Below the pieces are notes generated by a model. It searched no databases. It was not told the DNA's origin and saw only the letters and a program-made list of their open reading frames with translations. Below are positions 1-43,881 of a DNA stretch of 43,881 bases, in pieces (within the stretch, counting starts at the first letter, position 1; the number at the start of each line of letters is the position of its first letter). The stretch is taken from the NCBI GenBank assembly GCA_009843635.1, contig VYDB01000080.1, forward strand, positions 1-43,881, given 5' to 3'. Origin of the DNA: Gammaproteobacteria bacterium. GTDB lineage: Bacteria; Pseudomonadota; Gammaproteobacteria; Pseudomonadales; Azotimanducaceae. The position numbers and the translations under genes were made by a program.

Positions 1-41
1 ATCTCCAAAAACCCGACCGATCAACGGCAAATCAAGGACTT

Positions 42-842
42 TTGAATAGGCCTGAACTCACCACCCAGATGCTGGCCACCCTGTTCGACTTCCCGTTCGA
101 GGAGCGGCGCAAGCTCACGCGGTGGTCGGACGTGGCCACCGCGGCACCGGGTAACGGCGTGATCGAGACCATGGATCAGCGCCGCGAGGAACTCCACGAG
201 TGCTTGGCCTACTTCACCCGCCTGTGGAACGAGCGGGTCAATCAGCCGCCCGCCCATGACCTGATCTCCATGCTCGCCCACGGCGAGAACACCCGTCACA
301 TGGCGCCGATGGAGTTTCTCGGCAACCTGATCCTGCTGATCGTGGGCGGCAACGACACGACGCGCAATTCGATTTCCGGCGGCGTGCTGGCGCTGAACCT
401 GTTCCCCGGCGAGTACGACAAGCTGCGCGCCGATCCTTCTCCGAAGCTGATCAGCAACATGGTCTCGGAAATCATCCGCTGGCAGACGCCGTTGGCCTAC
501 ATGCTGCGCACTGCCGTGGAGGACACCGACTTTTGCGGCCAGCGCATCCGGACCGGGGACCGGCTGTGCATGTGGTACGTCTCCGGCAATCGGGACGATG
601 AAGTGATCGACAACCCCAACGATTTCATCATCGACCGCAAGAACGCCCGCCATCACCTCTCGTTTGGCTTCGGCATCCACCGCTGCATGGGCAACCGGCT
701 GGCGGAGATGCAGCTTCGAGTGCTCTGGGAGGAGATCATGAAGCGCTTCCGCTTCGTGGAGGTGGTGGGCGAGCCGGTGCGCACGCTGTCGGCTTTCGTG
801 AAGGGCTACCTCGAACTGCCGGTCCGCGTCCACGAGCACTGA
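42..842 (+). pseudogene. Cytochrome P450 of the CYP153 type, 5'-truncated
   Basis: This is the C-terminal two-thirds of a P450 that would hydroxylate terminal carbons of alkanes or alkyl chains using ferredoxin electrons. Counted from the TTG at 42, the I-helix motif GGNDTTRNS is at residues 102-110, the ExxR pair at E143/R146, and the haem loop [10 protein letters not shown] carries the ligand Cys215. The wording around these motifs ([28 protein letters not shown]) is characteristic of CYP153. Homology begins abruptly at ELTTQML, about nucleotide 54. The frame stays open to the window edge, but the upstream codons do not resemble a CYP153, and about 150 N-terminal residues are missing. A rearrangement near position 50 is therefore likely. 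An MFS gene follows after 53 bp. Family assignment is firm; loss of function is inferred. Confidence 0.8.
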
Positions 843-895
843 TCTCGACATCGCAAAAGGGCCGCGTCCGTTGGCGAGCGGGGGCGGCTAGGCTG

Positions 896-2119
896 ATGCG
901 CCCCAAGCACGCCCTCGCCTTCATTTTCGTCACGGTGCTGCTCGACTCCATCGGCTTCGGCATCATCATGCCGGTGGTGCCACAGCTCATCATGGACGTC
1001 AGCGGCGAGCCGCTCTCCTCGGCGGCGCAGTACGGCGGCTGGCTGATGTTCGTATACGCCGCCATGCAGTTCTTCAGCGCCCCGGTGCTCGGCAACCTCT
1101 CCGACCGCTTCGGCCGCCGTCCGGTGCTGCTGCTCTCCCTGCTGCTGATGGGCGGCGACTACTTACTGATGGGCTGGGCGCCGAGCATTGCCTGGCTGTT
1201 CCTAGGCCGATTCATCGCCGGGATCTCCGCCTCCACCTACGGGATCGCCCACGCCTTCATCGCCGATAGCTTCCCACCCGAGGAGCGGGCCAAGAACTTC
1301 GCCCTGATGGGCGCGGCCTTCGGCACGGGCTTCATTGTCGGTCCGGTGATTGGTGGCTTTCTCGGGGAATTCGGCCCCCGGGCGCCGTTCTACGCGGCGG
1401 CGGCGCTGGCCTTCGCCAACGTGCTGTACGGTTTCTTCGTGCTGCCGGAGTCGCTGAAACCGGAAAACCGGCGCCGCTTTGAATGGAGGCGGGCCAATCC
1501 GTTCGGGGCCTTCAACCAGCTTTGGCGCTACCCCATGGTCATGGGCCTGGTCTTCGCCTACTTCTTCTACCTGATCGGCCACCACTCGCTGCCAAGCGTG
1601 TGGTCCTACTTCGCCATCGAGAAGTTCGGTTGGTCACCGGCGGAGATCGGCTTCTCCCTGGGCGCGGTGGGGGTGTGCATGATCGTGGTGCAGACCTACC
1701 TGATTCGGCGCTTCCTGACGCGCTACGGCACCGAGCGCACCGCCCACATTGGCTTGACCATGACCATCATCGCCTTTCTCGGCTACGCCTTCGTGCCCTT
1801 CGGCTGGATGATGTACATCGTGATCGTGGTGGGCGCGGCGCAGGGCTTCATCGGCGCGTCGCTGCAGAGCCTGATGTCGAACCAGGTGCCAGCGGATTCG
1901 CAAGGCGAACTGCAAGGCGCCCTCGGCAGCATGGCGAGCCTCGTGTCGATCCTCTCACCGCCCTTCATGACCCAGACCTTTGCTTGGTTCAGCGCCGCCG
2001 ACGCACCGATCTACTTCCCCGGCGCCCCATTTCTGGCCGCCGCCTTTTTCACGCTGTTGGGCTTGATGGCCATGGTGAGGGCCTTGTCGGGCGTACGTGC
2101 CGAACGCAAGGCTACTTAG
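896..2119 (+). CDS. MFS transporter, TetA-like (DHA1) drug/metabolite exporter
   Basis: A 407-residue inner-membrane protein with about twelve hydrophobic segments. MFS motif A ([14 protein letters not shown], about residues 66-79, with D70) follows the second helix. An antiporter-type motif C-like glycine-rich stretch ([16 protein letters not shown]) lies in helix 5. Length and motifs fit the TetA/DHA1 12-helix proton antiporters. It starts at an ATG with only a weak purine-rich site upstream. It follows the truncated P450 by 53 bp on the same strand and converges on the esterase gene 39 bp downstream. The substrate cannot be read from sequence. The setting suggests export of a catabolic intermediate or toxic lipid, which is inference. 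Confidence 0.88.
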
Positions 2120-2158
2120 ATTAGGGACTCCAGTGAAGTCTCAGGAGTGCCGTCTGTT

Positions 2159-3109
2159 CTACGACTTGACGGGCACCCCCAATCCTCTGGCCAAGGCGTG
2201 CAGATGGTCCTGGGCATATCTCTTGGCGAACTGCGTGCCCGGCACCATCTGGAATCCGTGGCAGGCCGCAGGATAAGACACCAGTTCCGTCCTCACTCCA
2301 GCGAGCATCAGCCTGCGTGCGTAGTCGATGTTCTCGTCGCGAAAGAGGTCGAGTGCGGCGGTAGCCATCCATGTGGGCGGAAGGCCCGCAAAGTCCTCCA
2401 GGCGGGCCGGCACTTGGGGCGCCTCGGCAGGCGCATCGCCCAGGTAGCTGCGCCAGCCGTACTGGTTGGATTGCCGAGTCCAGATGAATTCGCCCACCAA
2501 CGGGTCGCCGGGCTGTTCGGGCGTGCCGGTGCGGTCGTCGAGCATGGGATAGGTCAGGTGTTGATGGCAGATCGCATACTCGCCCGCATCCCGCGCCTTG
2601 ATTGCAAGAGCGGCCGCCAGCCCGCCGCCGGCGCTCTCCCCGCCGATGGCGATCCGATCGCGGTCCACCCCGAGCGCGGGCGCCTGCTCGTGCAGCCAGG
2701 CAAGCCCCGTGTAGCAGTCGTCCAGAGGCGCCGGAATCGGGTGTTCCGGCGCCACGCGATAGTCAACGGACAGCACCACGGCACCCAGCCGGGCACAGAT
2801 TTCGAGATTTACCGGATCGGACATCTCCGGTGTTCCCATGACGTAGCCGCCGCCGTGTATGTGCAGATAGCCGGCGCCGGTGGCAGCCCTGTCGGACGGC
2901 CTGTACAACAGGGCGCGCACTTCCGGTCCGGCGGCACCGCTGGTATGAACCTCTTCCCGGGTGACGCCAGCTTGCTCCGGGTCGCCAAGCTCCGCCGCCA
3001 TGCTGGGATTGTCCCGCATCAGGTTTAGCTGCTCGTCATCGAGTTCGAACGGCGGGAGGAGGTCGAGCAGCGGGTGCAATTCGGGGTCAAGCAGGTGTTT
3101 CGTGGTCAT
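2159..3109 (-). CDS. Alpha/beta hydrolase, hormone-sensitive-lipase (HSL) family esterase
   Basis: A 316-residue cytoplasmic esterase/lipase of the bacterial HSL family (family IV), hydrolysing short- to medium-chain or bulky esters. The oxyanion motif HGGG is at 85-88 and the nucleophile elbow GESAGG has Ser159. The likely acid is Asp254 (LDLFRDEN) and the catalytic His is His284 (CHGFQM). A complete triad implies an active enzyme. It is the last gene of a minus-strand operon: tandem Lrp-type regulator, sulfatase, TonB receptor, then this gene 38 bp further on. That placement suggests it cleaves an ester in whatever the receptor imports. No signal peptide is seen. The exact substrate is unknown. 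Confidence 0.88.
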   Translation of the reverse strand: MTTKHLLDPELHPLLDLLPPFELDDEQLNLMRDNPSMAAELGDPEQAGVTREEVHTSGAAGPEVRALLYRPSDRAATGAGYLHIHGGGYVMGTPEMSDPVNLEICARLGAVVLSVDYRVAPEHPIPAPLDDCYTGLAWLHEQAPALGVDRDRIAIGGESAGGGLAAALAIKARDAGEYAICHQHLTYPMLDDRTGTPEQPGDPLVGEFIWTRQSNQYGWRSYLGDAPAEAPQVPARLEDFAGLPPTWMATAALDLFRDENIDYARRLMLAGVRTELVSYPAACHGFQMVPGTQFAKRYAQDHLHALARGLGVPVKS

Positions 3110-3147
3110 GGGATCCTCGTTTTTCGGTTCTGGGGCGCGGCCGTCGG

Positions 3148-5430
3148 CTAGAAGTTCACGCTCAGCATCACGCCGAAGCGGCGCGTGTAGTTGAACGCCA
3201 ACTGGTTCCCGTGGGCGAGCCCGAAGCCGCCGGCGATCACGATGTCGGTCGGGTAGAACTCGTCCGTCACGTTCTTGACGTAGAACTGCGCCGCGTAGCG
3301 GCCGTCGTTCGATTCAATGCCCAGGGCCAGATCCAAGAGGCCATAGGAATCGACTAAGCTGCCGGGGTCATTGTTCGCTAGGTAGATCGTGTCGTCCTGC
3401 CAGTAGTACATGCCCTGCAGTTACGCCTTGACGGGCAGCGAATCGAGCGGAAGGTCGTAGCGCGCGAACAGGCTGAAGCTTAAGTCCGGCGAGTAGGGCA
3501 GATCCTCCCCCGACAGGTCCTGCACGTTGTCGACGCACCCTTGGGCTGCGGTCTGGCCCCCATAGCAGGCCGCGCCGGTGTAGTCTTCGTAGGTGGCATC
3601 GATCTGGGCGACGCTCATCGAAACCAGCAGGTTCTCACCCAGGGTGGCGCTGAGCTCCGCCTCGATGCCCTTGGTTTCCAACTTGCCGGCGTTGCCGAGC
3701 AGGAAGACCGGCGCAAGATTCACGATGACCGATTGCGATGCTTGGAAATCCTTGAAGTCGGTGAGGAAGGCGCTGACGTTCAACTGCAGCCGCCCGTCGA
3801 GCCAGCGGGACTTCATGCCCACTTCGTAGTTGGTGGGAATCTCCGGCTTCACGATCGCCGAGTCGCCCAATGGCGCGGATGACAGCATGTTCACGCCGGG
3901 CCCCTTGTAGCCCCGGGCGACGTTGGCAAACAGCATCACGTCTTCGGCGGCGTCGTATTCGCCGATGATGCGCCAGGAGACTTTCGATTCGTTAGTGGAT
4001 TCATCGACCATCCCCGGGCGCGCCTCGGGAATGGCCGGCAAGCCGAAAACCTGGTCCGGGTTGATGAACCCGACCGTTTGTTCGATGGCAATGTCCTCGT
4101 CGGTGTAGCGGGCGCCCAGCGACAGCCTCACCCGGTCATTGACATGCCAGGTCGCTTGGCCGAAGCCAGCGAAACTCTCATTGACCAGCCCGGCATCGAT
4201 CGCCAGCGACTGATTGAAGGGCAGCCCGACAAACCCGTTCAGATTGATCACCCGGCTAAACGTCCGGTTGAGCTCATTTCTGTAGTAGTACAGGCCGGCA
4301 ACGTAGGTCACCGTTTGATCGAGCGGCGATTGCAGGCGGATTTCCTGCGTCCACTGGTCGCGCTCGCCCTGGCTCAGATTCAGCGGAATCAAATCCACGG
4401 GAATGCCAAAGCCCCGCGCATTGCCGAGGATGTCGGCATTGGTGAACGAGGTGATGGAGGTGAGGGTGTACTCACCGATGTCGTAGTCAAGTTGCACGCT
4501 GTAGATGTTCTGCTCCGTTTCAGCTTCGCTGTCCCGCCACTGAAAAAACCGGTCCGCCTCCGGTTCCACGGGCAGGGTGCCGCCCTGCGCGGCGGCCAGA
4601 ATCGGGTAGAGCAGGCTGAAGGGCGGGTTCAAGGCGTCGGGGATGACGGCGCCGCCGTTCAAGTTGCCGCGCTTGAAGTGCTTGTAGCTCAACAGCACGT
4701 CGAGCGTATCGATTGGCCTGAACAGCAGCTTGGCGCTCAGATTCAGTTCGTCCCGGTCGTTGTAGTCGTTCCCCTCGGGGTGGGTGTTTTCGATGAACCC
4801 GTCGCGCGTGCTGGAGGAGACGGATATGCGGCCAAGCACGTTTTCGCCCAAGGGGCCGGACAGGTAGCCCGCGTACTTTTGTTCGTTCTCCTCCCCGAAG
4901 CCCGCCCGAATGCCCCATTCCAACTCTTCCGTGGGCGCCTTGGTGACAATGTTGACCATGCCGGCCGATGCGTTCTTGCCGAACAGCATGCCTTGAGGCC
5001 CCCGCAGAACCTCAACGCGTTCAACGTCAGCCATGTCGAGAAAGTTCGTTGCGAGTGCTGGGCTCACGACACCGTCGATGGTCATGCCGACCGACTGTTC
5101 CACGCCCCTGGAGAACGATGCCGTGCCGATCCCTCTAATTTGCAGGGATCGGCCGTTGTCCGTGGCGCCGCCCTTGTAGGTCAGGCCGGGCAGGGTCTTG
5201 GCCAGGTCCGCGATCTCGTTGCGCTGCAGCGCGTCAAGGCGGTCGCCGCTGATGGCCGTCACCGACAAGGGCACGTCTTGTATGCTTTGCGCCCGCTTCT
5301 GAGCCGTGACCACGATTTCCTCGATAGCACTTTCGGCGGATAGCGCCGAAGCAGGGCAAAGCAGCGCCGCTGCCAGCACCAAGAATCCCATTCGCCCGCT
5401 ATGAGATTCTGGCGTTCGCATCTTTCCCAT
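3148..5430 (-). pseudogene. TonB-dependent receptor interrupted by an in-frame TAA
   Basis: A TonB-dependent outer-membrane receptor that would import a large substrate. The start at 5430 is chosen because AAGGGAG lies 7 nt upstream of its ATG. A signal peptide (about residues 1-32) precedes the TonB box (EEIVVTAQKR, about 37-46). Next come the plug, with RGPQGMLFGKNASAG, and the barrel. At 3421-3423 the reading frame hits TAA. The same frame then continues without a shift for 90 codons of typical barrel terminus (VKNVTDEFYP) and ends in the aromatic SVNF. Full length without the stop would be 760 residues, normal for the family. Either the gene carries a nonsense mutation, most simply Tyr to stop, or the base call is wrong. 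It lies 75 bp after the sulfatase and 38 bp before the esterase. Confidence 0.88.
3421..3423 (-). other. In-frame ochre codon within the TonB-dependent receptor
   Basis: On the minus strand the receptor reads ...SLPVKA, then TAA, then LQGMYYWQDD in the same frame, followed by 80 more codons of good barrel sequence. One base change from TAC or TAT (Tyr) would explain it. The stop removes the last barrel strands and the terminal phenylalanine that the BAM complex recognises in this family, so the truncated product should not assemble. Confidence 0.85.
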
Positions 5431-5505
5431 CTGACTGCTCCCTTTGCTTTCTTGATCGTTGAACGAGTTTGTCACACGAACCAATCATTGTCACATGAAT
5501 CAAAT

Positions 5506-6987
5506 TCACCGCCACGCCCTGGGGTTACTCTTCAATTGCCGGTTTCGATTTTCAACGTAGTCGCCAAACCGCTGCATCTCTTGGGGGTGGGTCGTTGAAA
5601 TGTCGTAGGACTCCCGCCGGTCAAGGCTCAAGTCGAATAGCCAAGGCCCCTGGGGCAGCGAAACGGAGATTGGCAAAGTGGAACTCAGGTTGTATTCGAC
5701 CGGACGCCGCACATGGTACTTGAACCGGCCTTCGCGCACCGCAAACAAATTGCTCCCGGCATAGAACTCGAGCATCCGCGGCGGCGCATCTCCCGTTCCC
5801 AGCAGAAGAGGCAGCATGCTCCGGCCGTGAATGTCCCGATCGTCGGGAAGTGGCAGCCGCAGCAGTTCCAGCAGGGTTGGAAACAGGTCCACGCCACCGG
5901 TGACGCCGTCGCGGCTGGTGTTGGCAGGAATGTTGCCCGGCCACCAGGCGATGAATGGCACCCGTTGCCCGCCGTCGAACACGTTGCCCTTGCGCCCGCG
6001 AACATCGCCCGCGCTGCCCTCGAACCAGGGCCCGTTGTCGCTGGTGACCATGATCAGGGTGTTGTCTGCCAGACCGCGTTGCTGCAAGCCTCGGATCAAC
6101 TGCGCCATCGAGCGGTCGAGGTCTTCAACCACGTCGCCATACAGCCCGCCCGCCGACTCGCCCGCGTGCGCGGGTGATGCAAACAGGGGAATGTGGGGGT
6201 AGTGATGGGCGAGGTAGAGAAAGAAAGGCTCCGCCCGGGCGACCGCGGCGTCGATGAATTCCAGCGACTTGCTCGCGTACAGCCGCGACAATTCCGGCTG
6301 ATCCGGCTCATCCTCGACCATTGCGCGATTTTCGTACAGGTGAAATCGCGGCATGTCGTTGCTGTACAGCGAGCCGTAGAAATGGTTGAAACCGAAATCG
6401 TTGGGCAACGACGGCGCGCTGTCTCCGAGATGCCACTTGCCCACCATTCCGGTGTGGTAGCCCGCAGCCTCCAACACCTCGGAAATCGTCACTTCATCGG
6501 CGGGCAACCGAATGTTCTCGCCCTGGATCTGCTTCCATCGCGTCATCAGGTGGTCGCTGGGAAAGGCCACGCCCGGCAAGCCTGCGGCCACCGGGTAGCG
6601 CCCGGTCAGGAAACTCGCCCGCGATGGCGTGCAAACCGGCGCCGGCGCGTAGTAGTTGGTGAGCGAGGTGCCTTGCGCCGCGAGCTGATCAATGGCTGGC
6701 GTTCGAATCGCGCGCGCGCCGAAGCTTGAGAGGTCTTCGTACCCCAAATCATCGAACAGCACCACGATGATGTTCGGTAGCACTTGGGCAGGGGCATTTG
6801 AATCCGCAGCCGAAACTGCGATCCCTTCCAAGTAGGCGCGCTTGTTGGCCAGCCGGCCTTCATCTTCGGTTTGCTCATAGAATGCTATGCGGGCGGCCGC
6901 CTCCGCCAGGCCAATCAATGTAGCGAGGAGCAACGCGGCGCCAAGCAGGGCCGTGAGTCCGGTCAGGGTCTTCCAAAAACTGCGCAT
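5506..6987 (-). CDS. Type I sulfatase (arylsulfatase family), membrane-anchored or exported
   Basis: A 493-residue sulfatase that hydrolyses sulfate esters. A basic N-terminus and hydrophobic stretch (about residues 7-30) form a signal peptide or signal anchor, so it should act in the periplasm. Metal ligands DD are at 79-80. The signature CTPSR at 119-123, followed by ASFLTGR, contains the Cys that sulfatase-maturing enzymes convert to formylglycine. A conserved SDNGPW block, which holds further metal ligands in this family, lies in the middle. The layout resembles arylsulfatase A and steroid sulfatase, but the substrate cannot be fixed. It is second in a minus-strand operon, 55 bp after the regulator and 75 bp before the TonB receptor, so it probably desulfates the imported ligand. 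No maturation enzyme gene is seen in the window. Confidence 0.9.
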   Translation of the reverse strand: MRSFWKTLTGLTALLGAALLLATLIGLAEAAARIAFYEQTEDEGRLANKRAYLEGIAVSAADSNAPAQVLPNIIVVLFDDLGYEDLSSFGARAIRTPAIDQLAAQGTSLTNYYAPAPVCTPSRASFLTGRYPVAAGLPGVAFPSDHLMTRWKQIQGENIRLPADEVTISEVLEAAGYHTGMVGKWHLGDSAPSLPNDFGFNHFYGSLYSNDMPRFHLYENRAMVEDEPDQPELSRLYASKSLEFIDAAVARAEPFFLYLAHHYPHIPLFASPAHAGESAGGLYGDVVEDLDRSMAQLIRGLQQRGLADNTLIMVTSDNGPWFEGSAGDVRGRKGNVFDGGQRVPFIAWWPGNIPANTSRDGVTGGVDLFPTLLELLRLPLPDDRDIHGRSMLPLLLGTGDAPPRMLEFYAGSNLFAVREGRFKYHVRRPVEYNLSSTLPISVSLPQGPWLFDLSLDRRESYDISTTHPQEMQRFGDYVENRNRQLKSNPRAWR

Positions 6988-7042
6988 GGGCTTGGCTGGA
7001 TGTTATCTCAGACAGCGCCGTACGGTGTCACTCTCACTCGAA

Positions 7043-8047
7043 TTAGGTGTCAGGCACCTCGGCTCCATTGGCGAGGGGCAGGCTCCAGGCGCCGTCGAAC
7101 TTGTATCCGCGCAGCATATCGACAACTTCGATCTCCTCGACGCCGTCGATGGCGGGGATGCGCTCCGTGACGAGAGCCTGGAGTCCGGCGCGGGATGGAA
7201 CAGTTGTCGACAAGGCTAGGTTCATCGGGCCGGAAAGGGTTGCGAGCCCGATGACTTCGGGCATGTTCTGGAGCTGCTTCACGATTCCAGGCAGCAGGCA
7301 AAAGTTCGCCTTGACATACACTTGGTGAACATGCCGATGCCCAAGCGCCCTCGGATTCACGATGGTCTGGTAGTTCAGGACGCCTGGCGAATTCTCGAGC
7401 TTTCGAAATATCGTGCGCACTTGGCTTTCCGGGTAGTCGAGCCGACGGGCAACTTCGCGCAGGCTCATGCGCCCGTCCCCGTGCAGCATGGCAAGCACGG
7501 AAAGTTCGCGCTCTGCGTACAGTTCCGACAGCCGCGTGTTGGTCAATTCACGGAGTCGTCGATCGAAGTCGGGCTTTACCTCGACGATGGGGCCGCTATT
7601 GAGGCTGTGCTTGTAGTTCGACAGCACGATCCTGACATGCGCAGCCTTGATTGATTTTATCGACGCGGCGGTCGTCGAGAGCAGTCGTTCTATTTCAGAG
7701 GTATCGCGGCCGATCATGTGGAACATGATCTGTTCCTGGTGGAGTTGGGTGCCGATGGTAATGATCTGTGGAACCCGTGCGAGCTCCGTTGCGACGGTGT
7801 GGCACGCATCGGGCATTCCCGGAGCGACCTCCACGCTGCCGATGGCTAGTGCTTCGAAACCTGCGGCGCGGATGTCGGTGGAGGCAACCACCCGTACCAC
7901 GCCGATGTCCTTCAGCTTTCTGATGCGGGCGCCAACGGTCGCGTTCGACACGCCGATAGCCTCGCCGATTCGCGTGTTCAGAACCGTGGGGTCGGCTCGA
8001 AGCATGTCGACGATCAGGCTGTCACGCTCATCGGTTTGGTTGTCCAT
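7043..8047 (-). CDS. Tandem-domain Lrp/AsnC family transcriptional regulator
   Basis: A 334-residue regulator, about twice the length of a normal Lrp/AsnC protein, with two complete units in one chain. The first winged helix-turn-helix spans about residues 8-55 (IGEAIGVSNATVGARIRKLK), followed by a ligand-sensing RAM-like domain to about 145. The second HTH spans about 178-235 (VARRLDYPESQVRTIFRKLE), followed by a second RAM-like domain (about 240-315). It begins at an ATG preceded by AGAAGGATAGAGGGAGA. It is first in the operon with sulfatase, receptor and esterase, and diverges from another TonB receptor across 264 bp. It therefore probably controls both units, with a catabolite as effector. 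Effector and operator are unknown. Confidence 0.87.
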   Translation of the reverse strand: MDNQTDERDSLIVDMLRADPTVLNTRIGEAIGVSNATVGARIRKLKDIGVVRVVASTDIRAAGFEALAIGSVEVAPGMPDACHTVATELARVPQIITIGTQLHQEQIMFHMIGRDTSEIERLLSTTAASIKSIKAAHVRIVLSNYKHSLNSGPIVEVKPDFDRRLRELTNTRLSELYAERELSVLAMLHGDGRMSLREVARRLDYPESQVRTIFRKLENSPGVLNYQTIVNPRALGHRHVHQVYVKANFCLLPGIVKQLQNMPEVIGLATLSGPMNLALSTTVPSRAGLQALVTERIPAIDGVEEIEVVDMLRGYKFDGAWSLPLANGAEVPDT

Positions 8048-8203
8048 TCTCCCTCTATCCTTCTAGCGGTCGGGTCAGCGGCGCACATGGTATAGGGCGC
8101 TCAACACGGTCACAACTTGCTTGGCAATCGAAGATGGGTCAAGTCACCGTATTTCACCGAGATGCGAAAATCAACGCCAGAAGTTGGAAGAAGGGCACCA
8201 GAC

Positions 8204-8231
8204 TTGCAATATATTTCTAGATGGGCATAAA
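8204..8231 (+). promoter_or_regulatory. Possible sigma-70 promoter for the second TonB receptor
   Basis: TTGCAA at 8204-8209 and CATAAA at 8226-8231 are separated by 16 bp within the divergent gap between the Lrp-type regulator and the receptor gene. The match is moderate, and the site is about 80 bp upstream of the receptor ATG. This gap is the natural place for the regulator's operator, though no clear palindrome was found. Confidence 0.35.
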
Positions 8232-8311
8232 CTGGCTGAATTCCGGTTGTGCGGTGACAGCCGGTAGCCATTGAGCGGGTAGCTCAAGAATCAAGTGTGG
8301 AGGGGAACGAC

Positions 8312-10618
8312 ATGTGTGAACGACACCAGACCAAGAGCGAAGAGGCGGGAGACCGGGCCTTGCGCCGGCTGTGTGCCAACGCGGCAAAAGTTGCGCTCGC
8401 GCTCAGTAGCTTGGTTGCCGTCTCGGCCGTTATGGCGCAGGAAGCGGTTCTGGAGGAAATTCTGGTTACGGCATCCAAGAAAGGCGCGACAAGCCTTATG
8501 GACACAGCTGTGACCGCAACCGTGGTGACGGGCGAGCAACTCGAAGTACGGCAAGTCCGAAACGTCGAGGACATTCAGTTTCAGACCGCCGGGGTAATTG
8601 TGGACTCGAATGCCGGCGCGCCAAGAGTCGCGATTCGCGGCATCGGGCATGACGGTTCCCTTATGCACGCCGAAAACGGTGTCGCCGTTTATGCCGACGA
8701 CATCATCCTGCAACGTACCCAGGCGGTAACGGCCGCGTTCTTTGACCTGGAACGCGTCGATGTTCTGAAGGGGCCGCAGGGCACGGCATTTGGTCGAAAT
8801 GCCAACGGCGGTTCGGTGAACTATGTCAGCCGTCGTCCCGTGGAGGGGTTGGCATCGGAAGCGGGTGTGGCCGGTGGCAGCTATGGCAGACGGGAAGTCT
8901 ACGGCATTTTCAACTACGGCACCGCGGACTACGGGCTGCGCATTGGCGCTGAATACAAGGAAGACGACGGCTTCGCGAAAAACCTGACCATCGGAGAGGA
9001 CGTAAACGGAAGGGAGACAACCGTTATCAGAGCCTCCCTGTCCTTCGCGCCAGCGGACAACTTCGAAGGCATTCTCAGGGTCGGCTATTTCGATGAGGAT
9101 TTGAATGGGCCCGCCGTAGTCGTGCAAGGTGCGGAACCCTTTTCCCTTCCGGCGCTGTTTGGCGGCAACCCGTCCTTTGATCCGAACGAAAACTATGAGA
9201 TTCACAGCGATCTTCCCAACCGTCAGCGATCGGAAATAACCAGTGCGTCATTGCATCTCGATTGGGATATCGGCGGACTCAGTCTGCGCTCGATAACCGG
9301 CTACTATGACGGCGATTACCGGATTCAGAACGATGCGGATCACAGTGACGTTCCCTTCGTTCCGATACCGCACAATGATTTCCAGAGCGAGCAGTTTTCC
9401 CAGGAGTTCGTTCTTTCCGGCACGGCGGGCGCCCTGGACTGGCTTGCCGGAGGGTACTACCTGACCGAAGACGTGAGTCAGCGTGTCGATATCGATTTTC
9501 TGCTTCCCCTGAGCCCGGGCGGCTTGAGCGTTAACCTCAACGATGCGCAGGAATTGACCTCGTGGGCGGGCTTCGCCCAGGCTACCTGGAACGTTAGCGA
9601 CACCACGCGATTCACGGCCGGTTTACGCTATACCGAAGACGAGAAGAAGATTGATTACGATCAGGAATTCGTTCTCGGGCCCCTTTCCTTCGCCCCCGGT
9701 TTTACAATCCCGTCCTGCCAGGCATCGTTCAGCGTAACCTGGGATGATGTCACCTGGGATCTGACCCTAGAGCATGACCTCAGCGACGATACCTTCGCCT
9801 ATGCCAAAGTGAATACCGGGTTCAAGGCGGGTGGATACAACAACACGAATTGCGATGTCGGCTATGATCCAGAGCAGCTTCTGGCATACGAAATCGGGTA
9901 CAAGGGAACCTTCAGGGATGGCACGCTCACGTTTGCGACCAGTGCCTTCTATTACGAATACGAAGACATTCAGGTCACTCAGGTACAGGCGTTTCCCGGC
10001 GTTGCCGCGACCACGGCTGTTGTGGCCAACGCTGCGGAAGCGGAAGTTTACGGGTTCGAGATCGAGCTTCGCGCACTGTTGACTGAGAACGTCTCCGCCG
10101 ATGTCGGCGTCTCATGGATTCCCACGGCGGAGTACCAGGACTTTATCACCGTCGATGCGCTGGATTTGCGGAGCGTCGATCAGAACCCGGCCACGACTCC
10201 GCCCCCGCTGGATCTATCCGGCAATCGCTTGAACCGTGCTCCGGAATTCAGCGGCATCATTGGCCTGAATTTCACTGATGAGCTCGGTTCGAACTGGAAG
10301 GTGGATGCTAGGCTGGAGTACTACTTTGTCGACGATCTCGCCTTTTCGCCCTTTGACCGGCCGAATGCGTTCAACGCGGCGATTTTTCCGGGGCTCGTCG
10401 AAGATGCGAGCATTCAGGACGGTTACGGATTGCTCAACGCCTATGTGAATTTTGACTACGGCGACAGTTGGACCCTCCGTCTGTACGGGAGAAACCTGAC
10501 CGACGAGTACTACTTCATCGGCAAGATCGACAATTCGGGGCCACAGCACGTCCACGGCGACTTTGGACGCCCCCGAGAGGGCGGCGTTCAACTGGTTTAC
10601 AGATTCTCCGGGAACTGA
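8312..10618 (+). CDS. TonB-dependent receptor
   Basis: A 768-residue outer-membrane receptor. The ATG at 8312 is preceded by GGAGGGG at 6 nt, preferred over an upstream in-frame GTG. A rather long signal peptide (about 1-42, ending VSAVMAQ) precedes the TonB box (about 48-55, EEILVTAS). The plug follows (DLERVDVLKGPQGTAFGRNANGG). The barrel has typical strand and turn sequences such as FAYAKVNTGFKAGGYNN and YGRNLTDEYYF. It ends VYRFSGN, so three residues follow the usual terminal Phe. The plug class resembles receptors of sphingomonads and marine gammaproteobacteria that take up oligosaccharides or hydrophobic compounds rather than classic siderophores. It lies opposite the regulator and 68 bp upstream of a VOC gene. 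The ligand is unknown. Confidence 0.92.
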   Translation: MCERHQTKSEEAGDRALRRLCANAAKVALALSSLVAVSAVMAQEAVLEEILVTASKKGATSLMDTAVTATVVTGEQLEVRQVRNVEDIQFQTAGVIVDSNAGAPRVAIRGIGHDGSLMHAENGVAVYADDIILQRTQAVTAAFFDLERVDVLKGPQGTAFGRNANGGSVNYVSRRPVEGLASEAGVAGGSYGRREVYGIFNYGTADYGLRIGAEYKEDDGFAKNLTIGEDVNGRETTVIRASLSFAPADNFEGILRVGYFDEDLNGPAVVVQGAEPFSLPALFGGNPSFDPNENYEIHSDLPNRQRSEITSASLHLDWDIGGLSLRSITGYYDGDYRIQNDADHSDVPFVPIPHNDFQSEQFSQEFVLSGTAGALDWLAGGYYLTEDVSQRVDIDFLLPLSPGGLSVNLNDAQELTSWAGFAQATWNVSDTTRFTAGLRYTEDEKKIDYDQEFVLGPLSFAPGFTIPSCQASFSVTWDDVTWDLTLEHDLSDDTFAYAKVNTGFKAGGYNNTNCDVGYDPEQLLAYEIGYKGTFRDGTLTFATSAFYYEYEDIQVTQVQAFPGVAATTAVVANAAEAEVYGFEIELRALLTENVSADVGVSWIPTAEYQDFITVDALDLRSVDQNPATTPPPLDLSGNRLNRAPEFSGIIGLNFTDELGSNWKVDARLEYYFVDDLAFSPFDRPNAFNAAIFPGLVEDASIQDGYGLLNAYVNFDYGDSWTLRLYGRNLTDEYYFIGKIDNSGPQHVHGDFGRPREGGVQLVYRFSGN

Positions 10619-10686
10619 ATCTTGGGTGTGCGATGAAAATTTTGCCTAGCGCCACGTTAGGCCGTGGCGACGATTGAGGAGGGGCC

Positions 10687-11169
10687 ATGCGTTTTCACCA
10701 TGTCTGCCTATGCGTCAGCGATCTGGAGAAGTCACTCAAGATGTGGACCGAGCTGTTCGACTTCACTGTCCAGATTCGCTTCTGTTCACCGGGAGATGCG
10801 GGACCGACGGGGTTTGACGAGAGCAAGCTCGACGAAATGGAGGCGATGTTGGGTCGCCGCGATGCGGTCATCGACTGTGCGTTGCTCACCTCGCCGGATG
10901 GCGCAATGCTGGAGGTGCAGGAGGCGCATAATCCCGTCGTTCGCAAAACCCCGGAAGAATACAATTCCTATTTCGTGACCGGCATGCGCGAACTCGCCTT
11001 TAGGGTCGACGACATCGACGGTTGGTTCGAAAAGGTCAAGGCGGCCGGCTTCCGGCCGACCACGGATGCGGTCTGGGAATTCGGCGAGAACGCGCGGTCG
11101 TTCCTGTTCTACGACGACGACGATATTCGCATCCAGCTCTGGGAGGACTCGAATACCGGCTGGATGTAA
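10687..11169 (+). CDS. VOC (glyoxalase/extradiol dioxygenase-like) family protein
   Basis: A 160-residue protein of the vicinal-oxygen-chelate superfamily. Two beta-alpha-beta-beta-beta units can be traced: one starts at MRFHHVCLCVSDLEKSLKMW, the second at about residue 102 (LAFRVDDIDGWFEKVKAAG) and ends RIQLWED. His5 and the Glu near the end are plausible metal ligands. Members include glyoxalases, dioxygenases, epimerases and lyases, so the reaction is not predictable. The start is supported by GGAGGGG directly upstream of the ATG. It follows the TonB receptor by 68 bp and is probably co-transcribed, suggesting a role in processing the imported compound. Confidence 0.82.
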   Translation: MRFHHVCLCVSDLEKSLKMWTELFDFTVQIRFCSPGDAGPTGFDESKLDEMEAMLGRRDAVIDCALLTSPDGAMLEVQEAHNPVVRKTPEEYNSYFVTGMRELAFRVDDIDGWFEKVKAAGFRPTTDAVWEFGENARSFLFYDDDDIRIQLWEDSNTGWM

Positions 11170-11249
11170 ACTGATTGCACCTGCCTGGCGGCAGACAGTG
11201 CGACAGCCGCTTCAGTTTCTTGGTCGAATCACAAGGCACCAATAGCCTA

Positions 11250-11431
11250 GTCGCGCGCGCCCCATGTGTGGTCGCGGTGACCGAAGCCGGATACCTCGAT
11301 GGTTCAGCCCCCAACCCTGAGCGTGCCGCTCGCCCTCCCGGCTGGCCCAGGCGAGTCAGGTTCTTTTGCGCAGCACGAACCGGCCGCCGTTGTTCAGGGT
11401 GAAAACGAACATCTCCCCGGCACAGCGCCTG
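11250..11431 (-). pseudogene. Fused remnants of an APH-like kinase and a DUF7064-like gene
   Basis: This stretch has no intact gene but two recognisable scraps on the minus strand. At about 11357-11431 the translation AGEMFVFTLNNGGRFVLR matches AGEIFFFTLKDGSRYILR in the N-lobe of the kinase at 25542-26636. At 11250-11300 the translation IEVSGFGHRDHTWGARD matches IKVSGYGHRDHTWGARD in the protein at 24369-25349. Frameshifted but still alignable sequence lies between (to about 11345). The order, kinase then DUF7064-like, is the same as in the intact pair, with most of both genes deleted. The rest of the 467 bp gap (11170-11637) shows no further gene. Its right part is the AT-richer leader of the P450 operon. 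Confidence 0.7.
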
Positions 11432-11637
11432 ACCTAGACTTGCTGACTTTAGTTATTTCCGCTTGCACCGAAAACAGAAAAATACAGGCACTTGATTCGC
11501 CCGAAAACTAGCACACATTTCTGCTGAACGCCACAAAATTCGTAAAATCGCAATAGCACTGGTTTACACGGGCCGATAACGCGGCTAACATCGGCGAATC
11601 CGCGCAAGCAAGGCAAACATGCAAATTGGGAGTGCCC

Positions 11638-12906
11638 ATGAAGCCGGAGGATTTTAAGAGAGGCCCGCTCGATGCCGAAAAACTGGTGGCGGCCATAGAC
11701 CCGGACTACTGGCAGAAATTCGGCTTCCCCCACCCACTGTTCGATCGGCTCAGGAAAGAGGCGCCAATTACCTATGTGGAGCATCCAGACATCGAGCCCT
11801 ACTGGGCAGTGAGCCTAAACCAAGACATTCGCGAGATTTCTCGTAACCCCGCGGTGTTCAGCAATGCAGGGACACTCAGCTTGAATCTGCGGGATGCGTC
11901 GGGCAGTAGTGGCGGAGGTGATATCAAGCCAACGCTGCTCAACATGGACCCGCCGGATCACAATGAGCACAGAGGCATCGTGGCTCAGCGGTTCCAGATG
12001 GCTGAGGTCATCAAGCGTGACGACCCATTTCTTGCGGCTTCAGTTCGAGAAATCCTGGATGGATTCATGGGTGACGGCGGCGTGCGCGAGGGGGATTTCG
12101 TGCAGCCTGCCCAGCGGCTGTCGATTGCTGCCGTCGGTCGGGTTCTGGGCCTCCCGGAAGAGCATTGGGAGCAGGCGTTTGTTTTCGCCAACGCGGTTGC
12201 CGCCAACTCCGACCCAGAATTTATGTTGGGCGAATCGGCAGGAAGTTCCATCGCGGCAGCTCACGCGGGGCTGTTCGAGATCTTTGCCCCGCTCATCGAA
12301 GCTCGACGAAGAACGCCCCAAGACGATCTCGTCACGGTTCTTTCGAACGCTGAATCTGAGGAAATCGACTTTGCGCAACTGGTCATTCATGCCGTGCTGA
12401 TTTTGCTCGGTGGGGTGGAAACAACGCGCAACGTTATGGGCGTTGGCTTGGTGGAGCTTATTCGTCAACCGGAGATCATGCACCGGCTCATCCGAGACTT
12501 GGATCAGATGCCGCTCGCAGTGGAGGAGATGATTCGATGGACAGCACCGCTCGGTCACATGTGCCGAACCGTCAGAAAAGACGTATCCGTTTCTGGAACT
12601 AGATTCCGCGAAGGCGACGTGTTGGCACTGTTCTGGCCATCGGCCTGCCGCGATGAGTCGCTCTTTGCTGATCCGCATGTCTTCCGGATCGACAGAAAGC
12701 CGAATCCGCATCTGGCATTCGGCGTTGCGCAGCATCTGTGTCTGGGTCGAGTGCTCGCCCGACGTCAGATCATCGCGATGTTCAAGGAACTGCTGCCAAG
12801 GCTCGCTGAGTGCGAACTGGCCGGTCCATTGCAGCGGGCTAGGATGCTAATCAACGGATACACGGAAATTCCGCTTCGCTATCGGCTCACGCCGGCAGTG
12901 AGTTGA
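11638..12906 (+). CDS. Cytochrome P450
   Basis: A 422-residue soluble bacterial P450. The start is the ATG at 11638, with GGGAG 5 nt upstream. The I-helix motif LGGVETTRN is at 257-265, the ExxR motif EMIR at about 297-300, and the haem-binding loop FGVAQHLCLG carries ligand Cys368. All core elements are present. The fold is of the class that takes electrons from ferredoxin and hydroxylates lipids, terpenoids or steroids (CYP125/126/142-like in style). No ferredoxin gene is adjacent. It opens the operon 11638-20513 and overlaps the following ligase gene by 4 bp. A first oxidation of an alkyl side chain before CoA activation is plausible but inferred. Confidence 0.92.
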   Translation: MKPEDFKRGPLDAEKLVAAIDPDYWQKFGFPHPLFDRLRKEAPITYVEHPDIEPYWAVSLNQDIREISRNPAVFSNAGTLSLNLRDASGSSGGGDIKPTLLNMDPPDHNEHRGIVAQRFQMAEVIKRDDPFLAASVREILDGFMGDGGVREGDFVQPAQRLSIAAVGRVLGLPEEHWEQAFVFANAVAANSDPEFMLGESAGSSIAAAHAGLFEIFAPLIEARRRTPQDDLVTVLSNAESEEIDFAQLVIHAVLILLGGVETTRNVMGVGLVELIRQPEIMHRLIRDLDQMPLAVEEMIRWTAPLGHMCRTVRKDVSVSGTRFREGDVLALFWPSACRDESLFADPHVFRIDRKPNPHLAFGVAQHLCLGRVLARRQIIAMFKELLPRLAECELAGPLQRARMLINGYTEIPLRYRLTPAVS

Positions 12907-14534
12907 GTGCTCAAGTGACCATTCCCGATTCGCTTCCATTTACGGAGACCGCGGCTGGTGCGATGCGCTGGTTGAGCCAGCATCATGGTGGCAGCAAGAT
13001 GGTCATCGAAGAAGATCGCGTCGCTACCTTTGGGGAAGTTGATCGTGCCTCCGCCGATCTCGCCAAGGCTCTGCTGTCAAGCGGCGTGGGGAAGGGCAGC
13101 CGCATCGCCTTCCTGTTTCCCAATGGCATCGACTTTGCCAAGGTCTTCTTCGCGATCACGCGGATTGGCGCGATCGCGATTCCAGTCAACACCTTCTACA
13201 AGGCCCCTGAGCTGGTCTGGCAGTTGAACCATTGCGACGCCCAGATGCTCATCACCATCGACCGCTTTCTGCACAACGACTATCTCGCCAGGTTGGATGA
13301 GGGCCTTGTCGGCCTGGCCGGCCAGGGCGATGAAATTCTTCTCGAATCAACGCCCTACCTCAGAAAAGTGGTGGTGCGCACCACGGGCGGGCAGGTACCG
13401 GCCTGGGCCGAGGAGATTGAGGCGTTCACGAGCCTGGGCGCGTCCGTCAGTGATTCAATGCTCTGCGCCGTTGAATCTACTGTTGTGCCGGCCGACCAGC
13501 TATGCGTGCTCTACACGTCGGGGAGTTCGGCAACACCCAAGGGCGTTGTACACAGCCACGGTGCGTTGTTACGCCGCACGGCATCGGTTGGTGCGGATTT
13601 CGGCATCGGCCCCGAGGACATCGTTTACAACCCAAGCCCCTTTTTCTGGACTGGGGGTCTCTCCAACGGCCTGCTCTCCACGGTCTTGAACGCAGGCGCC
13701 GTCATGACGGAAGAGAGGTTCGATGCGCCCCGCACATTGGATCAACTTGAGAAACACCGTGTCACCGTTGCCGTCGGCTGGCCTCACTTCGCGGCGTCAC
13801 TGCGTGCGGTGCCGGATTTTTCGAAACGGGACTTGAGCGCTCTGCGCGGCGGCATCCTTACGCCTCTGCTGCTTGGCAATGAACTCGGCGACCCTGGCTT
13901 GACTGCCACCGGCATCGGCATGACCGAATCCGTGGCCCAGCATACCTATGGTGAAAAGGAACCTCTGCCGGAGTCTCTCCGGGGTGCCTATGGCAGGCCA
14001 GCGCCCGGTATAGAACAGATGATCGTCGATGTGGATACCGGCCTTGCGGTGCCGGATGGGCAGGAAGGCGAGCTTTGCATCAGGGGGTACTCGGTGATGC
14101 AGGGCTACTACAAGAAAGAGCGGGAAGAGACGTTCCGAGCAGACGGATTCTTTGCCACTGGCGACCTCGGCGTCATCAGGGACGGTTTCTATTTCTTTAC
14201 CGGTCGCAGGGGTGACATGGTGAAGACCGGCGGCGCGAATGTCAGCCCAGCGGAAGTGCGCAATGCCATGCTCGGCATTGAGGGTGTGCAGGAGTGTTTC
14301 ATCTCCGGTTTGCCCGATCCGGACAAGGGGGAGGTTGTTGCGGCGGCGGTGGTTGTCCACCCGCAAGCAGATTTGACTGCGGAGACAGTGCGTTCAGAGC
14401 TCAAGGCGGTGCTCTCCAGTTTCAAGGTGCCGCAGGTCTTGAAACTAATGCATCCGAGCGACATACCCATGTTACCGACCGATAAAGTGGATCGGCGGGC
14501 GATCATTGGCCTGCTCCAGCAACAGGCTGGCTAG
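12903..14534 (+). CDS. AMP-dependent acyl-CoA synthetase/ligase
   Basis: A 543-residue adenylate-forming enzyme that activates a carboxylic acid to its acyl-CoA. The nucleotide-binding loop YTSGSSATPKG is at 204-214. The hinge and C-terminal signature GRRGDMVKTGGANVSPAE lies near 440-455, and a C-terminal PTDKVDRRAI holds the candidate catalytic Lys. Length fits FadD-like ligases. It starts at a TTG that overlaps the P450 stop by 4 bp, indicating translational coupling; a GTG 12 nt downstream is an alternative start. Next to a P450, it probably activates the acid produced by side-chain oxidation. It differs clearly from the second ligase of the same operon (17810-19414). Confidence 0.9.
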   Translation: MSAQVTIPDSLPFTETAAGAMRWLSQHHGGSKMVIEEDRVATFGEVDRASADLAKALLSSGVGKGSRIAFLFPNGIDFAKVFFAITRIGAIAIPVNTFYKAPELVWQLNHCDAQMLITIDRFLHNDYLARLDEGLVGLAGQGDEILLESTPYLRKVVVRTTGGQVPAWAEEIEAFTSLGASVSDSMLCAVESTVVPADQLCVLYTSGSSATPKGVVHSHGALLRRTASVGADFGIGPEDIVYNPSPFFWTGGLSNGLLSTVLNAGAVMTEERFDAPRTLDQLEKHRVTVAVGWPHFAASLRAVPDFSKRDLSALRGGILTPLLLGNELGDPGLTATGIGMTESVAQHTYGEKEPLPESLRGAYGRPAPGIEQMIVDVDTGLAVPDGQEGELCIRGYSVMQGYYKKEREETFRADGFFATGDLGVIRDGFYFFTGRRGDMVKTGGANVSPAEVRNAMLGIEGVQECFISGLPDPDKGEVVAAAVVVHPQADLTAETVRSELKAVLSSFKVPQVLKLMHPSDIPMLPTDKVDRRAIIGLLQQQAG

Positions 14535-14556
14535 AACGAATGGCCGCAACTGCGTC

Positions 14557-14563
14557 AGGAGGT
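14557..14563 (+). promoter_or_regulatory. Shine-Dalgarno site fixing a TTG start
   Basis: AGGAGGT lies 5 nt upstream of TTG at 14569. It is the best ribosome-binding match in the neighbourhood and places the start of the PPOX-type gene at this TTG rather than at an upstream in-frame codon inside the ligase gene. Confidence 0.75.
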
Positions 14564-14568
14564 GCAAA

Positions 14569-15042
14569 TTGGCGAAGCAAAGAAAACGTATCGCTCTGAG
14601 TGAGGACGAAGTCTGGGCGTTCGTTGCCGAACAACGAGACATGCACGTGGCGACCATCAACAAGGACGGCACGCCGCATCTGACCACGAACTGGTTTGCG
14701 ATGCCGCAGGAAAGGCAGATCGCCTTCAACTCCTATGAGGGTTCCCAGAAAGTCGTCAATCTGCGGCGGGATCCGCGCATCACGCTGCTCTTTGCGGATG
14801 GCGAGACCTACGGCGAACTGCGTGGCGTCTCCATTAAGGGGCGCGTGAGATTCACGGATGACGCTAATGAGAATCTACAGGTTTTACGGGCTATCGCCGA
14901 AAGAAACATGGCTGCTAGTGAAACCCGGCTCACGAAGGGTGCAACGCCAGAGAAGCAAGCTGTCAAGCGAACCTGCATGATCGTTGAGCCCGATCGGATC
15001 ATCAGTTGGGACCACCGCAAACTGGCTGAGAACACAAGCTAG
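14569..15042 (+). CDS. Pyridoxamine 5'-phosphate oxidase (PPOX)-fold flavin/F420 protein
   Basis: A 157-residue split-barrel flavoprotein. The pattern VATINKDGTPHLTTNWFAM followed by FNSYEGSQKVVNLRRDPRITLLF is that of PPOX-class enzymes, including the F420-dependent subgroup. They bind FMN or F420 and reduce double bonds or act on small heterocycles. The TTG start at 14569 has an ideal AGGAGGT 5 nt upstream. It sits 34 bp after the ligase and 19 bp before the amidohydrolase, in the middle of the P450/ligase/aldolase operon. A reductase step on a pathway intermediate is likely. The cofactor cannot be decided, but two luciferase-like genes elsewhere in the window belong to families that also use FMN or F420. 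Confidence 0.8.
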   Translation: MAKQRKRIALSEDEVWAFVAEQRDMHVATINKDGTPHLTTNWFAMPQERQIAFNSYEGSQKVVNLRRDPRITLLFADGETYGELRGVSIKGRVRFTDDANENLQVLRAIAERNMAASETRLTKGATPEKQAVKRTCMIVEPDRIISWDHRKLAENTS

Positions 15043-15061
15043 ATATTTGAGGAGAACTTCA

Positions 15062-16243
15062 ATGCGTAATGTCGATGAGAACAATCTATGGCGCCTCGAA
15101 ACACCGGGGGCGGACGGCTGGGCGAAGAGCGTGTGGCCGGATTCCGACAACAAGTACACGATGATTTCCTGTGACAGCCATGCAGTGGAACCCGTGGACT
15201 TGCTCGCCAAGCGGGTGGACAGCCGATTTCATGATCGATTGCCCCGTGTTCAAGTTGATGAAGACGGGTCGAAGTGGCACATCGTCGAGGGCATGGAACC
15301 TGCGCGCTGGATTATGGACAACGAAGACCTTTCGGGTGAGGACCGGGAGCGCAACGCGGTCGGCACTGACCCCGAAGAGCGGCTGCGCCACCAGGAACGG
15401 GATGGCGTGGACGGGGAGATTATCTTTCCCAACAAGTTCTCCGTGATCTTTGCAACGCGCGACCCGGAGTTCGCCTTCGCCCAGGCGCGCGCCTACAACG
15501 ACTGGGCGTGGGAAACCTACGGGCCGCACGTGCATCGACTGTCGCCGATGGCCTTGATACCGACGATGGACATCGATATGGCCATCGATGAGATCGAGCG
15601 GATCAGGCGGATGGGCTTCCGAGGGGTAACGATTCCGGTCAGGCCGATCTACGGCAGCACCTCTGCGCTGGAAGCCCATTACCACCGCCCCGAATACGAC
15701 CGGCTCTGGGCCTGCTTGGAGGACTCGGGGCTTCCGGTCACGGCTCACGTGGGCACGGGAAAGGATCCGCGAACGACGAGGGGCCGGGGCGGCGCGGTCA
15801 CCAATTACGTGGCGCACGCTCTGGCCCCTTCGGTGGAGTTCATGTCACTGCTGTGCTCGTCCGGGGTCTTGGAGAGATTTCCCGGATTGAGGGTCGTGTC
15901 CGTGGAAAGCGGGGTGGGCTGGTTTCCCTGGTGCGGCCAGGCCATGGACGAGGCCTACCGCAAGCACCATATGTGGTCCTTTCCCAAGCTCAAGCACCTG
16001 CCGAGCGACTATCTCAAGACCCAGTGTTTTGCGACCTTCATGGAAGATCCGGTGGGATTGAGTCTCGCGGAGGAGTTCGGGTACTCGGAATCGATGCTCT
16101 GGTCAAACGACTATCCGCACCAGGAAGGTAGCTGGCCGCACTCGGCGCAAGCGATAGAGCGGCAAATGAACCGATTGTCGGAAGCGACCCGGGCCAAGAT
16201 TCTGGGTGAAACGGCGAAGGCGCTCTTTGGGTTTGATGTCTAG
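15062..16243 (+). CDS. Amidohydrolase family (amidohydrolase-2/COG2159) metal-dependent hydrolase or decarboxylase
   Basis: A 393-residue TIM-barrel enzyme. The ATG at 15062 has GAGGAGA upstream. Near the N-terminus DSHAVEP (38-44) replaces the usual DxHxH strand-1 motif. TAHVGTG supplies a mid-barrel His, and SNDYPHQEGSWP near the C-terminus supplies the conserved Asp/His/Glu. The family includes decarboxylases and C-C or C-N hydrolases related to ACMSD and LigW. Subgroups with this SNDYPHxEG tail are often found beside acyl-CoA and steroid or terpenoid catabolic genes. Fourth gene of the operon, it abuts the DUF35 gene. The reaction is unknown; decarboxylation or ring hydrolysis is possible. 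Confidence 0.85.
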   Translation: MRNVDENNLWRLETPGADGWAKSVWPDSDNKYTMISCDSHAVEPVDLLAKRVDSRFHDRLPRVQVDEDGSKWHIVEGMEPARWIMDNEDLSGEDRERNAVGTDPEERLRHQERDGVDGEIIFPNKFSVIFATRDPEFAFAQARAYNDWAWETYGPHVHRLSPMALIPTMDIDMAIDEIERIRRMGFRGVTIPVRPIYGSTSALEAHYHRPEYDRLWACLEDSGLPVTAHVGTGKDPRTTRGRGGAVTNYVAHALAPSVEFMSLLCSSGVLERFPGLRVVSVESGVGWFPWCGQAMDEAYRKHHMWSFPKLKHLPSDYLKTQCFATFMEDPVGLSLAEEFGYSESMLWSNDYPHQEGSWPHSAQAIERQMNRLSEATRAKILGETAKALFGFDV

Positions 16244-16639
16244 TTGGTCGGGTTGGCGAAAGTGTCGATCAACGACGACAGCGACCTGTTCTGGGCCGGT
16301 TTGAACGAGGGAAGATTGCTCTTTCAAACCTGCAGGGCGTGCGGTGCGCATCGCTTTCCGTTTCGGATGTCTTGCTCGCGCTGCGGGTCTTTCGAAAAGG
16401 ACCTGACTGAATCCAAGGGGTGCGGATTCGTCTATTCCTACACAGTCGTTGAAAGGCCCTTGCTGCCGGGATTCGATGAACCCTACACGGTGGTGCTGGT
16501 GGAGGTGGACGAGGGCGTTCGCTACTTGGGTTTGTATGCTGGCGATGTGGATCCATCCCAGCTCATCGGGTCGCGCGTACGCGCTCGCCTGAACCCTGAC
16601 CAACGCGTGCCCGTCTCCTTTGCGCCTGAAGGCAACTGA
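16244..16639 (+). CDS. DUF35 (zinc ribbon plus OB-fold) acyl-CoA-associated protein
   Basis: A protein of about 131 residues with an N-terminal rubredoxin-like zinc ribbon (CRACG then CSRCGS, four Cys) and a C-terminal OB-fold. DUF35 proteins bind and act as obligate partners of thiolase-fold enzymes. In actinobacterial cholesterol degradation, the DUF35 domain of ChsH2 forms the retro-aldolase with Ltp2. Here it is stand-alone and lies 2 bp upstream of a thiolase-fold gene, which strongly suggests a two-subunit complex. The TTG at 16244 abuts the previous stop, and a GTG at 16262 is an alternative start. Neither has a strong ribosome-binding site, so expression may rely on coupling. Confidence 0.85.
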   Translation: MVGLAKVSINDDSDLFWAGLNEGRLLFQTCRACGAHRFPFRMSCSRCGSFEKDLTESKGCGFVYSYTVVERPLLPGFDEPYTVVLVEVDEGVRYLGLYAGDVDPSQLIGSRVRARLNPDQRVPVSFAPEGN

Positions 16640-16641
16640 AG

Positions 16642-17793
16642 ATGGCTCAAGACGTAGTCATTGCGGGGGTGGGCACCACGGATTTCTCCAAGAATTCCAA
16701 GCGCTCCGAACACCAGCTAGCCGTAGAAGCGATCGTTGCCTGCCTGGACGATGCGGGTATCGGCGCATCGGAAATCGACGGCATGATCACCTTTACGATG
16801 GACGAAACGTCGGAAGTGGATATCCGGCGGGAACTCGGGTGCGAGTCGCTGCACCATTTTTCACGCGTGCCCTTCGGTGGCGGCGGCGGATGCGCAACGG
16901 TCGGCCATGCGGCCATGGCCATTAGAGCGGGCGTCGCCCATTCGGTTGTGGTCTATCGCGCATTGAACACCGCTTCACGGGTGAGATTCGGTTCTGGACA
17001 ACTGACCCCTCCGCCAGAATCGGGCGATCAGCGTTGGTTTACCAATTTCGGTCTGGCCACACCGGCTGCCCGGGTCGGGATTACCGCACGCCGCTACCTC
17101 GAAACCTATGGTTTGGACGATGACGCCTATGCGCCCTTTGCACTCACGGCCAGGGCGTATGCGGTGACCAACCCTGCGGCCTATTACTACAATCGCCCGC
17201 TATCCCGTGATGAATACCTGTCTTCGCCTTGGATCAGCCGGCCGCTCAGACGCTTTGATTGCTGCCAGGAATCCGACGGCGCAGTGGCCTTGTTGGTGAC
17301 GACGGCGGAGCGCGCCAGAGACCTGAGGAAGAAATCCGCCAAGATACTGGCGAGTGCCCAGAATGCAGGCTTGGAACAGATTGGCTTGGCGCAATACTGG
17401 TGCGAGGACATCTTGAAGCTGCCGGAGGTATCGGGCCTCAAGGAACAGCTACGCAAGCAGTGTGGGATGGCGCCTCGCGACGCGGACGCCGCCATGCTGT
17501 ACGACCACTTCACGCCGCTGGTCGCCTTGCAATTGGAGCAACTGGGGTTCTGCCAGGATGGTGAAGCAACCGAGTTTGCGGCCCGCGGCCACCTGGGTGT
17601 GGACGGTTCCATGCCCATGAACACCCACGGTGGCCACTTGGGGGAGGCCTACCTTCATGGCATGACGCACATTGGCGAGGCCCTGCGCCAGTTGCGCGGG
17701 GAAGCCGTTAACCAGGTGAGCGATGTATCTGCGGTCTTTGTTGCCTCGGCGGCTTCGACGCCCGGCAGTGCGTTGATGCTCGGACAGTTGTAA
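16642..17793 (+). CDS. Thiolase-superfamily protein, Ltp2/SCP-X-like (probable acyl-CoA retro-aldolase)
   Basis: A 383-residue thiolase-fold protein. The canonical thiolase His motif (GHPxGATG) is replaced by NTHGGHLGEAYLHGM at 327-341. A YDHF motif at 287-290 stands where thiolases have other catalytic residues. In the steroid side-chain aldolase Ltp2 two tyrosines in the matching motifs do the chemistry. Here the candidates are Tyr287 and Tyr337, 50 residues apart. Cys84 (GGGGGCATVG) lies close to the usual thiolase nucleophile region and needs alignment to interpret. Together with the DUF35 gene 2 bp upstream, the best call is a retro-aldolase cleaving a beta-hydroxy acyl-CoA. Ordinary thiolase or lipid-transfer activity is the alternative. 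ACS2 follows after 16 bp. Confidence 0.85.
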   Translation: MAQDVVIAGVGTTDFSKNSKRSEHQLAVEAIVACLDDAGIGASEIDGMITFTMDETSEVDIRRELGCESLHHFSRVPFGGGGGCATVGHAAMAIRAGVAHSVVVYRALNTASRVRFGSGQLTPPPESGDQRWFTNFGLATPAARVGITARRYLETYGLDDDAYAPFALTARAYAVTNPAAYYYNRPLSRDEYLSSPWISRPLRRFDCCQESDGAVALLVTTAERARDLRKKSAKILASAQNAGLEQIGLAQYWCEDILKLPEVSGLKEQLRKQCGMAPRDADAAMLYDHFTPLVALQLEQLGFCQDGEATEFAARGHLGVDGSMPMNTHGGHLGEAYLHGMTHIGEALRQLRGEAVNQVSDVSAVFVASAASTPGSALMLGQL

Positions 17794-17809
17794 AGGGAAC
17801 AGGGGAAGG

Positions 17810-19414
17810 ATGGTGATCGACACTGAAAGTACCTACATAAGTGTTTTGTTTGATCGGGCGGAGGAGTCACCCGGCCAACTCTGGATGCAGGAGGTCGATG
17901 GCGATGAGTTGACCTATGCGCAGTCGCGCGAACTGGCGTGCAGGTGGGCGGATGCGCTCAGGCAGTTGGGCGTGGGCGCCGGCGACATGGTTGCGACGAT
18001 CATGGAGAACTGTCTCGACAGCCAGCATGTCTGGCTGGGTGCAGCCTTGGTGCGGGCAGTGGAAGTGCCGCTCAGCCCGCTGCTACGAGGTGAATCGCTA
18101 GTGCACGCATTGAATGACAGCCGTTGCAAGGTGGTCGTCGTCGCTGAGCCGTTTCACCAGCAGATTGAAGAAGTTAGCGAGAGGCTTAAGCATCTCGAAC
18201 GAGTCGTTGTCGCGCTGGCCTCTGAAACCACGCCAGCGTCATCCTTCGACATCATCAGCCGTGAGGCGTTGATGGGCCGCGCCAAGGCCGCAAAGGACTT
18301 CGAGCTTCCGAAACCGGAAGACATCGCGTGCGTTCTGTACACCTCCGGCACCACCGGGCCTTCGAAAGGGACGCTGATCCCTTGGGCACAGCTCAACGCG
18401 AACGCTGCAGCCACGGATGTCACGCCCTTTGGCGATTCAGAGGCGTTTTACTACACCGGAGCGGCAAATCACGCGGGTGCCCGGAGCCAGCCGCTGCTGA
18501 TGGCCTCCGTTGGCGGGCGGTTCGTGATGCGGCCCGCTTTCAAGACCCAGGAATTCTGGGCGGACGTTGATCGGTACGGATGTACCTTCACGATCATGGT
18601 GGGTGCGATGGCGCACTTTATGATGAGCCAGCCGCCATCGCCCAAGGACTGTGACCACGCGCTGAAGTTTGTGCTCATGGCGCCGGTGCTGCCCAACATT
18701 GAGGCGTTCAACCAGCGCTTTGGCGTGGTGACCTGCACGGGCTACAGCATGACGGAGCTGAGCGGCCCCATCACCAACCCCAACTGGAAGATCGACATAC
18801 CTTCGAGCTGCGGCAAGCTTCGGGCGGGCTGGCCGCACTACGATGCCCGGCTGGTTGACGAAGATGGCCGGGATGTTCCGGTTGGAACGGAAGGCGAGCT
18901 GCTGGTTCGCACCGAGGCGCCGCACACGCTGAATGCCGGTTACCTGAATCGTCCCGACGCCACGGCCGAGGCTTGGCGGGATGGCTGGTTTCATACCGGC
19001 GATGTGTTCAAGAAGGACGAGCAAGGCAACTACTACTTCATAGACAGACGCAAGGACGCCATTCGCAAAAGCGGAGAGAACGTCTCCTCCTTTGAAGTGG
19101 AGATGCAGATAGCGGCGCATGAACAGGTCGCTGAATGTGCGGCCATCGCTGTGCCCGCGGACAATGTCGAAGACGAGATCAAGGTGTTTTTAGTGCCCGC
19201 CGACGGTTGCCGGATCGATCCTGAAGCCATCGTGAAGTTCGCCGCTCGAACGATGCCCCGCTACATGGTGCCTCGGTACATCGAGGTTGTTGATGAGCTG
19301 CCTAAGACCCCCACGCTTCGCGTGCAAAAGGCCGAGTTGCGCAAGCGTCCTAGGACGAACGAATGGGATCGTGTGGTGGCGGGCATTGACATTAAAAGGG
19401 TCGAGGGGAGCTGA
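17810..19414 (+). CDS. AMP-dependent acyl-CoA synthetase/ligase (second in operon)
   Basis: A 534-residue adenylate-forming ligase. The phosphate loop YTSGTTGPSKG is at 177-187, then GYSMTELSG in the acyl/adenylate pocket, and RRKDAIRKSGENVSSFEVE at the domain hinge. The style is that of the crotonobetaine/carnitine-CoA ligase group (CaiC-like) rather than classical FadD. It has a GGGGAAGG site just before the ATG. It lies 16 bp after the thiolase-fold gene and 4 bp before the alcohol dehydrogenase. Two ligases in one operon suggest two activation steps, for instance a side-chain acid and a ring-derived acid. Substrates are not predictable. Confidence 0.9.
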   Translation: MVIDTESTYISVLFDRAEESPGQLWMQEVDGDELTYAQSRELACRWADALRQLGVGAGDMVATIMENCLDSQHVWLGAALVRAVEVPLSPLLRGESLVHALNDSRCKVVVVAEPFHQQIEEVSERLKHLERVVVALASETTPASSFDIISREALMGRAKAAKDFELPKPEDIACVLYTSGTTGPSKGTLIPWAQLNANAAATDVTPFGDSEAFYYTGAANHAGARSQPLLMASVGGRFVMRPAFKTQEFWADVDRYGCTFTIMVGAMAHFMMSQPPSPKDCDHALKFVLMAPVLPNIEAFNQRFGVVTCTGYSMTELSGPITNPNWKIDIPSSCGKLRAGWPHYDARLVDEDGRDVPVGTEGELLVRTEAPHTLNAGYLNRPDATAEAWRDGWFHTGDVFKKDEQGNYYFIDRRKDAIRKSGENVSSFEVEMQIAAHEQVAECAAIAVPADNVEDEIKVFLVPADGCRIDPEAIVKFAARTMPRYMVPRYIEVVDELPKTPTLRVQKAELRKRPRTNEWDRVVAGIDIKRVEGS

Positions 19415-19418
19415 GCAG

Positions 19419-20513
19419 ATGAAAGGCGCGATCATGACCGTTCCCGGCGAGCCGCTGGAACTGCTGGACATTGAATTGGGAACCGTTGAACCCCATGAGG
19501 TTCAGGTGCGGGTTGAAAGGGCAAGCGTCTGCCACACGGACCTGACCATCGCGCAGGGCAACTTCCCCATGCCGGTTCCGGCAGTCATCGGCCACGAAGC
19601 GGCTGGTGTGGTGGAGGCGGTAGGTGATCAGGTCACACGTCTGAAACCGGGCGACCGAGTCATCGCGTTTGCCAACCCGTTTTGTGGACACTGCGGGCAC
19701 TGCCACCGGGGAGACACCTTTTTGTGCACAGGCGAGGCAACTTTCCGCGCTCCCGAGGGCGGCCAACGGGTCACCATCAATGGTGATGGCGCCTTCGCGA
19801 TGGCTGGCGTGGGTGCGTTTTCGGAAACGATGCTGACCCACGAGAACTCCCTGGCACCCGTTCCCGGCGAGTTGCCCTTCACCGAGGCCACGCTTTTGGG
19901 TTGCGGTGTCTCCACGGGGCTCGGAGCGGCAATGAACACCGCAGGTGTTGCGGACGGGGATACGGTCGCGGTGCTAGGTTGCGGCACCGTTGGCTTGTCC
20001 GCCATTCAGGGTGCGCGTGTGGCTGGCGCTTCACGAATCTTCGCTATCGATATCCTGCCGAGCAAACTACAGATTGCCCAGTCGGTTGGAGCGACCGACC
20101 TCATCGATGCGCGCGACCCGGACGCTGTGAACGAGATTTTGGAGTCGACGTCCGGAGGCGTGGACTCGGCAATCGAGTGCATCGGCAAACCCGAAACAAC
20201 CGCGATGGCCGTGCAGGTTGTAGGACGTGGCGGCACGGCCGTGTTGGTTGGCTTCATGCCGCTAGGCACGAATATTGAACTACCTGGCACCGAGTTTCTG
20301 TACATGGGGAAACGGCTGGTCGCCAGCGTGCTCGGCTCAACCAACTTCCTCCGAGACCTGCCCAAGTACGGTGCCTTGATCGAGTCGGGCGAGGTCAACC
20401 TAGAAGCACTAACCACTAATCACTTTAGTTTCAACGACATCAACCTGGCCATGTCGAAGCTTCACAATGGCGAGATTCTGAAACCAATCATCGATATCGG
20501 CGAAGCCGCCTGA
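19419..20513 (+). CDS. Zinc-dependent alcohol dehydrogenase (MDR superfamily)
   Basis: A 364-residue medium-chain dehydrogenase/reductase that interconverts alcohols and aldehydes or ketones with NAD(P). Catalytic zinc ligands are Cys38 and His59-Glu60 of the GHE motif, with a further ligand downstream. Structural zinc ligands Cys89, Cys92, Cys95 and Cys103 are all present. The Rossmann motif GCGTVG lies near 190. Layout resembles class III/aryl-alcohol dehydrogenases. The ATG at 19419 has GAGGGGAG upstream and sits 4 bp after the ligase. As the last intact gene of the operon, it may act on the carbonyl fragment released by the retro-aldolase. A severed luciferase-like gene follows after 13 bp. 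Confidence 0.92.
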   Translation: MKGAIMTVPGEPLELLDIELGTVEPHEVQVRVERASVCHTDLTIAQGNFPMPVPAVIGHEAAGVVEAVGDQVTRLKPGDRVIAFANPFCGHCGHCHRGDTFLCTGEATFRAPEGGQRVTINGDGAFAMAGVGAFSETMLTHENSLAPVPGELPFTEATLLGCGVSTGLGAAMNTAGVADGDTVAVLGCGTVGLSAIQGARVAGASRIFAIDILPSKLQIAQSVGATDLIDARDPDAVNEILESTSGGVDSAIECIGKPETTAMAVQVVGRGGTAVLVGFMPLGTNIELPGTEFLYMGKRLVASVLGSTNFLRDLPKYGALIESGEVNLEALTTNHFSFNDINLAMSKLHNGEILKPIIDIGEAA

Positions 20514-20526
20514 TCTAAACTCTTTC

Positions 20527-20637
20527 ATGAAGCTTGGACTCATCCTCTCGCAGACTGAGATTCCCGACGATGCCGCCGCCATGCGCGACTATGTGCAGGC
20601 GGTGGAGGCGGAGGGCTTCGACTACCTGCTCGCATAG
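20527..20637 (+). pseudogene. N-terminal stub of a luciferase-like (LLM class) oxidoreductase
   Basis: An ATG opens a 36-codon frame ending TAG. The product MKLGLILSQTEIPDD...EGFDYLLA matches the first 36 residues of the full-length gene at 42233-41295 (MKLGLVFPQTEIADD...EGFDYLLAYDHVLG). The last 26 bases before the stop are identical in both; the copies part at the third base of the stop codon (TAG against TAC). The gene has been cut here by a rearrangement, and unrelated AT-richer sequence follows. It was probably the ninth gene of the P450/aldolase operon. Confidence 0.85.
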
Positions 20638-20678
20638 AAACTTATAGACTTGGATTTGGTCAGACATGGGGCAGCTTT

Positions 20679-21866
20679 ATGCCGAAAGCACCGGAAAACT
20701 CGCTCGATGCAGATTATCTGATGAATGAGGCGGCGGCGTCCGCCGGTCTTGATGACTTCGGAGACCTGAGCTTTGTCGAGCCACTGAGGCAATGTCTCGC
20801 TGCCGCCGGCCGCTACGTTTCCTTCTCGGAAACGGGACTCGCAACGTACACCGCCGGGATCGTCAACGACCTCGTGAACCGCTTGCGGCTGACCAGGGAT
20901 CTGAAACGCCACCCGGAGATCCTGGACGAGGACGTCAGCGATCCCATCGTCATTTTCGGCTTGCCCCGTACTGGCACCACCAAGCTGCAGCGGATGATGT
21001 CGGCTGATCCTGCCAACCAGTCGCTGCTGTTCTGGAAGATACTCAATTTCGCGCCGTTCCCCGAAGCGGTATCCGGCGAAGCGGACCCACGCATCGCCGT
21101 CGGAAAAGCCGCCTGCGAGTACACGGAGACGGCCCACCCGGAGGTATTGAAAGTCCACGCGACCTATTACGACCAGGCGGACGAGGATTCCTATCTTGTC
21201 GGCGCCAGCTACGAGCATTTTGTCAACACCGTCACCCTGAGCGAGCCGGACTATTCTTCCTACATTCAGGCACGCCCGGCAGAGAACCCGTATCGGTACC
21301 TGCGCACTGTCCTGAAGTATCTGCAGTGGCAGCAGGGCGGCAAACGGGGGCCCTGGATCCTCAAGGCCCCGACGCATCTGGGATACATCAATACGGTCTT
21401 TTCCATGTTTCCAAACGCCACGCTCGTGCAGACGCACCGTGATGTGGTGACGGCTTTCGCGTCCCTTTGCCACCTGATCGAACTCGCCTCCCTGATGCAC
21501 GGCGATCGTGCGGATCCCTTGCGGATCGGGCGAGATCAGTTGCGAATCTGGACGATCGAGTGGGGCAGGCACCGGGCGGATCGAGGGACGCTCACCGCGG
21601 CCGACAGGCTCATCGATGTCGACTACGAGAAAATCAGGAACGATCCGTTCTCAGTGATAGAAGATGTATATGCGCTCGCCGGTCGAAACCTGAGCGAGGC
21701 AGGAAGGGCGGCCATGGCGAGCTGGCAAACGGAAAACAGGAAGGATCGGCACGGCAGGCATGAGTATCGGCTCGAGGACTACGGCGTGACCCGTACGCAA
21801 GTTGAAGAAGCGTTCGTACGCTTTCACCCTCCAAGCACCGGTTCGGCTGCGGCTCCAGGCATCTGA
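20679..21866 (+). CDS. Sulfotransferase family protein
   Basis: A 395-residue protein with the PAPS 5'-phosphosulfate-binding loop GLPRTGTTKLQ at 94-104 and a later THRDVVTAFAS segment resembling the 3'-phosphate-binding region. It belongs to the large bacterial Sulfotransfer_3-like group that transfers sulfate from PAPS to hydroxyl groups of lipids or sterols, or to unknown acceptors. It is the first gene after the breakpoint near 20637 and has its own ATG with GGGGCAG upstream. It is cytosolic, with no signal peptide. An NTF2-like gene follows after 122 bp and probably starts a new transcript. It is notable beside a sulfatase operon 15 kb away. The acceptor is unknown. Confidence 0.88.
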   Translation: MPKAPENSLDADYLMNEAAASAGLDDFGDLSFVEPLRQCLAAAGRYVSFSETGLATYTAGIVNDLVNRLRLTRDLKRHPEILDEDVSDPIVIFGLPRTGTTKLQRMMSADPANQSLLFWKILNFAPFPEAVSGEADPRIAVGKAACEYTETAHPEVLKVHATYYDQADEDSYLVGASYEHFVNTVTLSEPDYSSYIQARPAENPYRYLRTVLKYLQWQQGGKRGPWILKAPTHLGYINTVFSMFPNATLVQTHRDVVTAFASLCHLIELASLMHGDRADPLRIGRDQLRIWTIEWGRHRADRGTLTAADRLIDVDYEKIRNDPFSVIEDVYALAGRNLSEAGRAAMASWQTENRKDRHGRHEYRLEDYGVTRTQVEEAFVRFHPPSTGSAAAPGI

Positions 21867-21930
21867 TCGAAGGTTACAAGTGTGTATACCAAATATTTCA
21901 GCTAATATGACATTACACTGAATTTTTTGC

Positions 21931-21958
21931 TTGATTGATGATAAATTGACCTGATAAT
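21931..21958 (+). promoter_or_regulatory. Probable sigma-70 promoter for the NTF2-like/nitroreductase pair
   Basis: TTGATT at 21931-21936 and GATAAT at 21953-21958 are separated by 16 bp in an AT-rich gap. The start codon of the next gene is 30 bp downstream, leaving room for a short leader with GGGAGAA as ribosome-binding site. Confidence 0.5.
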
Positions 21959-21988
21959 TCACGAATTCATCGAAATGGGAGAATCTCC

Positions 21989-22564
21989 ATGAATCCAATA
22001 GACGAGCATGCCGTCCGTCAGCTCCTCGACCGGCAGGCGATTTGGGATGCACTCCTGAAATACACCCGGGGGATGGATCGGCTCGACCGGGATCTCGTGA
22101 TCGATGCCTTTCACCCGGATGCGATAGACGACCACTGCGTCATCGCCGGAACCCGGGAAGACATCGCCGACAGCGGAATGACGATGCACCGGGCGGAAAA
22201 CCGCAAGACGCATCACTGTCTCACCAATCACTACTGCGAGCTCGACGGCGACACCGCCAGCACCGAAACCTATTTCGTGTACTTCGGTGCGCAGCAGGAA
22301 GGTCCGACGGACGTGCTCGGCGGCCGCTATCTCGACGATCTCGAGCGCAGGAACGGTGAATGGCGCATCTCGAGGCGGCTCTGCTTCATCGAGTGGTCGT
22401 CGTCCTTGCCCGAGGGTGAGGCCACCGGCACCTCGGCGTCTCTCGGGGCGCTCGAAGCGATGGCCGACCCGAGATCCCGGCGTTCGCGGGAGGATGCATC
22501 GTACATTCGCCCGCTTCCGGTGAAGACCGCGCAAGAAGACCGCATAAAGAGGAGCGTGACATGA
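21989..22564 (+). CDS. NTF2-like/SnoaL-type nuclear transport factor 2 fold protein
   Basis: A 191-residue protein. The opening HAVRQLLDRQAIWDALLKYTRGMDRLDRD and the later HHCLTNHYCELDGDTASTETYF are the standard signature of bacterial SnoaL-like NTF2-fold proteins. That cone-shaped fold is used by ketosteroid isomerases, cyclases, dehydratases and ring-hydroxylating dioxygenase small subunits. The Asp and His residues in these blocks line the pocket in relatives. The C-terminal extension from about 150 looks disordered. It follows a good promoter and overlaps the nitroreductase gene by 4 bp (ATGA), so the two are coupled. The activity is open: isomerase or dehydratase on a cyclic substrate is plausible. 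Confidence 0.82.
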   Translation: MNPIDEHAVRQLLDRQAIWDALLKYTRGMDRLDRDLVIDAFHPDAIDDHCVIAGTREDIADSGMTMHRAENRKTHHCLTNHYCELDGDTASTETYFVYFGAQQEGPTDVLGGRYLDDLERRNGEWRISRRLCFIEWSSSLPEGEATGTSASLGALEAMADPRSRRSREDASYIRPLPVKTAQEDRIKRSVT

Positions 22565-23253
22565 ACCAACCCCCTGCCATCGACCTATTCGAAGCCCTGA
22601 GTACTTCCCGCAGCCTCAGACGCCTGAAGCCCGATCCCATTCCGGACGACATCATCCGGCAACTGATCGAAGCCGGCACGAAGGCTCCTTCCGGGTCGAA
22701 CCAGCAGAACTGGCGATTTCTCGCCGTCACCGACCCGGAGAAGAGAGCGGCGCTTGCCGAGATTTATCGCAAGGGCGCCGATCTCATCGGTCTGCGTAAC
22801 TACGGTGAGGAGGGGAGCCCGGGTGGCGGCGGCGACGAGCGTGCCCAGCGCCTGATCGCGGAGTCGGTTCGCTATCTCATCGACCACATCCAGGATCCGC
22901 CTCTTCTGCTCCTGCTGTGCGCAGTTCCGCTGCCCGCTCCGGAACCGCCGCCCGGCTATCAGCCTCCGCTAAACGTCGTGAGATTCGGCGAGCGCTCCGA
23001 GCCCGCCAGCATCCTGTTCGCGGTGCAGAACATCATGCTGGCATGTCGCGCTTTCGAACTGGGAACCTGTCCCACCACGCTGCATGTGCTGCATGAAGAT
23101 GAGGTCAAGGATCTGCTCGGTATTCCCGAAGAAGTGAAAACGTTCGTGATGATGCCGATCGGCTACCCGACCGACAGGTTCGGGCCCGTAAGGCGATATC
23201 CGGTGGAGGATGTGACTTTCCGTGACGGGTGGGGAAACGTCTGGCCCGGATAG
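22561..23253 (+). CDS. Nitroreductase family FMN oxidoreductase
   Basis: A 230-residue nitroreductase-fold flavoprotein. The FMN-binding N-terminus SRSLRRLKPDPIPDD and PSGSNQQNWRFLAV (about residues 46-59) are typical, and the C-terminal segment VMMPIGYPTD is the usual second FMN contact. Such enzymes reduce nitro groups, quinones or activated double bonds, or dehalogenate, with NAD(P)H. The start ATG overlaps the upstream stop, with AGAGGAG as ribosome-binding site. It ends 40 bp before a convergent esterase gene. Reduction of an enone in a ring substrate would fit the NTF2-like neighbour, but that is inference. Confidence 0.88.
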   Translation: MNQPPAIDLFEALSTSRSLRRLKPDPIPDDIIRQLIEAGTKAPSGSNQQNWRFLAVTDPEKRAALAEIYRKGADLIGLRNYGEEGSPGGGGDERAQRLIAESVRYLIDHIQDPPLLLLLCAVPLPAPEPPPGYQPPLNVVRFGERSEPASILFAVQNIMLACRAFELGTCPTTLHVLHEDEVKDLLGIPEEVKTFVMMPIGYPTDRFGPVRRYPVEDVTFRDGWGNVWPG

Positions 23254-23293
23254 GGTGATGACTTGCCGTTTCAGCTAAGGAGTATGGTCCTTT

Positions 23294-24271
23294 TCACTGC
23301 ACAACATACTTGTCGTAAAAGTCAGCGTAGTTGTCGTAGGTAAACGCGATGCCGTCCCTGCCGAGCGGCGAGTCGGGGGAGGCGTTCATCTCCGGGCCGT
23401 GAATGCACCGTTCGTACACCTTGAACGCAACGTCGATCCCCGCCGCCTTCAGGCGATCGACGTATTCGACGGTCTCCCAGTAAAAGGGTTCGTATTCGCC
23501 CACGAAGGTAATGGTCGGCGGAAAGCCGCTGTAGTCGGTATTTCTGGCCGGAGCGGCGTAGGCAGGGATCTCCGCATTGCGTCGATGGAGGTCTTTCAGA
23601 TAGCTGCCCCAGCCAAAGGCGTTGGCCTTGGTGTCCCAACCCGGAGTATCGATGTAACGCGCCGGGTCCGTGGGCTGCCGGTCGTCGATCATGGGGTAGA
23701 GCGGCATCTGGAAGGCGATCTTCACGTCTTTCGTGTCCCTTGCCTTCAGCGTGACGGCCGCCGTCAGCCCGCCACCGGCACTGTGCCCGGCGATCATGAA
23801 CCGCCTGGCATCGATGCCGAGTTCGCCGGCGTTTTCTCTCATCCACAGCAGGGTGCCGTAGCAGTCGTCCAGAGCCGCGGGATAGGGCTTGACCAATGCG
23901 TTGCGATAGGCCGGCGCCACGATGACGCAGGGCCTGCGCTCGATGAACTTCGCCAACAGCCCATCGAATACGTCGGGACTACCGGTCACATAGCCACCGC
24001 CATGCGTATACAGCATCGCCGGCAGTTCACCCGACTGTGATGCGGGCCGGTAGATCTTGACGCGGATTTCCGCTTCCCCATCGCCGGTTGGGAGAAAACG
24101 CTCCTCGATGCTTATCGATTCAGGCGCCTCACTCCTGATCATCCGGCTCAACAGGGCGGTCGTGATCTTCATCGACCACTTGTTCCGGTTGAAATACCTG
24201 AGTATGTGGGCCGGCCAGTAGACCCCAGCAGGTTGCAGGTCTTCGTGGAGCATTTGTCTGGTCACTTTCAT
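23294..24271 (-). CDS. Alpha/beta hydrolase, HSL-type esterase
   Basis: A 325-residue esterase of the HSL-like group. Numbered from an upstream GTG at 24283, HGGG is at 94-97 and the nucleophile elbow GHSAGG has Ser168. A His follows in ERCIHGPEMN near the C-terminus. Where HSL enzymes have Asp in DPLRDE, this one reads GEYEPFYWE, so the acid may be Glu. The ATG at 24271 is preferred over the GTG, although neither has a strong ribosome-binding site. It is third in a minus-strand set with the APH-like kinase and the DUF7064-like protein (97 bp upstream). The role is ester cleavage of an unknown lipid. Confidence 0.85.
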   Translation of the reverse strand: MKVTRQMLHEDLQPAGVYWPAHILRYFNRNKWSMKITTALLSRMIRSEAPESISIEERFLPTGDGEAEIRVKIYRPASQSGELPAMLYTHGGGYVTGSPDVFDGLLAKFIERRPCVIVAPAYRNALVKPYPAALDDCYGTLLWMRENAGELGIDARRFMIAGHSAGGGLTAAVTLKARDTKDVKIAFQMPLYPMIDDRQPTDPARYIDTPGWDTKANAFGWGSYLKDLHRRNAEIPAYAAPARNTDYSGFPPTITFVGEYEPFYWETVEYVDRLKAAGIDVAFKVYERCIHGPEMNASPDSPLGRDGIAFTYDNYADFYDKYVVQ

Positions 24272-24368
24272 GGAACAACTCACTATCCGCTCGGCTCGGG
24301 ACTAGAACTCGAGATTGGCGGTGACATCGGCTACTGGCCGTGCGCCGGTGTGGCCGGCGATTGCCGGG

Positions 24369-25349
24369 CTATTCGCCTATCTTGCCCAGTTGTCCTACGC
24401 CATCCTCGTATATTGCGTTGATGGCCGGCGAGGGCAGGCGTTGGCCGCCACAGGGATTGATCGACCGTTCCATGCACGCGACACCTTTTTTCTCGCCGTT
24501 CACGGTCAGGACGAACGCCGTCTCGCAGAGGAACAACTCATCGAGGGTGACGATGGTCGAGCCCATGAGGCCTGAATACTCGAGGTCGAACCTTTTGCCA
24601 TCCGTAGTCTCGACGTAGCCTGAGACCCGAACCATGGAGACACCGTCGATGTCCATCCACGGGTAGAGCCTCCACTCCCTGATGGCTGTGATCGAGCCGT
24701 GTTCAGCGACGTAGCCCAGCCTGCGCGGCGGCTCTCCATGTACCGTGCCGGCGGTCACGAAGAATGAAAACTCCTCTCCGATCGTGCCGTTCGACCAGGT
24801 GGTGCATTGCAGGCTGAGCACGTCTCGCGCACCCCAGGTGTGGTCCCTGTGGCCGTAGCCGGACACCTTGATTTCGCGGGCTCCCGAATTGAGGGTTCCG
24901 CTCACCCGGCCGGCCGATTCGGTGTGCCCCGATCCGACCTCTCCCATCATGTCTTTGGCCTCTTGTGCGGAGACGACCTCGTCGAACGAAACTGCACGGT
25001 GCAGATCTTCGAATCTCAAATCGAGGCGTACGTCGTCCTGGTCCACCTTGCAGGCCAGCCCACCCTGTTCGAGATGCTGAAAACTCAAGCCCTCAACGGA
25101 ATATGTTCCGTCTGCCCGCATTTCAGGGGAGTAGGTCACCTGGCTGCTCACCCGCCTCGTGTAGCGGCCGGTGTCGTCGATGATTGCATTCCAGATGTGT
25201 GCATTCTTGCGATTGGGCTGGTGAGCGATGCGGTGAAATCCACTGATACCCTGCTCGGGATCGGCCCACCAGAACCACTGGGATTCGTTCCAGCTCTTCT
25301 CTTCACCGACCTCGGCAGGCGCCGCGGGTTCCTTTTCGTTACGCGCCAT
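24369..25349 (-). CDS. DUF7064-like protein with GHRDHTWGARD motif
   Basis: A protein of about 326 residues with no signal peptide. The start at 25349 (MARNEKEP) has GGAGG 9 nt upstream. Sequence features are WNESQWFWWADPEQGISGFHRIAHQPN near the N-terminus, a beta-rich middle, and the invariant-looking VSGYGHRDHTWGARD around residue 165. I recognise this as the family often labelled DUF7064/DUF7065. The His/Asp/Trp motif and beta-rich layout recall AttH/CrtC lipocalin-like hydratases, but that relation is inference. No function is established as far as I know. It follows the APH-like kinase by 192 bp. A decayed copy of the same pair lies at 11250-11431, so the association is recurrent. Confidence 0.65.
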   Translation of the reverse strand: MARNEKEPAAPAEVGEEKSWNESQWFWWADPEQGISGFHRIAHQPNRKNAHIWNAIIDDTGRYTRRVSSQVTYSPEMRADGTYSVEGLSFQHLEQGGLACKVDQDDVRLDLRFEDLHRAVSFDEVVSAQEAKDMMGEVGSGHTESAGRVSGTLNSGAREIKVSGYGHRDHTWGARDVLSLQCTTWSNGTIGEEFSFFVTAGTVHGEPPRRLGYVAEHGSITAIREWRLYPWMDIDGVSMVRVSGYVETTDGKRFDLEYSGLMGSTIVTLDELFLCETAFVLTVNGEKKGVACMERSINPCGGQRLPSPAINAIYEDGVGQLGKIGE

Positions 25350-25541
25350 TGAAGGGATCCTCCATCTCGATGGTTTGGCGCCCAGCGCGACCTGATCGCC
25401 GGGCGAGGCAGACACGCAATACGACCGTTTGACTAAACTACTAAAAATTATTGCACCATACAATGGTCAGTACAGATAATTTGCCTAATGGTTGAAGTAA
25501 TACTAAATGAAGGTTTGTCTAATGCAGCGTTCGTCCTGCCA

Positions 25542-26636
25542 CTACCAGAGTTTGTTGTCCATGATTTCTTCGAGAAGAATGAGCGGTGAGAAAACAGGGC
25601 TGGCCATCAATGCCTCCCTCATCTCCTCTGTGACGTCCGGGGATATGGCGGCCGTGCGATCTATGAAGAGCACGACCGCCATACCGGTGTAGACGGTGTA
25701 GTAGTGTAGCCTGTTCCTGTCGATGGCCTGGCCCCGGGCGTCTTCATAGGTTGCGATCAACTCGTCGACGGAAAGCCAGCCGGGAAGCCTCCTGTCGTCC
25801 GCGCGCCTGACGGACAGGAAATCAAGGGTGAGCCACCAGGCCAGGTCCTTCTCGGGTGCGGCCAGATGCACGATATCCCAATCGATCAGCGCCGCGCACT
25901 CCGCACCGCGATAGATCGTATTGCCGGGGCGTGCATCGCCCCAGCTTATCGATAGGGGTTCGTTCTCGATCCTGTTGGCCGCAAGCCAATCGAGGGATCT
26001 GGTGACCAGCGGGAATGGTGCATCGCCCCGGGACCACTCATGGTAGCGGCGCCAATGGTCGATCAACCAGTCATTGTGAGTGAAACCAGGCCTTGCGCGC
26101 TGGAACAGCCTATCCAGCGACAAGTCGTTTGGATCCAGCTTGTGCACGCGGGCCAGGGCGGCCAGGCTGCTTCGGCAGATCTGCGCCTGTTGTTCAGCGT
26201 TCAGTTCGGTCACCCAGCCCGAGTGGTGATAGCTCGGTTCATCGGGCGGCACCCGACCATCGATGTACTCCATGACATAGAACGCACTGCCCACGATGGA
26301 TTCGTCCTCTTCGTAGAAGTAGGTCTTGCAGACGGGTATGTTTCTGTCGCGCAGCTCTCTCTGCACGACGTACTCGGACTCGAAGTCCTGATTCATGTGC
26401 TGGGGATTGTCGGTCAGTGCCTCTCTTCGCAGGATGTACCGGCTGCCGTCTTTCAGCGTAAAGAAAAATATCTCTCCCGCACGGCCGTTGGCATCTTCGG
26501 AGATGGGTTCCAACTCGACCAGGCCGTTGCCTTCAAACCTGGTCGCGCACCAAGTCGCAAAGCGGTCGCGATGACGGCTGAGATCGCGGTCCTGGGCTTT
26601 TCTCCCGGTCGTGTAGGACAGTTCGATTTCTTCCAT
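25542..26636 (-). CDS. APH/choline-kinase-like phosphotransferase family protein
   Basis: A 364-residue kinase-fold protein. The N-lobe has FFFTLKDGSRYILRRE (about 56-72), where Arg stands at the usual ATP-anchoring Lys. The hinge is VMEYIDG. The catalytic loop is SWGDARPGNTIY (231-242), with Asp234 and Asn239 retained but Trp in place of the usual His of HGD. The metal-binding IDWD is at 251-254. This WGD variant is common in the acyl-CoA-dehydrogenase-associated APH group (ACAD10-like), thought to phosphorylate hydroxyacyl or alcohol substrates. GGAGGG lies 8-9 nt before the ATG. It is first of a three-gene minus-strand set, and its upstream region is AT-rich and divergent with the DUF1214 gene. 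Confidence 0.86.
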   Translation of the reverse strand: MEEIELSYTTGRKAQDRDLSRHRDRFATWCATRFEGNGLVELEPISEDANGRAGEIFFFTLKDGSRYILRREALTDNPQHMNQDFESEYVVQRELRDRNIPVCKTYFYEEDESIVGSAFYVMEYIDGRVPPDEPSYHHSGWVTELNAEQQAQICRSSLAALARVHKLDPNDLSLDRLFQRARPGFTHNDWLIDHWRRYHEWSRGDAPFPLVTRSLDWLAANRIENEPLSISWGDARPGNTIYRGAECAALIDWDIVHLAAPEKDLAWWLTLDFLSVRRADDRRLPGWLSVDELIATYEDARGQAIDRNRLHYYTVYTGMAVVLFIDRTAAISPDVTEEMREALMASPVFSPLILLEEIMDNKLW

Positions 26637-26789
26637 GCGTAAATCCCTCCCAGAAACCTATTGATCGCCAGACTTTGGAAAATAAAGTTCGACAATCAAA
26701 GAAAAAACTATCATATATTTCTGTTTTTAAATAGTTGCAGAATAGATTATGAATAGTGGATGGAAACTCGCGTGCGTTGAGGCAGAGAC

Positions 26790-28049
26790 GTGAGCGGGTT
26801 GGTTGATCGAAAGGACGAGCGAGTGTCCGACGAAGATCCTGGATCAGCATTGGATGAACTGGGGGCGAGACTGACGGATGCCATTCTCGATGCCTATCGG
26901 GATGCCGCAGTGACGAGCTACGGCGCCTGGCGCCGGGCGGCAGAAAAAACGGGAGGCTACGAGGACGGGGAACTCGTGGCGATGGAAGGGGTTTTGAATA
27001 CAGCGCGGATCCTCTCCGCCGCGGAGCTCTGCTATCTTGAGGCGGATCCCGAGTATCCGATGATCGTCAAGATGATCTCGGTGCCGGGCAAGGACATCGG
27101 TGTCCCCAACTCCGACTGCACCTACCAGCAGGCGACGCTCCATGGCGATCATGCCTATCGGATTTTCGGGAATCGGGGCACTGCTCGCCTTTTCGACATT
27201 GAGGTCTACAGCGGTAGTCCCGCCGACATGGGGAATTTCCTGCTCGTGACCTCATTGGACGCACAGGGCCATACGATAGCACCGGGCGCGGAGCTGGAAA
27301 TCGTGTTGAGCCATGAGCCCCGGGAAGGCATGTGGCTTCCCATTCCAAAGGGCCTGACAACGCTTTTCTTCCGGCAGATCTACTACGACTGGGAGGGCGA
27401 AGAGCCGGCGATGATGGTGATCGAGCGGGAGGGAGCCTCGTACCCGCCGCCGTTGCTCACCCGTGAGCGGTTCGAGCAGCGGGTCGCCGCCATGTGCGGG
27501 TACGTACGGGACGTGACGGACGCGATGTACGGCCCGGTGGGTGCCGAGACCGCGCTGAGCGCAGACGGGAGGTCCATACCCAACCCGGGGGCGCCGATGG
27601 GTTTCGCAGGCTTCACCCCCGCTCGGGGATACTACGTCTGCAAGCCCGGCGAGGCGCTGATCCTGGAGTTCGCACCGCCCGAGACCGAGTACTGGGGCAT
27701 TCACCTCTGGAACCTGCAGGGCGACGGATTGCAGGCGCACTTGCGGCAAGCCTCCATCAACGGCCACCAGGCGGCTATCGACGCAGACGGACAGGTCCGG
27801 ATCGTGATTTCGAGGGAGGACCCCGGCGTCAAGAACTGGCTCGACAGCCACGACCGCGAATTCGGACTGGTCTTCGGACGCTTCTTCAAGGTCGAAAAGG
27901 CTCCGGACATGCCCCTCAAACGTGTGGCTCTTGATGATCTGCGCGAGCACCTGCCGGAGGACACCGTCTTCGTAACGCCCGAAGAACGCCGTGAGTCGAT
28001 TCGCCGCAGGCTGATCTCCATGCACCGCCGCCTGCAGACGGATTACTAG
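26790..28049 (+). CDS. DUF1214-type protein of unknown function
   Basis: A protein of about 419 residues. The N-terminal half is unfamiliar, with LTDAILDAYRDAAVTSYGAWRRAAEKTGGYEDG near the start. The C-terminal part reads GEALILEFAPPETEYWGIHLWN, then RIVISREDPGVKNWLDSHDREFGLVFGRFF, the pattern of DUF1214 domains. DUF1214 often accompanies DUF1254, which was not seen here. No signal peptide or membrane segment is visible. The GTG at 26790 is used as the start; a second in-frame GTG at 26823 is equally possible. It is transcribed divergently from the APH-like kinase over about 150 bp of AT-rich DNA and ends about 100 bp from the convergent SDR gene. Function unknown. Confidence 0.7.
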   Translation: MSGLVDRKDERVSDEDPGSALDELGARLTDAILDAYRDAAVTSYGAWRRAAEKTGGYEDGELVAMEGVLNTARILSAAELCYLEADPEYPMIVKMISVPGKDIGVPNSDCTYQQATLHGDHAYRIFGNRGTARLFDIEVYSGSPADMGNFLLVTSLDAQGHTIAPGAELEIVLSHEPREGMWLPIPKGLTTLFFRQIYYDWEGEEPAMMVIEREGASYPPPLLTRERFEQRVAAMCGYVRDVTDAMYGPVGAETALSADGRSIPNPGAPMGFAGFTPARGYYVCKPGEALILEFAPPETEYWGIHLWNLQGDGLQAHLRQASINGHQAAIDADGQVRIVISREDPGVKNWLDSHDREFGLVFGRFFKVEKAPDMPLKRVALDDLREHLPEDTVFVTPEERRESIRRRLISMHRRLQTDY

Positions 28050-28148
28050 CCCGCGTCCGCGCTACCCAATGCTTTCACTACTCTTGCCCAGCCTCGCTAC
28101 GTTCATTCAGGAATAGGTCGGGCTGCAACTGTGTTTTCCGGACCCGCG

Positions 28149-28955
28149 TCAATTGATCCGGTGAGTCCGCGCATCGGGGAGGGGCAGCTTGATGAGAGCG
28201 CCGCCTTCCGCCGCGAGGCTGGCCCCGGTCACGAAAGCCGCTTCGTCTGACGCGAGAAAAAGCGCGGCGTTCGCGATGTCGGCGGGAACGCCGAGTCTTG
28301 TGAGCTGCAGGTTTCGCAGAGCCGCTACGGCATCGGGGTCTGCGAGTATCGGAGCCCAACCGGATCCGGTCGGCACGGCGCCGACGATAATGCAATTGGC
28401 TCGAATGCCGTACGGACTTCCTTCTACCGCGAGCGCGCGGGTCATCCCCTCGAGGCCGGCCTTGGCGGTAATGTAGGTACTGAGCCCGGGCTGCGCCATG
28501 CTGGCGGTGGCCGAGGAGATGCTGATGATCGAGCCGCGACCCGCCTGCTGCATCCGGGCAAAGGCGTACTTGGAACAGAGAAAGGCCCCGCGCAGCGCAA
28601 CGGAGATGATGTGATCCCAGGCTTTTGGATCGACGTCGACCAGCACGTCATCAATCGCATTTGGCCCCACCGCTTCCATTGGCGCCGCGTTGTTGACCAA
28701 TATCGAAAGCGAACCCCAGTGATCGCAGGCCGCCTCGACGGCGGCGACAACATCCCGCTCCCGACTCACGTCGGTGCGCAGGAATTCAGCCTCTCCGCCT
28801 GACTTTCGAATTCCCTCGGCAACCTGTTCCCCTATTGCTTCACTCCGGCCAGTGACCAGCACTTTCGCGCCTTCAGCGGCAAACCGCTCGGCTATGGCTC
28901 GACCGATTCCCTTGGTGGAACCTGTCACGATGGCCACATGACCCTCGAGTCGCAT
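28149..28955 (-). CDS. Short-chain dehydrogenase/reductase (SDR)
   Basis: A 268-residue classical SDR acting on alcohol/ketone pairs with NAD(P). The ATG at 28955 is chosen because AGGAGGGAGAA precedes it directly. The cofactor motif TGSTKGIG is at 11-18 and NNAA at about 88-91. The catalytic Ser is near 147-148, with Tyr161 and Lys165 in the YITAK motif. The Arg after the first strand (VLVTGRS) suggests NADPH preference. It follows the TonB receptor by 175 bp on the same strand. FabG-like and steroid or terpenoid dehydrogenase roles are both possible; the setting favours the latter. Confidence 0.9.
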   Translation of the reverse strand: MRLEGHVAIVTGSTKGIGRAIAERFAAEGAKVLVTGRSEAIGEQVAEGIRKSGGEAEFLRTDVSRERDVVAAVEAACDHWGSLSILVNNAAPMEAVGPNAIDDVLVDVDPKAWDHIISVALRGAFLCSKYAFARMQQAGRGSIISISSATASMAQPGLSTYITAKAGLEGMTRALAVEGSPYGIRANCIIVGAVPTGSGWAPILADPDAVAALRNLQLTRLGVPADIANAALFLASDEAAFVTGASLAAEGGALIKLPLPDARTHRIN

Positions 28956-29130
28956 TTCTCCCTCCTGGTGACGGGTGCCGTGCTTCACCTCTTCATGGAC
29001 AGGTTTTTCCGAACATCGGAACCAAGGCCGAGCGCCTTTGCGATCGGTTCCACTCCCATTGCTTGATCGCAGCCCGCCCCGAGTCTAAACGAGAGCCGGC
29101 TCATGGCCTGGCTCCCGCACATGCCCAGCC

Positions 29131-31515
29131 TCAGAAATTGAACGTGAGCTGGGCCAGGAAGCGACGGGGAGGGATGAGTGAACCGATACTGGCATCCGGG
29201 AATGGCAATCCGGCAGCATAGCCATTGAACACGTCTTCATCCGCCAGGTTACGGCCGATCAGCCTGAGTTCCCACTTGTCATCGACACCCTTGAGTGCAA
29301 CCGTTGCGTTCACCATGGTCAGCGAATCCGATTCGCTACCGGGGGCAAGGTGGGTCAGGAGATTCACCTCAGAGCGATAGCTCAAATCCACACCGATCTC
29401 GAGTTCCATGCCTGAGCGCAGTGGCACATGGTAGAGAAATCCGACGGCTGCATGATGTTCCGGCGACTGCACCAAGGTCTCGCCACCCAGATCCTGTGTG
29501 CCACCGGTACAGCCCTGCGCTACAGTCTGCCCCGGGAAACACTCTGCGTCTGGATACGAATCATAGGTGGCATCCAGATAGGCAAGCGACCCGTTGATTC
29601 GCAGCCTGTCCGTGGGCAACCAGAGCACTTCCAGTTCCACACCTTTTGAGGTGGAGCTCGCTGCATTCGTGGTAATGAGACTGGTCGCAATGATCTGTCC
29701 GGGAATCGCGCTTTGAACCTGAAGATCCGTAAACTCCTGGTGGAATATCGTACCCGAGAGCAACATATTCTGCTCTGGTAGTTCCAGCTTCAAGCCGAGC
29801 TCGATAGCTTCCACTTCTTCCGGGTCGAACGAGAACCCGACCGGGGGATCATTGGGCCCGCCAGGTCCCGCGATGGCAGTTGCCTGATCGAATCCGCCTG
29901 ACTTGAAGCCCTCTTTATACGACAGATAGGCGCTGCCATTGTCGGAGAAGTTCCAGCCGAGCGTCACGCTCGGAGAGAAGTCCTCATAGGTGTCACTACC
30001 CTGAAGGTCGAAGGGTGTAAATGGGAAGATCAAGCCCGCCAAGAAGGCCTCTATGCTGGTCGGGTCGTCAGCATCACCAAGAGGTCCGGTCGTGTGAACA
30101 AAATCAACATCCTTTTCATCCCGGGTGTAGCGCCCGCCAACGGTCAACTCCCAGTCCTCGGCCAAGTTGACGTTGACTTCGCCAAACAGCGCAAAGGATT
30201 CCTGATCCTGCTCCATGGACTTGAACGATGAGCTGCCGCCTGAAGGACCGAACGGGAACGCCCCTAACGCAAGCACGTTGAAGTCGATGTCCACCCCTTG
30301 GTCAAACCGACTGTCCGAGCTATTGTAAAAGGCGCCAATCACAAAGGAGCCCCAGTCGAAGGACGGTGACAGGAGACGAACCTCCTGGGAAAAGTCCTCC
30401 CAGTCCACTTCAGTCAATGCTGAAGTTGCTCTTGCTTCGAAAAAGAAGGCCGGGAAATGCGCATATGAATCGAAGGTCTGATAGCCCGTCACTGACGAGA
30501 GCGTGTAGTCACCCAGTTCCCAGTCGATGTTCAGCGTCTGTATCCAGCCTTCGAAGGTTCTGAGCGTGGGCCCTTCGCCGTTGATTCCACCGATAACGCC
30601 GGCTTCGCCGCTTTTATTCTTGTCGGCCGTACAATCGTCCGCGCTGTTGATCAGGCCGAACAGGGTGGCTACAGCCATATAACCCAAAGTCGCCGGCCCG
30701 CACTCGACAAGCTGAGAATCGGTGCCACTCATCTCGAAATCGGCATAGGCCGTCTTGCTGGTAACCGAAACATTGTCGGAAGCGCGCCAATCAAGGGTTA
30801 GCCGGCCCAATGTTTCTTCGATCCCTGGCAGGTCGCTCTTCCAGAACGGTGAAGAGGTGGACTCCATCCAGCCATCGGAATCCCGGCGTTGCAATGCAAG
30901 ACGTGCGCCCACTGTTTCCGAGACCGGGCCCGAAAGGGTCAACCGGTAGCGCTGCTCGTCGGTCTCAGTCTCGTAACCGGCACTCACCGAACCCTCAAAT
31001 TCTTCACTCGGCCCCCGGGATGTGACATTGACGAGACCGGCAGTGGTGTTCCTGCCAAAGTAAGACCCCTGCGGCCCCCTCAACACTTCAACACGCTCGA
31101 CATCAAAATAGCCAAGCTCCCAAGTATCGATTCGCTGCAGGGTCAGTCCGTCCACGGCGAGGCCCACGGCCTGATCGAAAAAGTTGCTGACGGAAACGCT
31201 GCCAAACCCCCTGATCGACATGCGCTTTCCGGAGTTGGTCTGATTGATGTTCAAGTTCGGCACTGAATCAGCCAGATCTGTCAGTTGCTGGGTGTCATAG
31301 GCATCCAGCTGTTCGGCACCGATCACCGTCAGGGACGACGGCACATCGACAAAGGACTCCTCGCGCTTTCGGGCGGTCACAATGATCTCTTCGATCACCC
31401 CCGACCTGTCTGATTCCATGCCTGCATCCGCGGCCAGCGCCGACGTGCTGATTGCAGCGGCGAATGCGCAAGCAAACCCGACCGCTGCCCTTGTGATTAA
31501 CCTGCTCGAAGTCAT
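29131..31515 (-). CDS. TonB-dependent receptor
   Basis: A 794-residue outer-membrane receptor. The ATG at 31515 has GGGGGGAGG 5 nt upstream. The signal peptide (about 1-29, ending STSALAA) precedes the TonB box IEEIIVTARKR (about 41-51). The plug follows, with YFDVERVEVLRGPQGSYFGRNTTAG split across blocks. Barrel strands run to the terminal aromatic LAQLTFNF. Length and motifs are complete, unlike the receptor at 3148-5430. It is preceded by a good sigma-70-like promoter (31599-31628) and followed by an SDR gene. The ligand is probably a bulky hydrophobic or sulfated compound given the neighbours, but this is not demonstrated. Confidence 0.93.
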   Translation of the reverse strand: MTSSRLITRAAVGFACAFAAAISTSALAADAGMESDRSGVIEEIIVTARKREESFVDVPSSLTVIGAEQLDAYDTQQLTDLADSVPNLNINQTNSGKRMSIRGFGSVSVSNFFDQAVGLAVDGLTLQRIDTWELGYFDVERVEVLRGPQGSYFGRNTTAGLVNVTSRGPSEEFEGSVSAGYETETDEQRYRLTLSGPVSETVGARLALQRRDSDGWMESTSSPFWKSDLPGIEETLGRLTLDWRASDNVSVTSKTAYADFEMSGTDSQLVECGPATLGYMAVATLFGLINSADDCTADKNKSGEAGVIGGINGEGPTLRTFEGWIQTLNIDWELGDYTLSSVTGYQTFDSYAHFPAFFFEARATSALTEVDWEDFSQEVRLLSPSFDWGSFVIGAFYNSSDSRFDQGVDIDFNVLALGAFPFGPSGGSSSFKSMEQDQESFALFGEVNVNLAEDWELTVGGRYTRDEKDVDFVHTTGPLGDADDPTSIEAFLAGLIFPFTPFDLQGSDTYEDFSPSVTLGWNFSDNGSAYLSYKEGFKSGGFDQATAIAGPGGPNDPPVGFSFDPEEVEAIELGLKLELPEQNMLLSGTIFHQEFTDLQVQSAIPGQIIATSLITTNAASSTSKGVELEVLWLPTDRLRINGSLAYLDATYDSYPDAECFPGQTVAQGCTGGTQDLGGETLVQSPEHHAAVGFLYHVPLRSGMELEIGVDLSYRSEVNLLTHLAPGSESDSLTMVNATVALKGVDDKWELRLIGRNLADEDVFNGYAAGLPFPDASIGSLIPPRRFLAQLTFNF

Positions 31516-31598
31516 TTGATCCTCCCCCCGTAGTGACAGATCTCTACTCGATTCATCGTCGCAACGCACCGACGCAACAATGATTCCAAGACTCGGGC

Positions 31599-31628
31599 AT
31601 TCTAAGCACACGAGGGAGTAAATTTCAA
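31599..31628 (-). promoter_or_regulatory. Probable sigma-70 promoter of the third TonB receptor
   Basis: On the minus strand TTGAAA and TAGAAT, each matching five of six consensus bases, are separated by 18 bp. The -10 is about 85 bp upstream of the receptor ATG, leaving a leader of roughly 75 nt. Confidence 0.55.
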
Positions 31629-31841
31629 GCAATGGATTAATTTGTAAAAATGTGGTGCCTTAACTGACGAAATCATGCAGAATGTCTAAAATTTACGGTG
31701 GAAAAGGGAAAATTGATGGTTGCACGAGGCCATGGCCTGCTACTCGGCTCGGGCATCAGCACAAATCGTCCTCATCACCCATTCCGTGCCGCGGTATGGC
31801 AACGCGGCTGCGGAGGGCTGCAAAATCTATTGGAGTAACCC

Positions 31842-33026
31842 ATGCGCATATCAATGATCACGGAACTGCAACGGTCGGTTTCCGACGACGGGTTGGTCGA
31901 TTTCGAGGCGACCTACCGAGAATCGCTGGCGCAGGCCCGGCTTGCTGACGAAGCCGGCTTCAGCACCATTTGGATCACCGAGCACCACTTCCTGCCCACC
32001 TTCTCGGTGGCGCCCGGCTCGGACCAGTTCCTGGCAGCCGTTGCGGCGCAAACCAAGAACATCCGGGTGGGCACTGGCGTCGTCGTCCTGCCCTATCACC
32101 ACCCCCTTCACGTTGCCGAACGCATCGCGATGCTCGACCTGATCTCGGAGGGCCGCGTGGAGTTCGGCACCGGGCGGGGCGGGCCCTACGAGGTGACCGG
32201 TCACAGCATCGACCCGCGTGACACCCGCGCCATGTGGGAGGAGTCGCTGGCCTGCATCGAGGGGATCTGGTCGGGCTATCCGGACGAGTTCAGTTGGGAG
32301 GGCAAGCATTGGCAGATTCCGCCACGGGTCGTCGTGCCCCAACCCGTTCAGAAGCCAATTCGGCGTTGGCTGGCCTGCGCACAGCCAGACAGCTTCGGCG
32401 TTGCCGCCGACCACGGCATGGGGGTGCTGGCCTTCGTGCCTAGCCCGCCCAGCGTCACCGCACCCCTGATCGAGCAATACCGCGAGCGCATCGCCAGCTA
32501 CCCCGGTCCTGCGAAACAGCGCAACGAGAACTGGGCGAGCATGACGTTTGGCGTGTGCGGCGAAGACGGCCCGGCGGCCAGGGAACTCGTCAGCCGGTCG
32601 TTGAAGGTGTTCTTCGGCCCGGATCGTCCGTACAACAAGGCCGCTGCGGAGATCACCAAGAATCTAATCGAGGCCTGGGACGGGGAGATTCCTGACGACC
32701 TAAAGGTCCACCTGACCAAGGAACACGAAACCGCGCCCATCAACGCCGCAGAAGTGGCGACGGCAACCGGGCTCAGTGCCGCGGCGCGTTCCGCGAGGCA
32801 AGACGGCGAGCTGGACTCCTGGGAAAGGCTCGACCCCGAGACGCTGTCCAACTCCGGAATCACGGTGGCCGGCACGCCGCAGCAATGCGTCGACTCGCTG
32901 AAGCTCTATGAGGAGAACGGCGTGGACGAGGTCCTGGTGCTGGTGCAGAACGAAACGATACCGCACGAAGTCTCAATGAAGACGATTCGCCTATTTGGCG
33001 AGCACGTCATTCCGCATTTCCACTAA
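31842..33026 (+). CDS. LLM class (bacterial luciferase-like) flavin-dependent oxidoreductase
   Basis: A 394-residue TIM-barrel monooxygenase. The opening MRISMITELQR and the segment ADEAGFSTIWITEHHF are classic for the LuxA-like group. RVGTGVVVLPYHHPLHVAERIAMLDLISEGR and the later GTPQQCVDSLKLYEENGVDE complete the family pattern. It should use FMNH2, or F420, for oxygenation or reduction. GGAG precedes the ATG by a few bases. It stands alone on the plus strand, with 326 bp of divergent DNA from the TonB receptor ATG, and converges within 12 bp on the epoxide hydrolase. It is much longer than, and distinct from, the 312-residue LLM protein at 41295-42233. Confidence 0.9.
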   Translation: MRISMITELQRSVSDDGLVDFEATYRESLAQARLADEAGFSTIWITEHHFLPTFSVAPGSDQFLAAVAAQTKNIRVGTGVVVLPYHHPLHVAERIAMLDLISEGRVEFGTGRGGPYEVTGHSIDPRDTRAMWEESLACIEGIWSGYPDEFSWEGKHWQIPPRVVVPQPVQKPIRRWLACAQPDSFGVAADHGMGVLAFVPSPPSVTAPLIEQYRERIASYPGPAKQRNENWASMTFGVCGEDGPAARELVSRSLKVFFGPDRPYNKAAAEITKNLIEAWDGEIPDDLKVHLTKEHETAPINAAEVATATGLSAAARSARQDGELDSWERLDPETLSNSGITVAGTPQQCVDSLKLYEENGVDEVLVLVQNETIPHEVSMKTIRLFGEHVIPHFH

Positions 33027-33038
33027 CCTTGGGGATGG

Positions 33039-34181
33039 CTAACGCAGCGCCGTGAAGAAACTCGTCACGTCCTGCGCAAACAACTCAGGCTGCTCCATGG
33101 CCGCGAAATGCCCGCCTCGGTCCATCTCCGTCCAGTGGACGATGTTGTAGCGCCGCTCCAGCCACGCCCGCGGCATCAGGGCCAGTTCCTTGGGAAACCG
33201 GGCCACCCCAGTCGGCACGGACACCCGTGCCGCGCCATCCGGCACCTGCATTCCCGGCAGGTTGTTCTCGAAGTAGAACCTTGCCGCGGAAGTCGCCGTC
33301 TGCGTAACCCAATAGGTCATGACGTTGGCAATCAGGTCGTCGCGGGAGAACACGGACTCGAGGTCACCGCCGCAATCGCTCCAGGAGCGGAACTGCTCGA
33401 CGATCCAACCCAGCAGACCGGCTGGCGAGTCGTTAAGCGCCAGACCGATGGTCTGGGGCTTGGTGCCCTGAATCCTAGCGTAACCCGTCTCGCGGGCCAT
33501 ATGCTCCTCGAATTGTTGCAGCCGCTGCGCTTCTTCAGCGGTCAAGTTTCCGGGCTGTTCGGGCGCAGGGGTAATGGGCATATTGGTGTGCAGGCCGGCA
33601 ACGTGCGGTTCGTCGAGTTCGGCAAGCTTGGTCGTGATCATCGCACCCCAATCGCCGCCCTGGGCGCCGTAGCGCCGATAGCCAAGCTGGCGCATCAGCT
33701 CCGCGAAGGCCCGGGCGGTTCGCTCGATGTTCCAGCCGCGCTCTCGCGTCGGCCCGGAGAATCCGTAGCCGGGCAGCGACGGAATGACGAGATGGAACGC
33801 CTGACGCTCCTCGCCGCCGCCCCCGGGCGGGTCGGCAAGCCGATCAATGACCCCAAGGAACTCGATCACTGAACCAGGCCAGCCATGCACGATCAACAGC
33901 GGCAGAGCGTTCGGGCGCGGTGACCGCACGTGGATGAAGTGGATGCTTTGGTTGTCGATGCTCGTTGTGTAGTGGGGCAGGCGGTTCAACCGGTCTTCGT
34001 ACGCCCGCCAGTCGAAGTCCGAACGCCAGTACGCCACGAGATCCCGGATGTATGGCATATCAATGCCCATGCCCCAATCGCCCTCGCTAAAGTAGTCGGG
34101 GAAGCGGGTCAACGCCAGTCGTGCGTTCAGATCGGCGAGGGTATCGTCCGATACATGAATCCTGTAGTCGTCAAACAGCAT
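33039..34181 (-). CDS. Epoxide hydrolase family protein (EHN domain plus alpha/beta hydrolase)
   Basis: A 380-residue enzyme that opens epoxides to diols. The N-terminal EHN domain (about 1-90) is followed by the oxyanion motif HGWPGS at 99-104. The nucleophile is Asp177 in GGDWGA and the base is His358 in GGHFAAME. The family also needs a lid tyrosine, for which several candidates exist. The ATG at 34181 has GGGAG upstream and overlaps the amidohydrolase end by 11 bp. It is the last gene of the operon with the two acyl-CoA dehydrogenases and the amidohydrolase. The fold resembles juvenile-hormone/microsomal-type and bacterial limonene- or styrene-degrading relatives. The substrate is unknown. 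Confidence 0.9.
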   Translation of the reverse strand: MLFDDYRIHVSDDTLADLNARLALTRFPDYFSEGDWGMGIDMPYIRDLVAYWRSDFDWRAYEDRLNRLPHYTTSIDNQSIHFIHVRSPRPNALPLLIVHGWPGSVIEFLGVIDRLADPPGGGGEERQAFHLVIPSLPGYGFSGPTRERGWNIERTARAFAELMRQLGYRRYGAQGGDWGAMITTKLAELDEPHVAGLHTNMPITPAPEQPGNLTAEEAQRLQQFEEHMARETGYARIQGTKPQTIGLALNDSPAGLLGWIVEQFRSWSDCGGDLESVFSRDDLIANVMTYWVTQTATSAARFYFENNLPGMQVPDGAARVSVPTGVARFPKELALMPRAWLERRYNIVHWTEMDRGGHFAAMEQPELFAQDVTSFFTALR

Positions 34182-35019
34182 TTTTTTGCTCCCGAGCGGG
34201 TTTTCGTTTGGCGAGAACGACCCTTTTCGCGTTTTCGTAGAGGTAGGCTTCCATTACGCCCGGGCGAAGCTTGTCGGCAATCTCCTCTGAGCACTCCAGA
34301 CATCGCTTCATGTCCAGAACGGGGTGGTCGGATGACCACATGACCCGGTCGCGGCCCCGCGTATTCATGAAGTCAAACAGTTCGTCGGGCAGGTATTTCG
34401 GCATCCAGGCGGAGGTCATCATGTACAGGTTCGGGTACTTGATCATCAGGCGCATGGCCGTGCCCCACCAAGGGTCCGCGCCGTGCGTCATGATGACCCT
34501 GAGCGCCGGAAAGTCCCGGCAGACCCGGTCGAGATAAATCGGGTTCTGGCTTTCGGCATCGAGCTTCGGACCTGGTATGCCCGTGAACAAGCTGAGCGGC
34601 ACGTCGAGTTCGACGCACTTGGCGTACAGGGGATAGTAGTAGGCGTGCGTCGGCGGCTTCTCCATCAGCGAGGGCATTACCCTGAACATCGTGACATGCT
34701 CGGCATCGAGCAGGTCTTCCGCCGCCCACACGCTTTCGAGCAGGCGGTTTACGTCAACGAGCGGACACAGGCTGAATCGGTTCGGATGCTGCCGCGAAAA
34801 CTCGAGAATGCGGGGTGGCGGCTTTTCCGGGTCTATGGTCAGGACGCAATGCTCGACGCCGACATCGTCCATCTCAGCGAGCAATCCGTCGATGGTGCAA
34901 TCCTGAAAGAAATCGACCCCGCGCTTGAAGTAAAACTCGTTGACGTCCTGAGTGAGCGGATTTTCCAGGTTCTCAGTAGCAAAGTTCGGATTGACGAACA
35001 GATCGATGGCTTTTCTCAC
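34171..35019 (-). CDS. Amidohydrolase family (COG2159-like) protein
   Basis: A 282-residue TIM-barrel protein, shorter than the amidohydrolase at 15062. The start DLFVNPNF lacks the usual DxHxH of this superfamily. THGADPWWG and WSSDHPVLDM carry the mid and C-terminal His/Asp residues. Without the first His pair the metal site may be reduced, as in some ACMSD-like decarboxylases or inactive homologues. It starts at GTG, with AAGGA 7 nt upstream, 36 bp after the long acyl-CoA dehydrogenase. Its 3' end overlaps the epoxide hydrolase start. Function uncertain: decarboxylase or hydrolase on a catabolic intermediate. Confidence 0.82.
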   Translation of the reverse strand: MRKAIDLFVNPNFATENLENPLTQDVNEFYFKRGVDFFQDCTIDGLLAEMDDVGVEHCVLTIDPEKPPPRILEFSRQHPNRFSLCPLVDVNRLLESVWAAEDLLDAEHVTMFRVMPSLMEKPPTHAYYYPLYAKCVELDVPLSLFTGIPGPKLDAESQNPIYLDRVCRDFPALRVIMTHGADPWWGTAMRLMIKYPNLYMMTSAWMPKYLPDELFDFMNTRGRDRVMWSSDHPVLDMKRCLECSEEIADKLRPGVMEAYLYENAKRVVLAKRKPAREQKNAV

Positions 35020-35055
35020 GGCGAGTTCCTTGTGGTTCTTTAGTGGCCCCGTCAG

Positions 35056-36294
35056 TTATTGTTTGCCGCGCCGGTCTCGCGGCAGCCCTAGCAGCTGTTC
35101 GCCGATGGCGTTTCTTTGCATGTTCGAGGTGCCGCCGCCGAGGGTGTTGGCGAGGCTCGCGAAGTAGGCGTTCAGCCAACGCCCGTTGCTCACCACCTTC
35201 GGCAGATACTGCATGGAGGTCAGGTCCTGCTGGCGTGGCGTGAGCAAGGCATCGCTGCCGATCAGGTCGAGCGCGAGTTCCGCGATGGACTCTTGGATTT
35301 TCGAGGAAAGCAGCTTGCCGGTCTGCATCTCTCCCGCCATCTTCTCGCCGAGCCCTCGCGACTCGGCCGCCATCAACCGGTCAACCAGCGTTTCCTGGCA
35401 GGCCACCCAAGCTTCGATCTGGCTAAGGCGCTGACGAATGTCCGCATCGAGAATCGCTGGATTGCCGTTCATCTGCGCTCGCTTGGCCGTTCGGCGCGCC
35501 AGTTCCACTAGGTGAGCGAACTGGCCGCTGACCACCGAGGTGTCGGCCAGCCACAGCCGCTCGTACTTCAGCACGCTCTTGGTAACGCTCCACCCGCCGC
35601 CGCGGGAGCCAATGATGTTGTCGGCAGGGATTCTGACATCGTCGAAAAACACCTCGCAAATGTCGTCGCGCACGCCATGCATGGTCTTGATGACGCGGAC
35701 CTCGATGCCTGGCGTGTCCATGGGCACGATCAGGAAGGAAACACCCCGGTGCCTCGGTTCCTCGGGCTCCGTTCGAAACACGCCGAACATCATGTTGGTG
35801 CAGTGCGCATTGCTGGTCCAGATTTTCTGGCCGTTGATCACCCAGCCATCAGGCGTCAGCTCAGCGCGGCTGGTCAGCGAAGCTAGGTCGCTGCCTGCGT
35901 TGGGCTCGCTGTATCCCTGGCACCAGTCCAGTTCTCCGGAGAGCGTCGGTGCGATGTACTCGGCTTTTTGCTCATCCGTGCCACATTCCAGCAGCGCCGG
36001 CACCAGGAACATGGGACCGTTGGGGGTGCTCTCCAGGTAGGGCACGTCGCTCAGCGCGAATTCGCGCTTGATCACCATATCCGCCCTGAGGTCCTGGGGC
36101 AGGCCACCGCCGCCGTATTCGCGCGGAAACGAACGGTGCAGCAGGCCGGCTTCTATGGCGCGCTTCTGCCAGAGAATGACCTGCTGGCGATGAGGGAGTT
36201 CGGCTTCTTGCCCCGCTAGCGGCCAACTCGACCGGCAGAACGCCCTGGCGCGTTGCCGAAGGTCGTCGTATTCGGGCCCGTAAGGACTGCTCAT
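35056..36294 (-). CDS. Acyl-CoA dehydrogenase (longer subunit of a pair)
   Basis: A 412-residue FAD-dependent acyl-CoA dehydrogenase forming an alpha-beta double bond. The middle domain has CQGYSEPNAGSDLASL (125-140) and WVINGQKIWTSNAH (151-164), the FAD and substrate contacts of the family. C-terminal helices run to QRNAIGEQLLGLPRD. The start at 36294 overlaps the preceding gene's stop by 4 bp (ATGA). Adjacent long and short acyl-CoA dehydrogenases recall the heteromeric FadE28/FadE29-type (ChsE1/ChsE2) enzymes of steroid side-chain degradation, in which one active site forms per heterodimer. Whether these two associate is inference. An upstream in-frame extension reads as nonsense and was left out. 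Confidence 0.92.
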   Translation of the reverse strand: MSSPYGPEYDDLRQRARAFCRSSWPLAGQEAELPHRQQVILWQKRAIEAGLLHRSFPREYGGGGLPQDLRADMVIKREFALSDVPYLESTPNGPMFLVPALLECGTDEQKAEYIAPTLSGELDWCQGYSEPNAGSDLASLTSRAELTPDGWVINGQKIWTSNAHCTNMMFGVFRTEPEEPRHRGVSFLIVPMDTPGIEVRVIKTMHGVRDDICEVFFDDVRIPADNIIGSRGGGWSVTKSVLKYERLWLADTSVVSGQFAHLVELARRTAKRAQMNGNPAILDADIRQRLSQIEAWVACQETLVDRLMAAESRGLGEKMAGEMQTGKLLSSKIQESIAELALDLIGSDALLTPRQQDLTSMQYLPKVVSNGRWLNAYFASLANTLGGGTSNMQRNAIGEQLLGLPRDRRGKQ

Positions 36295-37367
36295 TGGGTC
36301 CACCCGGACAGTTGCGCACAGCGCTCGCGGTGGATCTGCGGCGTGCCCAGGTAAGTGCGGTCGAACAGCGCGCGCTTGAAGTAGATCTGCACGTCGCTCT
36401 CCCAAGTGAACCCGATGCCGCCGTGCAGTTCGACCGCACCCCGAGCAATCCGCATGGCCTGATCGGTGATGTGCGCTTTCGCCATGGCAGCGCTCTTTGC
36501 TGCTGATTCCGGTTGCTCGTCGAACTCCCCGGCGGCCTTCCAAAACAGCCCGCGAGCGGTAACTGCAGCCAGGGCGTGCTCAGCGAGCTGGTGCTTGACC
36601 GCCTGAAACCCGCCGATGGGCTGGCCGAACTGTTCGCGGGTTTTCGCGTATTCCACGGTCAACTCCAGCAGCCTGTCGGCGGCACCGAAAGCGTCCGCTG
36701 CCAGCAGGACGAGCAGCGCATGGCCGAGCGCTTGGCCCGGAAGGTCGGGAAGGGCTTCCACGGCAGCCTCGTCGAAGGAGACCTCGAAAATGCTTCGGCT
36801 GCGGTCGATGCCTTGGCAGTTGCTGGCGCTGACGTTCGCCCGCTCGGCTTCCAGCACGCCGAGTTCACCATTTGCGCAGCCGATGACGAACAGGTCGGCA
36901 ACATCGCCCAAGGGCACCGTTTCGACCGTTGCGGCATTGCTGCCCCCCGGTTCAACCTGCCAATCGCACCATGCCGATCCTTTTCCGCTGCTCGATAAAG
37001 CCACGGTGCCGATGCGCTCGCCTGCCGCCAGCCCGGGAAGCAAGCGTTCCTTCTGTGACTGAGTGCCGCCGAGCGCGATCGCAAGCCCCGCCAAGGTGTG
37101 ACCCTCCAGGAACAGCGGCGCGGCGTGTCGCCCAAGCTCTTCGGAGACCAGGGCGGCTTCCATTAGGCCAAGGCCCGAACCGCCTTGGCCGGGCGGGATG
37201 CAGATGCCGGTGAAGCCGAGTTGGCTGATCCCGCTCCATAGGTCTTCGTCAAAGGTCAGGTCCGTATCGTAAGCGGTGCGCACTCGTGCGGAAGTACACT
37301 CACTGGCCAGAAAGTCGTGAAAGCCCGATTGAACGAGTTGCTGTTGCTCGGTGAGCCAGTAATCCAT
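36291..37367 (-). CDS. Acyl-CoA dehydrogenase (shorter subunit of a pair)
   Basis: A 358-residue acyl-CoA dehydrogenase. The N-terminal helical domain starts MDYWLTEQQQ. The middle domain is degenerate: the usual TEPxAGSD block is not visible, and SSSGKGSAWCDW stands there instead. The C-terminal domain is well kept (YAKTREQFGQPIGGFQAVKH and ARGAVELHGGIGFTWES). A shortened partner with a weak middle domain next to a full one is the pattern of heteromeric enzymes such as FadE28 with FadE29. It starts at ATG 37367 with no strong ribosome-binding site and is first of the four-gene minus-strand operon. Divergent SMP-30 begins 155 bp away. Confidence 0.9.
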   Translation of the reverse strand: MDYWLTEQQQLVQSGFHDFLASECTSARVRTAYDTDLTFDEDLWSGISQLGFTGICIPPGQGGSGLGLMEAALVSEELGRHAAPLFLEGHTLAGLAIALGGTQSQKERLLPGLAAGERIGTVALSSSGKGSAWCDWQVEPGGSNAATVETVPLGDVADLFVIGCANGELGVLEAERANVSASNCQGIDRSRSIFEVSFDEAAVEALPDLPGQALGHALLVLLAADAFGAADRLLELTVEYAKTREQFGQPIGGFQAVKHQLAEHALAAVTARGLFWKAAGEFDEQPESAAKSAAMAKAHITDQAMRIARGAVELHGGIGFTWESDVQIYFKRALFDRTYLGTPQIHRERCAQLSGWTQ

Positions 37368-37509
37368 GGAATTCTTAGATTTTAGGTCTGTTGGCGCTAA
37401 ATTAACGCAGGTGTGGAACAATAGCCATTGAATTTTGCAGTTCCGAGCCTAGGTAGTGATATTCTGTTGAGTTTTCATGTGCATGTTTTAGCGACATCGA
37501 CTGACGGTC

Positions 37510-37517
37510 GGGGAGGT
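37510..37517 (+). promoter_or_regulatory. Shine-Dalgarno site fixing a TTG start
   Basis: GGGGAGGT lies 5 nt before TTG at 37523 and decides the start of the SMP-30 gene. The same arrangement, strong site then 5 nt then TTG, occurs at 14557-14571. Confidence 0.7.
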
Positions 37518-37522
37518 GATCT

Positions 37523-38365
37523 TTGAATTCACGCAAGGCTCAGGTGTGGAAGAGCGGCTTCACCTTCGCGGAGAGTCCGCGTTGGCACGATGACGCGCTT
37601 TGGTTCTCCGACTTCCACGACTTTAGGGTTTATCGGGTTGCTGGCGACGGCTCGCTCGAGGTGGTGGTGGAGGTCCCGGGGGAGCCTTCCGGCCTTGGCT
37701 GGCTCCCCGACGGACGTCTGCTGGTTGTGTCAATGATCGACCGCAAGCTCATGCGGCTCGACCCGGATGGGCTCAAGGAGCATGCCGACCTCAGTGGGAT
37801 TGCCACCTACCATTGCAATGACATGGTGGTTGACGGCGAGGGGAGGGCCTATGTGGGCAACTTCGGCGCGGCCTGGGGCGATACGCCGAAACCGGCAAAA
37901 CTGGCGCGGGTGGACGCGGACGGTTCGGTCAGCGTTGCTGCCGACGATCTGGATTTCCCGAACGGTTGCGCCATTACGGCCGACGGCCGGACACTCGTTG
38001 TGGCCGAAACCGTTGGCGGACGCCTGACGGCGTTCGACCTTGATGCCTCCGGGGCGCTGCACAATCGACGGGTTTGGGCCGAAATCGAGGGTACCCCGGA
38101 CGGCATCTGCATGGATGCCGAAGGCGCCGTCTGGGTCGCGGCCGGCTCCGGTGGGGTGCTCCGGGTTGCCGACGGCGGTGAGGTCCTGGACCGGGTCGAA
38201 GTGACAGAAAACACTCCCGTGGCCTGCATGTTGGGCGGACCGGATCGGAAGACGCTTTACATTCCGACTACGATCATTGCTGGCCCGGAAGAACTCGCCC
38301 GGGAGCGCAAGTCAAAAATCGAGACCGTGGAAGTCGATGTACCGGGCGCCGGTTGGCCTGCCTGA
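37523..38365 (+). CDS. SMP-30/gluconolactonase/LRE family protein
   Basis: A 280-residue six-bladed beta-propeller lactonase. Family metal ligands can be placed at Glu17 (FAESPRW), Asn99 (CNDMVV), Asn147 (FPNGCAIT) and Asp193 (TPDGICMD); all are present. It should hydrolyse a lactone, whether sugar-derived or from Baeyer-Villiger-type oxidation of a cyclic ketone. The TTG start has GGGGAGGT 5 nt upstream. It is a single plus-strand gene, divergent from the acyl-CoA dehydrogenase operon and convergent with the toxin gene 9 bp on. Luciferase-like monooxygenases in the window could supply a lactone, which is speculative. Confidence 0.9.
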   Translation: MNSRKAQVWKSGFTFAESPRWHDDALWFSDFHDFRVYRVAGDGSLEVVVEVPGEPSGLGWLPDGRLLVVSMIDRKLMRLDPDGLKEHADLSGIATYHCNDMVVDGEGRAYVGNFGAAWGDTPKPAKLARVDADGSVSVAADDLDFPNGCAITADGRTLVVAETVGGRLTAFDLDASGALHNRRVWAEIEGTPDGICMDAEGAVWVAAGSGGVLRVADGGEVLDRVEVTENTPVACMLGGPDRKTLYIPTTIIAGPEELARERKSKIETVEVDVPGAGWPA

Positions 38366-38374
38366 CCACACCGA

Positions 38375-38746
38375 CTAGAGCAGGTTGCAGTCGTAGCGCC
38401 TGAAGCGTCGGTCGTCGCTCATCAGTTTCGTGTTTTGCGCCAAGCTCTGCGCGATTAGCATCCGGTCGAACGGGTCGCGGTGGTGAAACGGGATGTCCTT
38501 CAAGAGGACGGCATCCGTTGCCGAGAAGTCCAGAAGCTCGAACCCAAGCTGCTCAGCGCAGGCGATTGGGTCATGGTCGAAGCGCAACTTGTCGAGGGAA
38601 GCCTTGATCATGATCTCGGCTACCGAGATTGAGCTCAGATAGATGGTGTTCGCCCGGCTTTCGAGTGCTGCTCTTTTTGCCGGGGACAGTCGTTCAGGCG
38701 TGTTAAGAGCCCAGATGAAGGCATGGGTATCGACTAGGATTCGCAA
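38375..38746 (-). CDS. VapC-type PIN-domain toxin
   Basis: A 123-residue PIN-domain ribonuclease toxin. The acidic metal-binding residues are Asp6 (LVDTHAF), Glu44 (VAEIMIK), Asp91 or Asp94 (HHRDPFDRMLIAQ) and Asp111-112 near the end. HHRDPFDR is the hallmark of the PIN subgroup paired with Phd/YefM-like antitoxins. It likely cleaves RNA when unbound. The gene overlaps the antitoxin by 13 bp, so translation is coupled. All catalytic positions are kept, so the toxin appears functional. Confidence 0.92.
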   Translation of the reverse strand: MRILVDTHAFIWALNTPERLSPAKRAALESRANTIYLSSISVAEIMIKASLDKLRFDHDPIACAEQLGFELLDFSATDAVLLKDIPFHHRDPFDRMLIAQSLAQNTKLMSDDRRFRRYDCNLL

Positions 38747-38979
38747 TCATCGTCTCCATAGAACATGTTCTCGATTTCCTCATCCACTTCAAAGAACACT
38801 TGGTCGGGCACGTCAAGCTCACCTTTGAGAAACCCCAGCTTGCGCTTGCCGGCGGGCCGATGCGGCACCAAGTCGGCAATGGGGAGATTGTTTTTTGCAA
38901 TGACCACCTTCTCCCCGTGGTAAACACGATCTATCAGGTTGGAAAGGTGCGCTTTCGCTTCAGAGATGTTGACCATCAT
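38734..38979 (-). CDS. Type II antitoxin, Phd/YefM (VapB-like) family
   Basis: An 81-residue antitoxin. The N-terminal VNISEAKAHLSNLIDRVYHGEKVVIAKNN splits into the usual Phd/YefM DNA-binding fold (about 1-50). The acidic tail EVDEEIENMFYGDDD is the expected disordered toxin-neutralising segment. Start ATG 38979 is followed by a second ATG three bases on. It precedes and overlaps the PIN toxin gene. A palindrome within a promoter-like sequence 50-75 bp upstream is the likely autoregulatory operator. It is next to a zone of gene fragments, as is common for such modules. Confidence 0.9.
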   Translation of the reverse strand: MMVNISEAKAHLSNLIDRVYHGEKVVIAKNNLPIADLVPHRPAGKRKLGFLKGELDVPDQVFFEVDEEIENMFYGDDDCES

Positions 38980-39020
38980 GGTTTGACCCGCCTTGGCGCT
39001 CTCGCATCGCCCTGATGTAA

Positions 39021-39055
39021 TTGGTCAATCAGACCATATCAGGTCTGTCTGGTCA
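39021..39055 (-). promoter_or_regulatory. Palindromic operator and promoter candidate of the toxin-antitoxin operon
   Basis: The core CAGACC-6 bp-GGTCTG (39030-39047) is a perfect inverted repeat inside a longer imperfect one; the 15-bp outer arms match at 11 positions. Two direct copies of GGTCAA flank it. On the minus strand TTGACC and TCTGAT, 17 bp apart, could be -35 and -10, with the palindrome between them. This is the expected site for autorepression by the antitoxin or its complex. Confidence 0.55.
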
Positions 39056-39067
39056 ACTACGCCCGAT

Positions 39068-39399
39068 GTCCCTGTGCCGATCAACTATGCGCCGCCCGTC
39101 GAGGAGAGCATCGCCAACATCGCCAAGCGCTCGGGAAAGACCCCACGCGAGGCGGCGTATGACTGTCTGCTCGAGGACGAAGGACGAAGCTTCCTGATGT
39201 TCCCGGGCGGTGGCTACGCGCACGAGAACTACGACGCGATCCGCCAGAGTTCGTCAACGATCTCCCGGGCGGCATGCCGCGCCTGATGCAGAAGTCGTCG
39301 GGCTACGTGGCGACGTTCGTCGCCGGTGAGGCGGTTCAGGAGAACGGGCAGGCCACGGGGCTGCTGCCGGGCACCGTGCTCGGGGAAGATTCGCCCTGA
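39068..39399 (+). pseudogene. D-aminoacylase-type amidohydrolase remnant with internal deletion
   Basis: Two in-family pieces of an N-acyl-D-amino-acid deacylase-like protein are joined out of frame. The first (about 39068-39245) reads VPINYAPPVEESIANIAKR and then YDCLLEDEGRSFLMFPGGGY, ending at DAIRQ. The second (39247-39399), shifted to another frame, reads EFVNDLPGGMPRLMQKSSGY and ends at the natural-looking C-terminus TGLLPGTVLGEDSP. In complete relatives roughly 95 residues, including metal-site motifs, separate these parts. The 5' two-thirds of the gene is also missing. It is clearly non-functional. Confidence 0.75.
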
Positions 39400-39443
39400 G
39401 TCACTGCGCCCATCAGGATGACGCGAGCCCTTACCGCGAGGCG

Positions 39444-39710
39444 ATGCGCACGCCACTCCACGTCCTGCCGCCCCGGCAGCCCCAGTGGAGACGTCGGCCC
39501 GCCCAAGGGCGGGGCGTCGAGCGCGCCAACCGATCCGCCCGGATCGAGTTCTGGAGCCTCTACGACGGCCCCCTCACCGTCGCCGACGTCACGCCCAAGC
39601 TTGCCGAGCACGAGTTCTTCCACAACTACCGCCGCCCGCACTGGGCGCTGGATTGCCGGACGCCGAACGAGTACCTTGTCGGGATCGAGGATGCTGCAGG
39701 ATCCGGCACG
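39444..39710 (+). mobile_element. IS481/IS3-like transposase, C-terminal fragment
   Basis: The reading PLHVLPPRQPQ, then GVERANRSARIEFWSLYDG, then EFFHNYRRPHWALDCRTPNEYL is the end of an rve/DDE integrase-type transposase. The Glu of VERANR would be the third catalytic acid. The first two catalytic Asp residues and the DNA-binding domain are absent, and no terminal inverted repeats were found. A few residues between PRQPQ and GVERAN do not match relatives, suggesting decay. It marks an old insertion or recombination in the fragment zone. Confidence 0.75.
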
Positions 39711-39732
39711 CCTAAATTCCGAAATGTCCTGA

Positions 39733-40062
39733 GCCGCTACACCCGATTTGGAGATCAATGCGGGTATTGAATATGAATGGGGCACCGACATTGGTTCGTT
39801 CAGGGCGAAGGGGGAGGTGTACTATTCGGATGATTACGACTTCCAGATATTCGACAATAAGCAAGATCGGCAGGAGTCGTTCACGATTCTCAACTTCCAT
39901 TTGGGCTACACCAGCCCATCCGAAAGGTACTCGGTCTTGGGTTACCTCAGAAACGCCACGGAGGAGGAGCGACTGAACACTCTGTTCTTCGCGCCCCCAG
40001 TAGGCATCGTGGGCGAGCACGGTGAGCCTAGAACTTGGGGAGTGGAGTTCAATCAACGTGCG
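39733..40062 (+). pseudogene. C-terminal fragment of a TonB-dependent receptor
   Basis: After a TGA at 39730-39732 the frame reads PDLEINAGIEYEWGTDIGSF, then YYSDDYDFQIF, SFTILNFHLGYTS and VLGYLRNATEEE, and ends RTWGVEFNQR. This is the last 110 residues of a receptor barrel. The expected terminal Phe plus stop is missing: the frame runs on without interruption into the signal peptide of the next gene. The upstream 80% of the receptor is absent, replaced by the transposase fragment. It is distinct in sequence from the three larger receptors of the window. Confidence 0.75.
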
Positions 40063-40104
40063 GCTATAGCGACTAGTGGCTCGTGGGATCGCTTTGTCTC
40101 ATCG

Positions 40105-41166
40105 ATGCACTCCTTTTCCGCCCTTAGGACGAAGGCATTGCGAGGTTGCCTTAGGGTTGCGGTCACGATTGTCGGCATGCTCTTCACAGGGAGCGCAACG
40201 GGAGACCGCGCAAGCCCCCTAGAGCGGCACCGCACTTCTTGGGGCGTCCCGGATCTGCAGGGCATTTGGGACTTTCGCACACGGACACCGTTCGAGCGCC
40301 CCGTCGAGTTTGGCGACAAGGCGGTAATCACGCCGGCGGAGGCCAGGGAGTTCTTGCAGCGCCCCCACGAGGTTCTGGGCGATGATAGACCTGATGATCC
40401 GGAACTTGATCTTATCGGCGCCTACAACGAGTTCTGGCTCGACCCAGGTTCGGAACTGGACGGGGGGCGCACCTCGCTGATCGTGGATCCTCCCAACGGT
40501 CGTTTGCCGGACATGACCGCTGCGGCTCGCGAACTCATTCGGCAGTTGGTTGAAGAGCGCAGCCCTCCGGTGCGGGAAATAGCAACCAACGTCAGCAGCG
40601 ACTATCGGTTTGCACACCCTGAGACTCTAGGTCTTTCGAACCGCTGCCTTGTCGGTTTCAATGCCGGCCCTCCCATCACGCCAGGGGCGTACAACAACAA
40701 TCTGCGCATTGTGCAGACACCGGGGTATGTGGTGATTCATACCGAGATGATCCATGAGACGCGCATCGTTCCGACCGACGGGCGTTCCCACTTGCCGGCT
40801 GAAATGCGGCTGTGGTTGGGAGACTCGGTTGGACATTGGGAGGGGGATACGCTTGCGGTCGATACCACCAATTTCACTGCGAAAAAACCCGCCTTTGAGG
40901 TCCCCGGCTACACTCCCCCCATAGGGACAGCGGAAGACTTGCACTTGGTGGAACGCTTCACACGGATTGACGCTGGCCTGTTGGAATATGAGTACAGGCT
41001 GTCATCTCCTGCCAGTTTCACCCGTCCGTTCACCGCCCGTATTATGATGAAAGCTTCCACGGATAAACTGTACGAATACGCATGTCACGAAGGAAACTAC
41101 GCAATGGGTGCAATCCTGCGAGGCGCCCGAGCGCAGGAACAACGAGACCGAGCAGCCAGCGATTGA
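40105..41166 (+). CDS. Exported hypothetical protein with PDLQGIWDF motif
   Basis: A 353-residue protein. From ATG 40105 a signal peptide is visible (basic start, hydrophobic [18 protein letters not shown]). Next come [21 protein letters not shown] and [12 protein letters not shown]. The body is rich in loops, with [14 protein letters not shown], and it ends [19 protein letters not shown]. Secreted proteins with PDLQGIW and ACHEGNY blocks are widespread in acidobacteria and marine proteobacteria and lack a known function. The gene looks complete. No good ribosome-binding site precedes it, and its frame is continuous with the upstream receptor fragment, so a fusion product of 470 residues is formally possible. 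Confidence 0.65.
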
Positions 41167-41287
41167 GATTCCGAAACCGCGCTGGACAGCTTACGACGCC
41201 GTGCGTTTCGGCCTTGAACTTCCGGAAGGGGTACCGATGACGACGCAGGATCGCGCATACACGTCGCCTATCTGGTACAGCCCGTAG
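41159..41287 (+). pseudogene. C-terminal fragment of a DUF3604-type protein
   Basis: In a frame different from the preceding gene, the sequence reads [20 protein letters not shown], then [18 protein letters not shown] and stop. This is the typical end of DUF3604 proteins, which are several hundred residues long and exported. Everything upstream is missing. The fragment abuts the end of the PDLQGIW gene and precedes the convergent luciferase-like gene by 8 bp. Confidence 0.6.
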
Positions 41288-41294
41288 AGGGCAT

Positions 41295-42233
41295 TCAAGC
41301 CTCGCGCGCCCGGCGTAGCCACTGTGCAGCGTATTCCAGGTGGTCTTCGATCGTCTCGTGACCTGCATCCATGGTGGAGATGCACATGTGAGTGAACCCG
41401 GCATCCCGCGAGACCTGTGCGATCTCGGCTGCTTCCTCAAACGGAATGATCGGACCACCCGTCGTAACTCCGCAGCTCACCACGTTCTCCAGCCCGACCA
41501 AATCAGGATCACGACCGTCCGCTTCGACCAGTTCGCGGAACACGCTGGCGGTCTTGCGCGCTTCTGAAGGCGGAATCATGGGCTGCCAGCCGTCGGCGAT
41601 TCTCGCCGCGCGTTTCATAGCAACTTCCGACAAGCCGCCGAGCCACAGCGGAATTGGTTGCCTCGGTCGCGGATTGATCCCCACGCCTCTGAGGTGATCG
41701 AAATCGCCCTTGAACGTAACGGCATCTTCACGCCAGAGTCGGCGCAGGGTGTCGATTTGTTCCTCGATGCGGTGGCCCCGCGAGCGGAAGTTCATTCCAA
41801 GCGCTTCGTACTCTGCGTCGTTCCAACCGATGCCCACGCCCAGTCGCAGGCGATTGCTGCTGAGGTTTGCGACATTAGCCGCCTGCTTTGCGACGAGCGC
41901 CGTCTGCCGTTGTGGGAGGATGACGACACCGGTGGCCATTTCGATCCGTTCGGTCACGGCGGCCAGGTAGGCGAAGAGCACCATAGGCTCCTGGAACGCG
42001 CTTTTGTAGTTGTAGGGCGCACGTTTGGTATCGCTGTCGGTCTCGATCGCGTCTGTTGTGTCAAGCACCTTAAACGGATCCCAGTCTGGACGTTGTTGCG
42101 GGTCCACACCCAGCACGTGGTCGTATGCGAGCAGGTAGTCGAAGCCCTCAGCTTCCGCGGTGCGCGCAAAGTCGCGGATGGCTATGGGATCGTCAGCGAT
42201 TTCGGTTTGCGGGAATACAAGGCCTAACTTCAT
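41295..42233 (-). CDS. LLM class F420/flavin-dependent oxidoreductase
   Basis: A 312-residue luciferase-like TIM-barrel enzyme. The pattern is MKLGLVFPQTEI, then EAEGFDYLLAYDHVLG, TGVVILPQRQTALVAKQAANV, SNRLRLGVGIGWNDAEYEALG and LWLGGLSE. It resembles the F420-dependent (TIGR03619-like) subgroup, but FMN cannot be excluded. The ATG at 42233 is preferred over a TTG 15 nt upstream; neither has a good ribosome-binding site. It follows the CaiB-type gene by 54 bp on the same strand. The first 36 codons are mirrored by the severed stub at 20527-20637. Confidence 0.88.
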   Translation of the reverse strand: MKLGLVFPQTEIADDPIAIRDFARTAEAEGFDYLLAYDHVLGVDPQQRPDWDPFKVLDTTDAIETDSDTKRAPYNYKSAFQEPMVLFAYLAAVTERIEMATGVVILPQRQTALVAKQAANVANLSSNRLRLGVGIGWNDAEYEALGMNFRSRGHRIEEQIDTLRRLWREDAVTFKGDFDHLRGVGINPRPRQPIPLWLGGLSEVAMKRAARIADGWQPMIPPSEARKTASVFRELVEADGRDPDLVGLENVVSCGVTTGGPIIPFEEAAEIAQVSRDAGFTHMCISTMDAGHETIEDHLEYAAQWLRRAREA

Positions 42234-42287
42234 GGAGTTTTTTATCAATCGATTAGTAGATTCTCTGGAGCATCGCCTCGAGAGCGC

Positions 42288-43499
42288 CTACCTGACGATG
42301 CCGTCGTCAAACAAAGCCTGAATCTCTGGCTGCGACAAGCCAGCCTCGCGCAGAATTTGCTCGGTGTGCTCCCCAACCGTTGGGGCTGGTCCCCGGGGCC
42401 GGACGTCGGCTGAATTGAAGCGCATGGGGGCGTTGACGGTGCGGTAGGTGCCGAGCTCCGGGTGCTGAAGTTCTGGGAACAGGCCGATGGCGTCGGCGTG
42501 GGGGTCGTCCACCACCTCGTGCAGGCCCAGCACCGGCCCCCAGATCACGCCATGCTCGTCGAAAACGGCGCCCCATTCGTCCCGGGTCTTGGCGCTGAGC
42601 GTTGCGTCGATGCCATCGACGAGTTCCGGCATGTGCCGATAGCGGTCACGGCCCGTTGCGTAGCGCTCATCGGCGAGCCAATCTTCGCGGCCGATGGCCC
42701 GGCACAGGCGCTCCCAAGCGCCGCTGTCGAGCATGTTGAGCACCACCCAATTGCCGTCGCCGCAGGGATAGCGGTTGGTCATGGGCGTGAGAGCCTCGTG
42801 GCGCGCCCGGCGGCGCACGGGGGCCTTGTCCGTGGCGGTGACGCTGAACTCGGAGGCTTGGGTCCAAACCGCTGTCTCGTAGAGCGATGTCTCCACCACC
42901 TGCCCTTCTCCGGTTCTTTCCGCCAGCCGCAGGGCGGCGAGAATGGCGGCGACCAGGGCCAGCCCGGTGGTGTGGTCGCCTTGGGCCACGCCGGCGCGGG
43001 GCACGACGCCGTCCACGCCTTCGCGCATGGCGTCAGAGAGGCCGGAGCGGCCGAAAAAGGCGGTCACGTCGTAGCCCGGCCGCCAGGCGTCCGGGCCGGT
43101 GGTGCCGTAGCCGGTGAGGGTGGCGTGAACCAAGCGGGGGTTTGCGGCGAACAGGGTCTCGGGGTCGAGGCCGAAGCGATCTTGCCGCTGCGCGAGCAGG
43201 TTGCACAGGAAGACATCGGCGTCTTGCGCCAAGCGCTGGACAAGGGCTTGGCCTTCGGGTTTGTCCAAGGCGATGGCCGCGGAGCGTTTGCCGCGGTTGT
43301 CCACGTCGAACTGCAGGTCGTATTCGGCAAAGTTCGATTCAACCTTTAGCGGGCGGGACAGGCCGCGCATCGGGTCGCCGGTGATGGGCTCGATCTTCAG
43401 CACATCGGCGCCCATGTCCGCCAGGATGGCCGCAGCGCTTGGCGCGGCCATGTAGTTGTCCACTTCCAGAACCCTGATGTCTTCCAAGGGCGCGCTCAA
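42288..43499 (-). CDS. CaiB/BaiF (class III) CoA-transferase family protein
   Basis: A 403-residue family III CoA-transferase that moves CoA between carboxylic acids, or a related acyl-CoA racemase or lyase. The N-terminal LEDIRVLEVDNYMAAPSAA and GADVLKIEP are typical. The catalytic nucleophile is Asp175 (AQGDHTTGL). The C-terminal region keeps GPVLGLHEVVDDPHA. It starts at a TTG with GAGGA about 7 nt upstream, 54 bp before the luciferase-like gene, and the two are probably co-transcribed. In this setting it may activate or recycle CoA on a catabolic acid; the partner acids are unknown. Confidence 0.92.
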   Translation of the reverse strand: MSAPLEDIRVLEVDNYMAAPSAAAILADMGADVLKIEPITGDPMRGLSRPLKVESNFAEYDLQFDVDNRGKRSAAIALDKPEGQALVQRLAQDADVFLCNLLAQRQDRFGLDPETLFAANPRLVHATLTGYGTTGPDAWRPGYDVTAFFGRSGLSDAMREGVDGVVPRAGVAQGDHTTGLALVAAILAALRLAERTGEGQVVETSLYETAVWTQASEFSVTATDKAPVRRRARHEALTPMTNRYPCGDGNWVVLNMLDSGAWERLCRAIGREDWLADERYATGRDRYRHMPELVDGIDATLSAKTRDEWGAVFDEHGVIWGPVLGLHEVVDDPHADAIGLFPELQHPELGTYRTVNAPMRFNSADVRPRGPAPTVGEHTEQILREAGLSQPEIQALFDDGIVR

Positions 43500-43609
43500 C
43501 GGATGATCCTCGCAGCAGTTTGGGCAGGGGGCGATTCTACCTGTTCAAAGCGCCTCGCGAACACGGTTGTCTCAGGGCAGTGGAGCTGAGGGCCGCCAAT
43601 TGCACCGTC

Positions 43610-43731
43610 CGAGGGCGGGACGCCCTCGATCCGGGGGACGACGCCTAGTTCGGGCGTTGCTCCCCGGACAAGGGCATCTTGCCCTCGCACCGAACTTGGG
43701 TATCCATTCAAAGGTGGGATGCCCTCGCACC
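43610..43731. repeat. Cluster of short hairpin repeats with a GCCCTCGCACC core
   Basis: Within about 120 bp are a perfect 8-bp stem with a 3-nt loop (CGAGGGCG-GGA-CGCCCTCG, 43610-43628), an imperfect 15-bp stem (43631-43667, CCGGGG arms), and a third stem AGGGC-ATCTT-GCCCT (43671-43685). There are two direct copies of GCCCTCGCACC (43681-43691 and 43721-43731). The pattern is that of REP-like dispersed palindromes upstream of the CaiB-type gene. No U-tract follows, so a simple terminator is less likely. Confidence 0.5.
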
Positions 43732-43881
43732 AAAGAAACCCGCCCGCTCGCCTTCGCGATCCATTGAGAAGCCCCTGCGTAGGACATTCGCCCAAAAAAC
43801 TGGTGGCTCCGTACTGCATACGGAATCGAGGCACTTGCGCTGTTCTGAGAGTCTTTAGGGGCGGGGTTTTGCGGGCGCTCC
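43732..43881. other. Window end without recognisable gene
   Basis: No coding sequence, RNA gene or promoter could be supported here. Minus-strand reading frames covering the hairpin cluster consist of repeated motifs and look non-coding. Confidence 0.4.

Follow-up and report, generated by a model that had tools for sequence, protein, structure and literature searches.

A stand-alone DUF35 protein and an Ltp2-like thiolase-fold protein encoded in the window, a 43,881-nucleotide stretch of gammaproteobacterial DNA, appear to act on the product of an oxygenase encoded directly upstream, forming an oxygenase-coupled retro-aldol module. Of the new ideas from the analysis, this coupling of the aldolase pair to the oxygenase is the best supported and is given slightly more than even confidence, whereas the assignment of the pair itself as a retro-aldolase is predicted from the sequence with high confidence. 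The gene content of the block, the conservation of catalytic and metal-ligand positions, and the recurrent linkage of the genes have been established by computation. The core block has the gene order P450, ligase, PNPOx, ARO, DUF35, LTP, ligase, ADH, and its proteins have relatives in three related MAG stretches (L001–L003), with identities given where determined:

11626–12906, + strand: cytochrome P450, first gene of the block; kept in L001–L003 at 65–73%
12903–14534, + strand: acyl-CoA ligase 1 (AMP-binding); 62% in L002/L003, missing from the L001 block
14506–15042, + strand: small PNPOx-fold protein, possible redox partner; 57–75% in L001–L003
15062–16243, + strand: PtmU3-like amidohydrolase-related dinuclear oxygenase (ARO), proposed beta-hydroxylase; ATG start, with the ORF opening at 14984 (TTG)
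16244–16639, + strand: stand-alone DUF35 protein of 131 residues (zinc ribbon and OB fold), proposed aldolase partner subunit
16642–17793, + strand: Ltp2-like thiolase-fold protein of 383 residues, proposed retro-aldolase
17810–19414, + strand: acyl-CoA ligase 2 (AMP-binding); 76% in L001, 70% in L003
19287–20513, + strand: zinc alcohol dehydrogenase; 73% in L001, 55% in L003

The core proteins are 54–89% identical across the three MAG stretches, which is more than chance, and the block is common to gammaproteobacterial (L001) and alphaproteobacterial (L002, L003) MAGs. It is kept in L003 with an additional aldehyde dehydrogenase, in L002 up to the contig end inside ligase 2, and in L001 without ligase 1. 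The family match of the alcohol dehydrogenase begins at residue 45 of the ORF, so that the gene probably starts near position 19419. The best solved match of the P450 is CYP125MRCA, followed by P450terp; CYP124 and CYP142 rank below these, and the lower matches include entries with the name steroid C26-monooxygenase. The earlier note on this DNA had described both ORFs of the pair, and had named a P450, two ligases, and an alcohol dehydrogenase as their neighbours, correctly in each case.

The DUF35 gene directly abuts the Ltp2-like gene, and its TTG start is a mechanical call. In a profile search, the zf-ChsH2 and OB_ChsH2_C domains are above their cut-offs in the DUF35 protein, and the translation contains a Cys-x2-Cys...Cys-x2-Cys ribbon formed by C30, C33, C44, and C47. 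The Ltp2-like protein matches Thiolase_N and Thiolase_C_1 from Pfam, and passes the curated cut-off of the Ltp2-subfamily model NF005892 (PRK07855, 'lipid-transfer protein') with 497.6 bits against 469. Its nearest solved chain is Ltp2 from Thermomonospora curvata (TcLtp2, 6ok1_A; 378 bits), with 48.7% identity over the printed segment. The AlphaFold model of the Ltp2-like protein has a pLDDT of 85.3, with residues 333–336 below 50, and its top Foldseek matches are the 6ok1 Ltp2 chains (TM 0.93, 47% identity).

The catalytic positions were compared in an alignment of 93 relatives and four solved chains, from which three Ltp2-like sequences shorter than 331 residues had been left out beforehand. 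Three codons of the Ltp2-like gene are of interest:

16879–16881, + strand: Gly80, in the thiolase nucleophile column
17500–17502, + strand: Tyr287 of the YDHF motif, aligned with the TcLtp2 base Tyr294
17650–17652, + strand: Tyr337 of the GEAYLHG motif, aligned with the TcLtp2 acid Tyr344

The cysteine of the CASG motif in thiolase 7yvy, the nucleophile in thiolases, falls into the column of Gly80. Cys84 is positioned four residues beyond Gly80, where TcLtp2 also has a cysteine. The column of Tyr287 contains tyrosine in all 93 relatives and that of Tyr337 in 90 of them, whereas the histidine of YDHF is not universal, being alanine in 54 of the 93. The GHPxGATG motif is absent from the Ltp2-like protein and from most of the aligned relatives. 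Compared with 7yvy, the protein lacks the nucleophile cysteine, the HD-type motif with histidine, and the GHPxGATG motif of SCP2-type thiolases; it also has YDHF where the bile acid aldolase Sal has YDCY with a catalytic cysteine. In TcLtp2, Tyr294 is described as the base and Tyr344 as the acid (PMC12329534). The two tyrosine motifs and the loss of the thiolase motif had been read from the letters in the earlier note, and both readings hold in the alignment. The retention of both tyrosines and the glycine in the nucleophile column support its proposal of a retro-aldolase rather than a thiolase, and Cys84, whose alignment as a thiolase nucleophile it had offered as the counter-test, lies outside the nucleophile column.

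It is very improbable that the pair is a thiolase or an acyltransferase, like the benzoylsuccinyl-CoA thiolase BbsAB or PhlABC. These enzymes share the fold and have DUF35 partners, and BbsB and PhlC are detectable relatives of the Ltp2-like protein; however, their scores of 57 and 64 bits are far below the 378 bits of Ltp2, the nucleophile column contains Gly80, and the HDAF and GHPVGATG motifs of 7yvy are replaced by YDHF and GEAYLHG. The thiolase reading was dropped because of the nucleophile and motif columns.

The pair shares its fold, the DUF35 partner, the YDHF motif, both catalytic tyrosines, and the absence of the thiolase nucleophile with the Ltp2–ChsH2(DUF35) steroid aldolases of T. 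curvata (6ok1), Mycobacterium tuberculosis, and Comamonas testosteroni (ORF43). By contrast, the window DUF35 protein is not fused to a MaoC domain, and the block contains neither ChsH1 nor ChsH2. In phylogenetic trees, the Ltp2-like proteins of the window, L001, and L002/L003 form one clade (100/100) with a long stem outside the TcLtp2 group. The protein thus neither groups with TcLtp2 nor, within the window, adjoins a fused MaoC–DUF35 ChsH2 and ChsH1, as an igr-type Ltp2 does. The Atf1–ChsH4 aldolase of Mycolicibacterium neoaurum likewise combines an aldolase with a stand-alone DUF35 partner gene; its operon is described as containing a reductase and a regulator, with no ARO named in the accessible text, and ChsH4 has been suggested to act as a staple between Atf1 and a hydratase (PMC10398937). 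The Sal–Shy(DUF35) bile acid aldolase (9myr) is also a retro-aldolase of the thiolase fold, comes from a proteobacterium, and acts together with a DUF35 domain, but it is 29.2% identical to the window protein, uses Tyr302 and Cys304 of YDCY (PMC12329534), and has its DUF35 domain fused to a hydratase domain in Shy (PMC12329534; PMC11321319), whereas the window DUF35 protein is separate.

The novelty of the DUF35/Ltp2-like pair itself is slight. The earlier note had regarded its occurrence outside actinobacterial steroid loci as new, but the Ltp2 (PMC12502768) and Sal (PMC12329534) of C. testosteroni are already characterized proteobacterial aldolases. The separation of DUF35 from MaoC, also pointed out there, stands as an observation but is supported only in part as a novelty: ChsH4 and Atf1 are published (PMC10398937), and the MaoC and DUF35 parts of C. 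testosteroni are reported to remain functional when expressed separately (PMC12502768). The DUF35 partners in the set of Ltp2-like sequences are fused to MaoC in 56 cases, stand alone in 33, and are not visible in four; stand-alone DUF35 was dropped as a novelty because of its presence in 33 of the 93 sequences and the published ChsH4. The proposal of a distinct side-chain cleavage pathway is supported by the context and can be sharpened: the protein is positioned outside the TcLtp2 group, the igr hydratase partners are missing, and a PtmU3-like oxygenase adjoins the pair; the substrate may be a side chain.

The ARO gene, which was absent from the earlier note, proved to be the most important one. 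It lies directly upstream of the DUF35 gene, with its stop codon ending immediately before the first base of the called DUF35 ORF. The encoded protein scores 103.3 bits against Amidohydro_2 from Pfam (cut-off 26.4), and its best solved relative in a phmmer search is PtmU3 (6omp, 188.7 bits), with DitZ second. Among the core proteins of the block, the ARO is the most conserved (89% in L001, 74% in L002/L003). Its structural model is too poor for geometric analysis (pLDDT 60.7), and the top Foldseek match to PtmU3 adds little. Six PtmU3 ligand columns (two Asp, three His, one Glu) were deduced from the ligand list of AibH2 by motif and spacing, and the seventh position is Glu313, named in PMC7782822. 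The window ARO has the features of the PtmU3 type, an Amidohydro_2 domain and all seven of these ligand positions. The seven are also present in the AROs of L001–L003 and L143, and in those on contigs C113, C115, and C54 of the same genome. The AROs of L020, L021, and L063 keep six, with V, I, or A in the seventh; in the truncated ARO of L136 two are visible, and the match in L039 is weak and split.

Hydroxylation by PtmU3 prepares the cleavage of the A-ring in platensimycin. PtmU3 is described as a beta-hydroxylase of CoA-ligated substrates (PMC7782822), acting on C-5 of diterpenoid-CoA intermediates (PMC10127204); the enzymatic step of A-ring cleavage was not found in the accessible text of PMC10391625, which covers the chemical synthesis of platensimycin. 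Judging from LynB7, a relative with the same metal site that is an oxidative decarboxylase (PMC10127204), not all PtmU3 relatives hydroxylate. The window ARO shares the Amidohydro_2 family with PtmU3, AibH2, SfbO, DitZ, and LynB7, and keeps the ligand positions of PtmU3; unlike these AROs, it belongs to a block with a DUF35/Ltp2-like aldolase, and is known here from its sequence. Published AROs have been found beside a Rieske gene (PMC10811679). AibH2 and SfbO have an adjacent gene for a small Rieske ferredoxin, whereas no member of the Rieske family was found among the 40 scanned ORFs of the window.

Three MaoC profiles find no MaoC hydratase in the window, and no MaoC domain was detected at E ≤ 0.001 among the 40 window ORFs scanned with Pfam. 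A sulfotransferase gene follows the block at position 20679, and further genes downstream are in part shared with the related stretches:

31842–33026, + strand: luciferase-like monooxygenase; near the block in L001, 92%
33039–34181, − strand: epoxide-hydrolase-type protein; kept in L001, 90%
34171–35019, − strand: second Amidohydro_2 protein; 91–92% in L001/L131, 75% in L003
35056–36543, − strand: acyl-CoA dehydrogenase; upstream of the block in L002/L003, 70–71%, where it opens the stretches
37523–38365, + strand: SMP-30/gluconolactonase-like protein; kept in L003, 57%

The acyl-CoA dehydrogenase at 35056, together with its relative upstream of the block in L002/L003, would permit classical dehydrogenation. 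The window also contains genes for TonB receptors, a sulfatase, two ligases, and acyl-CoA dehydrogenases.

AROs recur beside DUF35/aldolase pairs. Among loci fetched by Ltp2 similarity, and leaving out the four sequences without a visible DUF35, an ARO is present in the fetched stretch of 8 of the 33 stand-alone-DUF35 sequences and of none of the 56 fused ones (Fisher p 2e-4, indicative only, because the L039 match is weak and split, the eight belong to about four lineages, and the stretch lengths differ); no ARO was seen in the stretches fetched for the other 25 stand-alone pairs. A set of 53 close ARO copies was assembled from 50 found at E ≤ 1e-110 in 145 related genomes, one from a phylum-wide sample, and two more located in the same stretches. 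All ten DUF35 loci of the genome containing the window have an aldolase-family match, and in three of them an ARO lies on the same strand no more than 3 kb away (0.10 such loci expected by chance). For 25 of the 53 close ARO copies, genes of both kinds, DUF35 and aldolase-family, are present within 3 kb on the strand of the ARO (about 0.5 expected); the random-placement figures assume the pair number of this genome and ignore catabolic clustering and shared descent, and they overstate independence because linked copies are related. The remaining 28 copies include two with one partner, seven whose flanking sequence is shorter than 3 kb on one side, and that of L159, in which the pair is adjacent but on the opposite strand; some unlinked copies (L127, L190) are arranged as P450-ARO-SDR.

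A better argument than the random-placement figures is provided by the different gene orders and aldolase lineages. The 25 linked AROs, two of which flank one same pair, occur in the orders ARO-DUF35-LTP (2), LTP-DUF35-ARO (9), and ARO-LTP-DUF35 (14). In the aldolase tree, from which two short sequences were excluded after alignment, the ARO-adjacent label changes 12 times, and at least eight of the changes are forced by well-supported branches. The ARO-adjacent proteins comprise the window clade (YDHF, GEAYLHG), the C113 lineage (YENF, AECYMHG), three proteins grouping 100/100 with CtSal (YDCY or YDCF), L196 (YDAF, SEAYVHG), a truncated C115 protein (YDCY), and L155, which is of the thiolase type (HDAF, GHPGG). 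In the phylum-wide sample, an ARO at E ≤ 1e-50 was detected in at least 2 of 398 genomes, one of them that of the window, a lower bound because at most four candidates were scored per genome; most of the close AROs in this analysis thus come from this family. DitZ was also considered as proof of ARO–aldolase coupling, but the seven loci inspected among 25 plasmid records with a DitZ-like protein did not bear this out. In two of the seven, from Massilia and Sphingomonas, the gene next to the DitZ-like one is annotated as a thiolase, and the Sphingomonas thiolase has an ordinary GHPIGATG motif; the Rhodococcus rhodochrous locus has a DUF35 gene about 4 kb away, and the other four have neither gene in the stretch shown.

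In the proposed module, a methyl group or an alcohol function on a substrate resembling a steroid or terpenoid would be oxidized towards the carboxylate by the P450 and the alcohol dehydrogenase, and a ligase would form the CoA thioester. The ARO, as suggested by its homology and kept ligand positions, would hydroxylate the beta carbon of this thioester in a direct reaction with O2. By analogy to the chemistry of TcLtp2, the DUF35/Ltp2-like pair would break the bond between the alpha and beta carbons, with Tyr287 as the base taking the proton of the beta-hydroxyl and Tyr337 as the acid protonating the enolate. The products would be a ketone or aldehyde and a short acyl-CoA, namely propionyl-CoA for a substrate with a methylated alpha carbon. 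The module would take the place of two steps of igr-type loci, those of the acyl-CoA dehydrogenase and the MaoC hydratase, and the replacement of the hydratase by the ARO could explain why the DUF35 protein is not fused to a hydratase. As a tentative generalization, with somewhat less than an even chance of being correct, there may be a general route for branched acyl-CoAs in which irreversible beta C–H hydroxylation by a dinuclear TIM-barrel oxygenase, followed by cleavage by a DUF35/thiolase-fold aldolase, replaces the dehydrogenase and hydratase. It would have been assembled several times with Ltp2-like, Sal-like, and other lineages, and the stand-alone DUF35 may hold the oxygenase to the aldolase in the way that ChsH2 tethers the hydratase.

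A less likely alternative is that the pair is an ordinary Ltp2-type aldolase receiving its beta-hydroxyacyl-CoA from a dehydrogenase and a hydratase encoded elsewhere, while the ARO hydroxylates another position, decarboxylates, or serves another step. An acyl-CoA dehydrogenase is encoded at 35056–36543, and contigs C62, C54, and C19 of the genome contain weak matches to the MaoC portion of ChsH2. The pairs without an ARO, the stapling proposed for ChsH4, and the decarboxylase activity of LynB7 also agree with this alternative. However, searches of the window detected no MaoC domain, the ARO gene is immediately adjacent to the DUF35 gene and encodes the most conserved core protein (74–89%), and AROs recur with different aldolase lineages. 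It is quite improbable that the block is a biosynthetic tailoring module rather than a catabolic one, as PtmU3 is in platensimycin formation. The closest characterized relative of the oxygenase is indeed biosynthetic (PMC7782822, PMC10127204) and a sulfotransferase gene follows the block, but catabolism is favoured by the window genes for TonB receptors, a sulfatase, two ligases, and acyl-CoA dehydrogenases, and by the steroid-ring-like catabolic cluster of the genome.

A hydroxylation step was reportedly suggested in a 2021 study of side-chain degradation in Sphingobium Chol11. According to the accessible text of a review, no homologues of Sal1, FadA5, Sad, or Sal2/Ltp2 were found in Chol11, and the hydration to beta-hydroxyacyl-CoA has an unfavourable equilibrium (PMC8399759). 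In Pseudomonas abietaniphila, 5-hydroxy-dehydroabietic acid was found, and mutants in ditF, a putative sterol carrier-like gene, lost growth on several resin acids (PMC13063091). No proposal of an ARO–aldolase module was found in the accessible literature on PtmU3, platensimycin cleavage, or amidohydrolases with DUF35/aldolase genes, which is weak evidence because few subscription papers were covered. If the coupling of the aldolase pair to the ARO is correct, it represents a second way to the beta-hydroxyacyl-CoA for these aldolases, by irreversible oxygenation instead of hydration, and provides a role for 'amidohydrolases' of unknown function encoded beside DUF35 genes. Bile-salt loci with an induced 'amidohydrolase' would then deserve a second look, such as that of Caenibius, in which the protein is induced about 21-fold on cholate and was interpreted as a hydrolase that may act on conjugates (PMC12882949). 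The oxygenase and aldolase would also provide a pair of biocatalysts for the cleavage of hindered side chains.

In the 96% complete assembly of the genome containing the window, no other Ltp2 above the cut-off was found, and no fused ChsH2 with a match spanning both parts. The block may therefore replace the igr operon in this organism. A plain igr operon was dropped as an explanation, since there is no fused ChsH2 in the window and none spanning both parts in the genome. The block may perform the job of the igr operon, for example the C17 hydroxylation of a C3-side-chain acyl-CoA followed by the release of propionyl-CoA; diterpenoid acids or C24-branched sterols are just as conceivable as substrates for cleavage. 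Contig C19 encodes an HsaA-like protein (300 bits, cut-off 450), an HsaD-like protein (195.5 bits, cut-off 400), an extradiol dioxygenase (237.7 bits, cut-off 366), an enoyl-CoA hydratase above the PRK07938 cut-off, and FabK-like and CoA-transferase proteins. The extradiol dioxygenase, enoyl-CoA hydratase, FabK-like, and CoA-transferase genes presumably correspond to HsaC, EchA20, and the Ipd enzymes. The gene content of this contig suggests that the organism is a steroid degrader of the 9,10-seco type.

The following genes of the window lie in or around the block that encodes the DUF35 protein and the Ltp2-like protein, a proposed retro-aldolase:
3421-6987, TonB receptor adjoining a sulfatase
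14506-15042, PNPOx-fold protein, upstream of the PtmU3-like dinuclear oxygenase (ARO)
20679-23253, sulfotransferase, SnoaL-like and nitroreductase-like genes, after the block

The PNPOx-fold protein, which is kept in the related metagenome-assembled stretches L001-L003, is a possible redox partner. The genes following the block have no match at E<=1e-20 in L001-L003. The TonB receptor perhaps takes up a sulfated substrate, from which the sulfatase would remove the sulfate group.

The column of His289 from the YDHF motif is occupied by alanine in 54 of the 93 Ltp2-like proteins in the alignment of relatives, and many of the alanine-containing proteins are accompanied by a fused ChsH2. The corresponding histidine of Thermomonospora curvata Ltp2 is nevertheless a proposed oxyanion-hole residue.

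Two additional aldolase-DUF35-ARO modules, with a gene order unlike that of the window, are present in the same genome (contigs C113, L125, and C115, L126). The C113-type proteins, whose motifs are YENF...AECYMHG, are found again in many genomes of the host's family. A recurring P450-ARO-SDR arrangement without an aldolase (L127, from contig C54 of the same genome, and L190) is another context for the oxygenase type of the window.

Halieaceae-type loci (L040, L046, L047, L050, L055, L056, L058, L067, and L078) carry an ACAD-DUF35-LTP copy near an igr-type copy, and these nine copies form a separate clade with support of 100/100. An Ltp2-like/DUF35 pair also occurs on L080, titled as a Bifidobacterium breve metagenome-assembled genome, which is probably a mis-binned contig.

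Contig C19 (L087) of the same genome contains a cluster resembling steroid-ring degradation genes. Its HsaA-like, HsaD-like, and extradiol dioxygenase proteins all score under the curated cut-offs, its hydratase exceeds the PRK07938 cut-off, and the cluster includes FabK-like and CoA-transferase genes.
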